Shown: positions 1 through 64,000 of the stretch, one piece after another
Position numbering within the stretch: position 1 is the first letter of the stretch
Layout of the letters: each line of letters opens with the position of its first letter
NCBI GenBank assembly: GCA_913009825.1
Contig: CAJVYQ010000003.1
Coordinates: 62,001-126,000 of the forward strand
Length of the DNA: 64,000 nt
DNA from: an uncultured Deferribacteres bacterium
GTDB taxonomy: Bacteria > Zhuqueibacterota > JdFR-76 > DREG01
Reading direction: 5' to 3'
Notes under the pieces: generated by a model
Seen by the model: only the letters and a program-made list of their open reading frames with translations
Told to the model about the DNA's origin: nothing
Database searches by the model: none
Translations under genes and position numbers: made by a program

Positions 1-153
1 ATGAGCAAATACAAAACACCGGTTTTAACGGAGAACCATATCCGGAGATTGCATGTGCTGACCGGTGCGGTGGTTGTGCCGAAGGGAACCATCGTAACGC
101 CCAAAGCGAAGGAACTGATCCGTGAAAAACAGATCGATGTGGTGGTAGAGTGA
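1..153 (+). CDS. Small BMC-associated protein, or C-terminal part of a larger one
   Basis: A 50-residue frame opens with ATG at base 1 and stops with TGA. It contains the phrase GTIVTPKAKELIREKQIDV. This 'gtivTPxAxelirekgi' pattern is common in N-terminal or linker segments of BMC-associated proteins such as EutQ/EutT relatives. Because the window starts exactly at the ATG, the frame could be the tail of a longer gene upstream. About 450 bp separates it from the first shell gene on the same strand. No catalytic residues are visible, so I assign only a BMC association from motif and position. Confidence 0.5.
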   Translation: MSKYKTPVLTENHIRRLHVLTGAVVVPKGTIVTPKAKELIREKQIDVVVE

Positions 154-601
154 TGGCGTGCTGAAATGATGGAATGACGGAATAGCGGAATATTGGAGGA
201 TTTACGAATGCGAACTATCGAAAACTCAAATCAATCATTCCAATATTTCAATATTCCAACATTGCCAATTTCAGAACACCGTTTATTTTTTAAAAGGGAT
301 ACATTTTAGTTTGTTGAAATTATCGTTGTTTGAATGGCAGGAGATGTCTCGACTCCGTTCCGATAAAAACCATCGGAACTCCGCTCGACATGACATGATC
401 CGTCACTGTCGCCCTGAGCGCATGTCCGACTCAGGCGGGAAATCCCGATGGTTTTTATCGGGATGAAGTCGAAGGGCCTGTCCTGAGCTTGCCGAAGAAT
501 CTCAGACCTGTTCAAACCAAATATTTTCAATGCATTAAGATATGATAGAACTATAACAGGACAAAAACAGCAACGATTCGTAAACAGCTCAGGAGGCATT
601 C
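154..601. repeat. Repeat-rich intergenic region upstream of the shell genes
   Basis: No convincing gene. It holds inverted copies of short phrases: 'ggaatattgg' style tracts at about 170-260, and 'atcccgatggtttttatcgggat' type arms at about 357-470 that pair with 'gataaaaaccatcgg'. The text around 470-500 (cctgtcctgagcttgccgaa) is a repeat phrase common in intergenic DNA of this kind of genome. The ribosome binding site AGGAGG for the first shell gene lies at about 591-596. Any operon promoter should be here, but I cannot place boxes with confidence. Confidence 0.5.
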
Positions 602-880
602 ATGTCAAAAGTAGCATTAGGATTTGTAGAAACGCGCGGCAATACGGGAAATGTAGCTTCCATCGATGCCATGCTGAAAACCGCCAACGTAGACTTGGTA
701 AAAAAAGTAGGTATCGGCGGCGGGTACGTAACCGCTATCGTGCGGGGCGAAGTAGGCGCCGTGAAATCATCCGTCGAAGCGGGTGCGGAAGCCGCCGCCA
801 AAGTGGGAGAACTGATCTGCGCCAACGTTATCCCTTCCGCACACGAAGATGTTTTTAGTTTAATCGGCATTAAAAAATAA
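602..880 (+). CDS. BMC-H shell hexamer protein (paralog 1)
   Basis: A 92-aa single BMC domain (Pfam BMC family): the start [15 protein letters not shown] matches the beta-1 strand of PduA/CcmK-type proteins, followed by the usual KTANVDLV helix end. The pore-loop equivalent reads GIGGGY, longer in glycines than in the other two paralogs. The usual IPRPH segment near the C-terminus is replaced by IPSAHEDV, so this paralog is the most divergent at the edge contact. A strong AGGAGG site precedes the ATG. Fourteen bases separate it from paralog 2, so they are co-transcribed. Role: hexameric facet tile of the microcompartment shell, with the pore passing small metabolites. Confidence 0.95.
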
Positions 881-894
881 CGATCGGAGGAAAA

Positions 895-1185
895 ATGCAA
901 GAAGCATTAGGTATCATTGAAACATTAGGATTTGCCACGGCGATGGAAGCGGCGGACGCCGCAGTGAAAGCAGCCAATGTCCGTCTGGCAGATTGGCAGC
1001 GGGTCGGCGGCGGCAAAGTAAACGTCATTTTCCGCGGCGATGTAGCGGCTGTGAAAGCGTCGCTGGACGCCGGCGCGGCTTCCGCTTCAAAGGTTGGCAG
1101 CGTTGAAGGCCAAACCGTCATCCCGCGGCCTGCGGAAAAATTGTCGCCCAAATTCCCGATCGATATAAAAAAAACCAAAAAGTAA
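895..1185 (+). CDS. BMC-H shell hexamer protein (paralog 2)
   Basis: A 96-aa single BMC domain starting [20 protein letters not shown], a classic BMC-H opening. The pore segment reads VGGGK, placing a lysine where the first paralog has tyrosine, so pore charge probably differs. The edge motif IPRPAEKL is conserved. The C-terminus ends in a lysine-rich tail (IDIKKTKK). GGAGG precedes the ATG at about 886-891. Role: facet tile of the shell, co-expressed with paralog 1 and the downstream aldehyde dehydrogenase. Confidence 0.95.
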
Positions 1186-1205
1186 TTTTCGCAACTGTTG
1201 AGTCC

Positions 1206-1320
1206 ACGCCTGTCTGACACAGGCGGAAAACACACTAAATACACGAAAAGTTTTGCGAAATACTACATTCTGATTTTTAACTGTCTTTCGTGTATTTTGT
1301 GGATGTTCTGAGTAACCACT
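1206..1320. repeat. Foldback repeat between shell gene and aldehyde dehydrogenase
   Basis: Contains a tight hairpin (cgcctgtctgacacaggcg, about 1207-1225) and longer arms: cactaaatacacgaaa near 1233-1248 pairs with ctttcgtgtattttgtgg near 1285-1303. The right end reads GAGTAAC, like the GTAAC-ended elements elsewhere in the window. It may be an old member of that family, since no clean target duplication is visible. Confidence 0.55.
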
Positions 1321-1345
1321 AATTTTCCTAAAACCGAGGATCAAA

Positions 1346-2773
1346 GTGAATATCACCAATGATCAAATCCAGGAAATTGTGCAAAAAGTTTTGCAAAATG
1401 TTCTTGAACCGGGAACCGGTTCGAACCGTTCTTGCCCGGCAGGCAAGCGCGGCGACCGGGGAGTATTCAACTATATGAATGACGCCGTCGAAGCCGCTCA
1501 TGAAGCGTTCCTGAAATTTCAGGAATTCGACATGCAGGATCGTAAAAAATTTACCGACGCCGTCCGCCAGGTAGCGCTGGATCATAAAGAAGAATTTTCC
1601 CGCATGACGGTAGAAGAAACCAAAATGGGCCGGATCGGGCACAAAATTGCCAAGCATATCAACGCAGCGAAAAACAGTCCCGGCGTGGAAGAATTGCAGC
1701 CCAGAGCGTGGTCGGGAAAAAACGGTCTGGCCATTGACGATTACGCACCTTATGGCGTTATCGGCAACATTTCACCCAGCACCCATCCGGCGCCGGTGAT
1801 TATCAACAACATCATCATTCAACTTGCCGGCGGCAACACCGTCGCTTTCAATCCCCACCCTGTGGCTAAAAAAGTCAGCGCAAAATGTATTCAGTTGTGC
1901 AATGAGTACATGATGAATGCGGGCGCGCCGGAAAACTTAGTAACCTGTGTTGCGGAACCAACGCTGGAAACGGCGGAAATTCTGTTCGCCCATCCCAAAA
2001 CAGAGCTGCTTTCCGTCACCGGCGGCCCGGAAATTGTGAATATGGCCATGAAATACAGCAAACGGGTCATCGCGGCCGGACCGGGCAATCCTCCCGTTTT
2101 AGTAGATGAAACCGCCAATCTGGAACTTGCCGCCAGGGAGATTACGAAAAGTTCCGGTTTCGACAACAATATTCTCTGCCTGGCTGAAAAAGAGATTTTT
2201 GTTGTGGAATCCATTTTTGAAAAATTCATGAAAGAATTTGAAAAACAGGGAAACGTGAGACTGACCACACAACAGATGAAAACCCTGGCCGACAAAACAC
2301 TGGTGAAAGGTGAAAAGTATTTCATCATCAGCCGCGATTATGTGGGTCGCAATGCCAACGTTCTGGCCAGGGCGATCGGTTTGAATCTTTCAGAGGATAT
2401 ACCGCTCCTGTTCGGTGAAACTAATGCCGACCATCCGTGGGTGGTGACCGAACAGTTAACTCCCTGTATTCCCGTGGTTCGCGTTAAAAATTTTAAGGAA
2501 GGCGTAGAGCAGGCGCTGAAGGCGGAACACCGTTTTAAACATACGGCCAGCATTTACACACAGGATATAAACCGGGCCACCCTTTACACTAAAAAACTGG
2601 ATTGCGACATCGTCGTAATCAACGGCGGTACGCTGCGCGGCAACGGCGGCGATGCGGGTGAGGGCACATTTTCACACACAATCGCCTCCCCTACCGGCGA
2701 AGGCATCTGCACGCCCCTTGATTTTGTGCGGCCGAGGCGAACCATGGTTGCCGGAGCGATGAGGTTTGTGTAA
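1346..2773 (+). CDS. pduP-like: CoA-acylating aldehyde dehydrogenase, BMC-encapsulated (PduP-like)
   Basis: A 475-aa protein starting with GTG at 1346, with GAGGA at 1336-1340. Residues 1-21 (NITNDQIQEIVQKVLQNVL) form an amphipathic helix typical of N-terminal encapsulation peptides, followed by a Gly/Pro-rich linker. The rest is an aldehyde dehydrogenase of the PduP/EutE class, with the catalytic cysteine at about residue 278 in NNILCLAEKE. The family converts an aldehyde, CoA and NAD+ to acyl-CoA and NADH inside the shell. With a class II aldolase in the locus the likely substrate is L-lactaldehyde giving lactyl-CoA, as proposed for planctomycete-type BMCs; this is inference. Propionaldehyde is the alternative, but no diol dehydratase is present. 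Confidence 0.93.
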   Translation: MNITNDQIQEIVQKVLQNVLEPGTGSNRSCPAGKRGDRGVFNYMNDAVEAAHEAFLKFQEFDMQDRKKFTDAVRQVALDHKEEFSRMTVEETKMGRIGHKIAKHINAAKNSPGVEELQPRAWSGKNGLAIDDYAPYGVIGNISPSTHPAPVIINNIIIQLAGGNTVAFNPHPVAKKVSAKCIQLCNEYMMNAGAPENLVTCVAEPTLETAEILFAHPKTELLSVTGGPEIVNMAMKYSKRVIAAGPGNPPVLVDETANLELAAREITKSSGFDNNILCLAEKEIFVVESIFEKFMKEFEKQGNVRLTTQQMKTLADKTLVKGEKYFIISRDYVGRNANVLARAIGLNLSEDIPLLFGETNADHPWVVTEQLTPCIPVVRVKNFKEGVEQALKAEHRFKHTASIYTQDINRATLYTKKLDCDIVVINGGTLRGNGGDAGEGTFSHTIASPTGEGICTPLDFVRPRRTMVAGAMRFV

Positions 2774-2784
2774 AATTTAGGATC

Positions 2785-2815
2785 ACACCCCGGGGTCTTA
2801 AAAACTCCGGGGTGT
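2785..2815 (+). terminator. Stem-loop between aldehyde dehydrogenase and BMC-H 3
   Basis: A perfect 9-bp stem, ACACCCCGG (2785-2793) with CCGGGGTGT (2807-2815), and a 13-nt A/T-rich loop. No T-run follows, so it looks more like an attenuator, processing site or mRNA-stabilising hairpin than a full terminator. It would set the ratio of enzyme to downstream shell mRNA. Confidence 0.45.
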
Positions 2816-2834
2816 ATTAACGAAGGAGAAAAAA

Positions 2835-3110
2835 ATGGCAGAAATAAAATCAATCGGAATTCTGGAAACCAAAGGATTTGTGCCGCTAATTGAAGGCGCA
2901 GACGCGGCTGTGAAATCGGCGAATGTGGATATTGTGGAATGGCGTCAAATCGGCAGCGGCTACGTTTCATTCATTGTGGAAGGTGAAGTGGCAGCGGTTC
3001 GTTCCGCAATCGAATCCGCACACGAGGCCGCCGCCAGAGTGGGCGAAGTGATTTCCGACATCATTATCCCGAGACCGGTGAAAGAATTGGAAACGACGTT
3101 TGATCGTTAA
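2835..3110 (+). CDS. BMC-H shell hexamer protein (paralog 3)
   Basis: A 91-aa single BMC domain starting AEIKSIGILETKGFVPLIEGAD. The pore segment is IGSGY and the edge motif IPRPVKELE is conserved. GAAGGAG lies just upstream of the ATG. It leads directly into the first BMC-P gene 14 bases later. Three different BMC-H pores (GIGGGY, GGGK, GSGY) in one locus suggest facets with mixed permeability; that is inference from sequence alone. Confidence 0.95.
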   Translation: MAEIKSIGILETKGFVPLIEGADAAVKSANVDIVEWRQIGSGYVSFIVEGEVAAVRSAIESAHEAAARVGEVISDIIIPRPVKELETTFDR

Positions 3111-3124
3111 AAAATGAGGCAAAT

Positions 3125-3397
3125 ATGATCTTTGCAAAAGTGATCGGAAATGTTGTTGCCACACAAAAAGACAAAAACCTGCAAGGGAAAAAGCTGCTGC
3201 TCTGCAAAGAGACGGATCATAACGGCAAACCGCTGAATACGTACCATGTTGCCGTTGATGCCGTCCAGGCAGGAGAAGGCGATTTTGTCCTGCTCTCCTA
3301 CGGCTCCTCGGCGCGGATGACCGACACTACCAAAAACGCACCCATAGATGCTGTGGTAATGGCCATTGTTGATAATGTGCAGATAACCGCAAAGTAA
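3125..3397 (+). CDS. BMC-P shell pentamer protein (EutN/CcmL family, paralog 1)
   Basis: A 90-aa EutN/CcmL protein: MIFAKVIGNVVATQKDKNLQGKK followed by KLLLCKE, then a central VDAVQAGEGDFVLLSYGSSARM and the C-terminal strand AVVMAIVDNVQI. These are the hallmarks of vertex pentamers that close the corners of the shell. GAGG at about 3115-3118 precedes the ATG. It is one of three BMC-P paralogs in the locus, as in planctomycete-type BMC loci. Confidence 0.95.
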   Translation: MIFAKVIGNVVATQKDKNLQGKKLLLCKETDHNGKPLNTYHVAVDAVQAGEGDFVLLSYGSSARMTDTTKNAPIDAVVMAIVDNVQITAK

Positions 3398-3646
3398 AGT
3401 GAAAGCAGCCGGAATTTTGAGCGGGAGCAGTTCTTCGGTTTAGGACAGGAGATAAGTTTCCCGTGCGCGATTTTTATATCATTATGAAGGAATCTTGCCG
3501 GTTTAACCCATAGAGCTACAGAATTCCGCTCTTGTCTTTAAGGTCCGGGAAGATAAATTCTTTTGTGGAATTCGAGAGGCAACAATTGTTCGTCATTGTT
3601 CAATCTTGAAATCATAAACTGTTCCCAAAAAAGAAAAACAAAAATT

Positions 3647-3910
3647 ATGAAAATCGGCAGAGTAATCGGTAACGTTTGGGCGGACAGAAAAGTGCCGCAA
3701 TTGAAAGGCTGCCGCCTGCACATCGTCCAGCCCATCGACAGTGAAGGAAAAAAATCAGGAATTCCTCTTGTTGTCGCAGATCCCCAAAACCTCGCCGGCT
3801 CCGGTGACCGGATTGTTTATGTAACCAGCACAGACGCCTCGCAGGCCTTCGACTCCGGCTTTGCCCCGGTGAACGCCAGCGTTGTCGAGTTAGTGGATTT
3901 TGTTGAATAG
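3647..3910 (+). CDS. BMC-P shell pentamer protein (EutN/CcmL family, paralog 2)
   Basis: An 87-aa EutN/CcmL protein. The frame is open upstream to 3563, but the family homology begins at KIGRVIGNVWADRKVPQLKG, so I choose the ATG at 3647. No strong ribosome binding site is visible. The conserved AGSGDRIVYVTSTDAS replaces the usual GxGDxVlvxxGssA, and the C-terminus VNASVVELVDFVE is typical. The 249-bp gap before it is unusually long for this operon and appears featureless. Confidence 0.92.
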   Translation: MKIGRVIGNVWADRKVPQLKGCRLHIVQPIDSEGKKSGIPLVVADPQNLAGSGDRIVYVTSTDASQAFDSGFAPVNASVVELVDFVE

Positions 3911-3921
3911 CTTTTGAATGG

Positions 3922-4404
3922 TAATCAGTGATCGGTATTCAGTAATCGGATTTCTTTTGTTTGAGGGAATCGATGCATGCTAAAAGTTTTAAAGATTTAG
4001 AGGTGTATAAATTGACCCGTCAATTATCCCTGGAAATTTTCGAGACATCCAAAAGTTTCCCGAAAGAAGAAATGTACTCACTTACAGATCAAATCAGACG
4101 TTCTTCCCGCTCGGTTGGAGCGCAAATTGCCGAAGCCTGGGCTAAACGTCGTTATATAAAACATTTCGTCAGCAAGCTAACAGATGCAGACGGAGAACAA
4201 CAAGAAACACAACATTGGATTGAAACAGCGCACGATTGTAAATATTTATCTACAAACATCAGAACTGACTGGATTGAAAGATATTCCTCCGTTGGACGAA
4301 TGTTGAATTCAATGATAACCAAAGCGGATCGCTTCTGTTCTTCATAAAACTATGTTTGAACTCCGACACTGATAACAGATCACAGATAACTGATTACTGA
4401 TTAC
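3922..4404. repeat. Inverted flanks around the four-helix-bundle gene
   Basis: Left arm at 3922-3949 reads taatcagtgatcggtattc then agtaatcgg. The right arm at about 4368-4404 is built from ctgataacagatcacag then ataactgattactgatta. Read as reverse complement, the right arm repeats the 'taatcagtaatcag..gatc' pattern of the left arm. Between them lies only the IVP-type gene. The block behaves like a small self-contained insertion placed between two shell genes. Confidence 0.6.
3973..4347 (+). CDS. Four-helix-bundle protein (23S rRNA intervening-sequence protein family)
   Basis: A 124-aa protein matching the IVP/four-helix-bundle family: the opening AKSFKDLEVYKLTRQLSLEI and the central LTDQIRRSSRSVGAQIAEAW are its signatures. 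The frame is open from a TTG at 3961, but GAGGGA at 3963-3968 places the start at the ATG at 3973. Family members occur inside 23S rRNA insertions and as free genes; the biochemical role is not established. It has no connection to BMC function that I can see, and its inverted flanks suggest it was inserted into the operon. Confidence 0.9.
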   Translation: MHAKSFKDLEVYKLTRQLSLEIFETSKSFPKEEMYSLTDQIRRSSRSVGAQIAEAWAKRRYIKHFVSKLTDADGEQQETQHWIETAHDCKYLSTNIRTDWIERYSSVGRMLNSMITKADRFCSS

Positions 4405-4464
4405 TTTTGAGATAACAACTAATGAAATATGCTAATAAATGACAGATAAAGGTTGGCACATTCT

Positions 4465-4740
4465 ATGTATTTGGCCAGAGTAAAAAAAAGAATCACGGCA
4501 ACGGAAAAACACCCGGCCTATCAAAAAAAACATGTGTTTGCAGTTCAGCCGGTTTATCCCGATGGCAGGGATAAAGGGGATGAATGGGCAGCCGTCGATT
4601 ATATTGGCGCCGGAATCGGCGATATTGTGGTTTGCGGCGGCGCGCCCGGTGTGGCAGGGAAAGTGTTCGGTCTGAAATTAGCGCCCATCCGTACACTGAT
4701 TATGGCAATTGTGGACAGAATCGATTACCGGGACATCTAG
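4465..4740 (+). CDS. BMC-P shell pentamer protein (EutN/CcmL family, paralog 3)
   Basis: A 91-aa EutN/CcmL protein from the ATG at 4465 (MYLARVKKRITATEKHPAYQ). An upstream TTG at 4453 is in frame, but the family begins at this methionine. It contains VDYIGAGIGDIVVCGGAPG and ends TLIMAIVDRIDYRDI. The basic segment RVKKRITATEKHP is unusual next to the other two paralogs. It ends three bases before the PduS-like start, so the two are probably translated together. Confidence 0.93.
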   Translation: MYLARVKKRITATEKHPAYQKKHVFAVQPVYPDGRDKGDEWAAVDYIGAGIGDIVVCGGAPGVAGKVFGLKLAPIRTLIMAIVDRIDYRDI

Positions 4741-4743
4741 AAT

Positions 4744-6039
4744 ATGACCATTGAAGATATCGGCAGGAACGGCATTGTCGGGGCCGGCGGCGCCGGGTTT
4801 CCCACACATATCAAATTAACCGCCCGCCCGGAATTTTTCATCATGAACGCCGCCGAATGCGAACCGCTGCTGCACAAGGATATGGAACTGCTGCGGCATC
4901 ATGCCGATGAGATTCTTGCCGGGATGCAGACAGCCATGAAATTAACCGGCGCGCAGTCCGGAATCATCGGTATCAAAGAAAAACATGACGATGTTATTGC
5001 GCTGTTGAGTAGAAAAATACCGGACAACATCCGCATCATCACCATTGGCGACTTCTACCCCGCCGGCGACGAAGTAGTTCTGGTTTATCTGACCACCGGC
5101 CGAGTGATTCAGCCCGGAGAATTACCCATAAGCGCAGGTTACCTGGTACAGAATGTGGAAACATTGTTCAATATTCACTTAAACCGGCCGGTGGTGGAGA
5201 AATATATTTCCATTGCCGGGGCAGTAAAAAATCCGGCTACCATCAAAGTACCGGTGGGCACAACTTACGGCGATGTCCTTTCACGGTTCGAAATTACTAC
5301 TGCAAATTACAAAGTTCGGGCCGGCGGTTTGATGATGGGAGAACCGGCGCCCGATCTCGACCGGGTAATTACCAAAAGAACCGGCGCCCTGATTGTCCTG
5401 CCGGCGGAGCATCCCGTTGTGCATACTTATGAACGTTATGCTACAGAACACGACACGGATCGACTGGCAAAAGCGTGCTGCGACCAGTGCAATTTTTGCA
5501 CCGAGCTGTGCCCCCGCTATCTGCTTGGCTATCCGGTTCGCCCGGAGACAGCCATGAGAAACCGGATGTTCGCCCGGGAAGAAGAACCGGTGCTTCACGT
5601 GGGAAACGCTTTTTGCTGCGAATGTAATTTATGTACTCTTTATGCCTGTCCGGAAGGTCTGGATCCCAAGGGCGCTACTTTGATAGAAAAAAGGCTTTAC
5701 TTACAGCAGGAAGAGAAATGGGAAGGTCTGCCGGTTACTCCCCATCCAATGGCGGAATACCGCAGAGTGCCCACCAAAAAGCTGATGCAGCGTTTGGATG
5801 TGCTGCAATTTAAAGACGAAGGGCATCTGCAGAATTTAGTTTTCAAACCGAATCAAGTGACGATTCCGTTGCGGCAACATGTGGGAGCGGCGGCGAAACC
5901 GGTTGTTTCCGGTGGCGACCGGGTAAAAAAATATGATCTCATCGCAGAGGCCAACGGAACCATCTCCGCCAACGTCCATGCTTCCATCGACGGAGAAATT
6001 GTATCGATTTCGGAAGAGGATATCATTATTCGGATATGA
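4744..6039 (+). CDS. pduS-like: PduS-like electron-transfer flavoprotein (RnfC-related)
   Basis: A 431-aa protein of the PduS/RnfC family. The N-terminal GIVGAGGAGFPTHIK is the glycine-rich FMN/NADH-binding motif of Nqo1/RnfC-type proteins. Two cysteine clusters follow: C246/C249/C252/C256 then P (classic 4Fe-4S), and C291/C294/C297/C302, where the last spacing is four instead of three. The C-terminus (from about 375) resembles a barrel-sandwich domain. PduS reduces cobalamin in Pdu BMCs; here no B12 enzyme is present, so I infer NADH reoxidation or electron transfer through the shell with the PduT-like trimer downstream. Confidence 0.88.
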   Translation: MTIEDIGRNGIVGAGGAGFPTHIKLTARPEFFIMNAAECEPLLHKDMELLRHHADEILAGMQTAMKLTGAQSGIIGIKEKHDDVIALLSRKIPDNIRIITIGDFYPAGDEVVLVYLTTGRVIQPGELPISAGYLVQNVETLFNIHLNRPVVEKYISIAGAVKNPATIKVPVGTTYGDVLSRFEITTANYKVRAGGLMMGEPAPDLDRVITKRTGALIVLPAEHPVVHTYERYATEHDTDRLAKACCDQCNFCTELCPRYLLGYPVRPETAMRNRMFAREEEPVLHVGNAFCCECNLCTLYACPEGLDPKGATLIEKRLYLQQEEKWEGLPVTPHPMAEYRRVPTKKLMQRLDVLQFKDEGHLQNLVFKPNQVTIPLRQHVGAAAKPVVSGGDRVKKYDLIAEANGTISANVHASIDGEIVSISEEDIIIRI

Positions 6040-6150
6040 ATTGAGCTATTGTATGGCGATTCGCTGAATCGTCAATAGAGATTTCCATAAAAAGTAAAAC
6101 CTGTGGAATGGCAGCAAGAAGTTTAAAACAAGGAAATCGCTCAATTCACG
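6036..6150. repeat. Degenerate CCTGAATTGAG-family repeat at the pduS stop codon
   Basis: The left end (tgaattgagctattg) starts inside the pduS stop codon, and the right end (aatcgctcaattc) lies near 6137-6149. An inner hairpin gcgattcgctgaatcg lies at about 6057-6072. Ends and inner hairpin match the 117-bp element at 19883-19999, but this copy has diverged and shows no clear target duplication. Confidence 0.6.
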
Positions 6151-6228
6151 TCGGACAGAAACTGAACCATATTTCACCCGGCGATCCAGCGAATCGCACA
6201 ACAGACAAAAAACGATCGGAGAGTTGCA

Positions 6229-6789
6229 ATGCAGGAACGAAATGCCATCGGCATCATAGAACTATCCAGTATCCACAAAGGGTTTGAAGTCCAGGATATG
6301 ATATTAAAATCCGCCAATGTGGAAAAACTGGTGGCCAGAACCATCTGTTCGGGAAAATACCTCATCATGGTTCGCGGCGAAATTGCGGATGTGGAGACCT
6401 GCCTGAACACGGCCAATGAGATCGGCGGGTACGCCGTTGTAAATGCGTTACAAATCTCCCGCGTGGATGAGCGTATCTTCCCGGCTATTGCCGGCACTAC
6501 AACACTGGAAATCCGCCGCGTTGACGGCATGTTAATTTTCGAAACCTTCTCTGTGGCCTCGGCCATCAAAGCGGCCGATTTTGCCGTGAAGGAAGCGAAT
6601 ATTCAATTGCTGCGCATTCATATTGCCATGGCCATCGGCGGAAAGGGGTTCGTGGTATTCACCGGCAATGTGGAAGCGCTTGAATCCGCCATCCCTCCCG
6701 CCCTGGATTTTCTGAAAGAAGAAGGTATGCTGGCGGGATACTCGTTGATCAAAAACCCGCATCCGGACGTTCTGCGGGAATTAATTTAA
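6229..6789 (+). CDS. pduT-like: BMC-T shell trimer with a pore-type cysteine (PduT-like)
   Basis: A 186-aa tandem BMC-domain protein. Domain 1 is about residues 6-90 (AIGIIELSSIHKGFEVQD) and domain 2 about 93-180 (LIFETFSVASAIKAADFAVK). Cys40 lies in RTICSGKYLIMV, matching the TICPGKF segment of PduT whose cysteine binds a 4Fe-4S cluster at the trimer pore. GGAGAG precedes the ATG. Its position directly after the PduS-like gene supports an electron relay through the shell; this is known for Pdu and inferred here. Confidence 0.9.
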   Translation: MQERNAIGIIELSSIHKGFEVQDMILKSANVEKLVARTICSGKYLIMVRGEIADVETCLNTANEIGGYAVVNALQISRVDERIFPAIAGTTTLEIRRVDGMLIFETFSVASAIKAADFAVKEANIQLLRIHIAMAIGGKGFVVFTGNVEALESAIPPALDFLKEEGMLAGYSLIKNPHPDVLRELI

Positions 6790-6796
6790 AGCAGTT

Positions 6797-6921
6797 AAAA
6801 GTGACTAAAGATTAAAGTGACTAAAGTTAAAAGGAAGCTCAACCCCACTAAAATTGAATACTTCCTCAGATAATATCATTTTCTTTTACTTTAGTTCACT
6901 TTAGTCACTTTAAACTTTAAA
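6797..6921. repeat. Inverted repeat between BMC-T and aldolase genes
   Basis: The left arm is two tandem 'aaagtgactaaag' units (6797-6832). The right arm 'actttagttcactttagtcacttt' (about 6890-6914) is its reverse complement. The 50-nt middle is A/T-rich. The transcript would fold into a long hairpin, which could uncouple shell from enzyme expression. Confidence 0.6.
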
Positions 6922-6938
6922 CTTACAAGAGGTTTATC

Positions 6939-7712
6939 ATGAGTGTTTATGCAGGTACCGGCGAATGGGAACTAAAAAAAATGATTATCGAAATCGGCCG
7001 CAGAATCTGGACGCGCGGCTATGTTGCAGCCAATGACGGCAATATTACGGTGAAGATCAATGATAAAGAAATATTAACCACACCGACCGGTATCAGCAAG
7101 GGATTCATGACGCAGGACATGATTCTGAAAATGACCCTTGACGGTGATCTGATCACAAAAAGCCCAAAATACAAACCGTCCAGTGAAGTAAAAATGCATC
7201 TGGAGGTTTACCGGCAGAGAGAAGATATCGGCTCCGTGATACATGCGCATCCACCCCACTGCACCGGTTTTGCCGTGGCCGGGATTCCTCTGGATCAATG
7301 TGTGCTGCCCGAGGCTATTTTAACCATCGGCGCCGTTCCCATTGCCCGGTACGGCACGCCGTCCACCAGAGAAATCCCCGATTCCATTAAACCGTTCGTA
7401 CAAAATTCCGACGCGATTCTACTGGAAAATCACGGCGCTCTCACCTTCGGCGCCGATCTGGTTTCCGCCTACCACCGCATGGAAACGCTGGAACATGCCG
7501 CGCAAATTGTTTTTCTCGCCATTCAATTGGGAAATGTGAATCTGATCCCCCGGGATCAGGTGGATAAATTAATGTTTCTACGCGATAAATACGGCATGAC
7601 CGGCAGAGTAACCGCCTGCGTTACCCGGCCGCCGCAACCGGCTAAGGAAGAACCGTCCCGGGACGTAGTGGAACAGATCACCAAAAAAGTGATGGATCGT
7701 TTGAAAAATTAA
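6939..7712 (+). CDS. Class II sugar-phosphate aldolase with C-terminal encapsulation peptide
   Basis: A 257-aa class II aldolase of the L-fuculose/L-rhamnulose-1-phosphate type. Zinc ligands are visible as H102 and H104 (IHAHPPH) and H165 (ENHGAL); E83 in PSSEVKMH is the catalytic acid. After about residue 228 a Pro-rich linker (RPPQPAKEEP) leads to an amphipathic helix SRDVVEQITKKVMDRLKN, a typical encapsulation peptide. The enzyme would split fuculose- or rhamnulose-1-phosphate to DHAP and L-lactaldehyde inside the shell. A rhamnulokinase in the locus favours rhamnulose-1-phosphate, but these aldolases often accept both. Confidence 0.92.
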   Translation: MSVYAGTGEWELKKMIIEIGRRIWTRGYVAANDGNITVKINDKEILTTPTGISKGFMTQDMILKMTLDGDLITKSPKYKPSSEVKMHLEVYRQREDIGSVIHAHPPHCTGFAVAGIPLDQCVLPEAILTIGAVPIARYGTPSTREIPDSIKPFVQNSDAILLENHGALTFGADLVSAYHRMETLEHAAQIVFLAIQLGNVNLIPRDQVDKLMFLRDKYGMTGRVTACVTRPPQPAKEEPSRDVVEQITKKVMDRLKN

Positions 7713-7714
7713 GT

Positions 7715-7746
7715 GATTCTTCAAGATAAAAAGAATATTTTTTTAA
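7715..7746 (+). terminator. Possible weak terminator after the aldolase gene
   Basis: A six-base stem ATTCTT/AAGAAT with a nine-base loop is followed by a run of seven T. It lies just after the aldolase stop, 63 bases before the acyl-kinase start. It is weak, so partial read-through is likely. Confidence 0.35.
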
Positions 7747-7809
7747 TTTGAACCGTTACAGACCGGCGCCATTTTACAAAATCCGGCAACCATCCGTAAG
7801 AGGTGAAAA

Positions 7810-9003
7810 ATGAAAATCCTGATCGCAAACCCCGGCAGTACTTCTTACAAATGCAAGCTTTTAAATATGACCGATGCAGACGTGATTTTCCAGGCAACCG
7901 TCGAGAGAATCGGCGATGAAGCCGGGATCTATTCCTGCCAATTCTCCGGAGAAAAAGAAATGAAATCGGTTCGAAATATCCCGGATTATTTTGCCGCGAT
8001 CAATCTGACGCTGGATACGCTGCGGGAAAAAATTTCATTGCGGGATGTGGCGGCCGTGGGATTTAAAACGGTGCTGGCCAAAAATGTTACCGGCTGCGTC
8101 GAACTGACGGATGCCGTTCTGGCAGCGATGAAAGCCTATCAACCTCTGGCGCCGGTGCACACACAGGTATATTTAACGGCCATTTCCGTCTTTAAACAGA
8201 TGGACGTAAATTTTCCGTTAGTCGGCCTGTTTGAAACGGCCTTTCATTCCCATCTCCCTCCGGAAGCGTATCTCTACGGAATTCCCTACAAATATTACGA
8301 AGAACACGGCATCCGTAAATACGGATTTCACGGCGCCTCTCATCGCTACATTGCCCGGCGCACGGAAGAATTGTTCGGTACCGGCAAACAACCGTTCCGG
8401 GCGATCTCTTGCCATTTGGGCGGCAGCTCATCCATTTGTGCCATCAGGGACGGCATTTCTCTGGACACTTCCATGGGGATGAGTCCACAGAGCGGTCTGC
8501 TCAACGCCAAACGCACCGGCGATTTGGACCCGTTTGCCCTGCTGTATTTAATGGAACAGGAAAAGCTATCCATTGCAGAAATCAGAGATATTTTAATTTC
8601 CCAAAGCGGTATTTTCGGTATTGACGGCAGAAGCGGAGATCTGCGCGACGTGATCGAAGCGATGGAGAAAGGCAATGAACGCTCCGCGCTGGCGTTTAAA
8701 ACCTTCGCTTATTATGTAAAAAGATATATCGGCGAATATCTGGCCATTTTAAATGGCGCCGATGTGATCGCGTTTACGGCCGGTTCCGGTCAGAATTCAC
8801 CACAGTTACGCATGGGAATTTTGCAAAACACGGAAAATCTGGGCATCATTCTTGACGAGGCAAAAAATAACGCCAATCCGAAAGAAGGGCTGATTTCTGC
8901 GGATCATTCAACAGTCAAAGTCGCTGTTATCCCCACAAATGAAGAATATATTGTTGCCAGGGAAGTGGAAAAGCATCTATCAGGAAAAAATTCAGGAATC
9001 TAA
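7810..9003 (+). CDS. ackA-like: Acetate/acyl kinase (AckA family)
   Basis: A 397-aa ASKHA-fold acyl kinase: the N-terminal KILIANPGSTSYKCKLLNM is the phosphate-1 region, FETAFH and YGFHGASHRYIARR are AckA signatures, and GGSSSICAIRDG is the phosphate-2 region. The family transfers phosphate from acyl-phosphate to ADP. Inside a lactaldehyde-type BMC pathway the substrate is probably lactyl-phosphate or propionyl-phosphate made by a PduL phosphotransacylase, which is not in this window and may lie upstream. GAGGTG precedes the ATG at 7801-7806. It yields ATP at the end of the encapsulated branch. Confidence 0.92.
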   Translation: MKILIANPGSTSYKCKLLNMTDADVIFQATVERIGDEAGIYSCQFSGEKEMKSVRNIPDYFAAINLTLDTLREKISLRDVAAVGFKTVLAKNVTGCVELTDAVLAAMKAYQPLAPVHTQVYLTAISVFKQMDVNFPLVGLFETAFHSHLPPEAYLYGIPYKYYEEHGIRKYGFHGASHRYIARRTEELFGTGKQPFRAISCHLGGSSSICAIRDGISLDTSMGMSPQSGLLNAKRTGDLDPFALLYLMEQEKLSIAEIRDILISQSGIFGIDGRSGDLRDVIEAMEKGNERSALAFKTFAYYVKRYIGEYLAILNGADVIAFTAGSGQNSPQLRMGILQNTENLGIILDEAKNNANPKEGLISADHSTVKVAVIPTNEEYIVAREVEKHLSGKNSGI

Positions 9004-9005
9004 AA

Positions 9006-9098
9006 ATGAAAGAAAGAGATAGATATTTAAACTTAGTTGAAACCAAAGAAATACCGCCTGAGAATGATCCCTCACTTTTAAAAAAAGAAAAGCACTAA
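9006..9098 (+). CDS. Possible 30-aa peptide following the acyl kinase
   Basis: The ATG at 9006 opens a 30-codon frame three bases after the acyl-kinase stop. The product is highly charged (MKERDRYLNLVETKEIPPEN...). There is no recognisable domain and no clear ribosome binding site, although tight coupling to the preceding gene could allow translation. Its stop overlaps the terminator stem. It may be chance. Confidence 0.25.
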   Translation: MKERDRYLNLVETKEIPPENDPSLLKKEKH

Positions 9099-9126
9099 AG
9101 CACGCTTTAGCGTGCTTCCTTTTTTA
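9098..9126 (+). terminator. Rho-independent terminator after the acyl kinase
   Basis: A perfect stem AAGCACGC/GCGTGCTT with loop TTTA (9098-9117) is followed by a T-rich tract to 9125. A second hairpin (GCCTGA/TCAGGC) follows at about 9128-9150. Both resemble parts of the multi-hairpin repeat core found elsewhere, so the terminator may have come from a repeat. Confidence 0.75.
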
Positions 9127-9218
9127 AGCCTGAGGCTTCAGCATCAGGCGTTCTATTGCGTTAAAGCATTTTATTAAGAGAAAGATAAGAGTAGAAACAG
9201 CGGTAAACGAGGATGCCA

Positions 9219-10700
9219 ATGGACAAGACACAAAAATATATCGGCTTCGACATCGGCGCGGAAAGCGGGCGATGTGTTGTCGGCATATTGAAAAACAAAC
9301 AATTTGAACTTACGGAAGTTCATCGGTTTGCCACGCCTTTCGTTCATTACAACGGCCACTATTACTGGGACGTGCTGGCAATTTATCAGGAATTATTGCA
9401 GGGATTAACCCAGGCGCAAAAAAAATTCGGCAGCCGGTTCGATGGTGTCAGTGTGGACACCTGGGGAGTGGATTATGTGCTGCTCGATGCCGGCGACCGG
9501 CTGCTTGGCTACCCCTATCATTACCGGGACGGCAGGACAGACGGGATTTTTGATAAAGCGTTCCAAATTGTGGCCAAAGAAAAAATCTATCGGAAAACCG
9601 GCATCCAATTTATGCAGTTCAACACATTGTTCCAACTGTTTGCCGAAAGACAGCAAAAATTGAATCTGGTGAATATTGCCGGTCAGCTTCTTTTGATGCC
9701 GGATTTTCTCCTGTTTTTGCTATCCGGGAAAAAAGTGGGTGAATATTCCATCGTCTCCACCTCCAATATGGCCGATCCGTACAAAAGAAACTGGGCGTGG
9801 GATCTGATCGATGCGTTTGAACTGCCGCGAAAAATTTTTCCTAAAATAGTTGAGCCCGGCACACTACTGAGCAGCCTGCTCCCTGAAATTGCACAAAAGA
9901 CGGGCGTTCACCGTGACACGCCGGTCATTGCCGCCGTTAGTCACGATACCGGCGCTGCCGTCGCTGCCGTGCCGGCACAGAATGGCAACTGGGGCTTTCT
10001 CAGCTCAGGAACCTGGTCGCTGATGGGCATCGAACTGAAAGAACCGCTCATCAACCGGGAAGCGCTCAGCAGCAATTTCACCAACGAAGGCGGCGTGGGT
10101 AAAACCATCCGGTTTCTTAAAAATATCATCGGATTGTGGCCGGTGCAGGAGTGCCGCCGCTATTGGGCTGAACAGGGAAAAGAATATACCTACACAGAAC
10201 TGGCGCAATTATCGAAGCAAAACGGTCATACACAGGCTTGGGTCGATCCGGATGATCCGAGATTTTTGAAGCCGGGCGAGATGCCGGAAAAAATTATCCG
10301 TTTTTTAGAGGAAACCAATCAACCCCACAAAGAGAATGCAGGCTGGATTATCCGTTGTATTTTGGAAAGTCTGTCATTCAAATATCGCATGACGCTGAAG
10401 GAACTGGAGAAAATCACAAAAAGTAGAACTGACCGGCTTCATGCCGTGGGCGGCGGAATCCAGAATGAAGTCCTCAACCAGCTTACCGCGGATGCCATCG
10501 GAATAGAAATGATTGCCGGGCCGGTTGAAGGTACCATTGTCGGCAATATCGGCATGCAGGCCATCGCCACCGGGGCTATTGCGGATATTCCTGAGTTGAG
10601 AAAAATTGTTGCCGCTTCTTTTAATTTAAAACTTTACAAACCGGATAATTCTGATTATTTTAATAGAAACGAGAAGAACTATCTGAAAATATGTAACTGA
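9219..10700 (+). CDS. rhaB: Rhamnulokinase (FGGY carbohydrate kinase)
   Basis: A 493-aa FGGY-family kinase. YIGFDIGAESGRCVVG is the N-terminal phosphate loop, with the Gly-Ala-Glu-Ser-Gly pattern of rhamnulokinases. VSVDTWGVDYVLLD, AVSHDTGAAVAAVP and HAVGGGIQNEVLNQL are further RhaB signatures. GAGG at 9209-9212 selects the ATG at 9219 over the one at 9213. It phosphorylates L-rhamnulose (possibly L-fuculose) to the 1-phosphate, the substrate of the encapsulated aldolase. No isomerase is in the window. It is the last gene before a strong terminator. Confidence 0.9.
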   Translation: MDKTQKYIGFDIGAESGRCVVGILKNKQFELTEVHRFATPFVHYNGHYYWDVLAIYQELLQGLTQAQKKFGSRFDGVSVDTWGVDYVLLDAGDRLLGYPYHYRDGRTDGIFDKAFQIVAKEKIYRKTGIQFMQFNTLFQLFAERQQKLNLVNIAGQLLLMPDFLLFLLSGKKVGEYSIVSTSNMADPYKRNWAWDLIDAFELPRKIFPKIVEPGTLLSSLLPEIAQKTGVHRDTPVIAAVSHDTGAAVAAVPAQNGNWGFLSSGTWSLMGIELKEPLINREALSSNFTNEGGVGKTIRFLKNIIGLWPVQECRRYWAEQGKEYTYTELAQLSKQNGHTQAWVDPDDPRFLKPGEMPEKIIRFLEETNQPHKENAGWIIRCILESLSFKYRMTLKELEKITKSRTDRLHAVGGGIQNEVLNQLTADAIGIEMIAGPVEGTIVGNIGMQAIATGAIADIPELRKIVAASFNLKLYKPDNSDYFNRNEKNYLKICN

Positions 10701-10739
10701 GCAGGCTGTCGGCGGAATTATCGAAGAGATATAATGACA

Positions 10740-10772
10740 GGATTCCAGGTTTTAAAAACCTGGAATCCTTTT
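10740..10772 (+). terminator. Strong Rho-independent terminator after rhaB
   Basis: The stem GGATTCCAGGTTTT pairs with AAAACCTGGAATCC (10740-10768), followed by TTTT. It ends the BMC/rhaB transcription unit. Confidence 0.85.
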
Positions 10773-10844
10773 AAAATATACACAATGATTCAGGTAGATT
10801 GAAGGAGCACCCCCAGTACTCCCGTCAAGGAGGGACCTCTTGGG

Positions 10845-11225
10845 GGCAATGTTGTTGACTTAAGGGATTTCCGACGTCCGCCCCGCGATAAATCACGAGG
10901 CTAAGATTAGCAAGCGCCATAAATGACGCTCTTTCTGTAGGACGCTTCAGCGTCCTTTCTATTCTTAGTCCCATGGTTCACCACGGGGCGAGCGTTGTAA
11001 ATGATTGTGCATAAAACGATATCCCCGGAAAATAATAAAAAATTCGTAACTGATTAGATAGTACGGAATAACACCCCCCTAAATCCCCTCTCAAGAGGGG
11101 ACTTTTAGCTCCACCTTGAAGTGGGAGCAGGGAGTGATAAAAAATATCAACACAATTATATCCTATCTGAATATGTGCAATTGGTAATTGTTAATGAAAA
11201 TCTCTCTTAAGTCAACAACATTGCC
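10845..11225. mobile_element. MITE-like element with 20-bp perfect inverted ends and a nested hairpin core
   Basis: The arm GGCAATGTTGTTGACTTAAG (10845-10864) is repeated as its exact reverse complement at 11206-11225. Inside, 10881-10990 carries the multi-hairpin core (outer arms ggctaagattag / ctattcttagtc, inner hairpin AGGACGCTTCAGCGTCCT). A second hairpin-rich stretch (cccctctcaagagggg) lies near 11085-11101. There is no open reading frame of note. Together with the terminator this explains most of the 611-bp gap between rhaB and the antitoxin gene. Confidence 0.7.
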
Positions 11226-11311
11226 TCCTGGGGGAAGAGGGTAAAACAATTTCCAATATAATCGTATCTTATCTTGAATAGGTACGAATATAAAAATATC
11301 GGGAGAAAAAA

Positions 11312-11515
11312 ATGGAATTAACCATCAAAGAGCATGAAATTAAAAAAATGGTCAAAGATGCATTAGCAGAAATTTTAGTCGAAAAAAGAGAGCTGTTTTA
11401 TGATTTAATTGTTGAAGCTATCGAAGATGCGGGCCTGGTTCAGGCAATTAAAAAAGGCAGAAAAGATAATTTTGTTGACGAAGACAGGATTATGAATATT
11501 TTGGAAAATAAATAA
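11312..11515 (+). CDS. Probable antitoxin of a RelE/ParE-type pair
   Basis: A 67-aa acidic, helical protein (MELTIKEHEIKKMVKDALAE...). It has no clear DNA-binding motif, but its size, charge and position directly before a RelE-like frame fit a type II antitoxin. A GGAG site lies upstream (about 11301-11304). Its TAA overlaps the ATG of the toxin by one base, the usual toxin-antitoxin arrangement. With the toxin disrupted, the antitoxin is probably an orphan. Confidence 0.6.
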   Translation: MELTIKEHEIKKMVKDALAEILVEKRELFYDLIVEAIEDAGLVQAIKKGRKDNFVDEDRIMNILENK

Positions 11516-11944
11516 TGTAAGTTCTCTTCGAAAAAAGTTTTGAAAAAGACCTAATAAAAATACAAGATCGACAACTCACAGATAAAATTAAGCAGATTAT
11601 TCATGGTAACCGATCATAGGAGTAAAAATTAACACTCGCCTGAAGCTGAAGCAACAGGCTTAAATATGGAAGCACCCTAAAGGGTGCTTTAGCGTCCTGC
11701 CACTTTTGGCTTGAGGATTTATCCTCAGGCGGTATTGCGAACATCCCTGTGATTGGTTACTATTCATGACGTAAAAAACACAGATAATCTCTCGGAAATT
11801 AAAAACTTAAAAAAATTAAAAAGTACTGAATCTTATTTCAGAATACGCATCGGAAATTACAGAATCGGCCTTGAAGTCTTGAAAGATAAAATCATCTTCA
11901 CAAGAATTTTACACCGAAAAGACATATACAAACATTTCCCCTGA
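11515..11944 (+). pseudogene. RelE/ParE-like toxin, split by a foldback element and carrying an early stop
   Basis: Bases 11515-11605 read M-stop-VLFEKSFEKDLIKIQDRQL..., ending IKQIIH. Bases 11769-11944 continue DVKNTDNLSEIKNLKKLKS and end RILHRKDIYKHFP. Removing the 155-bp element and one copy of its target repeat rejoins the reading frame exactly (ATT ATT CAT GAC GTA). The joined protein has the RelE/HigB arrangement: basic N-terminal helices, then FRIRIGNYRIG and a C-terminal RILHRKDIYKHF. A TAA at the second codon is a further lesion. The gene is therefore dead twice over. Confidence 0.8.
11606..11760. mobile_element. 155-bp GTAAC-ended foldback element inserted in the toxin gene
   Basis: The ends GTAACCGATCATAGG and CCCTGTGATTGGTTAC are inverted repeats. 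The element is flanked by a perfect 8-bp duplication TATTCATG (11598-11605 and 11761-11768). It contains hairpins: cgcctg..caggc, gaagcaccctaaagggtgcttt, and tgaggatttatcctca. GTAA ends with 8-bp duplications are typical of IS66-family transposition. It has no coding capacity. Confidence 0.85.
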
Positions 11945-11955
11945 TTAGCATAAGC

Positions 11956-12498
11956 ATGGAAAACCAACAAAATTTAATAGAACAATTCATCAGCGCTGCA
12001 GAACGGGCCGCAGCAACGGTAGAAAGAGTACACAACTCCCCTGCCGCACTGTCGCAGGCCATTTCAAAAATCACGGCCGGTGAAAAAACCGTGCTATTGG
12101 CGGAACCGGATTATCTGCCTGACGAGCTTTTCCGGTCTCTCAGAGAACTGCCGGGCATAATTACTCACCCAACGGAAGAACAGATGGCAACCACCAAAAT
12201 CGGCATCACCGATGCGTTTGCCGGCGTTGCCGGAACCGGTTCCATCTGTGTCGCGCTCTCGCGGAATCTGGGCGGCTCCATCAGCCTGTACACCCGGGAG
12301 CATGTTGCCGTTTTGTCGGCTCAATCCATTGTGTCACGGCCGCGGGATATTTTTACTATGCAGGCGAAAGGCGGGAATCATCAGGATTTTGTTTTCATCA
12401 CCGGACCAAGCGCAACAGCCGATATGGGGCCGTTGGTCCGCGGTGTTCACGGGCCGGGGAAATTACATATTATCTTACTGGAAGAAACAGATGTCTGA
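11956..12498 (+). CDS. lutC: LutC-like lactate utilisation protein (LUD domain)
   Basis: A 180-aa LUD-domain protein. The core GITDAFAGVAGTGSICVALS followed by GGSISLYTREHVAVLSAQSIV is the LutC/YkgG signature. LutABC proteins oxidise L-lactate to pyruvate with Fe-S-cluster electron transfer. Its stop overlaps the LutB start by eight bases, so translation is coupled. Placed after the BMC genes, it fits oxidation of lactate coming from lactaldehyde. No strong ribosome binding site is visible before the ATG. Confidence 0.88.
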   Translation: MENQQNLIEQFISAAERAAATVERVHNSPAALSQAISKITAGEKTVLLAEPDYLPDELFRSLRELPGIITHPTEEQMATTKIGITDAFAGVAGTGSICVALSRNLGGSISLYTREHVAVLSAQSIVSRPRDIFTMQAKGGNHQDFVFITGPSATADMGPLVRGVHGPGKLHIILLEETDV

Positions 12499-14689
12499 GA
12501 TTGAAAAAGAGATCACACCGCGGGAAGTAGCCGATAAATCTGCCAAAGAAGCTTTGCAGAAAGCCATCCGCATGGCGCTGGCAATTGAAAGCGACGCGGT
12601 GCGGCTGAATACGCAAACTTTCAACCGTAACCGGTACACGGCGGTGGCCGAAATAGAGGATTACGAAGCGTTAAAAGACCGCGCCCGGGAAATTAAAGAA
12701 TACTCCATTGAAAATAATGAGAAGTTGCTCGGCCGGCTGCGGCAGGTAATTGAAAAACGCGGCGGTCATTTTTATCCGGCGCGCACCAAAGAAGAAGCGT
12801 GTGAATACGTCAAAAATGTCTGCCTGAAACATGAAGCCAAATTAGTGGTCAAAGCCAAATCGATGACATCGGAGGAGATAAAACTCAACCATACGCTGGA
12901 AGAAGCGGGCATCGAAGTGGCGGAAACGGATCTGGCGGAATTTATTTTGCAGGTTTCGGACGAGCAGCCTTCCCACATCGTCGCCCCCGCCATTCATCGC
13001 AGCAGAGAGCGAATATCCGAACTTTTCAAAGAAAAATTCGATACCGATCAACCGTTGGATACGGGCGAGGATCTGACTAAATTTGCCCGCAAGATTCTAC
13101 GGCAAAAATTTCTCACCGCGGATGTGGGCATCAGCGGCGCTAATGTGATTTCAGCCGATACCGGCACCATCGTATTGGTGGAAAGCGAAGGCAACATCCG
13201 TATGGTTACCCAGGCGCCCCCGGTTCACATCGCCATTGCCGGCATAGAAAAAGTGATTCCGCGGCGTGAGGATCTGGCCGTATTCATCGAACTGCTGGCC
13301 CCCAGCGCCACCGGACAACCGCTCACTTCCTACACCAACATCATCGATCCGCCGTTGGATCTGCCGCCGTTTTCTTTTGACGGACGACCGAAAAAAGAAC
13401 GGGAATTCCATCTTGTTCTGGTCGATAACGGCCGGTCGAATATGCGCAAAGACCCGGAACTGAAACAGGCTCTCTACTGCGTGCGCTGCAGCGCCTGTCT
13501 CAACGTTTGTCCTGTTTTCCAAACCGTGGGCGGACACGCTTTCGGCGGCGAAACCTATTCCGGCGGTATCGGCGGCGCCTGGGAAGCGGGAACGGGAACG
13601 CTGGAAAACGCCGGATTCAGCGAACTGTGCACCGGCTGCTCCCGCTGTATTCCGCAGTGTCCGGTGAAAATCGATATCCCCTGGCTGAACACGGTTTTGC
13701 GGAATCGATTGAATCATCCGGACGGCAAAAAAGCGCCGGCACAGAAACGTTTTTTCGGCAACTTCGCGTCATCTGCCAGAATCGCCAGTCTGTTTACACC
13801 GGTATCAAACCGGGTGAGTAATTTTTCCGTTTCGCGCAGTTTGTTGGAACACTTTTTTGGCGTTGACCGGCGTAGAGAACTGCAGAATTTTGCCGGACAG
13901 ACATTGACCAAACGGTTCAAAAAGGCAAACATACAGGCGTCAGAGGCCAAAAGCAGCGCGGTTCTGTTTGCCGATGTTTACACCAATTACCAAAACCCGG
14001 ATATCGGCCTGATCACGGCAAAGGTGATGGCAAAGTTGGGGGTTGAAATCACATTAAGCGACGTGCTGCCGGAAGGCCGGGCATCCCAATCACAGGGACT
14101 GATCGATATTGCCCGCAAGCGCGCCCAACAGACAGCCCGTTATCTGGAAAAAATGATCGATGCCGGAAAACCGGTGATTGTTACCGAACCCAGCGTGCTG
14201 GCGCTGTTTCGCTTGGATTACCGCAATCTTCTAAATGATGCTGCACTTTTTCAAAAGCTGAAAAAAATGAGTTACGATCCCATTGAGTACATTTTACACT
14301 TGTTCACAGAAAACGGAATGGACTGGAAAAAATGTTTTTCGCCACAAAAGTTGTCGCAGCAAAAACTTTTCATCCACGGTCACTGTCAACAGAAAACCAT
14401 CGGCGCTTTTGACGCGACGGTTACTCTGTTCCGGCAACTGGGCTTCGATGTGGTAACTTCTTCTGTTGAATGCTGCGGTATGGCCGGCAGTTTTGGCTAC
14501 AAAAAGCAGTTTTATGAAGTGAGTAAAAAAGTGGGGGAGGATTTGCTCGATCAGATCGGACAGGCGGATGAAGCGGACGATGAAAGGTTGGTGCTGGCCG
14601 GCGGTATTTCCTGCCGCGAACAGATCCGGTCCGAATTGAATCGTCCCGTTTATCATCCGATGGAAGTACTGGAAAAAATTATTGGATGA
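12491..14689 (+). CDS. lutB-lutA: LutB-LutA fusion, Fe-S lactate oxidation protein
   Basis: A 732-aa protein from the ATG at 12491; the frame is open further upstream but overlaps lutC there. Residues about 70-300 are a LUD domain (ADVGISGANVISADTGTIV). Two 4Fe-4S motifs follow at C330/333/336/340 and C380/383/386/390. The C-terminal third ends with a cysteine-rich CCG-type module (ECCGMAGSFG) as in LutA/LldE. LutA and LutB are usually separate genes, so this is a natural fusion. The expected role is cytoplasmic L-lactate to pyruvate conversion with LutC. Confidence 0.88.
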   Translation: MSEIEKEITPREVADKSAKEALQKAIRMALAIESDAVRLNTQTFNRNRYTAVAEIEDYEALKDRAREIKEYSIENNEKLLGRLRQVIEKRGGHFYPARTKEEACEYVKNVCLKHEAKLVVKAKSMTSEEIKLNHTLEEAGIEVAETDLAEFILQVSDEQPSHIVAPAIHRSRERISELFKEKFDTDQPLDTGEDLTKFARKILRQKFLTADVGISGANVISADTGTIVLVESEGNIRMVTQAPPVHIAIAGIEKVIPRREDLAVFIELLAPSATGQPLTSYTNIIDPPLDLPPFSFDGRPKKEREFHLVLVDNGRSNMRKDPELKQALYCVRCSACLNVCPVFQTVGGHAFGGETYSGGIGGAWEAGTGTLENAGFSELCTGCSRCIPQCPVKIDIPWLNTVLRNRLNHPDGKKAPAQKRFFGNFASSARIASLFTPVSNRVSNFSVSRSLLEHFFGVDRRRELQNFAGQTLTKRFKKANIQASEAKSSAVLFADVYTNYQNPDIGLITAKVMAKLGVEITLSDVLPEGRASQSQGLIDIARKRAQQTARYLEKMIDAGKPVIVTEPSVLALFRLDYRNLLNDAALFQKLKKMSYDPIEYILHLFTENGMDWKKCFSPQKLSQQKLFIHGHCQQKTIGAFDATVTLFRQLGFDVVTSSVECCGMAGSFGYKKQFYEVSKKVGEDLLDQIGQADEADDERLVLAGGISCREQIRSELNRPVYHPMEVLEKIIG

Positions 14690-14766
14690 AATCAACATAA
14701 CGTAACTGTTCAATTAATTTAAACTGAAGGATACGCAGTTTCTCATTAAAATTCAGGAGTTTCAAA

Positions 14767-15990
14767 ATGAAAAGATTTTTTGGATTTCTAATCATTTCGG
14801 TTTTTTTCATGGTGAGTTGTCAATCAAACGGAAACAGGGAGAAAGCGATGTCTTTTAAAAGTGATGTGGAATTTTTAAGGAAGCACAAAGATGTCATTGT
14901 TTTGACAGATGAGAAGGATCTGGCTAAAGTAGCTATTGTAACGGACTGGCAGGGGCGCGTGATGACCAGCACCGCCGGCGGCGACGACGGTTTGAGTTTT
15001 GGCTGGCTCAACCGCGAGCTGATCGCTTCCGGTGACAAGCAGCCGCACATCAATGTATTCGGCGGCGAGGACAGATTCTGGCTCGGCCCGGAGGGCGGAC
15101 AGTTTTCCATTTTCTTCAAAAAAGGCGATCCGTTCGATCTGGAGCACTGGTTCGTCCCGGCAGCCATCGATTGGGATCTGTTCGATGTGATTTCCGTGGC
15201 CAAAAACAGCGCCGTGTTCACAAAAAAGATGCACCTGAAAAATTATTCCGACACCGAATTCGATTTGGAAGTGAAACGAGAGATCAAATTGCTGCCAACG
15301 GATCAGATTAGCGAATTTATTGGAATCCGGCCGGATTCGGCAGTTAAAATGGTAGGGTATACATCGGTAAACAGTATTAAAAACACCGGCCAAAAGGTGT
15401 GGAAAAAAGAATCCGGTCTGCTCTCCATCTGGATTTTGGGGATGTTCAACCCATCGCCCAAAACTACCGTGATTATCCCCTACAAACCGGGCAGTGAATC
15501 GGAACTGGGACCGGTCGTCAACGATGCTTATTTCGGTAAAGTTCCCGCCGGCCGTCTGGTAGTCAAAGATGATGTGTTGTTTTTCCGCGGCGACGGCAAA
15601 TACCGCAGCAAAATCGGCCTGTCCCCGCTGCGCTGCAAACCGGTTTTTGGCAGCTACGACGCCGACAACCATGTACTGACGCTGGTTCAATTCAATTTCC
15701 CGGAGGGCGAAACAGATTATGTAAATTCCATGTGGGAGTTGCAGGACAAACCGTACAGCGGCGATGTGGTTAACAGTTACAACGACGGCCCGGCCGAACC
15801 GGGAGCAAAACCGTTGGGACCATTCTACGAACTGGAAACGTCGTCACCCGCCGCTCAATTGCAGCCGCAGGAAACACTGACTCATATCCATCGAACCATT
15901 CATTTGACCGGCGATGAAGCCGCATTGGACAAAATTGCACAAAAAACACTGGGCGTCTCTCTGAACGAAATCAAAACAGCGTTCAAATAA
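14767..15990 (+). CDS. Secreted lipoprotein, DUF6786-like
   Basis: A 407-aa protein with a signal peptide and lipobox (FFMVSC, Cys18). The body has DWQGRVMTSTAGG, FGWLNREL and GGEDRFWLGPEGGQ, a pattern I associate with a conserved family of unknown function (DUF6786-like). It looks like an all-beta periplasmic protein similar to galactose-mutarotase folds. It follows the lut genes on the same strand and is closed by a terminator, so a role in sugar handling is possible but unproven. Confidence 0.7.
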   Translation: MKRFFGFLIISVFFMVSCQSNGNREKAMSFKSDVEFLRKHKDVIVLTDEKDLAKVAIVTDWQGRVMTSTAGGDDGLSFGWLNRELIASGDKQPHINVFGGEDRFWLGPEGGQFSIFFKKGDPFDLEHWFVPAAIDWDLFDVISVAKNSAVFTKKMHLKNYSDTEFDLEVKREIKLLPTDQISEFIGIRPDSAVKMVGYTSVNSIKNTGQKVWKKESGLLSIWILGMFNPSPKTTVIIPYKPGSESELGPVVNDAYFGKVPAGRLVVKDDVLFFRGDGKYRSKIGLSPLRCKPVFGSYDADNHVLTLVQFNFPEGETDYVNSMWELQDKPYSGDVVNSYNDGPAEPGAKPLGPFYELETSSPAAQLQPQETLTHIHRTIHLTGDEAALDKIAQKTLGVSLNEIKTAFK

Positions 15991-16054
15991 TTGATTCTGA
16001 AAAGGGGAAAATACTTTTTTTTGAAAACCGCTGAAATGGTTTGAAGTACTTTTG

Positions 16055-16089
16055 AAAATAGCCCACGACTTTGGTCGCGGGCTATTTTT
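16055..16089 (+). terminator. Rho-independent terminator after the lipoprotein gene
   Basis: The stem AAAATAGCCCACGAC pairs with GTCGCGGGCTATTTTT (one mismatch) around a TTTG loop, ending in a T-run. Confidence 0.8.
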
Positions 16090-16141
16090 ATAAAAACGTA
16101 AACTGTTATAACGGATTGAAAAGCTCTTGAATAGCCGGCAA

Positions 16142-16320
16142 TTTCCGGTTAGGTTTTTGCTACCCTGCAATTAACAAAGTTAGCCTAATGGTAAACCATC
16201 AGGCTAAGAATAGAAAGCGCCATAAATGACGCTCACAAAACAGGACGCTTCAGCGTCCTTACTATTCTTAGCCCCGTGGTTTACCACGGGGTGGCATTGT
16301 GGCAAAAACCTAACCGGAAA
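16142..16320. mobile_element. Foldback element with 19-bp perfect ends and multi-hairpin core
   Basis: The arm TTTCCGGTTAGGTTTTTGC (16142-16160) is exactly inverted at 16302-16320. Inside lies the clearest copy of the hairpin core: outer stem GGCTAAGAATAG (16202-16213) with CTATTCTTAGCC (16262-16273), an inner hairpin AGGACGCTTCAGCGTCCT (16242-16259), a smaller one near gcgccataaatgacgc, and flanking hairpins atggtaaaccat and ccgtggtttaccacgg. Drawn as single-stranded nucleic acid it is cloverleaf-like. There is no ORF and no clear target duplication. Confidence 0.75.
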
Positions 16321-16381
16321 CCACCGACAGGAATTACGATCAAACGGTTTCTCGCAACAGCGTTGTATCCCCAACAATTGT

Positions 16382-17149
16382 CTATGGATTCACCTCTTTC
16401 GGTGATTTCCTCTTCAACAAATACCATGCCCACAAGATACCCGTTATCACAAGAATAACACTGATGATTTGCGCCATACTCATCCAGCCCCATAAAATCT
16501 TCGGCGTCAACCGCCAGAACTCGGCGATGAAACGTTCAACCCCGTAGAAAACAGCCATGCCGCTAAGCATCAGACCCGGCGGGTGATTCTTTTTCCGCAA
16601 GTTCCACAAAATGGCAAACAGAGTCACCGCCATCAGGCTTTCATAAACCGGCGTAGGATGAACCGGAACATTTGTGGGCACCAGACCGTTTGGAAACGCC
16701 ATGGCCCAGGGCAAATCGGAAGGCGGACCGTAATCACCGTCTCCGGAAAGGAAGCAACCGATCCGGCCGATACCGTAGCCCAGCAAAAGCAGCGGGGCAA
16801 TCATGTCGGCGATTTTCAGGTTCGGTCTCGGGATTTTATGGATCTGCCAGACAACGCCTAAAAAACCGCCAAACAGACCGCCGTAAAAGGTCAGTCCGCT
16901 GCCGGTGAAAATCATGCCCAGCGGATCCAGAAAAAATTCATGCAGATGTTCAATAATAAAATAGACTCTGGCGCCGACGATCCCGCCGATTGCCGCCCAG
17001 GTGACAACAGAGAAAGCCCAATCGCTTTCGTAGCCGTTGCGTTTAAATTCCCGCGTTAGAAACCAGAGGCAGCTCAAAAATGCGAGAACAAGCATAAGTC
17101 CGTAGCTACCCACTTTGAAGGGACCAAGTTTGAATAGGATGGGAATCAT
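16382..17149 (-). CDS. lgt: Prolipoprotein diacylglyceryl transferase
   Basis: A 255-aa multi-pass membrane protein. The Lgt signature region GYGIGRIGCFLSGDGDYG and the TGSGLTFYGGLFGGF segment are diagnostic, and HPTPVYESL is the conserved periplasmic region. It transfers diacylglycerol from phosphatidylglycerol to the lipobox cysteine of prelipoproteins, the first step in lipoprotein maturation. Several lipoproteins in the window would be its substrates. It is the last gene of the long minus-strand block but is separated from the ATPase by about 330 bp, so it is probably independently expressed. Confidence 0.95.
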   Translation of the reverse strand: MIPILFKLGPFKVGSYGLMLVLAFLSCLWFLTREFKRNGYESDWAFSVVTWAAIGGIVGARVYFIIEHLHEFFLDPLGMIFTGSGLTFYGGLFGGFLGVVWQIHKIPRPNLKIADMIAPLLLLGYGIGRIGCFLSGDGDYGPPSDLPWAMAFPNGLVPTNVPVHPTPVYESLMAVTLFAILWNLRKKNHPPGLMLSGMAVFYGVERFIAEFWRLTPKILWGWMSMAQIISVILVITGILWAWYLLKRKSPKEVNP

Positions 17150-17481
17150 CTGTTTTCCTTACTTAACATTTTAAAATTCGGAAATTACCATCAATCTTTT
17201 CTTTTAATTTCCGACTTTCTCCGTTCAAAATCAAGTGGAATTATCGTAAGGAACTATTTATTTGGGGAAAAACAGAATATTCTGAAGGACTTAGAAAATA
17301 AAGAGGGAAAATAGAAAATGACCTTCTAAGAGAAGATCAGTTTCCGGTCTATTACAGAAAGATGATTTAATTAGCGTCTGTCCGAAAACCGGTAAAACTT
17401 GTCATTCCGAGCGGAGCAAAGCGAAGTAGAGGAATCTGTATGCCCACGATAAATCAGTAGGTTAAACAGATTTCTCTTGTT
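17150..17481. repeat. Intergenic region with a dispersed repeat
   Basis: No gene seen. From about 17370 the phrase ttagcgtctgtccgaaaac followed by gtcattccgagcggagc matches a dispersed family also found near 47150-47250 (inverted), 51870-52005 and 61500-61905. Confidence 0.5.
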
Positions 17482-19615
17482 TTATTTATCCTGACTCCGC
17501 AGCATGCGCAGCCCGTTGCCGATGACGGCAAATTCGCTTAATTCATGTCCCAATACGGCTATGGGCAGGGTGAAGACCCCGCTAACTGCGCCGATGACCA
17601 GCCCGCCAATCACCACCGCCGAAAGGAATAGATTTTGTTTTACCACCTTTTGATTGCGGCGGGCCAATTTCAAGGCGTACACCAGCTTTTCCAGGTCGTC
17701 TGCCATTAGCACCACATCGGCGGTTTCCAGCGCCACATCGGTGCCGGCGGCGCCCATTGCCACGCCAACGGTGGCTTCTGCTAATGCCGGGGCGTCATTT
17801 ATTCCATCGCCCACCATTACCACGTGGCCAACTGTTTGCGAAAGTTGACGAACTGCGGCCGCTTTGTCCTCCGGCTTCAATTCGGCAAAAACCAAATCCA
17901 GTTCCAGTTCCCGAGCAATGGCCTCGGCGGTGCGCCTATTGTCGTCGGTAAGCATGGCAATCTGTTTAATGCCGATGCGATGCAGTTGTTCAATGGCCTT
18001 TCTGGCGTTGGCCCGCAGTTGATCACGGATGGCAATGACACCCAGCACCGATTTCTCCGAGCCTGCCAGAACCACGGTCTTGCCTTCCTGTTGCAGGCGT
18101 TCGATGGTGCCGTATATTCCGTCCGGCGCCTGCGGGAACTGTTCTTCAAACAGAGCCGGGCTACCGACAAAGTGCCATCGTCCGTCAATCAGAGCCCGCG
18201 CGCCGGAGCCGGTAAGCGATTGAAATTCATGCGGACGGGAAAAGGCCGTTTGCTTTTCCCGGGCAAGGCCGACAATGGCCCGCGCCAGGGGGTGTTCACT
18301 GCCGCTTTCCACAGCCGCGGCCAGTTGCAAAATTTCATCCGCAGACGGCGTTTGAGCAGATTGGTTGGCCGGCAGAACGTCAGTCACAACCGGTTCGCCG
18401 CTGGTCAGGGTGCCGGTTTTATCCAGCGCCGCTACAGTCACTTTGGCCAGTTCTTCAGCATAAACCCCGCCTTTGATGAGCACACCTTTACGGGCGGCAG
18501 TACCTAATGTGGCCACCAGGGTGATAGGAATAGAGATCACCAGGGCGCAGGGAGCGGCGGCGACAATAAACACTGTGGCGCGGATAATCCAGGTGGACCA
18601 GGTAGCGTCAGACAGTAGCGGAGGCAGGATAGCAATTAGAATTCCGGTGAGCAAAACCGGCCGGGCTGTAGCGTTTACCGAAGCGCTCGATGAAGCGCTG
18701 GCTTTTTCCCTTGCGCTCCTGGGCTTCCTCCACCATTTGAATGATCCGTGAAAGGGTGTTGTCCGCAAAAGTTTTAGTAGCACAGGCTTCCAACATCCCC
18801 TCGCCGTTTATGCTGCCGGCAAATACCTGGCTGCCGGGTACTTTTTCCACCGGCATGCTTTCGCCGGTGATTGGCGATTCATTAACGCTGCTGGAACCTA
18901 CCGTTATTTCACCGTCCGCAGGCATGGCCTGGCCGGGTTTGACAATAAAAATGTCGCCCACCCGTATGTCTTCCACCGGAATTTCCTCTTCCGATCCGTT
19001 GCGCTTCACCAGGGCAAATTTTGGCGCCAGATCCATCAGGGCTTTGATGGCGGAGCGGGTTTTTTCCTCGGTGTAACCCTCAACCGCTTCCGAGATGGAA
19101 TAGAGAAACACCAGCATGACACCCTCCGCCGCCTGCCCCAAAATGGTCGCCACCACAGCCGCGGTTGCCATCAAAAATTCGATACCGATTTCCCGTTCGA
19201 AAAGCAATTCTTCGATGGCTTCACGACCAAAATAGTAACCACCGATTGAAATAGCTGCCAGATAAATGCCCAACTGGACTGCCGCGGGCAGACCCGCGTA
19301 GCCCAGCAGCCAGCCGGCTAGCAGCAAAACACCGGAGAGAACAGAAGTAATCACCTTGGGGTTACGCCAGGGCTTGGGCGCCGAGGGTAGTGCGTGACCC
19401 GTAACCGCCGGAAAGCCCAGGGATCCTAATTTTTCCTTCAAATCCCCGGCACCGGTTTTTTCCGCATCATAGGAAATTTCCACCTTCGCCGATTTGGGAT
19501 AAATTTTCAGATCCTTTATACCTGAATGGTCTTTAAGGCCGCGCTCAATAACGGCTGCCTCGTGCTCACAATCCAGGTTGGCGACGCGAAGTGTTAAATT
19601 TTCCTTTGTTCCCAT
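17482..19615 (-). pseudogene. P1B-type heavy-metal ATPase, split by a single-base frameshift
   Basis: The N-terminal frame (19615 down to about 18660) has an HMA domain with a Cys-Glu motif (NLDCEHEAAVIERG), membrane segments and the actuator motif ITGESMPVEK. The second frame (to 17482) has the metal-site AAAPCALVIS, the phosphorylation motif DKTGTLTSGE, GDGINDAPALAEA and GHELSEFAV. The shift falls near 18655-18665 in a CCGGCCGG tract: removing one base joins SPA to VLLTGILIA. Together the parts make a full-length exporter of about 700 aa. The DCxxE HMA motif and APC site suggest Zn/Cd rather than Cu, which is inference. It is either a true frameshift or a sequence error. Confidence 0.85.
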
Positions 19616-19641
19616 TATATTTTCCTTTTCTATTTTACAAT

Positions 19642-19826
19642 TTAACCATGAAACCGCAATAACCGCAGTGCACTTGCCACCACCACCAAAGTGCTGCTTT
19701 CGTGAAAAATTATGGAAATACCAACCGTGCCATTGGCCATGGCAGGTGCATCATTATTTTTGCAGACAGTCACGAATTGCAGCCACTTTTTATTCCGGGA
19801 ACAACCCGGCTTTGAATTCCGTAATA
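19642..19826 (-). pseudogene. Remnant of a P-type ATPase C-terminus
   Basis: The minus-strand translation contains NDAPAMANGTVGISIIFHES followed by STLVVVASALRLLRF. This matches two parts of the intact ATPase at 26387-28729 (NDAPAMANATVGIAMG and SVAIIFHEGSTLAVVANALRLL) with the roughly 70 residues between them deleted. Further upstream another frame reads EFKAGLFPE, also like that ATPase. The fragment has no start and cannot make an enzyme. It indicates a lost paralog of the intact pump. Confidence 0.8.
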
Positions 19827-19882
19827 CCAACCTGACGCCGAACGGCCGCAGAGGCTCCGGGACGCAAGTTTTCTTACTTTTA

Positions 19883-19999
19883 CCTGAATTGAGCGATTCT
19901 TTTGTTTTTAAGTTTGTTACTGTTACCAAACGGGTTGATGGTTTTAGTGTGAATTCTGTTGGCGATTCAGCGAATCGCCCTACAATCGCTCAATTCAGG
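19883..19999. mobile_element. 117-bp MITE with CCTGAATTGAGCGATT ends
   Basis: The ends CCTGAATTGAGCGATT and AATCGCTCAATTCAGG are perfect inverted repeats. The flanks carry a 5-bp duplication TTTTA (19878-19882 and 20000-20004). An inner palindrome GGCGATTCAGCGAATCGCC lies near 19969-19987. The right duplication includes the stop codon of the HflK-like gene (20002-20004). Confidence 0.8.
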
Positions 20000-20001
20000 T
20001 T

Positions 20002-21144
20002 TTACTTATTTTCCAAAAAGCGCAAATTTACCTTGCCCCTGGTGTTGGAATCGAGGATGTAGATTTTCACTTTCTTTAGAATCTTCTCCATGGTTTCCAG
20101 GTACAACCGTTCCCGGGTCACATCAGAGGAAGCGCTGCCGCCGGTCTTGCGATACTCCGCCAGCATCTGCAGGAATCGCTGTGTTTCGCCCTGTGCCCGG
20201 TTGATTACTTCCGCCTCATATCCTTCTGCTTCACGAAGCGTGCGCTCGGCCTGCCCTTTGGCAGGCGGAATGAGACTGTTACGGTAGCCCTCGGCCTGGT
20301 TTATCGTGCGCGATTTATCCTCCCGCGCACTTGCCACATCGCGGAAAGCGCCTGCTACCTCTTCCGGAGGATACATCTTGTTGAGGTTTACGGTGACCAC
20401 CGACAACCCGGTTTTATATGCATCCAGCAGGCGCTGGGTTTCGGCCTGCACCATGCGCTGTATCGGCTCCTTGGCAATAGTGAGGATATCATCAACCAGC
20501 ATATTGCTTCCGATACGGGTAACGGCATAGCGCACCACTTGGTTGATAATCCTGTAGGGACGGGAGTCGACTCTAAAAAGATATTTAGCCGGATCGTTAA
20601 TACGATACTGGATAACCATTTGCACATCGACGATATTCTCATCGCCGGTGAGAATCTGAATTTTACCGGGCGATGAATGTACCCCGCGGTGTTCCGGCAA
20701 AAGCATGCCGATGCCTTCCCGCCGAATCTCCGCCACGTTCACCTTATCCACCTGCTGAAAAGGCCAGGGCAGGCGATAGTGCAAACCTTCGGTAATTCCT
20801 TCCTTTATTACCCGGCCAAACAGGCGCTCCACCGCTTCTTCGCCGGGGTTAACCATGTAGACCCCCGAGGCCAGGTACAGCGCCAGCAGCGCCAGCATAG
20901 TCAGCGCGGCAATACGGCGCGGCCGCAGATGCCCGAAAGCTTTCCGAAGGTCTTCTTTTATTTTAAACCTCTTACCCGCTTCCTGCAGTCTGGTAAAAAT
21001 GGTTGCGGTTTTCAAAAAAACTTTCTGCGCGTCTTTCCGGGCTCTCCGGCTCCAGTCGCCGAGCTTATGGAGATATTTCTCCCAATCAATGCCCTGCCGG
21101 GGCTTTTCCGGTTGAGGCTGCTTGTCATTTTGCTTATTGTCCAT
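20002..21144 (-). CDS. hflK-like: HflK-like SPFH (band 7) membrane protein
   Basis: A 380-aa protein: a charged cytoplasmic N-terminus of about 85 residues, one membrane segment (AALTMLALLALYLASGVYMV), then the SPFH domain with VNPGEEAVERLFGRV and GLHYRLPWPFQQVDKVNV. AEGYRNSLIPPAKGQAE and EVINRAQGE are HflK signatures. AGGAGG seven bases upstream selects the ATG at 21144. In E. coli HflK forms a large ring with HflC around the FtsH protease. Here it is the last of three consecutive SPFH genes, 14 bases after the HflC-like gene. Confidence 0.85.
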   Translation of the reverse strand: MDNKQNDKQPQPEKPRQGIDWEKYLHKLGDWSRRARKDAQKVFLKTATIFTRLQEAGKRFKIKEDLRKAFGHLRPRRIAALTMLALLALYLASGVYMVNPGEEAVERLFGRVIKEGITEGLHYRLPWPFQQVDKVNVAEIRREGIGMLLPEHRGVHSSPGKIQILTGDENIVDVQMVIQYRINDPAKYLFRVDSRPYRIINQVVRYAVTRIGSNMLVDDILTIAKEPIQRMVQAETQRLLDAYKTGLSVVTVNLNKMYPPEEVAGAFRDVASAREDKSRTINQAEGYRNSLIPPAKGQAERTLREAEGYEAEVINRAQGETQRFLQMLAEYRKTGGSASSDVTRERLYLETMEKILKKVKIYILDSNTRGKVNLRFLENK

Positions 21145-21158
21145 TCGCACACCTCCTT

Positions 21159-22040
21159 CTATTTCTGTTTTGCCCGTTGCAGGTATTTAAACAGCTCAGC
21201 GTCGGAAGGCAGGACGATGGTGGTCTTCTCATCGATGAGCTTTTCGTAGGCTTGCAGTGAGCGGGTAAATTCGTAGAACCTGGGATCCTTCCGGAAGGCA
21301 TCGGCATAGATTTTGATTGCCCGGGCATCCCCCTCACCTTTAATCTTCTCGGCTTTCTCGTAGGCAGCAGAAAGGATCAGGGTCTTCTCTTTGTCGGCGA
21401 TAGCACGAATCTTGGAAGACTCTTCGGTGCCTTCGGAGCGATACAGCCGTGCCATTTTCTCCCGTTCAGCCCTCATACGCTGGAACACACTTTGCTTATT
21501 TTTCTCGGGGAAATTAAGCACCTTCACCCGCACATCGGTTACCTGAACACCGTAATCGGCCAGTTTTTGGGCGGTTACCTCCTGCACCTGTGCCGTCATA
21601 TCCGGCAGTCTAAGGCTGTCTTCGTTTACATTTACTAAGTTACCCAGATTGTAACGACCCAGCGACACGCCCAACTCTGAAAACACTATATCGTTTAAGC
21701 GTTCCCGGGCGTTGGTGAAGGTCTTCAACGTCCTCATATAAACTACAGGATCCTGAATCCGCCAGGTGACAAAGCTCTCCACCATGACATTTTTCTTATC
21801 ACGAGTCAAAAATTCAGCATTCCTCGAGGTGTAGACCTTCAGACGATTATCGTAGCGCTGGACATTTTGAATGGGACTGGGCAGCTTCCAGCTTAATCCC
21901 GGCTGGGTAATTGCCCGCAGAGGTCGACCGAACTGGGTAACCACCGCATATTCGGTTTGATCCACGGTAAACAATATAGAATTGAGCACGATGATGGCAA
22001 AAACGACCACCATCAGTAAGATAGTTTTACTGATCTTCAT
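21159..22040 (-). CDS. hflC-like: HflC-like SPFH membrane protein
   Basis: A 293-aa protein with an N-terminal membrane anchor (TILLMVVVFAIIVLNSILF) and an SPFH domain starting VDQTEYAVVTQFGRPLRAI. RAEREKMARLYRSEGTEE and KIKGEGDARAIKIYADAF are HflC signatures. Its start overlaps the end of the CDF-SPFH fusion gene by four bases (ATGA type), so translation is coupled. It probably assembles with the HflK-like protein and, by gene order, with the fusion protein. No FtsH gene is in the window. Confidence 0.88.
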   Translation of the reverse strand: MKISKTILLMVVVFAIIVLNSILFTVDQTEYAVVTQFGRPLRAITQPGLSWKLPSPIQNVQRYDNRLKVYTSRNAEFLTRDKKNVMVESFVTWRIQDPVVYMRTLKTFTNARERLNDIVFSELGVSLGRYNLGNLVNVNEDSLRLPDMTAQVQEVTAQKLADYGVQVTDVRVKVLNFPEKNKQSVFQRMRAEREKMARLYRSEGTEESSKIRAIADKEKTLILSAAYEKAEKIKGEGDARAIKIYADAFRKDPRFYEFTRSLQAYEKLIDEKTTIVLPSDAELFKYLQRAKQK

Positions 22041-23593
22041 GGCTTCTTCACCTCCTTTATAAATTTGTCACTAATCTTCCCTTTTAAAAACCACAACTCG
22101 GTATTTTCCACCTGCACCTTTTCATCGACGATCAGTTTATTGACGTTGACCAGGATTTTTTCCAATGCCTCAATGTAAAGGCGTTTTTCGGTGATAGCGC
22201 GACTCTTCCGGTATTCCCGCAGCTTGCTGAGAAATCTCCGGGCGTCGCCGGTAGCAGTGTGAATCTTTTTTCCCCGGTAGGCTAAGGCTTGCTCAACCTG
22301 CTTCTGCGCCTCGCCGCGGGCTTTGGGGACGACCTCCGATTGATACCCCAGCGCCTCGTTGATATAGGTGTTTTTATCCTCGCGCGCGCTGGCTACATCA
22401 CGGAAGGCTTCCATCACATCGCCCGGCGGGATATCTTTGGTTAGTTGAACCGTGAGCAGTTGAATCCCGGATTTCTGCCGGTTCAAGGCATCCTGGGCAA
22501 TTTGTTTCGCCCTCTCCTGGATCCGGTTCTTACCTACGGTGATGATAAAATCGACAGAATTTTGATTAATCTGGTTGCGCAGAGCTGACTCCACCGTACT
22601 GCGCACTAATTCTTCAGGATCCGATAGATTATAGATGAATGAAAAGGCATCTTTGACCCGGTAGTGGACCACTGCTTCAATTTCGATGAGATTCTCGTCG
22701 CCGGTAAGCATCAGGGAGGTTGGAACCTTCTCCATACGCACATCGGTTACTCCTATCCGGTTTACCGATTCAAAGGGCCACGGCAGCCGGTAGTGAAGTC
22801 CTGCCTGCACCTGGCGAACAGGTTCACCAAAACGCTTGACGATGGCCTCCTCGTTCCAGCGCACCGTGTACACACCGGAGGCAAAATAGACGATCACCGC
22901 CAGGATAATTCCGGCAACGGCAAAACGCCGAAACCAGCGCAGGATTTTTTCCAAATAAACTTCTCCGTCTTTATGGGCGAGGTCCAGAAAACCTCCGCGG
23001 CGCAACGCTTTAACGGCATTACCGAGTACTTCCAGCCCATTGCCTAAAATCAAGAGAACGATAATAGCCGCTGCAATCTTATCCAGGGTGGTAAAACCCA
23101 TGATATAGCCCACCAGCGCCGCCACTACCACTATGGAGCTGTACATGTCAACCCGGGCGTGGGTGCCATTGGCAATGAGGCTGGGGGAATTGGTCTCGCG
23201 CCCCACGAAAATCTGGTAGCGCGACATAAAATAGGTGATGGCAATAGATGCCAGCGAAATTGTCGCCACCAGCGGAACATTGCTCAATTCCTCAGCGCCC
23301 CTTGCCAGCACCTCGCGCACAATTTCGATACCCACATAAAAAATGAATCCGGACACAATCATGGCAATGATGTTCTCGATACGGCTGATGCCCCGTGTGT
23401 CGGCGGTGTTTTCCCGGCGGGCCAGAAATAACCCCGCCAATACCACCCCGGAGGGGATGAGATCCGAAAAGGAATGCCAGGCCGAAGCTTTTAGCGCTAT
23501 ACTGCCGGACAGGGAAGACAGGAAAAATTTAAGGGCTATCAGCAGCAGGTTAGCCGCAATGGCAATTAAAACCGTTTTTTCTTTGCGATTCAT
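22037..23593 (-). CDS. Fusion of a cation diffusion facilitator and an HflK-like SPFH domain
   Basis: A 518-aa protein. Residues 1-200 form a CDF-type transporter membrane domain with both metal-site pairs visible: H40/D44 (AWHSFSDLI) and H145/D149 (GTHARVDMYSS). The usual cytoplasmic CDF dimer domain is absent. After residue 215 comes a second membrane segment and a complete HflK-type SPFH domain (EEAIVKRFGEPVRQVQAGLH, DVASAREDKNTYINEALGYQ). The start overlaps the parvulin gene by four bases and its end overlaps the HflC-like start by four bases. Metal export by a channel held in an SPFH ring is a reasonable inference; the actual function is unknown. I am confident in both halves and in the continuous frame. 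Confidence 0.88.
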   Translation of the reverse strand: MNRKEKTVLIAIAANLLLIALKFFLSSLSGSIALKASAWHSFSDLIPSGVVLAGLFLARRENTADTRGISRIENIIAMIVSGFIFYVGIEIVREVLARGAEELSNVPLVATISLASIAITYFMSRYQIFVGRETNSPSLIANGTHARVDMYSSIVVVAALVGYIMGFTTLDKIAAAIIVLLILGNGLEVLGNAVKALRRGGFLDLAHKDGEVYLEKILRWFRRFAVAGIILAVIVYFASGVYTVRWNEEAIVKRFGEPVRQVQAGLHYRLPWPFESVNRIGVTDVRMEKVPTSLMLTGDENLIEIEAVVHYRVKDAFSFIYNLSDPEELVRSTVESALRNQINQNSVDFIITVGKNRIQERAKQIAQDALNRQKSGIQLLTVQLTKDIPPGDVMEAFRDVASAREDKNTYINEALGYQSEVVPKARGEAQKQVEQALAYRGKKIHTATGDARRFLSKLREYRKSRAITEKRLYIEALEKILVNVNKLIVDEKVQVENTELWFLKGKISDKFIKEVKKP

Positions 23594-25482
23594 CTCGTAC
23601 TCACCTCCTTCTGTTTTTTAATTAAAGATTCCAATACTTGATCATAAATCACTAGGTTGGACCGGTCGATCATATCGTTATACATCCCGGCAGTTAAATC
23701 GTTATGCTTTTTAAGTTTGAGGTCTTCTTTCAGATGGTCTTTCATCTCCTCATAAGATCGTTGCCGCGGTTCCTGTTTTTCCCTTATTTTCACAATTAGA
23801 TAGTCATGCCCCATGGAAAACGGCTCTGTCATTTCTCCTGCTTTTAAGTCCATGAATTTCTCATGTAAGGCATGGTTTAACATTTCGTAATAAGGATTGC
23901 CGGTTTCCCTGATCCAGAAATCCAGTTTACCGCTATTCCGGGCTGTAAGCGGGTCCTCGGAGTACTGCCCGGCGACCTCTTCGAAGGGCATTCCTTTTTT
24001 AAAGAAGCCGGATTTTAGTTTGTCGTAAGCCTCTTGAATTTTTTCTTTCGCCTTTTTGTCTTCATCTTCATTCTGTCCCCCGCGCACCACAATAATGTTA
24101 ATCTTCACCTGCGGCTGTGTTTTAAAACGCTCTCTATTCTGCTCGTAAAATTCCTTCACTTCCTCCTCGCTCACTGCCAATTTTTGATCCACCTCCTCTC
24201 GATGCAGGGTCTGCTTCAGGATATCCTCCCGCACATGCTCGATCTCCTCTTTTTTTTGGGCGTTGAGCATACGGTCGTAAGAGTCCTCCAACAATAACAG
24301 ACGCTCGATCATCCGGTTCACTAACTTCACCCGCTGGTCATAGCTGCGGTACTTTTCCTGTTCTGCGGGTGGCAGCTCATTGAATTCCTGGTAGAAATCA
24401 GCTAATGTGAAGCGGCGGCCATGCAGGGTAAACAAAGTCTTATTCTTATTTTCTTCGTACAATTTCTTTTCCCGTTCATCCATCAAAAAGCGGCGAATCA
24501 TGCCTTGCACTGTTTCAAAAGGGAGATAGGAAGCAGGTATTTTTTCCTTTAACCGGACTATAAAATATTTTCCGTTTTCCTGAATGGGTTTGCTGAATTC
24601 ACCCGGGTTCAACGAGGTGATTGCCCTTTCGAATGCCTCCCCGCGCATCCCGCTTCGATATTCCATAGTGGCTATGGTGCGGTCCCGGTCAAACATTTCT
24701 GCTATTATCTAAAAACTTTCACCGGATCCTAATTTAGCCCGGGCTCTTTGCGCCTGCTCTTGCGCTTTTGCAGTGGTATCGGCGATCTCAATCTGTTCGA
24801 TCACCCATCTTTCCGGCTCACGATAGGTTTCCTTATCCTTCTCATAAGCCTCCCGCACTTCATCCCCGGCAGGTTCCGGCACGCGCAGAATCTCGTAGTT
24901 TTTAGTAATAGTTGCTGCATTCTTTAACTCTTGAACATAACCCGCGACATATTCGCCTTCTTTTTGCGATTCCAGAATGTTTTTGATTTCTTCGCGCACT
25001 TCATACAACGGCTTGTTTCCGAAGCGATTGCGGTTCTCATCATAGTATTTCTGGATATCCGTCTCACTTACCGGAATTTTATCTTTCTCATGCATTTCGG
25101 TGTGTAGCTGCTGAAGTGTTAATTGATCCTCGAGGTGCTTGAAAGCATGACGGATGTTGCCGCGATTGTCCAGTTGCTTTTCCTTGATCTTGCGTTTAAC
25201 CATATCGTCCAGCACCAGCTCCCGGATGAGGCCGCGATAGACTTCTTTCTCCTTCGGAAGCTGATCCTTAAGCGCTGCCAGGGAATCGCCTGCCGGCACC
25301 TTTAGTCCTTCAGTGCGCTGTTCCAGGTAATTCTCCAAATCATTTACCGTAATCTCACCGTTGTCATAAGTTGCCACAGTATCCGGATTGGGGGGCGTTT
25401 TTTTCTTGCCGCCACAGCCAAATAGAATGACCGTTAGTGAAATGACACAAACCCATTTGAGCCCGGAATAATTATGTACCAT
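23590..25482 (-). pseudogene. Double-parvulin (SurA/PpiC-like) lipoprotein interrupted by an in-frame amber codon
   Basis: The minus strand encodes a lipoprotein signal (VCVISLTVILFGCGG), helical SurA-like segments and two parvulin-type PPIase domains. The stop TAG at 24709-24711 sits in the first PPIase domain: the frame reads GESF-stop-IIAEMFDRDRT and continues without any shift to 23590, about 630 codons in all. The residue expected at the stop is Glu or Gln. A downstream ATG at 24696 could restart translation, but the product would lack the signal peptide. Either the gene is newly inactivated, there is read-through, or the base is a sequence error. It would serve as a periplasmic chaperone for outer-membrane proteins. 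Confidence 0.85.
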
Positions 25483-25495
25483 TTTTATTCCCTGT

Positions 25496-26083
25496 TTATT
25501 TTATTACACCGTCTTGTTTTTTCATATCCATTTTTATCCGTTCAATTTCCTCTTTTATCTGGGGGGCCGTCTCGCCCCGGGGTTCCAGCGATAAAAATTT
25601 CTGAAAATACTGCAGAGCTTTTTGATTGTTTTTAAGATTAAACCGGTTCAGCACTCCCAATTGCAGCCACGCTTCGCCGTATTCCGGAAAACTTTTCGTT
25701 GCCCGGTTCAGCGCTGCTAAAGCTTCATCAATTTGTCTGTTTTGCCGCAGCGCTATCCCCAGGTCAACCTGAGGTTCAGCTTCCTGTGGTTTAAGCTGCA
25801 CGGCTTTTCTGAATATTTCCACGGCTTTTGCAAATTGTTGATTTTCAAGATAGGCATGGCCAAGTTTCATAATTAAAACATAATCGCCGGGATTGTTTTG
25901 CAATTGTGTTTCTAATTCTTTTATATCTCCCGCCGTACGGCTCGTTTGATTTGCACTGCCCCGGGGCGCATCGTCACGGGAATGAATGTGTTTGGGTTCT
26001 TCCAGAGAATTGACAAACGAATAAATTGTGTAAATAGTAAATAAACTGATGACAACGATAAAACTGATTTTTAATTTAGACAT
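25496..26083 (-). CDS. Membrane-anchored TPR protein with HIHSRDD motif (paralog A)
   Basis: A 195-aa protein with one N-terminal membrane segment (ISFIVVISLFTIYTIYSFV), then EEPKHIHSRDDAPRGS, then about three tetratricopeptide repeats (AVEIFRKAVQLKPQEAE, IDEALAALNRATKSFPEYGE, ALQYFQKFLSLEPRGE). The topology suggests an envelope-exposed scaffold. The HIHSRDD motif is shared exactly with the paralog at 36741-37313 and could bind metal. It lies 13 bases before the parvulin gene. Function unknown. Confidence 0.85.
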   Translation of the reverse strand: MSKLKISFIVVISLFTIYTIYSFVNSLEEPKHIHSRDDAPRGSANQTSRTAGDIKELETQLQNNPGDYVLIMKLGHAYLENQQFAKAVEIFRKAVQLKPQEAEPQVDLGIALRQNRQIDEALAALNRATKSFPEYGEAWLQLGVLNRFNLKNNQKALQYFQKFLSLEPRGETAPQIKEEIERIKMDMKKQDGVIK

Positions 26084-26124
26084 CGGAATTTCCTTGATTA
26101 TTGAAGTAAAAAATTTGTCTATTC

Positions 26125-26216
26125 GTAACTATTCAGATCGCCCACTAAATACACGAAAATTAATCATAATAAATATCTTTTGAGTATTTCGCATGTTTAG
26201 TGGGCTGAATAGTAAC
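26125..26216. mobile_element. 92-bp GTAAC-ended foldback element
   Basis: The ends GTAACTATTCAG and CTGAATAGTAAC are inverted repeats, with further pairing of cccactaaa and tttagtggg inside. It is flanked by GTCTATTC at 26117-26124 and 26217-26224. The right copy is also the left target copy of the next element. Confidence 0.85.
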
Positions 26217-26224
26217 GTCTATTC

Positions 26225-26384
26225 GTAACTATTCAGGTGTTTTCTTTCAATCTTTTTCGCCTTGCCGTGAACGACAAGGCTAAGAAATGAAAGGGCGCTA
26301 AAGCGTCCTATTTACGATAGCATCCTTCAGGATGCTTTCATGTCTTAGCCTGAGGGTTCACTCTCAGGCGACCTGAATAGTAAC
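26225..26384. mobile_element. 160-bp GTAAC-ended element with hairpin core, in tandem with the previous one
   Basis: The ends GTAACTATTCAGGT and ACCTGAATAGTAAC are inverted (one mismatch) and flanked by GTCTATTC at 26217-26224 and 26385-26392. The middle has the multi-hairpin core: outer arms ggctaagaaatgaaag / ctttcatgtcttagcc and an inner hairpin GCATCCTTCAGGATGC. The right target copy contains the TAG stop of the ATPase gene (26387-26389). Confidence 0.85.
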
Positions 26385-26386
26385 GT

Positions 26387-28729
26387 CTATTCTTTAAATT
26401 TCAACAGCCGCAGGGCATTAGCCACAACTGCCAATGTGCTCCCTTCGTGAAATATAATTGCCACGCTGATGCCTGCCATTCCTAATAATGTTGTGGGAAT
26501 CAGCAGTGCAATAATCCCCAGGGAAATTATTAGGTTTTGAAAAATGATTCGCCGGGACTGGCGGCTTAATGCCACGGCAAACGGCAGGCGGGACAGGTCG
26601 CTGGCCATTAGCGCCACATCGGCGGTTTCCAACGCCACGTCGGTGCCGCCGGCGCCCATGGCAATCCCCACGGTAGCATTCGCCATGGCCGGTGCGTCAT
26701 TAACTCCGTCCCCCACCATGGCGATTTTCCGGTGGCTTCTTAAATATTCCCGAATGACCTTAACCTTTTCGTCCGGTAACAACCCGGCTTTAAATTCGCT
26801 TACTTCCACTTGCCGGGCGATGGCAGCAGCTACCCGCTGGTTATCCCCGGTGAGCATAATCAATGACCGAATCCCCAATTGCCGCAGCCTTTGCATGGCA
26901 GCCCGGGCATTGGCGCGCGGCCGGTCTGCCAGCGCAATAATGCCGCCGAAACGGTTTGCGATGTGAACTAACATAGTAGTATTTCCGGCGGCTTCCAATT
27001 CCCGAACTTTTTTTATAATTTCTTCCGGGGGGCGTTCATCTTTCAATTCAAAAAATAATTTCAAATTTCCAATGGATACCGGTTGTCCATTCACCCTGCC
27101 CTGTATACCTCTTCCGGCAAAATTTTGCACATCGTCGGCTTCCGGCAGATCGAGGTTTTGCGCCCGGGCTTTTTGTAAAATAGCCTGGGCCAGCGGGTGA
27201 TTGGAACGGCTTTCCAACGCCGCCGCCATCAGGAGTAGCCGTTCCTCCGGTATCCCATTCAAAGGTACCAGAGCGGTTACCTCCGGCTTTCCCCTGGTGA
27301 TGGTACCGGTTTTATCGAAGGCGATGGCACGTAGCGCCCCCAAATTTTCCAGATGTACGCCGCCCTTTATCAGAATACCGTTCCGGCCGGCCTGGGCAAT
27401 GCCCGAAAGTATCGCGGCGGGAGTGGCAATTGCCAGCGCACAAGGAGATGCCGCTACCAAAACAGCCATGCCGCGTAAAAACGCTGTGCTCCATGAAAGC
27501 CATCCAAGCAGCGGAGGAGCAAAAATCGCCAGGATTACCCCGACTAATATCACCGGCACAAAAATCCGCTCAAATTTTTCGGTAAACTGTTGGGTGGGTG
27601 ATTTTTGAGTTTGTGCTTCTTCCACCATTTGGATCACCCTGGCCACTGTAGTATCTTTAGCCAGTTTGGTCACTTCAATTTCCAATGCGCCTTCGCCGTT
27701 TACGGAACCGGCAAAAACTTTCTCACCGGTCATTTTTTCCACCGGCACGCTTTCGCCGGTAATGGGACTTTCGTCCACTGCAGAGCTGCCTTCGATAACC
27801 CGGCCGTCGATAGGAATGCGGTCGCCGGGACGGACAATCACTACATCACCCCGTTGCAGGTCTTCCACTGCCAATTCTATCTCCGAGCTGTTGCGACGCA
27901 CCCGGGCGGTTTTGGGGGTAATTTGCCCCAGGGCCTTAATGGCGTGCCGCGCCCGGTCCATGGCGTAATGCTCCAGCGAATGACCCAGGCTGAACAGGAA
28001 TAACAGCAGCGCTCCTTCCGGCCATTCGCCCAGAATAGCCGCTCCCAGTGCCGCAACCACCATTAGAAAATCGATATCGAAGCGCAGGTGCATAACTGCC
28101 TTCAGTCCATGGCGGGTGGCATCGTAACCGCCCGAAATGTAAGCAAGTATATAGAAAACAACCGCCACCGGTAAAGGGAGACCAAATAAATTTTCACCTA
28201 AAAACCCAATTCCCAGGAATAGCCCGGCAAACAGCGCCAGCACTAATTCCCAATTTTCCTGAAACCAGGTTTGGGATTTTTCTTCCTCGATTCCATAGCC
28301 CATGCTGCGAATCCGCCGTACGATTTTATCGTGGTCCAGTTTTCGGGTGTCATATTCGATGCGCATTTTTTCCGCGGCATAATTCACCGAAACGGTAATC
28401 ACGCCCGCTCGATGTTTCATAATATGCTCGATACTGCCGGCACAATCGGCACAATCCATCCCGGTAATATGCAGGATTTCATGTTCAAACTGTCGGGTTA
28501 TTTCCGCACCCCCTTCTTTTGCCAGACGCTTTACCTTTTCTAACGAGATGAGATTCGGATCGTAATGCAGGCACAATAACGCCTCTCCGTCTTTTTGTTC
28601 AATATGGACCTTGTGAAAACCCCGGTGTTCCAGGAGGCGCTTCTGCAACTGTTGAACACATTGGTCCTTAACATCTTTGATCCGGGGGAGAAGTAATGGA
28701 ATGTCTAATTTTACTGTTTTTTTCTTCAT
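26387..28729 (-). CDS. P1B-type heavy-metal exporting ATPase
   Basis: A 780-aa intact pump. There is a cysteine-poor N-terminal HMA-like domain (about 1-80), then an HMA domain with GMDCADCA (90-97), membrane segments, the actuator motif ITGESVPVEK, SPC metal site at 428-430 (AASPCALAIATP), phosphorylated D472 in DKTGTITRG, and GDGVNDAPAMANA. SPC-type P1B ATPases typically export Co, Zn or Fe rather than Cu; specificity here is inferred. It follows the CusA/P-II genes on the same strand and probably moves metal to the periplasm for the RND pump. An element inserted at its stop codon leaves the protein unchanged. Confidence 0.93.
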   Translation of the reverse strand: MKKKTVKLDIPLLLPRIKDVKDQCVQQLQKRLLEHRGFHKVHIEQKDGEALLCLHYDPNLISLEKVKRLAKEGGAEITRQFEHEILHITGMDCADCAGSIEHIMKHRAGVITVSVNYAAEKMRIEYDTRKLDHDKIVRRIRSMGYGIEEEKSQTWFQENWELVLALFAGLFLGIGFLGENLFGLPLPVAVVFYILAYISGGYDATRHGLKAVMHLRFDIDFLMVVAALGAAILGEWPEGALLLFLFSLGHSLEHYAMDRARHAIKALGQITPKTARVRRNSSEIELAVEDLQRGDVVIVRPGDRIPIDGRVIEGSSAVDESPITGESVPVEKMTGEKVFAGSVNGEGALEIEVTKLAKDTTVARVIQMVEEAQTQKSPTQQFTEKFERIFVPVILVGVILAIFAPPLLGWLSWSTAFLRGMAVLVAASPCALAIATPAAILSGIAQAGRNGILIKGGVHLENLGALRAIAFDKTGTITRGKPEVTALVPLNGIPEERLLLMAAALESRSNHPLAQAILQKARAQNLDLPEADDVQNFAGRGIQGRVNGQPVSIGNLKLFFELKDERPPEEIIKKVRELEAAGNTTMLVHIANRFGGIIALADRPRANARAAMQRLRQLGIRSLIMLTGDNQRVAAAIARQVEVSEFKAGLLPDEKVKVIREYLRSHRKIAMVGDGVNDAPAMANATVGIAMGAGGTDVALETADVALMASDLSRLPFAVALSRQSRRIIFQNLIISLGIIALLIPTTLLGMAGISVAIIFHEGSTLAVVANALRLLKFKE

Positions 28730-28744
28730 TTCAAGACTCGTTTT

Positions 28745-29035
28745 TTAGTGAACTGCTATATTAAATTTTATATCCGGGAAATCGAAGAACAATGGTAAGC
28801 CGGTCTTTTCCATAAAAGAATGATTTATAGAGTATCCCAAAATGCTGAACAACCAGGCCAAACTTAGAAAATTTCCGTAAATTTCCCAAAATCGCTGCTG
28901 TGTGGATGATGACTTGTTAAAACGGGAAGGATCGTAACCGGTTCGTTTTCGTTGTCCAAATGTTTTAACAAAAAAAGACAATATAAAGACCGGTGAATAA
29001 ATTATCACATCTATTTGGTACCAACGCATATTCAT
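28745..29035 (-). CDS. Small membrane protein of unknown function
   Basis: A 96-aa protein with two hydrophobic segments (VIIYSPVFILSFFVKTF and SLAWLFSILGYSINHSF). I recognise no family. It sits between the P-II-like gene and the ATPase gene, with gaps of 35 and 15 bp, and is likely part of the same transcript. Confidence 0.65.
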   Translation of the reverse strand: MNMRWYQIDVIIYSPVFILSFFVKTFGQRKRTGYDPSRFNKSSSTQQRFWEIYGNFLSLAWLFSILGYSINHSFMEKTGLPLFFDFPDIKFNIAVH

Positions 29036-29070
29036 ATACCTTTCTCAAATCAACCCGGTTTTAAGAACTC

Positions 29071-29409
29071 TTAAATTGCATCTGCTCCTTCATCCGCTGT
29101 TCTAATACTTTTTGCCCTCAGAATCTCGGTCACAAATATTTTGCCGTCGCCGCGTCGCCCGGTATGGGCATTTTTATGGATACAATCTATAATTTTATCT
29201 ACATCCTCATCCGGACAAACGATCTCAAGCTTTATTTTGGGTGTAAACTCCACCACATAATCCTGATAATGGTGGGGGTAGCTTTCATCTTTTTCGCGGC
29301 CGAAGCCTTTCACATCACATACGGACAACCCGTGAATGTGAAGCTGTTTCAGAGAAGTTTCCACTTTATTAAGCATAAAAGGTTGAATATATGCTTTTAT
29401 TTCTTTCAT
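29071..29409 (-). CDS. P-II-like signalling protein linked to metal efflux (PII-NG type)
   Basis: A 112-aa ferredoxin-fold protein of the GlnB superfamily: KEIKAYIQPFMLNKVETSLK, DVKGFGREKDESYPHHYQDY (T-loop region), EIVCPDEDVDKIIDCIHKNA, then RRGDGKIFVTEI. GGAGG eight bases upstream selects the ATG at 29409 over one at 29424. The T-loop lacks a canonical uridylylated tyrosine context and is His/Tyr-rich. A P-II subgroup located beside metal RND pumps is known in the literature; this gene directly follows the CusA-like gene and fits it. It may sense metal or nucleotide and modulate the pump, which is inference. Confidence 0.88.
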   Translation of the reverse strand: MKEIKAYIQPFMLNKVETSLKQLHIHGLSVCDVKGFGREKDESYPHHYQDYVVEFTPKIKLEIVCPDEDVDKIIDCIHKNAHTGRRGDGKIFVTEILRAKSIRTADEGADAI

Positions 29410-29440
29410 GATATTTTCCTCCATACTTTAGTATTGTTAA

Positions 29441-32400
29441 TTAAAATTCCACCTTCTCTCTCTCAAACCAGCCATAAAGACTTGGCAATACAAAGAGTGT
29501 GAGAAGGGTTGATGAAAACAAACCGCCAATAACAACAGTTGCCAGCGGTCTTTGCACCTCAGAGCCGGTACCTGTTGAAAAAAGAAGCGGCATCAATCCC
29601 AGGCTGGCAACCAGGGCGGTCATCAATACCGGCCGCAATCTTAATTTTGCCCCGGTAACGATGGCATCGTGCAGATCGAGACCCTGATCCCGTAATTGAT
29701 TGAAATATGAAACCATTACCACGCCATTTAATACGGCGACACCAAATAAAGCAATAAACCCGACCGAGGCAGGAACACTTAAATAAAGTCCGGACAGGAA
29801 CAATGCCAGAATACCGCCGATGATGGCAAACGGCACGTTTAAGATGATCAGGAAAGCATTCCTTACCGAATTGAATGTAGAAAAGAGCATGATAAAAATT
29901 AACAATATCGTCAACGGCACAATCAGGGAAAGCCTTGCCATTGCCCGCTGCTGGTTCTCAAACTGTCCGCCAAAAGTAACATAATATCCCGGCGGCATGG
30001 AAACATTGCGGTCAATCTGCTGTTTGGCTTCGGCAACAAAGCTGCCCATATCGCGGCCTTCAACATTGCACTGAATTGAGATACGGCGCTGACTATTATC
30101 ACGGCTTATCTGTTTGGGTCCCACAATAGGACGGATTTCTGCAACCTGGGCCAACGGAATCCGGCCCCCGTCCGGAGTTGAGATTAAAATGTTTTTTATC
30201 TTTTCCGCGTTGTCCCGATAAAATTCCTTGTAACGGACAAAGATATCAAACCGCTTCTGCCCCTGGAAGACCTGGCCTACCGTAGAGCCGCCAATCGCAG
30301 TTTCAACCACCTCCTGCACTTCGTCCACGTTCATCCCCAGTCTGGCGATTTTATCTCGATTCACTTTAATCTGCACCTGCGGTTTACCGCTTATCTGCTC
30401 TAATTGAACATCGGCGGCGCCGGAGATGCTTGCCGCTACAGACTGAATTTCAGCCCCTTTTTGCGCCAAAAGATTCAGATCGTCGCCAAACAATTTGATA
30501 GCTAACTGCGCTTTTACCCCGCTAAGTAACTCATCCACACGCATCTGAATCGGCTGGGTAAAATTGAGCAAAACACCCGGGAATTCACTCAACTTTTCCC
30601 GCATCTTTTCTACAAGCTCCTTTTTATCTTTAACCGTCCATTGGTCTTCCGGTTTAAGAATAACATAAATTTCCGAATTGTTGACCGGTTCAGGGTCCCC
30701 GCCGACTTCTGCCCGCCCAACTCTTGAAATAACGTCGATCACTTCCGGAAATTCCAATAGAAGTGGCTCCAATGAGCGTGATACTTCGCCGGCTTGTTGC
30801 AGTGAAGTGCTCGGCGAGAGGGTGATTCGGACCGCCACCGTGCCTTCATCTAAAATTGGTACAAACTCTGTTCCCAGAAATGGGACAAGAAGCAAACTAC
30901 CGATCAACAAAATAATGGCAACAACAAGAGTTAGCACGCGTCGTTTTATTACACGTTCAAGAACAGGGATGTAGATTGATTGTAAAAAGCTGACAATTAT
31001 ATTTTTCTTCTCCTTTATACCTTTGGAAAAAAAATAAGTGCACAAAACCGGCACCAGCGTTAAGGAAAAGATCAGCGAGCCTAACATGGCAAAACTGATG
31101 GTAAACGCCATCGGGCTGAACATTTTTCCTTCTACATCCTGCAGCGTGAACAATGGTAAGAAAACAATGATTATGATGGAAATCGCAAACACGATCGGCC
31201 GGCCGACCTCCCTGCAAGCCTGTAAAATCACCGGAACAGCTTTTCCATCCTGTGGACGATTTTCACTCAGGTGCCGGATGATGTTTTCCACCATAACAAT
31301 GGAACCGTCTACCATCATACCAATTCCAATTGCAAGGCCGCCGAGGGACATCAGATTCGCAGACATACCCGTATAGTTCATCAAAATGAAGGCGACTAAT
31401 ACAGATAACGGCAAGACAAGTGTAACAATAAAAGCGCTGCGTAAATTTCCTAAAAACAACAACAACACAATAACCACCAGAATTCCTCCTTCCAGCAGCG
31501 CATCTTTCACCGTACCGGTCGCCTTTTTAACCAAATCTGCCTGATCGTAATAGGGAACAACTTGCACGCCTTTTGGCAGCGAGGCATTGATTTGTTCCAC
31601 TTTTTTCTCAACTTCTCCAATCACTTTAGAAGTATTCTCGCCTAATAGTTTTAACACAATTCCCGAAACCACTTCACCTTTATTATTCATGGAAACCAGA
31701 CCGCGGCGGATTTCCGGACCAAAGGCAACTTTTGCAATATCACGAATGTAAACCGGAATTTCGTTTCTGCGCACTACTTTGATATTTTCGATATCCTTTA
31801 ACGTAGATACCCAGCCTAATCCGCGGATGAGATATTCCTCAGAATAACGGACAATAAAATTCCCGCCGACATTGCGGTTGTTTGCTTTTACCACATCCAG
31901 CACTTCATCGAGAGTGATGTCGTATTTCTGCATTAAAACCGGATCGAGTTGAATCTGATACTGTTTTACTTCCCCGCCAAAGCTCAATATTTCAGTAACG
32001 CCGGGAACGGTGCGCAGTTGAAACTTTACAATCCAGTCCTGTATTTCCCTTAACTCCATCAACGAATAACCTTCGCCCTGTAAATAATATTGGTAAACCT
32101 GTCCCAGGCCGGAGGTGATGGGGCCTAATTCCGGAAAACCAAGTCCCTCCGGTATCTCTCCCTTTGCCGATTCAAGACGCTCGAAAACTAATTGCCGGGC
32201 AAAATAAATATCCACATTGTCTTTAAAATAGACCGAAACGACTGATAAGCCAAAAGTTGAAACAGATTTCACGTCACGGATATCCGGTAATCCATTCATA
32301 GCTACTTCGATTGGATAGGTGATTAATTGTTCGACTTCTTCCGGCGCCAGACCGGATGCTTCAGTAAATACCTGAACCAGAACCGGTGAAACATCCGGAA

Positions 32401-32515
32401 AAGCATCTATTGGTAACTTTTGTAATGAGATAACGCCGGCCACAATAAGCAGTGCAGTAAAAATCAAAATTAATAATCTTTGGCGGGCGGCAAACTCGAT
32501 GATTTTATCAATCAT
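29441..32515 (-). CDS. cusA-like: CusA/CzcA-family heavy-metal efflux RND pump
   Basis: A 1024-aa inner-membrane RND transporter. The N-terminal VSPVLVQVFTEASGLAPEEVE is typical of the HME subfamily. The transmembrane-4 proton-relay region LAIGIGMMVDGSIVMVEN (about 394-411) has Asp403 and Glu410 and is intermediate between the CusA and CzcA versions, so the metal cannot be named from it. It forms a tripartite complex with the upstream CusB- and CusC-like genes. About 135 bp containing a foldback element separates it from cusB. Confidence 0.93.
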   Translation of the reverse strand: MIDKIIEFAARQRLLILIFTALLIVAGVISLQKLPIDAFPDVSPVLVQVFTEASGLAPEEVEQLITYPIEVAMNGLPDIRDVKSVSTFGLSVVSVYFKDNVDIYFARQLVFERLESAKGEIPEGLGFPELGPITSGLGQVYQYYLQGEGYSLMELREIQDWIVKFQLRTVPGVTEILSFGGEVKQYQIQLDPVLMQKYDITLDEVLDVVKANNRNVGGNFIVRYSEEYLIRGLGWVSTLKDIENIKVVRRNEIPVYIRDIAKVAFGPEIRRGLVSMNNKGEVVSGIVLKLLGENTSKVIGEVEKKVEQINASLPKGVQVVPYYDQADLVKKATGTVKDALLEGGILVVIVLLLFLGNLRSAFIVTLVLPLSVLVAFILMNYTGMSANLMSLGGLAIGIGMMVDGSIVMVENIIRHLSENRPQDGKAVPVILQACREVGRPIVFAISIIIIVFLPLFTLQDVEGKMFSPMAFTISFAMLGSLIFSLTLVPVLCTYFFSKGIKEKKNIIVSFLQSIYIPVLERVIKRRVLTLVVAIILLIGSLLLVPFLGTEFVPILDEGTVAVRITLSPSTSLQQAGEVSRSLEPLLLEFPEVIDVISRVGRAEVGGDPEPVNNSEIYVILKPEDQWTVKDKKELVEKMREKLSEFPGVLLNFTQPIQMRVDELLSGVKAQLAIKLFGDDLNLLAQKGAEIQSVAASISGAADVQLEQISGKPQVQIKVNRDKIARLGMNVDEVQEVVETAIGGSTVGQVFQGQKRFDIFVRYKEFYRDNAEKIKNILISTPDGGRIPLAQVAEIRPIVGPKQISRDNSQRRISIQCNVEGRDMGSFVAEAKQQIDRNVSMPPGYYVTFGGQFENQQRAMARLSLIVPLTILLIFIMLFSTFNSVRNAFLIILNVPFAIIGGILALFLSGLYLSVPASVGFIALFGVAVLNGVVMVSYFNQLRDQGLDLHDAIVTGAKLRLRPVLMTALVASLGLMPLLFSTGTGSEVQRPLATVVIGGLFSSTLLTLFVLPSLYGWFEREKVEF

Positions 32516-32538
32516 AATCGATTCTCCTTGGAATTATT

Positions 32539-32619
32539 GTAACTATTCCGTCCACAAAACACTCAAAAAATATTATCGGATTATTATTCGAGTCTTTCGC
32601 GGGCTGACTGAGTAGTTAC
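32539..32619. mobile_element. 81-bp GTAAC-ended foldback element between cusA and cusB
   Basis: The ends GTAACTATTCCGTC and GACTGAGTAGTTAC are imperfect inverted repeats, flanked by GAATTATT (32531-32538) and GAATTATG (32620-32627), a 7-of-8 target duplication. It was inserted within the efflux operon without interrupting a gene. Confidence 0.75.
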
Positions 32620-32649
32620 GAATTATGGTTAAAACTAATTTTCATAAAA

Positions 32650-33840
32650 TCAGTGATCTTCGCCAAATGATTCTTTTTCCATTTCGGACTTTACAAAAAA
32701 TATTTTTTGAATAACGATTTTCTCATGCTCTTGAACTCCTTCTTTAATTTGAATCTGCCTGTCAGACTGTTCTCCAATAACGACATTCTGTTTTCTGTAT
32801 TTGTTTGGTTCAATTTCTACAAAAACAAAATAATCGGTACCGTCATATTGTACCGCTTCATCGGGCACTACAAGAATTGTATCCGGCGAGCCGTAATAAA
32901 ATTCTATTGTGGTAAACATATTCGGAATTAATTCAGACTTTCCCCGTTTGATTTCTACGAAAACTGTAAATGTCCGGGATCGAGGATCCAACTCTTTGTT
33001 AATTTTGATTACATGCCCCGGAAATTTTTCATCAGGCAGAGCGGTAGCAGTGATGCCTGCTTCTTGTCCTGTTTTTAAATTTGCATAATCCTTTTCGTAA
33101 ACCTCTGCCTCCACCCAAATGCGGGTATTATCAATTACTTTCATGATATCCGTTTCCTGCTGAACCATTTGTCCCAGTTCGATATTACGTTCGGTTACGT
33201 AACCGTTGATCGGGCTTTTAACAGTAAGGATGCCTCGTCTATGTTCGTCGCCGATAAACATTGTTTCCACATCTTCCTCGCTGAAACCGAGTGAGTGCAA
33301 TTTACGGTCGGCTGCTTTCAATTCCGCCTCGGCCCTTTCAAAACTTGCTTTGGCGGCGATTAAATCCTTTTCCGCTTTAATGTCCTTCTCACGCAATTTT
33401 TTAATTCGCTCATAGTTGGTTTTTTCAGCCTGATATGCTGCTTTGGCACGGATATAATCAGCCGTGATATTAGCAATTTCCAAACTTTCAAGCTCGAATA
33501 GTAGCTGCCCTTTTTTCACATAGTCGCCAATCTGGACATAAATTTTACGCACCCGCCCGGATACCAGGCTATTCAAATGAGCAACGAAATCAGGATTTAC
33601 GACCACTTTGCCCTGGGCTGTAAACGACTGACGTATGGTTGTCCGCTGTGGCGTCCCCACTTTTATGCCAACTTCCCGGACGATCTCCGGCGATAAAACA
33701 ATCTCTTCATTATGTTCACTGCTCTCTTGTTTCATTTCGGTTCTATTTTCGTCTCCTCCCGCACAGCCGATAATAAAAAATCCCAAAATCAACAGTATAA
33801 TTCGATTGGATCCAAACGTCAAGAATGTGTTAAGTTTCAT
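32650..33840 (-). CDS. cusB-like: CusB-like periplasmic adaptor (membrane fusion protein)
   Basis: A 396-aa membrane fusion protein with a lipobox-like end of the signal (LILGFFIIGCAGG). The barrel-sandwich halves LVSGRVRKIYVQIGDYVKKG and GYVTERNIELGQMVQQETDI flank a long coiled-coil hairpin (about 120-200). It links the RND pump to the outer-membrane channel. The first ATG overlaps the cusC stop by four bases, so the two are translationally coupled. The early segment EMKQESSEHNEE is hydrophilic and carries a Met-His pair but no clear metal motif. Confidence 0.92.
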   Translation of the reverse strand: MKLNTFLTFGSNRIILLILGFFIIGCAGGDENRTEMKQESSEHNEEIVLSPEIVREVGIKVGTPQRTTIRQSFTAQGKVVVNPDFVAHLNSLVSGRVRKIYVQIGDYVKKGQLLFELESLEIANITADYIRAKAAYQAEKTNYERIKKLREKDIKAEKDLIAAKASFERAEAELKAADRKLHSLGFSEEDVETMFIGDEHRRGILTVKSPINGYVTERNIELGQMVQQETDIMKVIDNTRIWVEAEVYEKDYANLKTGQEAGITATALPDEKFPGHVIKINKELDPRSRTFTVFVEIKRGKSELIPNMFTTIEFYYGSPDTILVVPDEAVQYDGTDYFVFVEIEPNKYRKQNVVIGEQSDRQIQIKEGVQEHEKIVIQKIFFVKSEMEKESFGEDH

Positions 33841-35066
33841 AATTCTACTCCTACCAATTTTTCCAAATGTGCTATTTCTATTTGATAGTTTCTTAATGAT
33901 TGCAAATAACCTCCCCGTGTTTGAATAAACGTCTGCTGTGCGTCAATAAATTGCATATAGCCAATTTCTCCTACGTTATAGCTTTCCCGGGCAATGCGAA
34001 ATACTTCTTCCGCTTCACCTAATAAACTTATTTGGTATAAGGTTACTTCGTTGGCCGCCTTTTCTAAATTGGCCGTAGCCTGGTTAAATTCCCTTTGCAA
34101 ACGCAGTTGTTCCGCAGTTAGAAGTTGGTTCACTATTGCCAGTTGCGCCCTGGCGGATTCAACGCGTCCTTTCTGCCCCATAAACCACAAAGGGAAAGAC
34201 AAACTAATTTCTCCGCCTTTAAAATCTACCTTATCTATTTGCTGGTTGAAGTAAGTAAGAGAAATCTGCGGCAGGAAACCGGCATAGGCCAAACGTTTGG
34301 CATTTAACGATGACGTTTTGGAACTTTGCGCCGCCCGGATTGCCGGATGACCCAGTAAATATTTTTTTAATTCTTCATAAGAAATAATTTTAATCTTCTC
34401 AGGAATTGAATCCGATAAAACGATTTTTATCAAATCATCACTTTTCAGGCCTAAAACCTCACGCAAAACAGACTCCGCAGCATCCAGGTCTTTTTGCATA
34501 CCATTCAGGCGCCTTTGCGCTTCGCCGAGGTTAACTTTTGCCTTGAGCATGGTTAAACGGTCGCTGTCGCCTAATTCATAGCTTTGTTTCGCCCGGTCGA
34601 AAAAATCCTGCGAAAGCTTAAGGTTTTGTCTGGCCAGTTCCACCAATCCTTGCTGCATCAATATGGTAAAGTAGGCTTCTTTAACCTGGAAAGTAAGTTC
34701 CCTTTCGAACTCCTGTAAGTTGAAATATTTCTGCTGGATTTCAGCGCGTAACAATTTGTGGCGAAATATGTAATTAGTGGGAAAGTCGAATGACTGGGAG
34801 AAAAATAACCTTTTTTCCCCATAATTAGTGTAAGTTTGATGTTTGGGAACTGCTTCAATTTCAATCCCTGTTTCCGGGTTTTCCGGCATTATTTCAGACC
34901 AATAAACCCCTCTTTGGAAATCAATCTTTTTTTGCTGAACCTTATAAAGAGGATTACTTTTCAGCGCCAGGCTTTTTGCCTCTTTCAACGATAAAATAAG
35001 CGTTTGCTGTGCAGAGGCACTTAAATTCATAATCAGAATAAAAATGATCGGAAACATTTTTTTCAT
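33837..35066 (-). CDS. cusC-like: CusC-like outer-membrane efflux channel (TolC family)
   Basis: A 409-aa protein with a signal peptide ending SASAQQ and two TolC-type outer-membrane-efflux repeats: LSLKEAKSLALKSNPLYKV near the N-terminus and NVGEIGYMQFIDAQQTFIQT near the C-terminus. Long alpha-helical stretches match the periplasmic tunnel. It is the first of the three pump genes in transcription order and overlaps cusB by four bases. Confidence 0.9.
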   Translation of the reverse strand: MKKMFPIIFILIMNLSASAQQTLILSLKEAKSLALKSNPLYKVQQKKIDFQRGVYWSEIMPENPETGIEIEAVPKHQTYTNYGEKRLFFSQSFDFPTNYIFRHKLLRAEIQQKYFNLQEFERELTFQVKEAYFTILMQQGLVELARQNLKLSQDFFDRAKQSYELGDSDRLTMLKAKVNLGEAQRRLNGMQKDLDAAESVLREVLGLKSDDLIKIVLSDSIPEKIKIISYEELKKYLLGHPAIRAAQSSKTSSLNAKRLAYAGFLPQISLTYFNQQIDKVDFKGGEISLSFPLWFMGQKGRVESARAQLAIVNQLLTAEQLRLQREFNQATANLEKAANEVTLYQISLLGEAEEVFRIARESYNVGEIGYMQFIDAQQTFIQTRGGYLQSLRNYQIEIAHLEKLVGVEL

Positions 35067-35146
35067 TTAAAACTCCTGTTTTATTCAAAATAAATCCCGC
35101 AAAACAAAATGAAGAATGATGGATATTCTAAAATAGAAGAAGGACA

Positions 35147-35461
35147 TTAAAGTATAAATACCTGAATGAATAAAAGAACCGGTTTACTGTAACGGAAAGG
35201 ATTGGTCGGGTTTGATGAACGATATTTAAATCCGGTATTTAAACTTTGCAATTTTAATGGATACTTATTTAGGCCGTTACCGGTGTATTCAAACTCCATC
35301 TCATAATGCTTTCTTAAATAAACTTTCATTGAATTTGATATTAAAGTCGGAAAAAAATGCTGCTTATGATCGGTTTCCGCTGTTTTCGGCAAGCTCAATT
35401 CAGAATGCAAAAAAATTGCAGTGAATGCCAATAGCACGAAAATATTTAAAAGTGCTCTCAA
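35147..35461 (-). CDS. Small secreted protein of unknown function upstream of cusC
   Basis: A 104-aa protein with an N-terminal hydrophobic segment (LLNIFVLLAFTAIFLHSEL) resembling a signal peptide or anchor. The rest is basic and aromatic with no motif I recognise. It lies 80 bp before cusC on the same strand. Small poorly conserved proteins often begin metal RND operons, so a role with the pump is possible, but the frame could also be non-coding. Confidence 0.45.
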   Translation of the reverse strand: MRALLNIFVLLAFTAIFLHSELSLPKTAETDHKQHFFPTLISNSMKVYLRKHYEMEFEYTGNGLNKYPLKLQSLNTGFKYRSSNPTNPFRYSKPVLLFIQVFIL

Positions 35462-35621
35462 TTTTCATACACTTCTTATTCTTTATATTTCTTTTCAATT
35501 TTTGAATCAATTTATTAAATTCGTTCTATTAAAAATAATTTCGTCACTCGCACTGCCGCTATTCCATATCCATATACCTGGGGATCCCATCTCCTCTCTC
35601 GATAACATTTCATATTTCAGC

Positions 35622-36677
35622 TCAATACGGGATTGAAAGCTGTACCGAAACCATATCTTCACTTTTGTTCATAACCTTAAATTTCCCTCTGTGAGATCGG
35701 ATAATAGACATCGCTAATGCCAGAGCATAATTGCCGCGAGGATCGGATAATAAGTCAAAATTATTCACTTTTCTTTCGCTTACTTTATCATTCAAACTAT
35801 ATAATTCGAAAAATATCAGGGCGTTTCCTAATTTCTTACGTACCGTAATTACAAGCCGATTTGAAGCGTTACCGCCATTTATCAGGGATTTGAGAATACT
35901 GTTAACAGCAAAGGTCATTTTTTTTTCGTCTATATACAAAGAAGGCACTTTAGCCTGGAATGAATATTTTATTTCTATCGGCTGTTTATGATTAGCGACA
36001 TCGGCAACACTGTTTTTAATTATTTTAACAATGTCATTTTTCTTTTTTGTTAATGTGGCCGGAATTGCCAAATCTTCAAGGTTGCCAAGATGAGAACCCA
36101 GATGTTCCAACCTTTCCAATAGTATTTGTGCAGAAAGAGAATTCCTTTTTGACGCAGTATTCGTCTTTGCGAAAGCTCTTGTCAATCCCATACAGGCTTG
36201 GTAATCAATCATAATATCATGGTTAACAACATCTAAGATTCCGGATATTTCTTTCATGGCAGTTAAACGACTTCTTTCATGCTGGACATTTCTAAGTTTA
36301 TCAGAAAGGTTGCCGGCCACTCCTCCAACAATCCACAAGAGAGCAATTTCGGAAATATTCTCAAATATTGGGGGGTTACTTCCTGATAAATGCAGAACAG
36401 CATGCGGCAAATAAACAACTGTCACCATTATAGAGAGTATTAATGCTCCTCTTTTGCCATTTCTGAAAGCTGCCAAAAGCACAGGCAAAAAATAAAGTTT
36501 TGTTAAAAAAATATGTAAAAATTGCCATCCGCCCGCTTGTTGATTAAAAGTAGTATAATGAACCACTCCGATTAACAGAGCAAAACCAACTATCAGGAGA
36601 ATTGATGTGTTCTTCTTGAGTAAATTCATACAAGAAGAAATTATTCTTATATTCAAAAAATCATTTAGCTTTTTCAT
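35622..36677 (-). CDS. Degenerate sensor histidine-kinase-like membrane protein
   Basis: A 351-aa protein. The first 130 residues have several membrane segments (SILLIVGFALLIGVVHYTT, ALLWIVGGVAGNL). A cytoplasmic helical segment follows, then a region that resembles a GHKL ATPase (KMTFAVNSILKSLINGGN, NYALALAMSIIRSHRGKF, VSVQLSIPY). The phosphoacceptor region reads DVVNHDIMIDYQ instead of the usual SHELRTPL, and I do not see an intact DxGxG motif. It may be a phosphatase-only or signalling-dead kinase. No response regulator is adjacent. It sits between the TPR and Cus genes. Confidence 0.7.
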   Translation of the reverse strand: MKKLNDFLNIRIISSCMNLLKKNTSILLIVGFALLIGVVHYTTFNQQAGGWQFLHIFLTKLYFLPVLLAAFRNGKRGALILSIMVTVVYLPHAVLHLSGSNPPIFENISEIALLWIVGGVAGNLSDKLRNVQHERSRLTAMKEISGILDVVNHDIMIDYQACMGLTRAFAKTNTASKRNSLSAQILLERLEHLGSHLGNLEDLAIPATLTKKKNDIVKIIKNSVADVANHKQPIEIKYSFQAKVPSLYIDEKKMTFAVNSILKSLINGGNASNRLVITVRKKLGNALIFFELYSLNDKVSERKVNNFDLLSDPRGNYALALAMSIIRSHRGKFKVMNKSEDMVSVQLSIPY

Positions 36678-36740
36678 AACCGGCGCCTAATTGTTTTTAT
36701 AAGGCTTCACTTATAAGTGCTGTAATTGTCCATTTTATAT

Positions 36741-37313
36741 CTAAGATTTCATCTTTCCCTTTATCTGTTCAATTTCCTTTTTTACCCGGCCGGTCATCTC
36801 ACTTTTTGGTTCTAAGGTTAAAAATGTTTGAAAATATTCCAGCGCTCTTTGATTGTTTTTGAGACTAAAACGGTAAATTATACCCAACTGCAGCCATACT
36901 TCTCCAAATTCGGGTGCTTCTTTTTTGACGGCTTCAAATAATTCAAGAGCTTCTTTTATCCTTCCGGTTTGTCTTAAAGCAATACCAAGGTCTACCCGAA
37001 CTTCCGGATTTTGTGGATTAAGCTTCATCGCTTTAGTGAAAATTTCCACAGCGGAGACATATTCCACGGACTCCGAATAAGCGCGGCCTAATTTCATTAA
37101 TAGAGAAAAATTATTGGAGTCATTTTTCACCTGCTCCACAAGTTCTTTTATCTGCCCGGTATCAATTCCTTCTGGTTGCCGAACGTCACTTTGGGGATTA
37201 TCATCCCGGGAGTGTATATGTTCCGGAACAGTTAAGGAATCTTTGAATAGATAACCGGCATAAATGAAAAACAAAATCAAAACCGTAATCAGGATGTTTT
37301 TAATATTTAACAT
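36741..37313 (-). CDS. Membrane-anchored TPR protein with HIHSRDD motif (paralog B)
   Basis: A 190-aa paralog of the protein at 25496-26083, with the same layout: a membrane segment (ILITVLILFFIYAGYLF), VPEHIHSRDDNPQSDV, then about three TPRs (AVEIFTKAMKLNPQNPE, IKEALELFEAVKKEAPEFGE, ALEYFQTFLTLEPKSE). The motif between anchor and repeats is conserved while its surroundings are not, suggesting function. This copy lies in the cus half of the island and the other copy lies by the SPFH genes. Confidence 0.85.
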   Translation of the reverse strand: MLNIKNILITVLILFFIYAGYLFKDSLTVPEHIHSRDDNPQSDVRQPEGIDTGQIKELVEQVKNDSNNFSLLMKLGRAYSESVEYVSAVEIFTKAMKLNPQNPEVRVDLGIALRQTGRIKEALELFEAVKKEAPEFGEVWLQLGIIYRFSLKNNQRALEYFQTFLTLEPKSEMTGRVKKEIEQIKGKMKS

Positions 37314-37385
37314 TTGTATTTCTCCCAGAATTGACGGGAAAGGAATAAATTATAGAAATTTATCCCTTTCCTTATTTCATCAGAA

Positions 37386-37589
37386 TTAGACTGCACTTTC
37401 ACCACGTTCTCCGGTGCTAATACGGACTGCATCAAACGCAGCCGTGATGTAGATTTTGCCGTCACCTTTTAAACCTGTATATGCTTTTGTCTGGATGGTT
37501 GAAATAATTTCTTCTCCAAGTTCATCAAGGCAAAAAATTTCAATCTTAATATGGGGTACATAATCAACCAAATCTTTCTGTTTACACAA
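37386..37589 (-). pseudogene. C-terminal fragment of a P-II-like protein
   Basis: The 67-residue frame KQKDLVDYVPHIKIEIFCLD... followed by TGLKGDGKIYITAAFDAVRI matches the second half of P-II proteins (T-loop end, beta strands, GDGKI). The first strand and helix (KxIxAIIKPFKLxxV) are missing: upstream in the same frame is a TAG after about 25 unrelated codons. The start codon would be TTG. I read it as a truncated paralog of the gene at 29071-29409. Confidence 0.65.
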
Positions 37590-37945
37590 AAAATATAAGT
37601 GCTGATTACAATACCCGGCTATCTCATCCCTTAATATTTTAAAGCGATACTTCGGACAAAACTATATAATACCTGCATTCGTAAATTGTATAACTTAACT
37701 TATTAAACCGTCTCATTGGCTTGTACCTCCCGGCTTTTTTCGCGCTTTCAAGGGAAGTACAATTTGCTGTTAAAACAAACGGTATAACCTTTTTAAGTAT
37801 ACCACTACTAAAAAGGTAGTGGTATTTTGAATTAATAAAATTGAAACAATTTTTGCCTGCAAAGAATACCAATAAACGTGGATAATTATATCGCAACAAA
37901 GTTCGCCGCTTTACACGCTTTCTTGCCGACAAAACTGTAAAAATA
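37590..37945. other. Intergenic region with a strong hairpin
   Basis: No convincing gene. It contains a perfect 10-bp stem ATACCACTAC (37799-37808) with GTAGTGGTAT (37816-37825), loop of seven. There is no T-run on either side, so it is not a standard terminator. Part of the region may be the lost 5' half of the P-II fragment. Confidence 0.4.
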
Positions 37946-38374
37946 TTAAATCAACAGAACTGTTATTTGTAGGTGAGTTAAAATTGATGTTACCGGTAAC
38001 CACGTTAAAAAGGAGGTGGAGATTTCGTCGTTGTTGATATTGTCATTTATTATAAATGGACAGTACGATTCCGTTTCCGGGTACAAAACGATTTTATTGC
38101 TGTTTGTTTTATAATCATTGTCTCTGTCCAGAGAAATATCAAGACAAGATTCATTGTGAAATTCCCCCTCTTGGTTCTCAGACAATGTGGCTTGGTTGAA
38201 GTGAAATTTTGTATCAGCGTGGAAATGTTCAGCAGAATATTCTCGTTCAATGGCCACGTGGCCGTCAACGCCCAAACAAAGCAAAAAACCGGGCAAAGCC
38301 GGCGGCACAATCAATGAATGCAAAAAGAGTACAGTTGCAATCATATAAATGAGCGTTTTTTTATCCCGCTTCAT
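37946..38374 (-). CDS. Small envelope protein with LCLGVDGH motif, metal-operon associated
   Basis: A 142-aa protein counted from the ATG at 38374, eight bases after the ArsR stop; an upstream ATG at 38410 would overlap ArsR. There is a hydrophobic N-terminus (LIYMIATVLFLHSLIVPPAL), then GFLLCLGVDGHVAIEREY, then a His-rich segment (AEHFHADTKFHFN). The C-x-G-x-DGHxxxE pattern recurs in small uncharacterised envelope proteins near metal genes, as far as I recall. Cys, Asp and His content suggests metal binding. It is the second gene of the ArsR-controlled unit. Confidence 0.65.
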   Translation of the reverse strand: MKRDKKTLIYMIATVLFLHSLIVPPALPGFLLCLGVDGHVAIEREYSAEHFHADTKFHFNQATLSENQEGEFHNESCLDISLDRDNDYKTNSNKIVLYPETESYCPFIINDNINNDEISTSFLTWLPVTSILTHLQITVLLI

Positions 38375-38381
38375 TTTATTC

Positions 38382-38741
38382 TTATTCTTCCACATGTTCC
38401 AGGGCATCACTAATTAAATTTTTAATATGCCGGTCATCAAGTGAATAATAGACCATTTTACCGACTTTCTGATGTTTGACCAACTTCATATTACGCAAAA
38501 TTCGCAACTGATGAGAAATGGCGGAAGTCGACACATTGGTCAAAGCAGTGAGATCACACACACACAGTTCTTCTTTTGATAAAGCTAAAACAAGCTGCAG
38601 ACGGGTTGGATCACCCAATAGTTTAAACATCTCCGCTATTTCGTCCATTTGATCCGCATCCGGCATGATGTTTTTCACATGATCCACTTTTTCCCGATCT
38701 ACAACATGGATACTGCAAATTTCCGCATTATTTTCCTTCAT
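38382..38741 (-). CDS. ArsR/SmtB-family metal-sensing repressor
   Basis: A 119-aa winged-helix repressor. The DNA-recognition helix region is LTNVSTSAISHQLRILR. Two metal sites can be read: a cysteine site (C9, C60, C62 in ELCVCDL, alpha-3N type) and a C-terminal site D103-x-H105 ... H116-x-x-E119 matching the alpha-5 zinc site of SmtB. This points to a Zn/Co/Cd sensor that releases DNA when metal binds. A perfect operator palindrome lies 14 bases upstream of the start. It likely represses itself and the downstream cus-containing unit. Confidence 0.92.
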   Translation of the reverse strand: MKENNAEICSIHVVDREKVDHVKNIMPDADQMDEIAEMFKLLGDPTRLQLVLALSKEELCVCDLTALTNVSTSAISHQLRILRNMKLVKHQKVGKMVYYSLDDRHIKNLISDALEHVEE

Positions 38742-38754
38742 TTAACCTCGTTTT

Positions 38755-38780
38755 TACGTATGAACATTTGTTCATACGTA
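38755..38780. promoter_or_regulatory. 12-2-12 ArsR/SmtB operator
   Basis: A perfect palindrome: TACGTATGAACA (38755-38766), TT, TGTTCATACGTA (38769-38780). The 12-2-12 form with TGAACA/TGTTCA half-sites is the classical SmtB/CzrA/CadC operator. It sits just upstream of the ArsR gene and 31 bp after the end of the TonB receptor gene, so it controls the ArsR-led unit. Confidence 0.9.
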
Positions 38781-38810
38781 ATATATGTAATACTTTCCGG
38801 ATGTGCAATA

Positions 38811-41330
38811 TTATTTCCTCTCTTTTTTAACAGGCTCAACAGAAGTCAGGGCTGCTTTAAATCCAGCCAAATCGATCACACTGATTAAATTATATACAGA
38901 CACCTGATCTTGGTAAATAGTAACAATGGCGGATTTTTGCGCCAGGCTGACATTTACGGAAGCCACACCGGGGAGCGCGTTCAACCGTTCATTTACGGTT
39001 TTTACACAATATTGACACGCCATGCCCTCAATTGCAAGCGTAACCAGACTGGTATTTTTAGAATTAAACTTTTTATTTCCAAACCCGCTTGTGGGCATGG
39101 AAACATTCAGAGTCATATAAATACTTCGTCCGGGTTCGGGCAGGAGAGCCAAATTTAGGTGCTCACGATAATATTTGTTGAAAATATTTTCAACACCGGC
39201 AATGATCTCCAAATTTTTACGAATTTTCCAGCCACCGCGCAGATCGAATACCGAGAAGCCGGGCGTGGATATTTCTCCGTACCGTTCGGCAAAACGGTTC
39301 TGTGCCGCGGTTAATTTGGCCGCTATTTCAAACCAGAAGCCTTTGTTGATATTATCGTACGTCAACTTTGTCGTGGAATTTAACGGTGCAATGAAAGGAA
39401 GCGGTTCGCCGGCTGCTTTGTCTTCTCCCCGATCGTAGGCAATATTTGCACTAAAATAAAACGAACGACCGAGAGAAACTCCGGCGTAAGCGCTGATTCC
39501 GAATATTTGCGCATCCTGAATATTGACAAACCGTTTAATCCCTTTCAAATTCTGGTAAGGGTTTTCCGCACTCAAATCGACCTCTGCGGAAATAAGATTT
39601 GTCAGGCTGTTATGATAAATTTCCAGATTCCAATTAACCCGGTTTTGCATCCCCTTCAATCCGATCCGTTTACTTAGATTGGTTTCTGAATTTAAACCCG
39701 GGCTGCCGAGACGGTAATACCCGTCGATCATGGGAGCGGCAATGTAACGTTCTACAGGCGTAGCCGCCTTAAAGCCTTTACTAACGGAAGCGTTGAGCGC
39801 AATATTTTTATTGATATTATAGAACATCGCAGCAGAACCGCTAAAAACGGTTTCATCGGTTTGTAAACTGCCTTGGTATCTCGCAGAAGTTGAATCGTTT
39901 TGTGCGCCGGAGGTGATAAAATTCGCCCTGATTCCGGTTTGAAATTTAAAACGGTCAGAAAAATTGGTCTCGTCTTGAACAAACACGCCCAACTCCCGCA
40001 CCGAAGCGTTTGGTAAAATATTGATAACCGGTAATTTTACATTATTTTGAACCACTTCGTTCACGGCGCTCATTTTCCATAAACTGAAATAAAAGCCGGA
40101 AGCTAATTTATTCTTACTGTTAATCGACCAACTACTCACAATATCTGCATTGTAAGTGTCTGTTTTCGAGTCTCCCAACGTCTGTTTATTCCCCGGCGCC
40201 TGGATGCGCATATTGTGAAACATCGGTTGGTAAGAAACGTTTATCGTAATTCGCTGTAATTTTTCACCCAAACCGGAAACAAAATAATTTAACGCGTAAG
40301 TCTCTCTTTTTTCTTTTGGAATGATGGTATTGGACGCCGGCCAGCCGATATCTTTTGCCCGGTAACTTTGTGTTGTAAATTGAAATTGTTGATTGGGCGC
40401 CGGGCGAAAGCGTATTTTCGCATGAATGCCAGCGGCTTGAAAACCGCTGTTTTTAACCGCGCCTCTTTTGGTTTGATAATCATCATGCTTGCCGTTAGTG
40501 ACGCCGGCAATAAAATCAAACTTCCGGTTGCCGCCGCTGAATGTTAAAAGACCGGTGCGGGAATTGGACACACTTTTGTATTTACTAACAAAATTGGCTT
40601 CGGTTTTAAATGCCGGACTGCCGCTGTATTGCGAGCTGATGGTTGAAATATTGATCACACCGCCCAGGTTGCCGGAGCCGTACTGTGCCGAACCAGGTCC
40701 TTTTTGCACTTCAATACTGGCGATTAAATCCGGTTCAAGCGTGGCAGTGCAGGCGTCCATCCCCATCGGGCAAGCCTGATTCACTTTCACACCGTCCACA
40801 AACACCAGTATCCGGGAGTCCGTCATGCCCTGAAAATAGGGCTTTGTCCCCCAGCCGCCGGCGCGGGAAACGGAAATACCTGGTACTTCTTTTAAAATTT
40901 CTCCTGCGGTGGTTGGCACAAATTTCCTGATTTCCGCCGCTTCCATTTTAAAAACCGGCATCGGATCATTGCGCAAAGCCTTTACGGTTACTCCTTCTAA
41001 TTCGATAATTTCCGGAATAAGACCGAAGTTAAGCGGCGAAACATCCCCCGCTTTAACCGTAATTCCCCTGATCTGCTTTTGATAGCCGATCACATTAGCT
41101 TCAAGTTTGTATTCTCCGGGTGGAATAGCTTTGATTTCATAAAAACCCTGCTCATTGGTTGCCGCGCCGAATGCTGTTCCCAGAACCGTAACATTTGCCA
41201 GCGGCAAGGGTTTGTTCAGTTTTGCGTCTTTCACCGTACCTCTGATCACTGTCGTTTGCTGTGCAAAACTTACAGTTGAATGCCAGATCGTGAAAAAACA
41301 GAAAATACAAATAAACTGTTTTATCCTCAT
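38811..41330 (-). CDS. TonB-dependent receptor with a C-terminal HMA metal-binding domain
   Basis: An 839-aa protein: signal peptide (to about SFAQQ), carboxypeptidase-regulatory-like domain (26-105), plug domain (about 120-235) and a 22-strand-type barrel. In the plug, a Cys/Met-rich loop QACPMGMDACTATLE (C187, M189, M191, C194) is a likely metal-binding site. After the last barrel strand (GRSIYMTLNVSM) a complete HMA domain begins at about 761 with GMACQYC (769-775). Receptors rarely carry HMA tails; this one would face the periplasm and could accept the metal after uptake. It lies between the mer genes and the ArsR-led cus genes on the same strand. Confidence 0.9.
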   Translation of the reverse strand: MRIKQFICIFCFFTIWHSTVSFAQQTTVIRGTVKDAKLNKPLPLANVTVLGTAFGAATNEQGFYEIKAIPPGEYKLEANVIGYQKQIRGITVKAGDVSPLNFGLIPEIIELEGVTVKALRNDPMPVFKMEAAEIRKFVPTTAGEILKEVPGISVSRAGGWGTKPYFQGMTDSRILVFVDGVKVNQACPMGMDACTATLEPDLIASIEVQKGPGSAQYGSGNLGGVINISTISSQYSGSPAFKTEANFVSKYKSVSNSRTGLLTFSGGNRKFDFIAGVTNGKHDDYQTKRGAVKNSGFQAAGIHAKIRFRPAPNQQFQFTTQSYRAKDIGWPASNTIIPKEKRETYALNYFVSGLGEKLQRITINVSYQPMFHNMRIQAPGNKQTLGDSKTDTYNADIVSSWSINSKNKLASGFYFSLWKMSAVNEVVQNNVKLPVINILPNASVRELGVFVQDETNFSDRFKFQTGIRANFITSGAQNDSTSARYQGSLQTDETVFSGSAAMFYNINKNIALNASVSKGFKAATPVERYIAAPMIDGYYRLGSPGLNSETNLSKRIGLKGMQNRVNWNLEIYHNSLTNLISAEVDLSAENPYQNLKGIKRFVNIQDAQIFGISAYAGVSLGRSFYFSANIAYDRGEDKAAGEPLPFIAPLNSTTKLTYDNINKGFWFEIAAKLTAAQNRFAERYGEISTPGFSVFDLRGGWKIRKNLEIIAGVENIFNKYYREHLNLALLPEPGRSIYMTLNVSMPTSGFGNKKFNSKNTSLVTLAIEGMACQYCVKTVNERLNALPGVASVNVSLAQKSAIVTIYQDQVSVYNLISVIDLAGFKAALTSVEPVKKERK

Positions 41331-41366
41331 AATTGCTGCCTTTAAGTTTTAATCCTTACTTTTAAA

Positions 41367-41968
41367 TCAAAAGATCACTGCAATACTATAAATTAAAAAG
41401 GCTGTTAGAAAAGGGCTGACTTTTGCAACAAGAGTCAGCATAGTTTGACTATTCTGATGTGTGCTTTTAAAAGAAATAATCGCCATCGGCGCGGTGAACA
41501 TGATGGCAAAAAGCAAACCGGCCAGCGACGCAGAACCTAAAGAGTGGGATGTCAACATCTTTCCGGCCACAATTAAAATAGGGGAATTGTACAGGCAGGC
41601 AAGGTTAAACCAAGCCGAACCGAATCGGATAACTCTTTTTTCACTATCGCCAATTTATGGAATTCCAGATGCGGAATGGGCAGATAAACAAAACGGGAGA
41701 TGATGTAAAGAGTAGCGAATACCGTTAGAAGAATACTTGGTTGATAACTTTCCCAATGTACCGGTTCTGTAACCAACACAAGAATGGAAAGAATCGTCAG
41801 ATATAAAACAACACGTATCAGCCAAACAGTTAGTAAATTCCGCAAGCGCTGCAGATGGCTTTGTTGCTTCAACCGAACGGAAAACAGGACATGAGTGGTA
41901 ATGGTACAAGGTTCAAAAAATGACAATCCACCCAACACTCCTGCACTGATTAACAAGATTGTATTCAT
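41367..41968 (-). pseudogene. CcdA/DsbD-like membrane thiol transporter, frameshifted
   Basis: Frame 1 (41968 to 41573) reads LLISAGVLGGLSFFEPCTIT with a half-way LTLPACTIPLF and then TAA. Frame 2 (from about 41573 down to 41367) continues LIVAGKMLTSHSLGSASLAG. Adding one T in the TTTT run near the junction joins PLF to LIVAGKM, giving about 200 residues with two Pro-Cys motifs (FEPC, LPAC) as in CcdA-type disulfide conductors. A role in passing reductant to a periplasmic thiol protein is plausible given the thioredoxin remnant beside it. Confidence 0.7.
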
Positions 41969-42047
41969 GGTTGGATTAACTTATTCTATTATTATTTTGT
42001 AAAAGTTTTGTTTCCGCCTGACATCGGACAGGTTTTAGCAATGTTTT

Positions 42048-42356
42048 TCAACCTGTTGGTTCGTAAGGCGACGAGTCTTGTCGCCCAACATTATGTATTG
42101 ACAACCTATCCTCAAGTTTTTGTTGCAATTTACGGGCAGACGGCAGACCGGAAAATGCCAGTTGCCCATCGATAACAATTGCCGGAGTAGTTAACAAACC
42201 AAGTCTTACCGCATAGTCCACTTCCTGCAAAATATTGCTTTCACGCTATTCAATCAATTCACTTCCCATATTTTCGATAACTTTGCATAAAACTTCTTTT
42301 GCGCGGCCATATTTACTGCAACCTGGTGATGAAAAGACTTCTACTTTTATACTCAT
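42048..42356 (-). pseudogene. Small thioredoxin-fold protein inactivated by an amber codon
   Basis: The ATG at 42356 begins MSIKVEVFSSPGCSKYGRAK..., then ELIE-stop-RESNILQEVDYA and on through LGLLTTPAIVIDGQLAFSG. The frame is continuous apart from one TAG where the family has Trp (TGG). The usual Cys-x-x-Cys is CSKY here, the second Cys changed to Tyr. Both changes are consistent with G-to-A substitutions. A GGGGAG site precedes the ATG. The C-terminal 17 residues come from a hairpin repeat (ggcgacgagtcttgtcgcc). Function would be redox transfer with the CcdA-like protein. Confidence 0.78.
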
Positions 42357-42395
42357 GTTTTTTCTCCCCGCTTACAAACAGTTATTTATTTTTTA

Positions 42396-42529
42396 CTTTA
42401 ATCGAGCGATTATGAACCTCAGACTATCACCTATTGAGTGAAATGTCATTCAGTAGGAATCTTATTGTTTTGATGTTAAAAATTAAAAAGATTCCTCCTG
42501 AATGACAAAAGGATCGCTCAGTTTAGGTT
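42396..42529. repeat. Diverged CCTGAATTGAG-family repeat
   Basis: The left end actttaatcgagcgatt and right end gatcgctcagtttaggttc are imperfect inverted repeats related to the 117-bp element at 19883. The inner arms ttcagtaggaatctt and aagattcctcctgaa pair. It lies between the merR stop and the thioredoxin start. Confidence 0.5.
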
Positions 42530-42541
42530 CTAGTTATATCT

Positions 42542-42952
42542 CTACTCATTTCCAATTTCCAACGCCTCTAAAATAGGGCACTCATTTGTGGCGCTATTGT
42601 CTTTGTTACATACTGTAACTAATTCTTCAAGAACTTTTTTAATTCTCTTCAGATCCCGAATTTTTGTTGCAACGTCAAGTAGTTTATCGAGAGCAATTTT
42701 TTTTACATCTCCACAGGTGGTTTCGGAATTAATTTTCAAAGACAAAAGTTCCGCTATTTCCATGAGTGAAAAACCCAGCTCTTTTGCCCGTTTGATAAAA
42801 TGGATGCGGGCAATGTCTTTATTTGTGTATTGCCGGCAGCCGGATTTTGTCCGCTTCGGCATTGGCAAAAGCCCGCGTTTTTCATAGAAACGAACGGTTT
42901 CAATATTTACGCCGGCGTTTTGGGCTAATTGTCCCACTGAAAAAGTTTGCAT
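42542..42952 (-). CDS. merR: MerR mercury-responsive regulator
   Basis: A 136-aa MerR protein: helix-turn-helix FSVGQLAQNAGVNIETVRFY and the REKRGLLP-type wing (here YEKRGLLP). The three Hg(II) ligands of MerR are all present: Cys80 (TTCGDV), Cys115 (VTVCNK) and Cys125 (NECPILEALE). It should bind Hg(II) as a dimer and activate a suboptimally spaced promoter. It lies downstream of merA and merTP on the same strand instead of divergently, so its target may be its own promoter region and the genes after it. Confidence 0.92.
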   Translation of the reverse strand: MQTFSVGQLAQNAGVNIETVRFYEKRGLLPMPKRTKSGCRQYTNKDIARIHFIKRAKELGFSLMEIAELLSLKINSETTCGDVKKIALDKLLDVATKIRDLKRIKKVLEELVTVCNKDNSATNECPILEALEIGNE

Positions 42953-42989
42953 TTAGTTTTTTCCTTGTTCAATATTTATAGTATACTGT

Positions 42990-43006
42990 CCGTACCATAG
43001 TACAGG
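42990..43006 (-). promoter_or_regulatory. Candidate MerR operator
   Basis: On the minus strand a dyad CCTGTAC-TATG-GTACGGA lies 37-54 bases upstream of the merR ATG. It resembles mer operators (CCGTAC...GTACGG). A 19-base spacer separates possible -35 (TGGAAC) and -10 (AGTATA) boxes, the long spacing typical of MerR promoters. The boxes themselves are weak. Confidence 0.6.
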
Positions 43007-43133
43007 GTTCCAATATTTTTTTAACCGCAGATCAGGATTTTCAACTTCTTTAAAAACAATTGCCGATTCACCTTCATAAACCGCGTTTTCAATAAAGGTT
43101 TTCATTTTATGGTCGTAAATCCATTGAAACCGG

Positions 43134-43174
43134 GTTGTCGATTCAGCGAATCGACCTACAATCGCTCAAACAGG
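43134..43174. repeat. Partial CCTGAATTGAG-family repeat
   Basis: The right part of the element family only: cgattcagcgaatcgacc followed by acaatcgctcaaacagg. The left end is missing. It lies between the merTP stop and merR. Confidence 0.55.
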
Positions 43175-43209
43175 CAGTTGTTATGTTTTCTCTTTCAGTA
43201 CATCCGGTT

Positions 43210-43842
43210 TCAATTTAGATTTTCCCTCTCATTAACTATATTCTTGCCAACAACCTTGTATCCCGTAGCATTCACGGCACCGATAATTTCATTTACTGTA
43301 GTTTTCGAATCGTCAAATTTAACCGTAGCTTTGCCGGTTTTATAATCGGATTTTACTTCCAGCACTCCTGCAACCTTTGAAACAGCGTTGTTGACATTCA
43401 CTTCGCAGCCGGTACAGGTCATCCCTTCAATTTGCAATTCCAAATTTTGCAGATTTACCGGTAAGACGGTAGTTGCGGCAATCCTTTGCGCCGGGAAAAT
43501 CTTTTGCGCATAATACGGGAATGTTAATAATAATGCAGCGGCAATTGTTATAATGATTAGAAATTTTTTCGATTGCCAGAACGATTTTTCCCCATTTTCC
43601 TCGCAATCACATTCAATCTCTTTTTTGGGTTTAAGCTGCTGATACCAGGCAAAACCCAGCACCAATACGGTGACAGCGATAAAAACGGGACGCAGCGGCT
43701 CCAACCAGGAAAATGTGGAAGCAATGCCGCTCACGCCGGCAACCACGGCCAGAACCGGTGTAATACAGCACAACGAAGCGGCAAAGGCGGTCAGGATTCC
43801 TGCACCCGCCCAGCGTTTTTGTTTTTTAGTTTGATTTTTCAT
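43210..43842 (-). CDS. merTP: MerT-MerP fusion mercuric transport protein
   Basis: A 210-aa protein. The first membrane helix carries the vicinal cysteines C25/C26 (AASLCCITPVLAVV) of MerT, and a second helix and a cytoplasmic Cys pair (ECDCEENG) follow. After a third helix the C-terminus is an HMA domain with GMTCTGC, equivalent to MerP. It imports Hg(II) and passes it to MerA. The fusion of transporter and binding protein occurs in several phyla. It follows merA by 89 bp. Confidence 0.92.
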   Translation of the reverse strand: MKNQTKKQKRWAGAGILTAFAASLCCITPVLAVVAGVSGIASTFSWLEPLRPVFIAVTVLVLGFAWYQQLKPKKEIECDCEENGEKSFWQSKKFLIIITIAAALLLTFPYYAQKIFPAQRIAATTVLPVNLQNLELQIEGMTCTGCEVNVNNAVSKVAGVLEVKSDYKTGKATVKFDDSKTTVNEIIGAVNATGYKVVGKNIVNERENLN

Positions 43843-43931
43843 TTTGCATTCCTTTCTTTTTGCCCGCGAATCACGCGAATTGCGCGAAAAAAGTTCTCAT
43901 AATACATTCGCGTAATTCGCGGGCAGATATT

Positions 43932-45581
43932 TTACACTGCGCAGCAAGACAGTTTCGCCACATCTTTATCAAAACTGATCGCCGTTAATTTTATTCCCTC
44001 AGACAAGGTTAAATAAGGATGAAACATCCGCTTTAACTCTTTTACCGTGATACCAAAGCGGATCGCCAGCGCAATTTCCATGAGCAATTCCGACCCTTCC
44101 GAAGCGAGGATGCGCGCGCCGATTAATTGATCGGTCTCCTTATTGCGGATAAGTTTGATGAATCCTTTGGTGTTGCGTGCAGCAAGCGACCTGGGTACGT
44201 CCTTAAGTTCCAGTACGGAAATGTCAAACGAAATTCCGGCAACTTCGGCCTGAGTTTCATCCATGCCCACGCCTGCCACCTGCGGATCGCTGAAAATCAC
44301 CCAGGGCAGAACCGAGTAGTCCTTTGCCTGTTTTTCTGTGGTGAACGCATTTTCTACGCACAAGGCGCCGGCATAAGCGGCGGTGTAAACAAAAAGATGT
44401 TCACCGGTGATGTCACCCGCTGCATAAATATTCTTCACGGAAGTGCGTTGATATTCATCCGTCTTCACAAATCCGTTGCCGTGAAGTTCGATGCCGATAG
44501 CCTCGAGTCCCAAGTCAGCCGAATTTCCCTTCCGTCCGGTAGCAACAAACAGATGGGTTCCTTCAATGATTTCTTCTGAATCGCCGACAAAAGTCTCTAC
44601 AGCAACCTGCTTTCCGTAACTCTCCACGCGCTTCACCTTCACGCCGGTTTTAATGTCTATTCCTTCTTCGCGCAGGTAGATGGTAAGCCGGTCGGTCAAA
44701 TCGGACGTTTCCGTGGGCAGAATTCGTGTTGAACGCTGCAAAACAGTGACTTTTGAGCCGAACCGTGCAAACATCTGCGCATTTTCCAGCGCGATGTAGC
44801 GGCCGCCCAGAATGATTAAATGTTCCGGTAATTCCTCCAATTCGTAAAGGGTATCGTTGGTGTAAAACGGGGCATCCTTCAAACCTGGAATTTCGGGAAT
44901 GAACGTGGAAGAACCTGTGGCAATCAGAATTATTTTAGCTGTTTTGGTTTCGCCGTTCACTTCGACAGAATTTTTATCGAGAAGTTTTCCCCGGCCTTCA
45001 ATGATTTGAATGTTTTGGTCATCGCCGATCACATCCAAATATTTTTTCTGCCGCAGGTCCGCCACCAGGTCTCTTTTTTGCCGAATGACTTCTCTAAAAT
45101 CGATCTGGTTGTCGCCCGGTTTGATGCCGCTGAAATTAGGGTGATTGGCTATGTGCAGCGATTCTGCGGTTCGGATCAGCGTTTTGGAAGGCACACAACC
45201 CACATTCACGCAGGTTCCGCCGATCGGCAGGCCGTCGTTGATCATCAATACGGTCTTATCCATTTCGCTTGCTTTGAGAGCGGCGGAAAAAGCAGCGGAA
45301 CCACCGCCGATGATGATCAGATCGTAATCCCATTGGCCGAAACCGGTAACCGGCTCATCGATTTTCCTCTCTTCAAACTCTCCGATTCCATAACCCCGTT
45401 TGCTGACGGCATCTTGAATTACTGCCGGAGAAACCGTTTCACCGGCCTCAATAACTGTGCTGCCGCTTCGCCAGTTATCGATCTTGATATCGATCACACC
45501 CTGAACTGAACGCACAGCCTTTTGCACCGTCAAAACACAATGCTCGCAAGTCATTCCGGTTACTTTCGCTGTTATTTTCAT
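43932..45581 (-). CDS. merA: Mercuric reductase
   Basis: A 549-aa flavoprotein: N-terminal HMA domain (GMTCEHC, residues 9-15), FAD-binding DYDLIIIGGGSAAFSAALKA, the redox-active pair in GGTCVNVGCVPSKTLIR, NADPH site, and the C-terminal vicinal cysteines LSCCAV that bind Hg(II). GGAGG nine bases upstream favours the ATG at 45581 over a GTG at 45587. It reduces Hg(II) to volatile Hg(0) using NADPH. It follows an ArsR-type regulator by about 25 bp, so this mer unit is probably controlled by that repressor. Confidence 0.96.
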   Translation of the reverse strand: MKITAKVTGMTCEHCVLTVQKAVRSVQGVIDIKIDNWRSGSTVIEAGETVSPAVIQDAVSKRGYGIGEFEERKIDEPVTGFGQWDYDLIIIGGGSAAFSAALKASEMDKTVLMINDGLPIGGTCVNVGCVPSKTLIRTAESLHIANHPNFSGIKPGDNQIDFREVIRQKRDLVADLRQKKYLDVIGDDQNIQIIEGRGKLLDKNSVEVNGETKTAKIILIATGSSTFIPEIPGLKDAPFYTNDTLYELEELPEHLIILGGRYIALENAQMFARFGSKVTVLQRSTRILPTETSDLTDRLTIYLREEGIDIKTGVKVKRVESYGKQVAVETFVGDSEEIIEGTHLFVATGRKGNSADLGLEAIGIELHGNGFVKTDEYQRTSVKNIYAAGDITGEHLFVYTAAYAGALCVENAFTTEKQAKDYSVLPWVIFSDPQVAGVGMDETQAEVAGISFDISVLELKDVPRSLAARNTKGFIKLIRNKETDQLIGARILASEGSELLMEIALAIRFGITVKELKRMFHPYLTLSEGIKLTAISFDKDVAKLSCCAV

Positions 45582-45606
45582 TCTCACTTCCTCCGTTATT
45601 TTTTGT

Positions 45607-46002
45607 CTAATTATTGATTAAATCATATTTATTTTGCACTTCCGGCAGAACGAAATATTCTACCAACATTCTCGTGAACAACTTTTCTTCCATTGAATAA
45701 TAAACCGTTTGCGAATCCTTCCTGGATTTTACTAAATGTTTGTCCTTCAATTTTCGTAAATGCTGGGAGACTGCCGAGTCTGTAAGCGCCAGTATTTCCG
45801 CCAGATCACAAACACACAATTCCTGATGGGCAAACAAAAGATACACAATTTTTAATCGCACGGGATTGCCAACCGCATTCAGCAAATCTGCCAGTGTTTG
45901 TAGTCCTTCTTTATTATTCAGGTTCTGTTTGATCATCTCAAATTCACCCTTAGAAAAATGAGGGCCGATACAAATTTGTCCTTCAACTGTTATTTTTTTC
46001 AT
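45607..46002 (-). CDS. ArsR-family repressor heading the mer unit
   Basis: A 131-aa winged-helix repressor. The metal site is of the cysteine type: Cys11 (GQICIGPHF) with C63 and C65 (ELCVCDL), like CadC. The C-terminal alpha-5 His/Asp ligands of SmtB are absent (YYSMEEKLFTRMLVEYF). This suggests a soft-metal sensor, plausibly Hg, Cd or Pb. AAAGGAGA precedes the ATG. I see no perfect palindrome in the 270-bp divergent region upstream, only AT-rich attaatt tracts. Confidence 0.9.
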   Translation of the reverse strand: MKKITVEGQICIGPHFSKGEFEMIKQNLNNKEGLQTLADLLNAVGNPVRLKIVYLLFAHQELCVCDLAEILALTDSAVSQHLRKLKDKHLVKSRKDSQTVYYSMEEKLFTRMLVEYFVLPEVQNKYDLINN

Positions 46003-46275
46003 CTTGTCTCCTTTAGCGTTTTAGCGTTTTCTAAAATACTATAACAAAATATTAATTAATTTATTCCAATTATGCTAATTTTTGAAAATTTTTTTATTCC
46101 AAATTTAATCATCAATATGAAATATTTGTGACCTGGCAGGAAAATCCGGTGACGGTGAAGCAGACTATTTTACCGGTAAAACAGACAAAAAAGGAATTTC
46201 TTGATTCTTTGATCGAAAATCCATAAAATATGTGTAATTATTTCCGAACAGATAATCATTACCCAGGGAGAACAC

Positions 46276-47064
46276 ATGGAAAATTTTGCGGCATGGTTTA
46301 CAAGTGTTTTCGGTACGAATCCGGTTATTTTAGGTTTGATAGGCGGCTTAATCATCACAGTTATGAATGCAGTAGGTGCGCTGTTAGTTCTATTTATCGC
46401 CAATGTGTCGCAAAAACTGCTGGATGCTCTCCTCGGTTTTGCCGCCGGCGTAATGCTTACCGCCAGCTTCACCAGTCTGATTCTGCCCGGCATCGAGTAC
46501 GGCAGTCTTTTCTCCGTGATGACCGGTATCATAATCGGCGTGGCTTTCCTCGATCTGGCCGATCATCTCATCCCGCACATGCATTTTATCATGGGGGAAG
46601 AAGGCGGCCACAGCAAACGATTGAAGGCGGTGTGGCTGTTCATCATTGCCATCACGCTCCATAACATGCCGGAAGGGCTGGCGGTTGGTGTAGGCTTTGG
46701 TTCCGGTAACATTAACGACGCGATTGTGCTGATGCTGGCCATCGGTTTTCAAAATATCCCCGAAGGACTGGCCGTTTCCATCTCCTCGCTTCACGCAGGT
46801 TTGGGGAAACGCTTTTATGCCGGTCTGGTGGGAATCCGGGCGGGACTGGTGGAAATTCCACTGGCCATTCTGGGTGCATGGGCGGTAAGCACTATGCGGG
46901 TAATTCTGCCGTACGCCATGGGTTTTGCCGCCGGCGCCATGCTCTACGTGATCAGCGATGAAATTATCCCGGAAACGCACCGCAAAGGGCATGAACGGAT
47001 GGCTACTTTCGGCACCATGACCGGTATTCTGGTGATGCTGTATCTGGATGTGTCGTTGGGGTAA
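46276..47064 (+). CDS. zupT-like: ZIP-family metal transporter
   Basis: A 262-aa protein with about eight membrane segments. The ZIP signatures HNMPEGLAVGVGFGSG (helix 4) and QNIPEGLAVSISS (helix 5) form the metal site. A short His-rich stretch HLIPHMHFIMGEEGGHSK sits in the loop before. ZIP proteins bring Zn, Fe or related divalent metals into the cytoplasm. AGGGAG precedes the ATG. It is divergent from the mer ArsR and so may be co-regulated with it. Confidence 0.92.
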   Translation: MENFAAWFTSVFGTNPVILGLIGGLIITVMNAVGALLVLFIANVSQKLLDALLGFAAGVMLTASFTSLILPGIEYGSLFSVMTGIIIGVAFLDLADHLIPHMHFIMGEEGGHSKRLKAVWLFIIAITLHNMPEGLAVGVGFGSGNINDAIVLMLAIGFQNIPEGLAVSISSLHAGLGKRFYAGLVGIRAGLVEIPLAILGAWAVSTMRVILPYAMGFAAGAMLYVISDEIIPETHRKGHERMATFGTMTGILVMLYLDVSLG

Positions 47065-47548
47065 TAGCAGAGTGTAGGCAGAAGTGCAACTCCTGCCCAA
47101 GCGGGGCGAAAACTTCCGATTTTGTCATTTCGATCCGCCAAAAGGCGGAGAGAAATCTATTTAACCCGTTAATTTATCGGAGCATACAGATTCCCCGATT
47201 TCGCTTTGCTCCGCTCGGAATGACATGTTTTACTTGTTTTCGTTCAAGCACTAATTAGGACGCTTCAGCATAAACAGGGAACCCTGGTCAATTTACAACT
47301 CACGATTAGCCGGTAAACGGATTGTCAATGAACAGGCGGATCAAAATGGCGTGGATTTCTTGCATCGCAGTAAAATCCGTATGTTTCTGTTTCAACAAAA
47401 CAGTTCTTTTTAACCGGCAGCCGATTTCCAACTGAGCACTCATAAATTCTGCCAAAAATGCAAAGATGGCTTGATAGATTATAACCATATTATTATCATT
47501 CAATTAAGCGTGCAAACCTGAATATGAATTACCTATGGAGAAAAGTAT
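47065..47548. repeat. Intergenic region with a dispersed repeat
   Basis: No credible gene. Around 47125-47260 lies a copy of the cattccgagcggagc family in inverse orientation: aaaggcggagagaaatc, then gctttgctccgctcggaatg and finally ttcgttcaagcactaatta. The SSS gene's ribosome binding site (ATGGAGA) lies at about 47534-47540. Confidence 0.5.
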
Positions 47549-49660
47549 ATGCATATTATCGGACTGCATATTGTTGATGCCGCCATTATTGTTATCTATT
47601 TTGTGATAATCATCTGGATCGGTAAACGGTTACAGAAACGGATGAAAGATACGGATGAGTATTTCATCGCCGGCAGGAAGATGGGAAAACTCTACCAGTT
47701 TTTTCTCAACTTTGGCGCCTCAACCGACGCCAGTCAGGCGGCGGCCGTATCCCGGGAAATTTACCGCCAGGGGATTGCCGGTATGTGGATCCAGTATCTG
47801 GTACTGTTTTTAACGCCGTTTTACTGGTTCACTGCCATGCTGTTCCGCCGGGTAAGATTGATCACCGTGGGCGATTTTTTCACCGAAAGATTCAACAGTA
47901 AATTTTTGGGCAGCTCTTACGCCATTTTTACCATTTTGATGAGCCTGTTCGGCACCGCGGTGGGTTACATGGTGGCGGCAAAAACTTTTATGGCGCTTAC
48001 ACCCAAACCGCCGGAAAAATACTCCGTTGAAGAAAAATTGAGTGTGGCGCAATATCAGGAATATCGTTCTCTGAAAAAGTTTTATCTGGCAGACACATTG
48101 CCGGAAGAAAAAATAGAGCGATACCAGGAATTGAAAAGCATGAACAGCAAAGGTGAATTGCACAGCTTTGTTTCTTATGTGAACCCGGTCTTGTTTTATT
48201 TCATTTTCGGCACGCTTGTTTGCATCTATGTTGTTATGGGAGGGTTTACTGCTGCGGCAATAACAGACTCGTTTCAGGGAATATTGATGATCTTTTTTTC
48301 CATTTTGCTGATCCCGTTCGGATTGGCGGCAATAGGCGGCTTTAAAGGGCTGCATGCTTCCGTGCCGGAACACATGTTCTGGCTATTCGGCACGGGAACG
48401 TTGAGTGAATACGCCTGGTACACCATTGCCGCCATGGCTTTCGCCAACCTTGTCTCCATTGTGGCAGTAGCGCAGAGTATGCAGGTAAGCGGCTCGGCAA
48501 CCAACGAGGCAACGGCGCGGTTCGGCCAAATCGGCGGCATGATGTTCAAACGGGTGATGATGATTTTCTGGGCCATGGCCGGTTTGATCGCTATCGGCCT
48601 GTATGCCGGACAGTTGAACGACCCTGATATGATTTGGGGTTACATGACCAAACATCTGTTAGGCACAGGCTTCATCGGTATCATGATGATTGGTGTGCTG
48701 GCCGCCAACATGTCCAGCCTGGACGCCCAATCCGTAGCATTGTCCGCACTATTTGTTAACCAGGTGTATAAACCGGTTTTACCCGATGAATCGGAAAAAC
48801 ATTACATCAATATCGGCCGGATAGTCATCGTGCTTACGATTTTTGGCGGCATCGGTATGGCCGTTTATGTGAGTAATTTGCTGGAACTGTTCAAATATTT
48901 CATCTCCATGCCGGCTATTTTCGGCGCGCCCATCTGGCTTGGTTTTATGTGGCGGCGAATATCCGGAAAAGCCGTGACCATCCAGATATTTGTCTCATTT
49001 CTCATCATTGCCATCATTCCCAATATTTTTCAATCCTGGGATGCTGCCAGAACCCACGAAAAATTTTTACAACAGACCCACGAAAAAAGGATCACAGTTA
49101 CTACGAAAGCGCTGCAGGAGGATGTTAAAAACGGTTTGGCGGAAGAAGTGGGACAAAAAATTCAGAAGACAAGAATCATTCCCTCTTATTCTGTTTTTTA
49201 TGAAAAAATTGCCCGTGAAAATCCGGATGACACCAACTCCAGGTTGATGGGATACGGCCGCTTCCACGCGGAATTGTGGATATTGAGCTGGTTCGGCATG
49301 GATTTTTCCAATTTCAATAAAGCGCAGCTTAATACGGCCCGGTTTCTGTTTGACGCATTGTTTCCTATCCTTCTTTTAATCATTTTGAGTTATCTGAGCA
49401 AGCCGGTATCGAAAGATATTCTGGATTATTTCTACGCCAAAATTCATACGCCCGTGCAACCCACACCGGAACAGGATTTATTAATGGTTCAAACCAATGC
49501 AAAAAACATGGAAAAATTTGAATCGCGCAAGCTGTTCCCAAAAACCCAGTGGGAATTGCACAAACCCGGAGCCATGGACTATGTGGGTTTCTTCGGCACC
49601 TGGGTCATGGTAGGCCTGGTTATTTTAATTCTGTGGCTATTCGTAACCATCGGCGGTTAA
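47549..49660 (+). CDS. Large sodium:solute symporter (SSS family)
   Basis: A 703-aa transporter, longer than the usual 500-550. The core SSS helices are clear: YFIAGRKMGKLYQFFLNFGA, NFGASTDASQAAAVSREIY, GGFTAAAITDSFQG and ANMSSLDAQSVALSALFVNQ. An inserted hydrophilic stretch of about 70 residues (PPEKYSVEEKLSVAQYQEYR...) lies between helices 3 and 5, and a roughly 90-residue soluble segment and extra helices follow the core. It begins a cluster of catabolic genes and probably imports their substrate with Na+. The substrate cannot be read from sequence. Confidence 0.9.
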   Translation: MHIIGLHIVDAAIIVIYFVIIIWIGKRLQKRMKDTDEYFIAGRKMGKLYQFFLNFGASTDASQAAAVSREIYRQGIAGMWIQYLVLFLTPFYWFTAMLFRRVRLITVGDFFTERFNSKFLGSSYAIFTILMSLFGTAVGYMVAAKTFMALTPKPPEKYSVEEKLSVAQYQEYRSLKKFYLADTLPEEKIERYQELKSMNSKGELHSFVSYVNPVLFYFIFGTLVCIYVVMGGFTAAAITDSFQGILMIFFSILLIPFGLAAIGGFKGLHASVPEHMFWLFGTGTLSEYAWYTIAAMAFANLVSIVAVAQSMQVSGSATNEATARFGQIGGMMFKRVMMIFWAMAGLIAIGLYAGQLNDPDMIWGYMTKHLLGTGFIGIMMIGVLAANMSSLDAQSVALSALFVNQVYKPVLPDESEKHYINIGRIVIVLTIFGGIGMAVYVSNLLELFKYFISMPAIFGAPIWLGFMWRRISGKAVTIQIFVSFLIIAIIPNIFQSWDAARTHEKFLQQTHEKRITVTTKALQEDVKNGLAEEVGQKIQKTRIIPSYSVFYEKIARENPDDTNSRLMGYGRFHAELWILSWFGMDFSNFNKAQLNTARFLFDALFPILLLIILSYLSKPVSKDILDYFYAKIHTPVQPTPEQDLLMVQTNAKNMEKFESRKLFPKTQWELHKPGAMDYVGFFGTWVMVGLVILILWLFVTIGG

Positions 49661-49681
49661 TCCTGGAACCGGGAAGCTGAA

Positions 49682-50716
49682 ATGACGAATCCCCTTCTCA
49701 TCGAAAACAGCGAACAGTTGGACAATTTTTTAACTCAGCCAGCTCCGGCAGTGATCGATGCGGTAAAGAAGATGCCGGGCGACCTGATGATCTTGGGCGC
49801 CGGCGGGAAAATGGGCATCGGTCTGGCTATCATGGCAAAACGCGCCGCCGGTGAAGCGGGCATCGGCAAAGAATTTTACGCCGTTTCCCGTTTTTCGAAC
49901 CGTGAAGCGCGCGGGCAATTGGAAAATGCCGGCGTGCGGACAATTGCCTGCGATCTGCTAAATGAAGAGGAGTTGAAGCAACTGCCGGAAATCGAGAACC
50001 TTATCTACATGATCGGCATGAAATTCGGCGCCACCGGTCAGGAGGATAAAACCTGGGCGATAAATGTTTATCTGCCCGGAATGGCGGCGCAACGTTTTCG
50101 TCACTCCCGCATTGTTTTATTTTCCACCGGAAATGTTTATCCGTTTGTCGCTATGGAATCCAAAGGCTGCAAAGAAACGGACCCGGTCGCTCCCGTGGGC
50201 GAATATGCCCAATCGGCTCTGGGCAGAGAGAGAATTTTTCAGTACTTTTCACGGCTGCACAACATCCCGGGTCTTATTTACCGGTTGAATTATGCCAACG
50301 ATCTGCGTTACGGCGTGCTGCTAAATGTGGCGCAAAAGGTGTATCAGCGCCGGCCCGTTGACCTTGCCACCGGCTACGTAAATGTGATCTGGCAGGGAGA
50401 CGCCGGCGCCATCGCGTTACGGGCATTCGAAAAGTTGGCAACGCCGCCCTTCATTCTGAATGGTACCGGAAAAGAAAAAATTCCCGTACGCGGTCTGGCC
50501 CAACAGTTCGGCGAAATTTTTCACACAAAACCGCTGTTCTCCGGTTCCGAATCCGATACGGCGCTGCTCAGCGACGCGAGTCTGTGCTGCAAATTGTTTG
50601 GCGATGCCACCGTTTCACCGACGAAGATGATTCGCTGGACGGCTCATTGGGTAACTATCGGCGGCGCCACGCTAAATAAACCGACTCATTTTGAAATGAG
50701 GGAAGGAAAATTTTAA
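49682..50716 (+). CDS. NAD-dependent epimerase/dehydratase-like protein lacking the catalytic Lys
   Basis: A 344-aa extended-SDR protein. The Rossmann start LMILGAGGKMGIGLAI (about 35-50) and STGNVYP (148-154) are standard. At the active-site Tyr (Y175 in GEYAQSALGRE) the expected YxxxK lysine is alanine (A179), with Arg two residues later. It may be a dehydratase-like or non-catalytic variant, or use a shifted base. It starts 22 bases after the symporter stop and ends two bases before the DapA-like gene, so all three are one operon. Confidence 0.8.
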   Translation: MTNPLLIENSEQLDNFLTQPAPAVIDAVKKMPGDLMILGAGGKMGIGLAIMAKRAAGEAGIGKEFYAVSRFSNREARGQLENAGVRTIACDLLNEEELKQLPEIENLIYMIGMKFGATGQEDKTWAINVYLPGMAAQRFRHSRIVLFSTGNVYPFVAMESKGCKETDPVAPVGEYAQSALGRERIFQYFSRLHNIPGLIYRLNYANDLRYGVLLNVAQKVYQRRPVDLATGYVNVIWQGDAGAIALRAFEKLATPPFILNGTGKEKIPVRGLAQQFGEIFHTKPLFSGSESDTALLSDASLCCKLFGDATVSPTKMIRWTAHWVTIGGATLNKPTHFEMREGKF

Positions 50717-50717
50717 A

Positions 50718-51791
50718 ATGAAACCACCCTTTCCAGAACCATCCATCGTAAAAATGCTGCGCCGCGGCGTGGTTATCCCGGCCCATCCGCTGGCGTTGAA
50801 CAGCCAAAGAAAACTGGACGAACAACGACAGCGCGCCCTGACCCGCTACTACTGCACCGCGGGGGCAGGCGGCGTGGCGGTGGCTGTGCACACTACGCAA
50901 TTTGAGATCCGGGATAAAAAAGTCGATCTTTTGCAACCGGTTCTTGAATTGGCCTCACAAACGGTCGATGAAGTTGCGGCAAAGTCCGGAAAAGAATTTA
51001 TCAAAATTGCCGGTATCATCGGAAAAACAGAGCAAGCGGTGAAAGAGGCGAAACTTGCCGCCGGACTGGGCTACCATTTGGGACTGGTTAGTCTGGGCGC
51101 CTGGCGTGAAGGAAACAATGCTCAACTGCTGGCGCATCTGCGCGCCATTTCGGAAATCATTCCCCTGTTCGGTTTCTATCTGCAGCCGGCCGTAGGCGGT
51201 AGAGTGCTGGATTACCGCTTCTGGCGCCGGGCGGTGGAAATTGAAAATCTCCTGGCCATCAAAATTGCACCGTTCAACCGGTATTACACGCTGGATGTGG
51301 CCCGGGCAGTGTGGGAATCCGGCAGAACAAATGAGATTACCCTGTACACCGGCAATGATGATCACATTATTTTTGACCTGCTCAGCGAATTTCGTTTCGA
51401 CCAAAATCCGGCCAAACCGGCGGTTACCATTGCCGGCGGTCTGTTAGGTCACTGGGCGGTCTGGACACAAAAAGCGGAACAGCAGCTTGAAGAAATAAAA
51501 AAGATGAAACAGTCCGGCGCTCCCATTTTCGGGGAAATCACCATTTTGGCCAATCAGGTCACCGATGCCAACGCTGCCATTTTTGATCCGGTGCATCGGT
51601 ACGCCGGCTGCATCCCCGGCATTCACGAAGTGCTGCGCCGGCAGGGACTGCTGGAAAACCGCCACACGCTAAATCCGCAGGAGACGCTTTCGCCCGGACA
51701 GATGGCTGAAATCGACCGCGTTTACAACGACTATCCCCATTTACACGATGACGATTTTGTCCGCCGGCATTTGGATGAATGGTTAAAGTAA
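50718..51791 (+). CDS. Dihydrodipicolinate synthase/N-acetylneuraminate lyase family aldolase
   Basis: A 357-aa class I aldolase-type TIM barrel. The start RRGVVIPAHPLALNSQRKLD and YYCTAGAGGVAVAVHTTQFE replace the usual GTTGE region. K182 in LLAIKIAPFNRYYT is the likely Schiff-base lysine. GGLLGHWAVWTQKA and a C-terminal extension (QMAEIDRVYNDYPHLHDDD) are specific to a subgroup seen beside sugar-acid genes. The reaction is probably a pyruvate-releasing or dehydrating step on a keto-sugar acid; the exact substrate is unknown. GGAAGGA precedes the ATG. Confidence 0.8.
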   Translation: MKPPFPEPSIVKMLRRGVVIPAHPLALNSQRKLDEQRQRALTRYYCTAGAGGVAVAVHTTQFEIRDKKVDLLQPVLELASQTVDEVAAKSGKEFIKIAGIIGKTEQAVKEAKLAAGLGYHLGLVSLGAWREGNNAQLLAHLRAISEIIPLFGFYLQPAVGGRVLDYRFWRRAVEIENLLAIKIAPFNRYYTLDVARAVWESGRTNEITLYTGNDDHIIFDLLSEFRFDQNPAKPAVTIAGGLLGHWAVWTQKAEQQLEEIKKMKQSGAPIFGEITILANQVTDANAAIFDPVHRYAGCIPGIHEVLRRQGLLENRHTLNPQETLSPGQMAEIDRVYNDYPHLHDDDFVRRHLDEWLK

Positions 51792-52099
51792 AAATAAGGG
51801 TATCTACTCAATATTCAATGGTAGTGAGGAATAATTGCCACAAAGGCACGAAGACACAAAGATTTATAATTAGAGTCTGTACGGATTTGTCATTCCCGCA
51901 ATGCTTTTAGCGGGAATCCATTGCTGTCCTTAGGTAGATTCCGGTCTAAAGATTGCCGGAATGACAATATTGTTGGTGTTTTTGGACAGACACTAATTAG
52001 AAGTTTTATTAAAACTTAGTGTCTTTGTGACTTAGTGGCGAATTAACAAATATCATATCTTTACCCTCATTTATTGAGCGAAGACAAATAAGGAACCAA
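51792..52099. repeat. Nested repeats between DapA-like and glycosidase-like genes
   Basis: Outer arms gccacaaaggcacgaagac (about 51838-51856) and gtgtctttgtgacttagtgg (about 52019-52038) are inverted. Inside them lies a second element with ends taattagagtctgtacgg (51872) and ggacagacactaatta (near 51986-52001), itself containing gtcattcccg..cgggaat and ccggaatgac arms. This is one repeat inserted into another. Confidence 0.6.
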
Positions 52100-54403
52100 A
52101 TGATGACAGTTTTACAAAGTTTGAAGAAAATAAAAGCAATCCAGATACCGAAAAACTCTCTGCCGGTGGAAGAAACTTCCGCGCGGGAAATCATCGATTC
52201 ACTGCAATTGAAAGCTGCTGTGGTTAAAAAGCCGACTGAAAATTCATTCAAAATTGCGGTAGCGGATAATGCGGATTTTTCGGTCGACGAGATCACCGGT
52301 TCTGCGCAAACGCAGAAAAATTGGGCTTTTTTCCGCATGGATGAAACGGGAGCAGGAGAACTGATTGTTTCTAATCCGTCGTTGCTGTATGCATATGCTA
52401 CAAAAATAACCGGGGATTGGTCCGGGCAGCCGGTTGCACGGTTCAAAAAAGGCAGCTACTTTACCGCCCCGTTTCGCTGGCACCGTCCCCTGTTCGATTA
52501 TCTGCTCACACAGATGTGGCGCACGGCGCATCATTTCGACCCGGAAACACATATTCGGGAGATCGCCCGCGCCGGTTACACCCATGTGGAAGTGAACGGC
52601 CTCGCCGCACCGGTTCCGTTCGAGCGGGCTGTACCCGGTGAATTCTATTCCCAGTTCTATTCTTACGCCATCGCCCTGGATCAATATGTGTACAGCGAGC
52701 TGAACAAAGGCCTGTATCCGGTGGATTACCTGACAGCCAATTTATCTCTGCTGAAAAAATATGCCGCCATCGGCAGAAAATATGGGTTGCAGCCCGGCAT
52801 GGTCTGTTTTGAACCGCGCAGCGTGCCGGAAAAATTTTTCGAGAAATATCCCACCTTACGCGGCGCCCGTGTGGATCATCCTTTTCGCAGCCGTATGCCC
52901 AGATATTCACTTGCGCTGTCTCATCCCCTGGTGCGGCAGCATTACACGGAACTGCTGCAGAAAATCATGAAAGAAGTCCCCGGCCTGGCCTACATGAGCG
53001 TTTGGAGCAACGACAGCGGCGCCGGATTTGAATACACCGGTTCGCTCTACGTGGGCAGAAACGGCGGCCCTTATCTGATCCGCGAATGGCGCACCCATGA
53101 GCAGATAGCAGAAGTGGCGGGGAAAAACATCGTCGCATTCCTCAAAACGCTGCGCGATGCGGCGAAGGGAATCAACCCGGAATTCCGCGTCTCGCTGCGG
53201 TTGGAGCCGTTCAAAGTGGAACACGACACCATCATGGCCGGACTGGAGGAGTATCTGGACATCGAAGTCCCGTCCCTGCTGGTCAGAGGATACGATCTCC
53301 CCTATCATCACAGCAAATACACGGACGTTACCGGCGTGGCCGGCAGTGTGCACCATCTGCAAATGGCGGAGCAGGAAAAAGAGCTGATCGCAAAAAACAG
53401 GGACAGAAAAATCGTCTCCCATTTGGTTTATTCCCACGGCAACGGTTTTAATTTTGAACCGTTAACCGGCGTGGCATTCCCGTGGATGCTGCACGAAAAA
53501 TTACTGGCGATGAAAGAGAGCGGCGTGGAATATGCGGCGAATCTCGGCGGATTTACGCCGTCGTCTTTGGCGCCGTATCATATCAACCAGGAAGTGTTCC
53601 GCGGATTCATGTTGGAGCCTGAACCGGATATTGACCGGTTGATTTTGCAAAAAGCAGTAGATTGGGTGGGAAAAAATAGCGGAGAAAAATTAGTGGCCGT
53701 GTGGCGGACAGCGGAACAAACGCTGCGTTATCTGCCGCTTCTGCCGCTGTATTCCAATTTCGGCTTTGTCTGGCTGCGGCTCTGGGTGCGGCCCATTATC
53801 CCGGATCTGCTTGCCCCCACTCCGCAAGAGAGAAGATATTACGAAGATTACATGGTGAGCAGCGCCAACAATACCAACCTGAGCGATCTGGGCCGGGATG
53901 TTCTGTTCAATCTGATCACAAAAGACAGCGGCGCAAAATATGTCTCCCGGGTGGATGAAAATGTTTTGCCCCGTCTGGATGAAGCGATTCAATTGGCGGA
54001 AAAAGCGGTTGCGGATGCTTCTGTTCCCGTTGCCGCAAAAAAAGTTTTTACGGACCAGAGAGACCGGCTTCAGGCTTTGCACTGCTGGATTATGGTGCAG
54101 CGCAATGTTTCCGCCTGGGTGGTTGGGGTAAATCAATACCTGGATGCGGAACAACCGGAAGAAAAAAGCAAATGGCGCAGCTACTTAAACGAGATGATGG
54201 AACTGGAAATCCGCAACACAAAAGACCTGCTGACCCTGTGGCAAAACAGCGATGTGGATTTTATGGTTGTGTCCGCCGCCGGAGAAAACAGCTACATGTA
54301 CGGTGAAAACCTGGGCGATCTGCTGCAGAGAAAAATCAACCTGATGCAAAAATACCGCCATGTGAAGCCGGGAATTAACAGGGAGATTATCTGGCGGGTT
54401 TGA
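52100..54403 (+). CDS. Large putative glycosidase-like protein, family uncertain
   Basis: A 767-aa soluble protein without a signal peptide. Residues about 125-480 look like a TIM-barrel hydrolase: HHFDPETHIREIARAGYTHV then VEVNG, GMVCFEPRSVPEKFFE, MSVWSNDSGAGFEYTG, FRVSLRLEPFKVEHD and HLVYSHGNGFNFEP, with acidic residues at strand ends. The layout recalls alpha-glucuronidase (GH67)-like or GH20-like enzymes, but I cannot assign it. The C-terminal 250 residues are helical. AAGGA precedes the ATG. It follows the symporter/epimerase/DapA-like operon and probably acts on its imported substrate in the cytoplasm. Confidence 0.55.
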   Translation: MMTVLQSLKKIKAIQIPKNSLPVEETSAREIIDSLQLKAAVVKKPTENSFKIAVADNADFSVDEITGSAQTQKNWAFFRMDETGAGELIVSNPSLLYAYATKITGDWSGQPVARFKKGSYFTAPFRWHRPLFDYLLTQMWRTAHHFDPETHIREIARAGYTHVEVNGLAAPVPFERAVPGEFYSQFYSYAIALDQYVYSELNKGLYPVDYLTANLSLLKKYAAIGRKYGLQPGMVCFEPRSVPEKFFEKYPTLRGARVDHPFRSRMPRYSLALSHPLVRQHYTELLQKIMKEVPGLAYMSVWSNDSGAGFEYTGSLYVGRNGGPYLIREWRTHEQIAEVAGKNIVAFLKTLRDAAKGINPEFRVSLRLEPFKVEHDTIMAGLEEYLDIEVPSLLVRGYDLPYHHSKYTDVTGVAGSVHHLQMAEQEKELIAKNRDRKIVSHLVYSHGNGFNFEPLTGVAFPWMLHEKLLAMKESGVEYAANLGGFTPSSLAPYHINQEVFRGFMLEPEPDIDRLILQKAVDWVGKNSGEKLVAVWRTAEQTLRYLPLLPLYSNFGFVWLRLWVRPIIPDLLAPTPQERRYYEDYMVSSANNTNLSDLGRDVLFNLITKDSGAKYVSRVDENVLPRLDEAIQLAEKAVADASVPVAAKKVFTDQRDRLQALHCWIMVQRNVSAWVVGVNQYLDAEQPEEKSKWRSYLNEMMELEIRNTKDLLTLWQNSDVDFMVVSAAGENSYMYGENLGDLLQRKINLMQKYRHVKPGINREIIWRV

Positions 54404-54475
54404 GTTAATTGCAATTTTTGCGGTTATTCGGGTAAGAAAATAGCAAGGGAACAGATAATCAGACAAGCAGAAAAA

Positions 54476-54509
54476 AACACCCCCCGTTGAGGGCGGTACG
54501 GGGGGTGTT
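54476..54509. terminator. Strong GC hairpin after the glycosidase-like gene
   Basis: AACACCCCCCGT (54476-54487) pairs perfectly with ACGGGGGGTGTT (54498-54509), loop of ten. A seven-A run precedes it and no T-run follows on the plus strand, so as a classical terminator it would work better for the minus strand. Confidence 0.5.
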
Positions 54510-54610
54510 AAGAAACAACAATCACAGGTTTTACGTCAATAAACGCCCTGAACACCTTATTAAAAATTAACAGAACACCGAAAAAACACGAACAAAAAAG
54601 AGGAACATTT

Positions 54611-55381
54611 ATGAGTAAAACCGCACTCATTACCGGTGCCGGCAGAGGGATTGGCAGAGGTATTGCCATCGCTTTGGCAGAACGGGGCTGGCGGGTAGTG
54701 GTTAACTACCGAAGAAATTCACAAGCGGCCGAAGATACCGCCGCTCTCATAAAAAAATCGGGCGGCAACTGTTTAACCGTACAAGCGGATATCGGCAGCG
54801 GATCGGACCGGGAAAAGTTAATGAATGCGGCGTTGGAATTTTCCGGCGCCATCGATCTGTTGGTAAACAACGCCGGCATGGCGCCGCAGCAGCGACTGGA
54901 TATTTTAAAGACCACAGAATCAAGCTACGATGAAGTGATGACCGTCAATCTGAAAGGCCCTTTCTTCCTGACCCAACTCGTGGCAAACAGCATGATTGAG
55001 ATAATAAATTCCGGTAAAATCACCGCACCGAAAATTGTTAATATCGGTTCCATCAGCGCGTACACCAGCAGCCCCAACCGGGGCGAATACTGTCTGTCCA
55101 AAGCGGGTATGGGCATGATGACCGCCCTGTTTGCCGACCGGCTTGCGAAATACCATATCGGAGTTTATGAAATCCGCCCGGGCATTACGGAAACGGACAT
55201 GACCGGCGGCGTCAAAGAAAAATATGATCGTCTGATCGCCGAAGGCCTCACTCCCATTCGCCGCTGGGGCAAGCCGGAAGATATCGCCAAAGCCGTGGTC
55301 GCCATCGCCGAAGACTATTTTCCCTTTTCCACCGGTGAAATCATCAATGTGGACGGCGGCTTCCACTTGCATCGATTGTGA
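54611..55381 (+). CDS. Short-chain dehydrogenase/reductase (FabG-like)
   Basis: A 256-aa classical SDR. Cofactor motif TGAGRGIG (8-15) with NYRRNS after beta-2 (Arg residues suggest NADP(H)), NNAG (86-89), a catalytic Ser in NIGSISAY (about 147), and Y160xxxK164 (EYCLSK). VDGGFHL near the C-terminus is typical of the 3-oxoacyl-ACP reductase/sugar-dehydrogenase group. It likely oxidises or reduces a hydroxyl of the substrate handled by the preceding cluster. GAGGAAC precedes the ATG. About 200 bp separate it from the glycosidase-like gene. Confidence 0.88.
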
Positions 55382-55476
55382 TACAGAAGCTGACCTTCTC
55401 AAAGAAGGTCAGCTTCTTTTCCTCCAACACCAAATAAAAAAACCCCGCAATTATAAACAATTACATGGTTTCGATT

Positions 55477-55510
55477 GTGCACCCAGTAGGAATCGAACCT
55501 ACAACCTACC
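55477..55510 (-). repeat. Duplicated 3' end of tRNA-Lys
   Basis: This segment (gcacccagtaggaatcgaac then ctacaacctac) repeats the acceptor and T-arm of the tRNA-Lys at 55697-55769 with one mismatch, in the same orientation, about 217 bp away. The anticodon and D-arm are absent. It could be an att-like footprint or a partial tRNA duplication. Confidence 0.75.
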
Positions 55511-55647
55511 TCACAATTAACACATTTGAAATCCAGATCAGCAGTGACTAAATAAGCCATAGTAATGAGATACTGAACATTTCGGAAACCACAAGCCCGG
55601 GCTTTCACCGGCTATTTGCCAATATTGAAAAATGTATCGAAAATAAG

Positions 55648-55688
55648 TAAAAAAAAGAAGTCCTATAAATATAATATTTATAAGACTT
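55648..55688 (-). terminator. Terminator of the tRNA-Lys transcript
   Basis: Read on the minus strand, AAGTCTTATAAATAT pairs with ATATTTATAGGACTT (55658-55688), followed by CTTTTTTTT. It lies just downstream of the tRNA. Confidence 0.8.
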
Positions 55689-55696
55689 TAATTTTG

Positions 55697-55769
55697 TGCG
55701 CCCAGTAGGAATCGAACCTACAACCTACGGATTAAGAGTCCGTTGCTCTGCCAATTGAGCCATGGGCGC
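55697..55769 (-). tRNA. tRNA-Lys (anticodon CTT)
   Basis: The minus strand folds into a full cloverleaf of 73 nt: acceptor GCGCCCA/TGGGCGC with discriminator A, D-arm GGCTCAATTGGCAGAGC type, anticodon arm ACGGA-CTCTTAA-TCCGT giving CTT, and T-arm GTAGGTTCGATTCCTAC. The 3' CCA is not encoded. CTT decodes AAG lysine codons. Confidence 0.95.
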
Positions 55770-55784
55770 AATCATTGTATTTTA

Positions 55785-55917
55785 GTAACTACTCAGGTGT
55801 GTTCCATGAATTAATTGTGATCACGCTTCGATTCCGCTCAGCATGGCTATTTTAGCCAGCCTGAGCGGAGTCGAAGGTTTCCTACATATCAAAAAACAAG
55901 CACAGCTGAGTAGTTAC
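55785..55917. mobile_element. 133-bp GTAAC-ended foldback element upstream of tRNA-Lys
   Basis: The ends GTAACTACTCAGGTGTG and CACAGCTGAGTAGTTAC are inverted repeats, with a perfect 8-bp target duplication GTATTTTA at 55777-55784 and 55918-55925. An inner palindrome pairs attccgctcagcatggct with agccagcctgagcggagt. There is no ORF. Confidence 0.88.
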
Positions 55918-55925
55918 GTATTTTA

Positions 55926-56534
55926 ATAACTTACACTTGCCTCTTTCCGGCAATTCTCAACCCGGTGTCCATTTAATATCCATAACCGGACAACAATCGG
56001 CCGCAACCAGGGTGAACACTCATTCTGCAGTAGATCAATCTCTGCCTCAGATAAAATCCGAAAGGGGGTTAATTCTTCTTTTTTACTACGCCAAACCGAA
56101 TTTGAGCGATTTCCCCTTTCCGGGTTTCCAGTGCTTTTTTCGCCGGTGTTTAACCGGTTTCAACATATTCCCGAATCCTTTTCCCCTCAAATTAATATTC
56201 GCTATATCATCTGCCATTCTACTGAAAAACGGCCATGGCATATCTTTTAATTTAAAATGAATTTTTAATATAATAATTCAGTCGGGAAGTTTCAACAGTA
56301 AATTTAAAATTAATCCTGTAATCAACTCCGGGGAAGGTCGAAGCGTTTATTAAGTTGATAGCTGGATAAAACTAAGTAGTTTCGGAACAATGAATAAACC
56401 GGTAACAACCTTTTATTCTATTGTTTTTATAAGTGTAAATCATCTAAAATTTTAAATCCGAAATCATTCTTGAATTCACTCATAATTTTACTTACTTTTA
56501 AACGAATCCACTAATCTCATTATAATAAAAAAAG
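55926..56534. other. AT-rich intergenic region without a supported gene
   Basis: I see no gene with family similarity or a ribosome binding site. A 107-codon open frame at 55937-56260 (+) has Pro/Phe-rich, repeat-derived content (FPFPGFQCFF, FNIFPNPFPLK) and no start signal. No clear promoter. Confidence 0.4.
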
Positions 56535-56887
56535 GTAACTGTTCAGCCACAAAGTCTCCCTGCCTGCATCGGGCAGGGGAGGCGCTAAGAGACACAAAGA
56601 AAACGAAATTAGTCAAATTATTACTGCTCGCGGCGGGAGATTTTACTCGATCCTAAATTGAGCGATTCTCTTGTTTTTGAGCTTGTTTTTTTTACTAAAC
56701 AGATTTTCATTTTTAATGTAAATTAAGTTGGCGATTCAGCGAATCGCCCTACAATCGCTCAATTCAGGTTCGTAATAAAACATGAAACATGATGTATTTG
56801 AAAAAATAAAAAACTATAATGATTTTCCCGGTAAAACTTTGTGGCTTCGTGTCTTCTTGGCAAAATAAAACCAGGCTGAATAGTTAC
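56535..56887. mobile_element. GTAAC-ended element carrying a nested CCTGAATTGAG element
   Basis: The ends GTAACTGTTCAGCC and GGCTGAATAGTTAC are inverted. Inside, cacaaagtctccctg and ctttgtggcttcgtgtc arms pair, and the segment 56652-56769 is a copy of the CCTGAATTGAG family (ends CCTAAATTGAGCGATT and AATCGCTCAATTCAGG, inner GGCGATTCAGCGAATCGCC). No 8-bp duplication is visible at the outer ends. Confidence 0.65.
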
Positions 56888-56981
56888 AAGTTAATTATGA
56901 ATATCCAAAAGAAGAAAACAGAGATTCATCAAAGCACCTTATTATTAAACTATCAAACACATTTGAGCGGGAGGAAACATA

Positions 56982-57557
56982 ATGGAAATTAAAAAGAGCT
57001 CCCTTGCTTCTCAAAAATCGAAAAGGAATTACACCTACCGGGATTATCTTGATTTACCAGATGACCGAAATCGATATGAAATTTTAGAAGGAGAATTGAT
57101 AATGGGGCCGGCACCAATAACAATTCATCAACGAATAAGCCGTAAAATTGAAATACAGCTTGCTTATTTTGTTGAAAAACACAATTTAGGTGAAATTTTC
57201 GATGCTCCTTTTGATGTGATTTTTGGTGAAACAAATGTTATCCAACCGGATTTGCTATTCATCTCCAATGAAAACAAAAAAATCCTAACCGAGAAAAACA
57301 TTCAGGGCGCCCCGGATTTAATCATAGAGATTCTTTCCCCGGCAACAGCTTATTACGATTTGATCGAGAAAAAAGAAATTTATGAAAAATTTGGTGTGCA
57401 GGAATATTGGATTGTTGACCCCAAACGCCAATGGATCGAAATTTACACTTTGACAGATAGAAAATATCAACTTTTCCAAAGACAGGAAATAAAGGGGAAA
57501 ATACATTCAAAAATATTGGCAGGTTTTGAATTATCACTTGAAAATATTTTTAAGTAG
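56982..57557 (+). CDS. Uma2-family (DUF820) putative nuclease-fold protein
   Basis: A 191-aa Uma2/DUF820 protein with a PD-(D/E)XK-like core: YEILEGELIMGPAPITIHQR, VIQPDLLFIS, APDLIIEILSPATAYYDLIEKK and EYWIVDPKRQWIEIYTL. The family is abundant in cyanobacteria and many FCB genomes and has been tied to transposon-derived nucleases; cellular role unclear. GGGAGGAAA precedes the ATG. It stands alone between repeat regions. Confidence 0.9.
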   Translation: MEIKKSSLASQKSKRNYTYRDYLDLPDDRNRYEILEGELIMGPAPITIHQRISRKIEIQLAYFVEKHNLGEIFDAPFDVIFGETNVIQPDLLFISNENKKILTEKNIQGAPDLIIEILSPATAYYDLIEKKEIYEKFGVQEYWIVDPKRQWIEIYTLTDRKYQLFQRQEIKGKIHSKILAGFELSLENIFK

Positions 57558-57836
57558 AAAATGCATCCGTTAATCAATGTGTTTGTTGATTTATTTCTGA
57601 AAAACTTCCAAAGTTTCTGACCGGACCGTAAAATGGTGGAATTAATTTTCAAATCATACAATATGTTGCTAATAATCCGGTAAAAAACTTTGGAAGTTTA
57701 TTAAATCAACAGGATCATCAATGATTCTGTAGAATTTCTAATTGGAAGGAATCAGATTCTCCGCCACACTCAGAATGACATTTTTGTCAAATTATATTTC
57801 GATTATTAAAAACACTGTATCCGAAAAAAATATCCC

Positions 57837-58913
57837 ATGCCTCACAATCGCATAACAATCCGTAACATGGACGCTGGTGGGCTGCTGGAAATCTTTCTGA
57901 TCTCCGCCGTATCCGCTGTTTTGGCAATTCGTTTTTTTCTCCAGCTCACCGGTTATCCGCAAATTAGCAGCGGTGGCTTGCATATAGCCCACATGCTCTG
58001 GGGCGGACTGCTTATGCTCATCGCCATTGTCATTGCGCTGGCGTTCCTGAGTAAGGCATCGGACCAAATTGCCGCCATTTTGGGCGGTATCGGTTTTGGC
58101 ACATTTATCGATGAAGTGGGAAAATTTGTCACTGCCGACAATGATTACTTTTTCAAGCCGACCGCTTCACTCATTTACATCATTTTCATTCTTATTTTGT
58201 TGGGTGTAAAAGCTATTCAAAAATACCGGAAATATTCTATTCGTGAATATCTGATGAACGCATTGCGAGAGTTGGAAGAAGTGGTTTCCCACGATCTGGA
58301 CCTGGAGGAAAAAGAACGGGCGTTAGGCTATCTGGCTAAGTGCGATCAGAACGAACCGTTAGTGCGGTCACTACAAGAACTGTTCGAAAAGATAGAGATG
58401 GTTCCGGTTCCGCCGCCCAATCGCTTCAGTCGAACTAAATTCTATTTCAGAGATATTTACAGAAGAGTTGTTGACACACGCGCTTTTTCTACCCTCCTGG
58501 TCATTTTCTTTATCGGTCAGTTGACCGTAAAATTGCTTAACGCGTTTTTTCTTGTTTTTCTGCGGGGGTTCGGCTGGACTTCTCTGTTGAATCTGCATTT
58601 CATCGGGTCGATCGGCGAAAAGATGCTGCAGCTTACCTGGGTCGATTGGGGACAGTTGATTTTTTCATTTATTGGCGGTGTGTTTGTCCTTACCGGCGTT
58701 TATTACATCCCTACTTCAAAGCTGAAAGCCTATAAAATGTTCCAACGCTCTATCCTGGTTTCCATATTTTTTAGTCAGTGGTTCACTTTTTATACAGAAG
58801 AATTTTCTGCCATTTTGGGGCTGTTTTTCAATATTTTGATTTACCTGGCCTTGTATTTTCTCATCAGGCGGGAAGAAATTGAGTCGGCAAAAAAATGCCG
58901 GGAATCATTGTAA
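57837..58913 (+). CDS. Conserved multi-pass membrane protein of unknown function
   Basis: A 358-aa protein with two blocks of membrane helices (residues about 10-125 and 215-350) around a soluble segment rich in Leu/Glu. The phrase GIGFGTFIDEVGKFVTADND then YFFKP is conserved in a family of uncharacterised bacterial membrane proteins, as far as I recall. The start is uncertain: the ATG at 57837 has no good ribosome binding site and a second Met is at residue 11 (MDAGGLLEIF). No neighbour suggests a role. Confidence 0.75.
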   Translation: MPHNRITIRNMDAGGLLEIFLISAVSAVLAIRFFLQLTGYPQISSGGLHIAHMLWGGLLMLIAIVIALAFLSKASDQIAAILGGIGFGTFIDEVGKFVTADNDYFFKPTASLIYIIFILILLGVKAIQKYRKYSIREYLMNALRELEEVVSHDLDLEEKERALGYLAKCDQNEPLVRSLQELFEKIEMVPVPPPNRFSRTKFYFRDIYRRVVDTRAFSTLLVIFFIGQLTVKLLNAFFLVFLRGFGWTSLLNLHFIGSIGEKMLQLTWVDWGQLIFSFIGGVFVLTGVYYIPTSKLKAYKMFQRSILVSIFFSQWFTFYTEEFSAILGLFFNILIYLALYFLIRREEIESAKKCRESL

Positions 58914-58923
58914 ATTATTGTAA

Positions 58924-59025
58924 CCTGAATTGAGCGATTCTAATGTCATTCCGCCTGCGGTCGGGCAGGCAGAATGACAAAACTCTTTGGGGGGGTGTTT
59001 TAAGCTAAGAATCGCTCAATTTGGG
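58924..59025. mobile_element. 102-bp CCTGAATTGAG-ended MITE
   Basis: The ends CCTGAATTGAGCGATTCT and AGAATCGCTCAATTTGGG are inverted and flanked by a perfect 5-bp duplication TGTAA (58919-58923 and 59026-59030). The inner arms gtcattccgcctgc and gcaggcagaatgac form a hairpin. It lies ten bases after the stop of the membrane-protein gene. Confidence 0.82.
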
Positions 59026-59194
59026 TGTAATATAAATTTAAAACAGAAAACCAGGATGAATAGATTTTTCTATTCTGTTTATCCCGTTAAAATATTTACA
59101 ACTACACCAGAATAAAACGTTACCGTATTTATGAACCGGAACACATAGAGGAAATAAACATCCCGGTTTTCTCTATTGCCAACTACAATTCATT

Positions 59195-60463
59195 TCATTC
59201 TCCTGCCAACCGTTCATATTCCTTCATGGCAAACAGATCCGTCATGCCGGCGATATAGTCCGCAGTCAGCCGGACAAACCGGTCATCCTTTTCAAACTCA
59301 AACAATGGAAATTTTTGTTCTTCCTGCCAGGTAACATAACGCGAAAAATACTTATGCATGGGGAAACTCTGCATTTCCTGCGGTTGGTTCAGATAAGCCC
59401 GGAACAATCCTCTTATTACCTGAACCGCTAAATCATCGGCCCATTCGATACCGGAACGTTTGATGATCCGTTTGGAGATAAACCGGTCCAGTTGTAATTG
59501 CAGCGGATCGAGTTCCGGGCCAAAAGTTACAATCAGTTCATCGAAGGGACAGAAGCGATTTTTGCGCCGGTAAAAATCTTCTATGTTTTGCAAAGACATC
59601 TCGATCACGTCGGTAACCAACAGATTGATCAACTTTTTAATAAGACGTCCGATATATTCGAAATCCGGTTCACCGGGGCCCGGCGGCTGCAGATATTTTT
59701 CCTCGGCCAACTGCACAATGGGCTGCCGGCGCACTTCATCGACCGTAACAAATTTCGCCCGCAATCCGTCCTCCAGATCATGTGTGCGCTGGGCGATTTC
59801 ATCGCAAACGGCAACCACCTGTCCCTCCAGCGTGCCTGCGTTTGGCGCCTCCATTTGCAATAGGTCATCCTGCCAATCCGGGTAATGAATGAGATGACGG
59901 TTCAAACGCGTATGCTTTAAAATTCCTTCGCGCACTACAAGTGTCAGGTTCAGACCGTCAAACCGGTATTTTTTTTCCAGCAGATCAACCACGCGCACAC
60001 TCTGGTAGTTATGCTTAAACCCGCCACAATCTTTTGCGGATAAATCTCCATCCAGATCGTCGGCGCCGTGTAAAATTTTATGCAAAACCACTTCGCCGAT
60101 GTGTCCGAACGGGGTGTGTCCCAAATCATGTCCCAGCGCGATGGCTTCGGTCAAATCCTCATTGATCCCCAACGCCCGGGCGATGGATCTGGATAGCTGC
60201 ACAACCTCAAGTGTGTGCGTCAGCCGTGTGCGATAGTGATCACCCGTAGTGATTAAAAACACCTGTCGCTTATGTTTCAAACGGCGGAAAGCACGGGAAT
60301 GAATGATCCGGTCGCGGTCACGTTGGAAATTTGTGCGGTACGGATGTTCCTCCTCTATGTGCAGACGGGAATTGTTCGTTCCACTGCTTCTGCAAGTAAA
60401 AGGAGCCAACAGTTTTTCCTCGATCTCTTCTAAATTTTCTCTGCTGCGTGATTGAAATTCCAT
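59195..60463 (-). CDS. dgt-like: Deoxyguanosinetriphosphate triphosphohydrolase-like protein
   Basis: A 422-aa HD-superfamily dGTPase: YRTNFQRDRDRIIHSRAFRR, H83 in TRLTHTLEVVQLS, H112/D113 in LGHDLGHTPFGH, and a C-terminal tail LFAMKEYERL. The family removes triphosphate from dNTPs. GAGG is not obvious upstream. It is followed on the same strand by nothing within about 2 kb and is preceded by the small protein at 60584-60946. Confidence 0.93.
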   Translation of the reverse strand: MEFQSRSRENLEEIEEKLLAPFTCRSSGTNNSRLHIEEEHPYRTNFQRDRDRIIHSRAFRRLKHKRQVFLITTGDHYRTRLTHTLEVVQLSRSIARALGINEDLTEAIALGHDLGHTPFGHIGEVVLHKILHGADDLDGDLSAKDCGGFKHNYQSVRVVDLLEKKYRFDGLNLTLVVREGILKHTRLNRHLIHYPDWQDDLLQMEAPNAGTLEGQVVAVCDEIAQRTHDLEDGLRAKFVTVDEVRRQPIVQLAEEKYLQPPGPGEPDFEYIGRLIKKLINLLVTDVIEMSLQNIEDFYRRKNRFCPFDELIVTFGPELDPLQLQLDRFISKRIIKRSGIEWADDLAVQVIRGLFRAYLNQPQEMQSFPMHKYFSRYVTWQEEQKFPLFEFEKDDRFVRLTADYIAGMTDLFAMKEYERLAGE

Positions 60464-60583
60464 TTAGGCTCGAATTTTAGTTAAAAGAACTCCGTGCATA
60501 ATCTCCCTGAGCCGGCATTGAAAACATTTCAAAAATCGCCGGCCTCCGATGCGGAAACATGTTTAGCATTTATTCGTTTCATA

Positions 60584-60946
60584 CTATTCTTTCTGTTTTA
60601 CAAACTGTGTTGCATATAATTTTTCAATGTTCTCTTCGCCAGACTTCGAAAAACGTAAAAATATTTTATTCCCTTTTCCCCAGGATTTATATCCCGTCCA
60701 GCTTTGTTTAAGTTTTCCATTTATACTATTCTTGCGAATAGATTTCATAATAAAATTTATCTTGCCCAAATTGATTTTAATTACCTTTTCAAGATAAGGA
60801 ATTTTCTTCATTCGCCAAAGCTCATAATCTTTGACATCAAGATATCCTAATTTTATAAAAACATCTACAAAGCTGATATAACCTTTTTCCCGTATCAATT
60901 CATTTGTTACATTTGAAAGTTTCTTATGTAAATCTTTGCGATTCAT
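60584..60946 (-). CDS. Conserved small basic protein of unknown function
   Basis: A 120-aa protein: NRKDLHKKLSNVTNELIREK, GYISFVDVFIKLGYLDVKDY, IPYLEKVIKINLGKINFIM, LKQSWTGYKSWGKGNKIFLR then FSKSGEENIEKLYAT. The 'GYISpVDVFlkLGyL...IPYLEkVIkvNLsKIN...SWTaYkrWGKG...LRFSKSG' pattern is a conserved family I have seen without function. The basic C-terminal half may bind nucleic acid. It lies 120 bp upstream of the dGTPase gene. Confidence 0.75.
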   Translation of the reverse strand: MNRKDLHKKLSNVTNELIREKGYISFVDVFIKLGYLDVKDYELWRMKKIPYLEKVIKINLGKINFIMKSIRKNSINGKLKQSWTGYKSWGKGNKIFLRFSKSGEENIEKLYATQFVKQKE

Positions 60947-61954
60947 TCAACTCCGTTGAAATTAATTTGCGTATGACGGAAAGAATAACCTGCAGCTCAG
61001 CCGTCCAACTTGAACGAAGAAAATTGCCGTTCTCCAACCACCGCTAAATTCAAAAAATCCGCTCACTATAAGCGGTAAAGTTGATTCAATGCTTAGCCGT
61101 AATATATTATTAATATTGCTGTTACAAGTATTTATCTTAATAACTTTTTTATAATTGTCGCCATTTTTTTCTTTTCTTCTACTTTTCCTAAATATTTCAA
61201 TATTAAAATACCTAATAAAATTGTTCCAATTCCCTCAATTACACCAGGATGGTATAAAGATTATACAATAATAATATAATTTACAAATATTTTTCAGTAA
61301 TTTCCGGTTAGATTTTTACATGCTTGTGATTTACAAAGCTTGTTCCGCAGCAATAAACTACGGGACTAAAAATAGAAAGGATCCGCCTGAGGTGGACGCT
61401 TACAAAGCAGGACGCTTTAGCGTTCTTTCTAATTTTAGCCTCGTGGTTTACCACGGGGCGGTGTGGCTGTATGTTTGATTTTAAACTAAAAAACAAATAA
61501 TTAGTGCCTGAACGAAAACTATGAAATAGCATCTGCTTGTCATTCCTGCGAAAGCAGCCTGCCCGCCGCAGGCAGGGAATCTAATGAAAACAATATATTC
61601 AGACCTCGTTAAATCAGGTGTTTTATTGCTCATTAAGTTCTTGTTTACTAGTCAATTGTGAGAAAATCCATGAATAATTGAACACTCCATGTTTGACTTT
61701 AAACTAAAAAACAAGTACTTACGCAATATATAGTGCAAATTCATGATGATTTTTATCCGGTTATTCAACCTAATATTTATCAAATTTAACGAGGTCTGGT
61801 GATATTGTCATTCCGGTAATTTTTTAGCTGGAATTCATTTGAAGCCGGTAATGGATTCCCGCTAAAAGCGTACGGGAATGACAACTTCGGACAGACACTA
61901 ATCCAGGGTTTAACCATAGATGCAAAGATTTAGTAGAAAAAATGTCCTATTTGC
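60947..61954. repeat. 1-kb intergenic region made mostly of repeats
   Basis: From 61301 a truncated copy of the TTTCCGGTTAG-ended element with hairpin core runs to about 61460 (outer arms actaaaaatagaaag / ctttctaattttag, inner AGGACGCTTTAGCGTTCT). From about 61500 to 61905 a ttagtgcctgaacg-ended element (right end cggacagacactaa) carries the 199-bp MITE nested at 61600-61798. The stretch 60950-61300 is AT-rich with no recognisable feature. Confidence 0.6.
61600..61798 (+). mobile_element. 199-bp MITE with CAGACCTCGTTAAAT ends (copy 1)
   Basis: It starts CAGACCTCGTTAAAT and ends with the reverse complement. The full length is repeated in inverse orientation at 63531-63729 with few differences. 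Flanks here do not show a clean duplication (ATATT left; ATATT begins three bases after the right end). Confidence 0.85.
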
Positions 61955-62917
61955 TTACGAAAACGGCAAATGCCCCACATCCACATTGCCGCCGGACAAA
62001 ATCAGGCCGACTTTTTTATGGCGAAACATATCACCATTGCGCAGCACAGCGGCAAAAGGAACCGCCGCAGACGGCTCGACAATGATTTTCATCCGTTCCC
62101 AAATTAAACGCATGGCAAATACAATTTCTTCTTCCGCGACCAACAGAATATCATCAACGAAGCGCTGGATGAGCGGAAAGGTTTTTTCACCCAATGAAGT
62201 TCGCAGGCCGTCGGCAATGGTATCGGGATTTTGCACCGGAATAATTTTACCGGCATGGAAAGAGCGGCAGGCATCATCCGCATTTTCCGGCTCGCAGCCA
62301 AACACTCTGATTTGCGGATTCAGGCTTTTGGCACAAACGGCCGTGCCGCTAATCAGGCCTCCCCCGCCAACCGGGGCCAAAACCATGTCCAAATCGCTCA
62401 CTTTTTGCAGCAATTCCAGCGCGGCGGTCCCCTGCCCGGCAATTATATTTTCATTGTTGTACGGATGAATCAGAATAGCGCCGGTTTTTGCTTGTACTTC
62501 AGCGGCGGTTGTCTCCCGGGCTGTCAGTGTCGGTTCACATTCGTAAATCCGGCCGCCATAACTCCGGACTGCGGCTTTTTTTACCGCCGGCGCATTGCGC
62601 GGCATAACAATGTGCGCTACAATGTTGCGCATTCTTGCCGCCAGCGAGAGCGCAGCAGCATGATTCCCTGAAGAATGAGTCAGCACACCTTTTTGCGCAT
62701 CTTTTTCCGATAAAGACAAAACCGCATTGGTCGCGCCCCTGAACTTGAACGCACCCGCCTTTTGGAAATTTTCACACTTAAAAAAGAGTTGCACGCCCGA
62801 AATATCATCTAAACTTTGTGAAGTCAGTACCGGCGTTTCATGAATCAGATGTTCGATGCGTTGGTGAGCATTTTCGATATTTGTTACATTTGGCTTCCAT
62901 TCGCTTGAGTTACTCAA
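61955..62917 (-). CDS. Threonine/serine dehydratase (PLP fold type II)
   Basis: A 320-aa PLP enzyme: KCENFQKAGAFKFRGA with the Schiff-base Lys58, the substrate loop SSGNHAAALS, PVGGGGLISG for PLP phosphate, and SGGNVDVG near the end. It lacks the C-terminal ACT regulatory domain of biosynthetic IlvA, so it resembles the catabolic TdcB or serine racemase type. It deaminates threonine (or serine) to 2-oxobutyrate (or pyruvate). AGGAAAATA precedes the ATG. Confidence 0.92.
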   Translation of the reverse strand: MSNSSEWKPNVTNIENAHQRIEHLIHETPVLTSQSLDDISGVQLFFKCENFQKAGAFKFRGATNAVLSLSEKDAQKGVLTHSSGNHAAALSLAARMRNIVAHIVMPRNAPAVKKAAVRSYGGRIYECEPTLTARETTAAEVQAKTGAILIHPYNNENIIAGQGTAALELLQKVSDLDMVLAPVGGGGLISGTAVCAKSLNPQIRVFGCEPENADDACRSFHAGKIIPVQNPDTIADGLRTSLGEKTFPLIQRFVDDILLVAEEEIVFAMRLIWERMKIIVEPSAAVPFAAVLRNGDMFRHKKVGLILSGGNVDVGHLPFS

Positions 62918-62935
62918 TTTATTTTCCTCCGTTCA

Positions 62936-63389
62936 TCATTCGCTCGACATGTGGAAATGATGCAATTTCCATTCACCACGGGAATTTTTGCGGAAAATAA
63001 CCGTATTCAAATTTTTCATATCTGTTGCGCCAAATCTTGAAACAAATGAAAACACAGATTTATACCGCGCCCAGGCGATGCGGCGGTCGACAAATATTTC
63101 CAGCGAATCTACGGATAGATGGCGATTCTGCCATTTGTCAAACATGGGCTGCAAAAATTGATAGGTCTGTTCCTTGTTCAGATATTTGCCATTCAATGAA
63201 AAGAAGCGCATATCATCCGTTGCTTCGTTGACAAAGGAGCGGATATCCGCGTTTTCAAAATCCCGGCTTAGTTCCATCACCATTTTTTTTTACGGCGGCT
63301 TCATCTTTGTTGGGGTCATTTTTCTCACTGCAGGCAACCATGAAAATCAGCAAAAGAAAAACAGCCGATAATCGCAAACACATATTCAT
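62936..63389 (-). pseudogene. SnoaL/DUF4440-like lipoprotein, frameshifted at a run of nine A
   Basis: The ATG at 63389 begins MNMCLRLSAVFLLLIFMVAC, a lipoprotein signal with Cys20, then SEKNDPNKDEAAVKK and a run of nine A on the coding strand (63292-63300 region). In the other frame the protein continues MVMELSRDFENADIRSFVNE and ends KLHHFHMSSE, a SnoaL/DUF4440 fold. Eight A residues instead of nine would join the parts into one protein of about 150 aa. It is either a homopolymer error, a mutation, or a slippage site. It starts upstream of the dehydratase gene and is probably co-transcribed. Confidence 0.75.
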
Positions 63390-63530
63390 TTCATCAATTC
63401 CTTCTCTTCACTGAATCATTTATCTCGCAAAGACGCTAAGGTGCAAAGTTTTGAATTTATTGAAGTTCTTGATTGAACTTAAAGTCAGGTAACAAAATCA
63501 AGTCAGGATAATGGATAATTTTCATAACTT

Positions 63531-63729
63531 CAGACCTCGTTAAATTTGATAAATATTAGGTTGAATAACCGGACAAAAATCATCATGAATTTGCACTATA
63601 TATTGTGTAAGTACTTGTTTCTTAGTTTAAAATCAAACATGCGGTGTTCAATTATTCATGGATTTTCTCACAATTTATTAGTAAACAAGAACTTAATGAA
63701 CAATAAAATACCTGATTTAACGAGGTCTG
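63531..63729 (-). mobile_element. 199-bp MITE with CAGACCTCGTTAAAT ends (copy 2, inverted)
   Basis: An inverse copy of 61600-61798, of equal length. It is flanked by a perfect 5-bp duplication AACTT (63526-63530 and 63730-63734). An outer pair of arms, cgcaaagacgctaag (about 63427) and cagctttgcggctttgcg (about 63747), surrounds it, suggesting insertion into an older repeat. Confidence 0.88.
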
Positions 63730-63797
63730 AACTTCCTATTTCTTGGCAGCTTTGCGGCTTTGCGTGAAATTTTACAATTCATCAGACTACAGTATCC

Positions 63798-64000
63798 CTA
63801 ATGTGCTTCCAGCCAATTCTTGCCCGTTCCCATATCAATTTTGATGGGCACCTTCAATTCCAGTGCGGATTCCATATTTCCGGTTACCACTTCCCGCATT
63901 TCCTCCAGTTCGTTCCGGGGCACTTCAAAAACCAGTTCGTCATGGACCTGCATGGTCATTATCGATTTCAATCTCTTTTCCACCAACTTTTCATGAATAT
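63798..64000 (-). CDS. polA: DNA polymerase I, C-terminal end (truncated by the window edge)
   Basis: The last 67 codons of PolA: IHEKLVEKRLKSIMTMQVHD then ELVFEVP, and KIDMGTGKNWLEAH at the C-terminus. QVHDELVFE is motif C of family A polymerases and contains a catalytic aspartate. The start is outside the window to the right. Confidence 0.95.
   Translation of the reverse strand, partial: IHEKLVEKRLKSIMTMQVHDELVFEVPRNELEEMREVVTGNMESALELKVPIKIDMGTGKNWLEAH

Follow-up and report, generated by a model that had tools for sequence, protein, structure and literature searches.

A CDF transporter fused to HflK

The 64,000-nucleotide stretch of DNA analyzed here (the window) carries a gene (22037–23593, minus strand) for a 518-amino acid protein that consists of a six-helix CDF metal transporter domain, followed in the same frame by the anchor helix and SPFH domain of HflK. 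The open reading frame begins with ATG and runs without internal stop codons, both domains score above curated cut-offs, and full-length homologues occur elsewhere, bearing out the continuous frame proposed in the initial annotation of this DNA. In Pfam, Cation_efflux (PF01545) matches amino acids 8–197 (E = 2e-31; 109.6 bits, cut-off 26.6) and Band_7 matches amino acids 243–414 (E = 5e-24). In NCBIfam, the HflK equivalog TIGR01933 matches amino acids 241–494 (228 bits, cut-off 159.4), and the CDF model TIGR01297 scores 123 bits (cut-off 82).

The PF01545 domain (amino acids 8–197; 23003–23572, minus strand) has six transmembrane helices and a YiiP-like model. It retains both metal-site pairs first assigned to it, H40/D44 and H145/D149 (codons at 23474–23476, 23462–23464, 23159–23161, and 23147–23149, respectively, minus strand). 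A basic linker (amino acids 192–223; 22925–23020, minus strand), delimited by hydropathy and charge and predicted to be cytoplasmic, is the least conserved segment of the protein. It leads into a seventh transmembrane helix corresponding to the HflK anchor (amino acids 224–242; 22868–22924, minus strand), which has a hydropathy peak of 2.25 and is helical at amino acids 211–238 in the structural model. The HflK-type SPFH domain and coiled coil (amino acids 241–494; 22112–22873, minus strand) match TIGR01933 and are predicted to be periplasmic; the closest solved structure is that of E. coli HflK (7vhp/7vhq).

Two elements of CDF transporters are missing. The cytoplasmic dimer domain (ZT_dimer, PF16916) has no match in the fusion in the Pfam search, as had been noted initially, although it was found in the stand-alone CDF proteins L139 and L141. 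This domain is usual in CDF transporters but not universal, and CDF proteins without it are known (e.g., MmCDF3). Alignment also showed the fusions to lack HPFGH, the histidine motif located between TM2 and TM3 in ordinary CDF proteins.

Fold and topology

The CDF half has the expected fold on modeling. Foldseek paired the N-terminal half with YiiP (8f6h; E = 9e-8, rmsd 3.1 over 194 columns) and the C-terminal half with E. coli HflK (7vhq; E = 8e-23). The AlphaFold2 model was built from an alignment of 11 sequences; longer alignments with untrimmed HflK2 rows misplaced residues over the CDF half and were excluded from modeling. Its mean pLDDT is 66.8 (mostly 56–73 in the CDF half) and its pTM is 0.35, values at which the relative placement of the domains in the model is unreliable.

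Hydropathy indicates seven helices, with the basic loop at amino acids 192–223 separating the sixth from the seventh, and predicts an anchor helix in an HflK-like orientation with the six CDF helices ahead of it. If the N-terminus is inside, as in CDF proteins, seven helices would leave the linker in the cytoplasm, and the SPFH domain should be periplasmic, as it is in HflK. The initial annotation had the SPFH domain standing in place of the cytoplasmic CDF domain; the predicted seventh helix would put it on the opposite side of the membrane. Similarly, the proposed metal channel is better described as an antiporter, as CDF proteins are antiporters.

Operon partners

The fusion gene is coupled to both of its neighbors through the four-base overlaps noted earlier (both ATGA), and this coupling is retained in most relatives. 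Downstream is a gene for HflC (21159–22040, minus strand; 293 amino acids; TIGR01932), the next gene at every fusion locus that extends far enough. It is succeeded by a second, unfused HflK (HflK2; 20002–21150, minus strand; 382 amino acids; TIGR01933), and HflC and HflK2 accompany the fusion wherever the contig is long enough. As HflC and an unfused HflK2 belonging to a clade of its own are encoded beside the fusion, a transporter in every subunit of the ring, as first envisaged, is unlikely. Upstream is a gene for a SurA/PpiD-like parvulin lipoprotein (23590–25482, minus strand), with the lipobox LFGC and matches to Rotamase and SurA_N.

The order parvulin, CDF::HflK, HflC, and HflK2 recurs, with a lipobox in several of the parvulin copies. 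The order differs on a plasmid of Aquibium, in which the parvulin gene comes after HflK2. At locus L103, a DegP-like protease gene follows HflK2. The operons examined showed no ftsH gene.

In the window, the parvulin frame is interrupted by a TAG at 24709–24711, at which relatives have Glu in the alignment. Either a genuine nonsense mutation or an error in sequencing could account for this. The parvulin of relatives is a single open reading frame of 574–679 amino acids. The copy on the Aquibium plasmid (L044, 18649–20831, plus strand) also seems to be in two frames, although it is split elsewhere than the copy in the window.

Recurrence and origin of the fusion

The fusion is rare but recurrent, and is spread across phyla. 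A scan of genome contigs yielded five further loci with both halves, which are in one frame in four of these (L008, L009, L010, and L012). At the fifth, L011, the two frames are broken inside the CDF half (~amino acids 162–166), away from the domain junction, on a contig with a coverage of 1.41. The genome with L008 has a second, more distant copy (L103). A genome from the phylum searched around L012 (G334) contains a divergent full-length copy (L101) and a copy truncated by the contig end (L102), and match coordinates and scores in a genome of the window's phylum (G062) are the same as those of L008, so the assignment of L008 to Actinomycetota in its record is probably mistaken. In Aquibium oceanicum, a finished conjugative plasmid (NZ_CP018172.1; L044) encodes a 515-amino acid fusion that is 42% identical and annotated as HflK only (WP_072608301.1).

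The search for the same domain order thus found the fusion in six other genomes and one complete conjugative plasmid. In four phylum-wide searches, it occurred in seven of 709 genomes, including the window's own, with the remaining strong matches being to the HflK half alone. Genome contigs were scanned once, with most fusion loci in metagenome assemblies, Alphaproteobacteria covered through plasmids only, and Gammaproteobacteria outside the sample. HflK-bearing plasmids of Tistrella, Azospirillum, and Phaeobacter have ordinary hflK-hflC pairs, and E. coli DNA gave no match to the fusion. A viral origin was also considered and rejected: the viral contigs scanned were devoid of the fusion, and in phage records the matches were to HflK alone or, over a short length, to CDF alone.

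A branch with SH-aLRT 98 sets ten fusions apart in a tree of 65 HflK sequences, and eight HflK2 proteins form a separate group (support 99), with the other 47 HflK sequences making up the rest. A tree built from 34 CDF domains likewise unites the same ten fusions (bootstrap/SH-aLRT 99/96). The long branches of L101 and L044 make finer placement in these trees unsure. The simplest reading is that a single old fusion event would have been followed by transfer of the genes as a block. That two genes were joined artefactually, during assembly or sequencing, would fit with other damage nearby (the in-frame TAG in the parvulin gene and a frameshift in an ATPase gene) but is refuted by the full-length, one-frame fusion recurring on a finished plasmid as well as in several separate assemblies, and by the single clade formed by each of its halves, and has practically no probability.

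Conservation of the transporter half

The H-D/H-D ligands, contributed as pairs by TM2 and TM5, are kept in nine of the ten fusions. The exception is L101, in which the site reads M/N/H/H and three of the four ligands are lost. For six pairs of fusions, the identities of the CDF and HflK halves are 86/77, 82/65, 85/71, 80/70, 60/50, and 48/42%, respectively, the CDF half being the more conserved in each. Identity in the linker (amino acids 201–223) is 23–61%, as compared to 48–86% for the CDF half. The retention of the metal site and the better conservation of the CDF half over the HflK half point to a working transporter.

Metal-resistance surroundings

The operon is surrounded by genes related to metals, consistent with the metal-handling role suggested initially. 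Upstream of the operon is a P1B-type metal ATPase with an SPC motif and one HMA domain (26387–28729, minus strand; TIGR01525, 638 bits). An equivalent is upstream in L105 and L106 as well, and downstream on the Aquibium plasmid. A second P1B-type ATPase, identified through Pfam and NCBIfam, lies downstream of HflK2 and is split into two frames by a frameshift (17482–19615, minus strand). Its motif is APC in place of the usual CPC, and its HMA motif (DCEHE) is degenerate. Further upstream is an RND metal efflux set composed of a pump, a membrane fusion protein, and an outer membrane channel (29441–35066, minus strand; ACR_tran, HlyD_D23, and OEP); RND efflux genes are also upstream in L105 and L106. 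Alignment with homologues identified an ArsR/SmtB regulator (38382–38741, minus strand) with CVC in α3 and α5-like D-x-H and H-x-x-E residues. Such a CadC/SmtB-like regulator is near four clusters: those of the window, L105, L106, and L102, where it is directly upstream of the parvulin gene.

The surrounding DNA resembles a more extensive metal-resistance island. Inspection of translations by eye indicated MerR, MerT/P-like, and mercuric reductase-like genes at 42542–45587 (minus strand). A TonB-dependent receptor with a C-terminal HMA domain, a pairing unusual among outer membrane proteins, is encoded at 38811–41330 (minus strand). A possibly metal-related P-II family protein with homologues in L104, L105, and L106 is encoded at 29071–29424 (minus strand), between the ATPase and RND pump genes.

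In Aquibium, the plasmid-borne block lies among copper genes (PCuAC, SCO, CopC, and CopD). A plasmid of Nitratireductor rhodophyticola (NZ_CP139721.1) matches this island (94%) as far as codon 86 of a histidine kinase and resumes inside the parvulin gene at 85%. Absent are ~7.3 kb that include the fusion, HflC, and HflK2, while the ATPase is retained (87% identical). Thus, in that strain the remainder of the island can do without the SPFH block, which is not essential to the ATPase. The deletion has joined 86 codons of the histidine kinase to the parvulin gene (L146, 8740–10296, plus strand), and the product is annotated as one peptidyl-prolyl isomerase.

Relationship to known systems

The fusion is a real, recurrent variant of two known families. 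Like E. coli HflK/HflC (TIGR01933/TIGR01932; 7vhp, 7wi3, and 9cz2), it has an HflK-type SPFH domain, anchor helix, and coiled coil (35% identity in the Foldseek alignment) and an adjoining HflC gene. Unlike E. coli HflK, its cytoplasmic N-terminal part is swapped for the six-helix CDF domain, and its loci have a second HflK and metal-related neighbors, with no FtsH gene seen. With the CDF zinc antiporters YiiP/FieF (PF01545), it shares the six-helix fold (8f6h) and two ligand pairs, here H-D and H-D, but it differs from these in being devoid of ZT_dimer and the TM2-TM3 HPFGH motif and in being joined to an SPFH domain. Stomatin-type SPFH proteins associate with channels (e.g., aquaporin 1 and stomatin, PDB 9zd2), likewise combining an SPFH scaffold with a transport protein; in those cases the two are separate proteins, whereas here the SPFH domain is covalently fused to a metal antiporter.

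According to the initial annotation, an SPFH ring with a metal channel in every subunit would be a new kind of metal-handling complex. Our literature search found no publication describing a CDF-SPFH fusion, although the Aquibium protein is already public under its HflK annotation. A survey of Lactobacillus transporters reportedly mentions CDF and Band 7 together. The text of Hinderhofer 2009 contains neither "efflux" nor "cation".

Possible function of the fusion

Our preferred explanation, for which we would claim somewhat less than an even chance, is that the fusion, HflC, and HflK2 form a metal-export module in an HflK/C-type ring, with some subunits bearing a transporter. A CDF metal/proton antiporter domain that has lost the regulatory cytoplasmic domain would sit in a seven-helix inner-membrane protein, and this protein would assemble with HflC and HflK2 into a ring, by analogy to the E. 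coli HflK/HflC cages. The ring would keep the CDF domains together, substituting for dimerization through the lost cytoplasmic domain, and might gather the transporters, P1B ATPase, and parvulin chaperone in a single membrane patch. A divalent metal would pass from the cytoplasm to the enclosed side in the periplasm, from which it would be handed on, probably to the RND pump. Zn/Cd-like specificity is suggested by the HD/HD site and the regulator, both through general knowledge of these families. Alternating HflK/HflC cages enclosing the periplasmic domains of FtsH have been solved for E. coli (PMC12048511).

Consistent with export are the intact metal site, the better-conserved CDF half, the co-occurrence of the fusion with HflC and HflK2, and the ATGA coupling. 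The P1B ATPase, RND, and mer neighbors, the CadC/SmtB-like regulator, and the copper setting on the Aquibium plasmid also favor it. Arguing against export are the zinc-depletion induction of a related cluster in P. aeruginosa (below), the lost site in L101, the persistence of the ATPase after loss of the block, and the modest confidence of the CDF model. A more specific version of export, which we find doubtful, is that alternate or some subunits of the vault have their own CDF antiporter and would release metal into a closed periplasmic chamber, from which it would be passed on unspilled, the ring replacing the CDF dimer domain.

An unlikely alternative is that the CDF domain binds metal mainly to signal to an HflK/C-FtsH complex, so as to direct the breakdown of metal transporters or of membrane proteins damaged by metal. 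In E. coli, FtsH is bound and controlled by HflK/C (PMC12048511), the parvulin and the DegP-like protease of L103 point to envelope quality control, and the altered site of L101 could still be regulatory. However, no ftsH gene was seen in these operons, and all four metal ligands and the entire transporter half are strongly conserved.

Still less probable is a complex for acquiring or redistributing metal during shortage, as suggested by the hflK-hflC-hflK-hmtA cluster of P. aeruginosa (PA2434–PA2439), the closest cluster that the literature search turned up. In the available parts of the published descriptions, through which we compared this cluster, three HflK/HflC-type SPFH genes occur with a P1B ATPase. 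The SPFH genes PA2439, PA2438, and PA2437 and the ATPase HmtA (PA2435) are induced in a zinc-depleted znuA mutant (PMC4542158), Zur binds the PA2439 promoter (PMC8531726), and protein levels are higher at low zinc (PMC11761036), a pattern of induction that suits uptake. HmtA is described as an importer. An SPFH survey names the SPFH proteins PaFlo5-7 and reports a patchy, transfer-like distribution (PMC13086221), with matching gene numbers given elsewhere (PMC9431628). These same parts of the descriptions do not mention a CDF domain. The P. aeruginosa cluster differs in its Zur-controlled induction by zinc depletion, while the clusters described here have RND efflux genes, mer genes, and a regulator of the ArsR/SmtB type as neighbors, in the manner of resistance genes.

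Least probable among the functional alternatives is that the CDF half has lost transport and serves merely as an additional membrane anchor. Loss of the regulatory domain and the TM2-TM3 histidine motif, and of the metal site in L101, would fit with this. Against it, the HDHD site persists in nine copies, including those with an overall identity as low as 42%, constraint is stronger on the CDF half than on the HflK half, and CDF proteins such as MmCDF3 are known to do without the cytoplasmic domain.

SPFH proteins are often found beside channels and transporters, and how rings act on such partners is a general question. A natural covalent fusion fixes the partner of the ring, making assembly and transport testable together in one small operon. 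The fusion also suggests a possible role for the zinc-regulated HflK/HflC genes beside a metal ATPase in P. aeruginosa. Carried on a conjugative plasmid, the fusion block would constitute a transferable metal-handling module.

The divergent L101 fusion (3761–6217, plus strand) is 818 amino acids in length and has ~290 extra membrane residues at its N-terminus. Upstream of it is a gene for a DsbD-like membrane protein with the motif CGAC.
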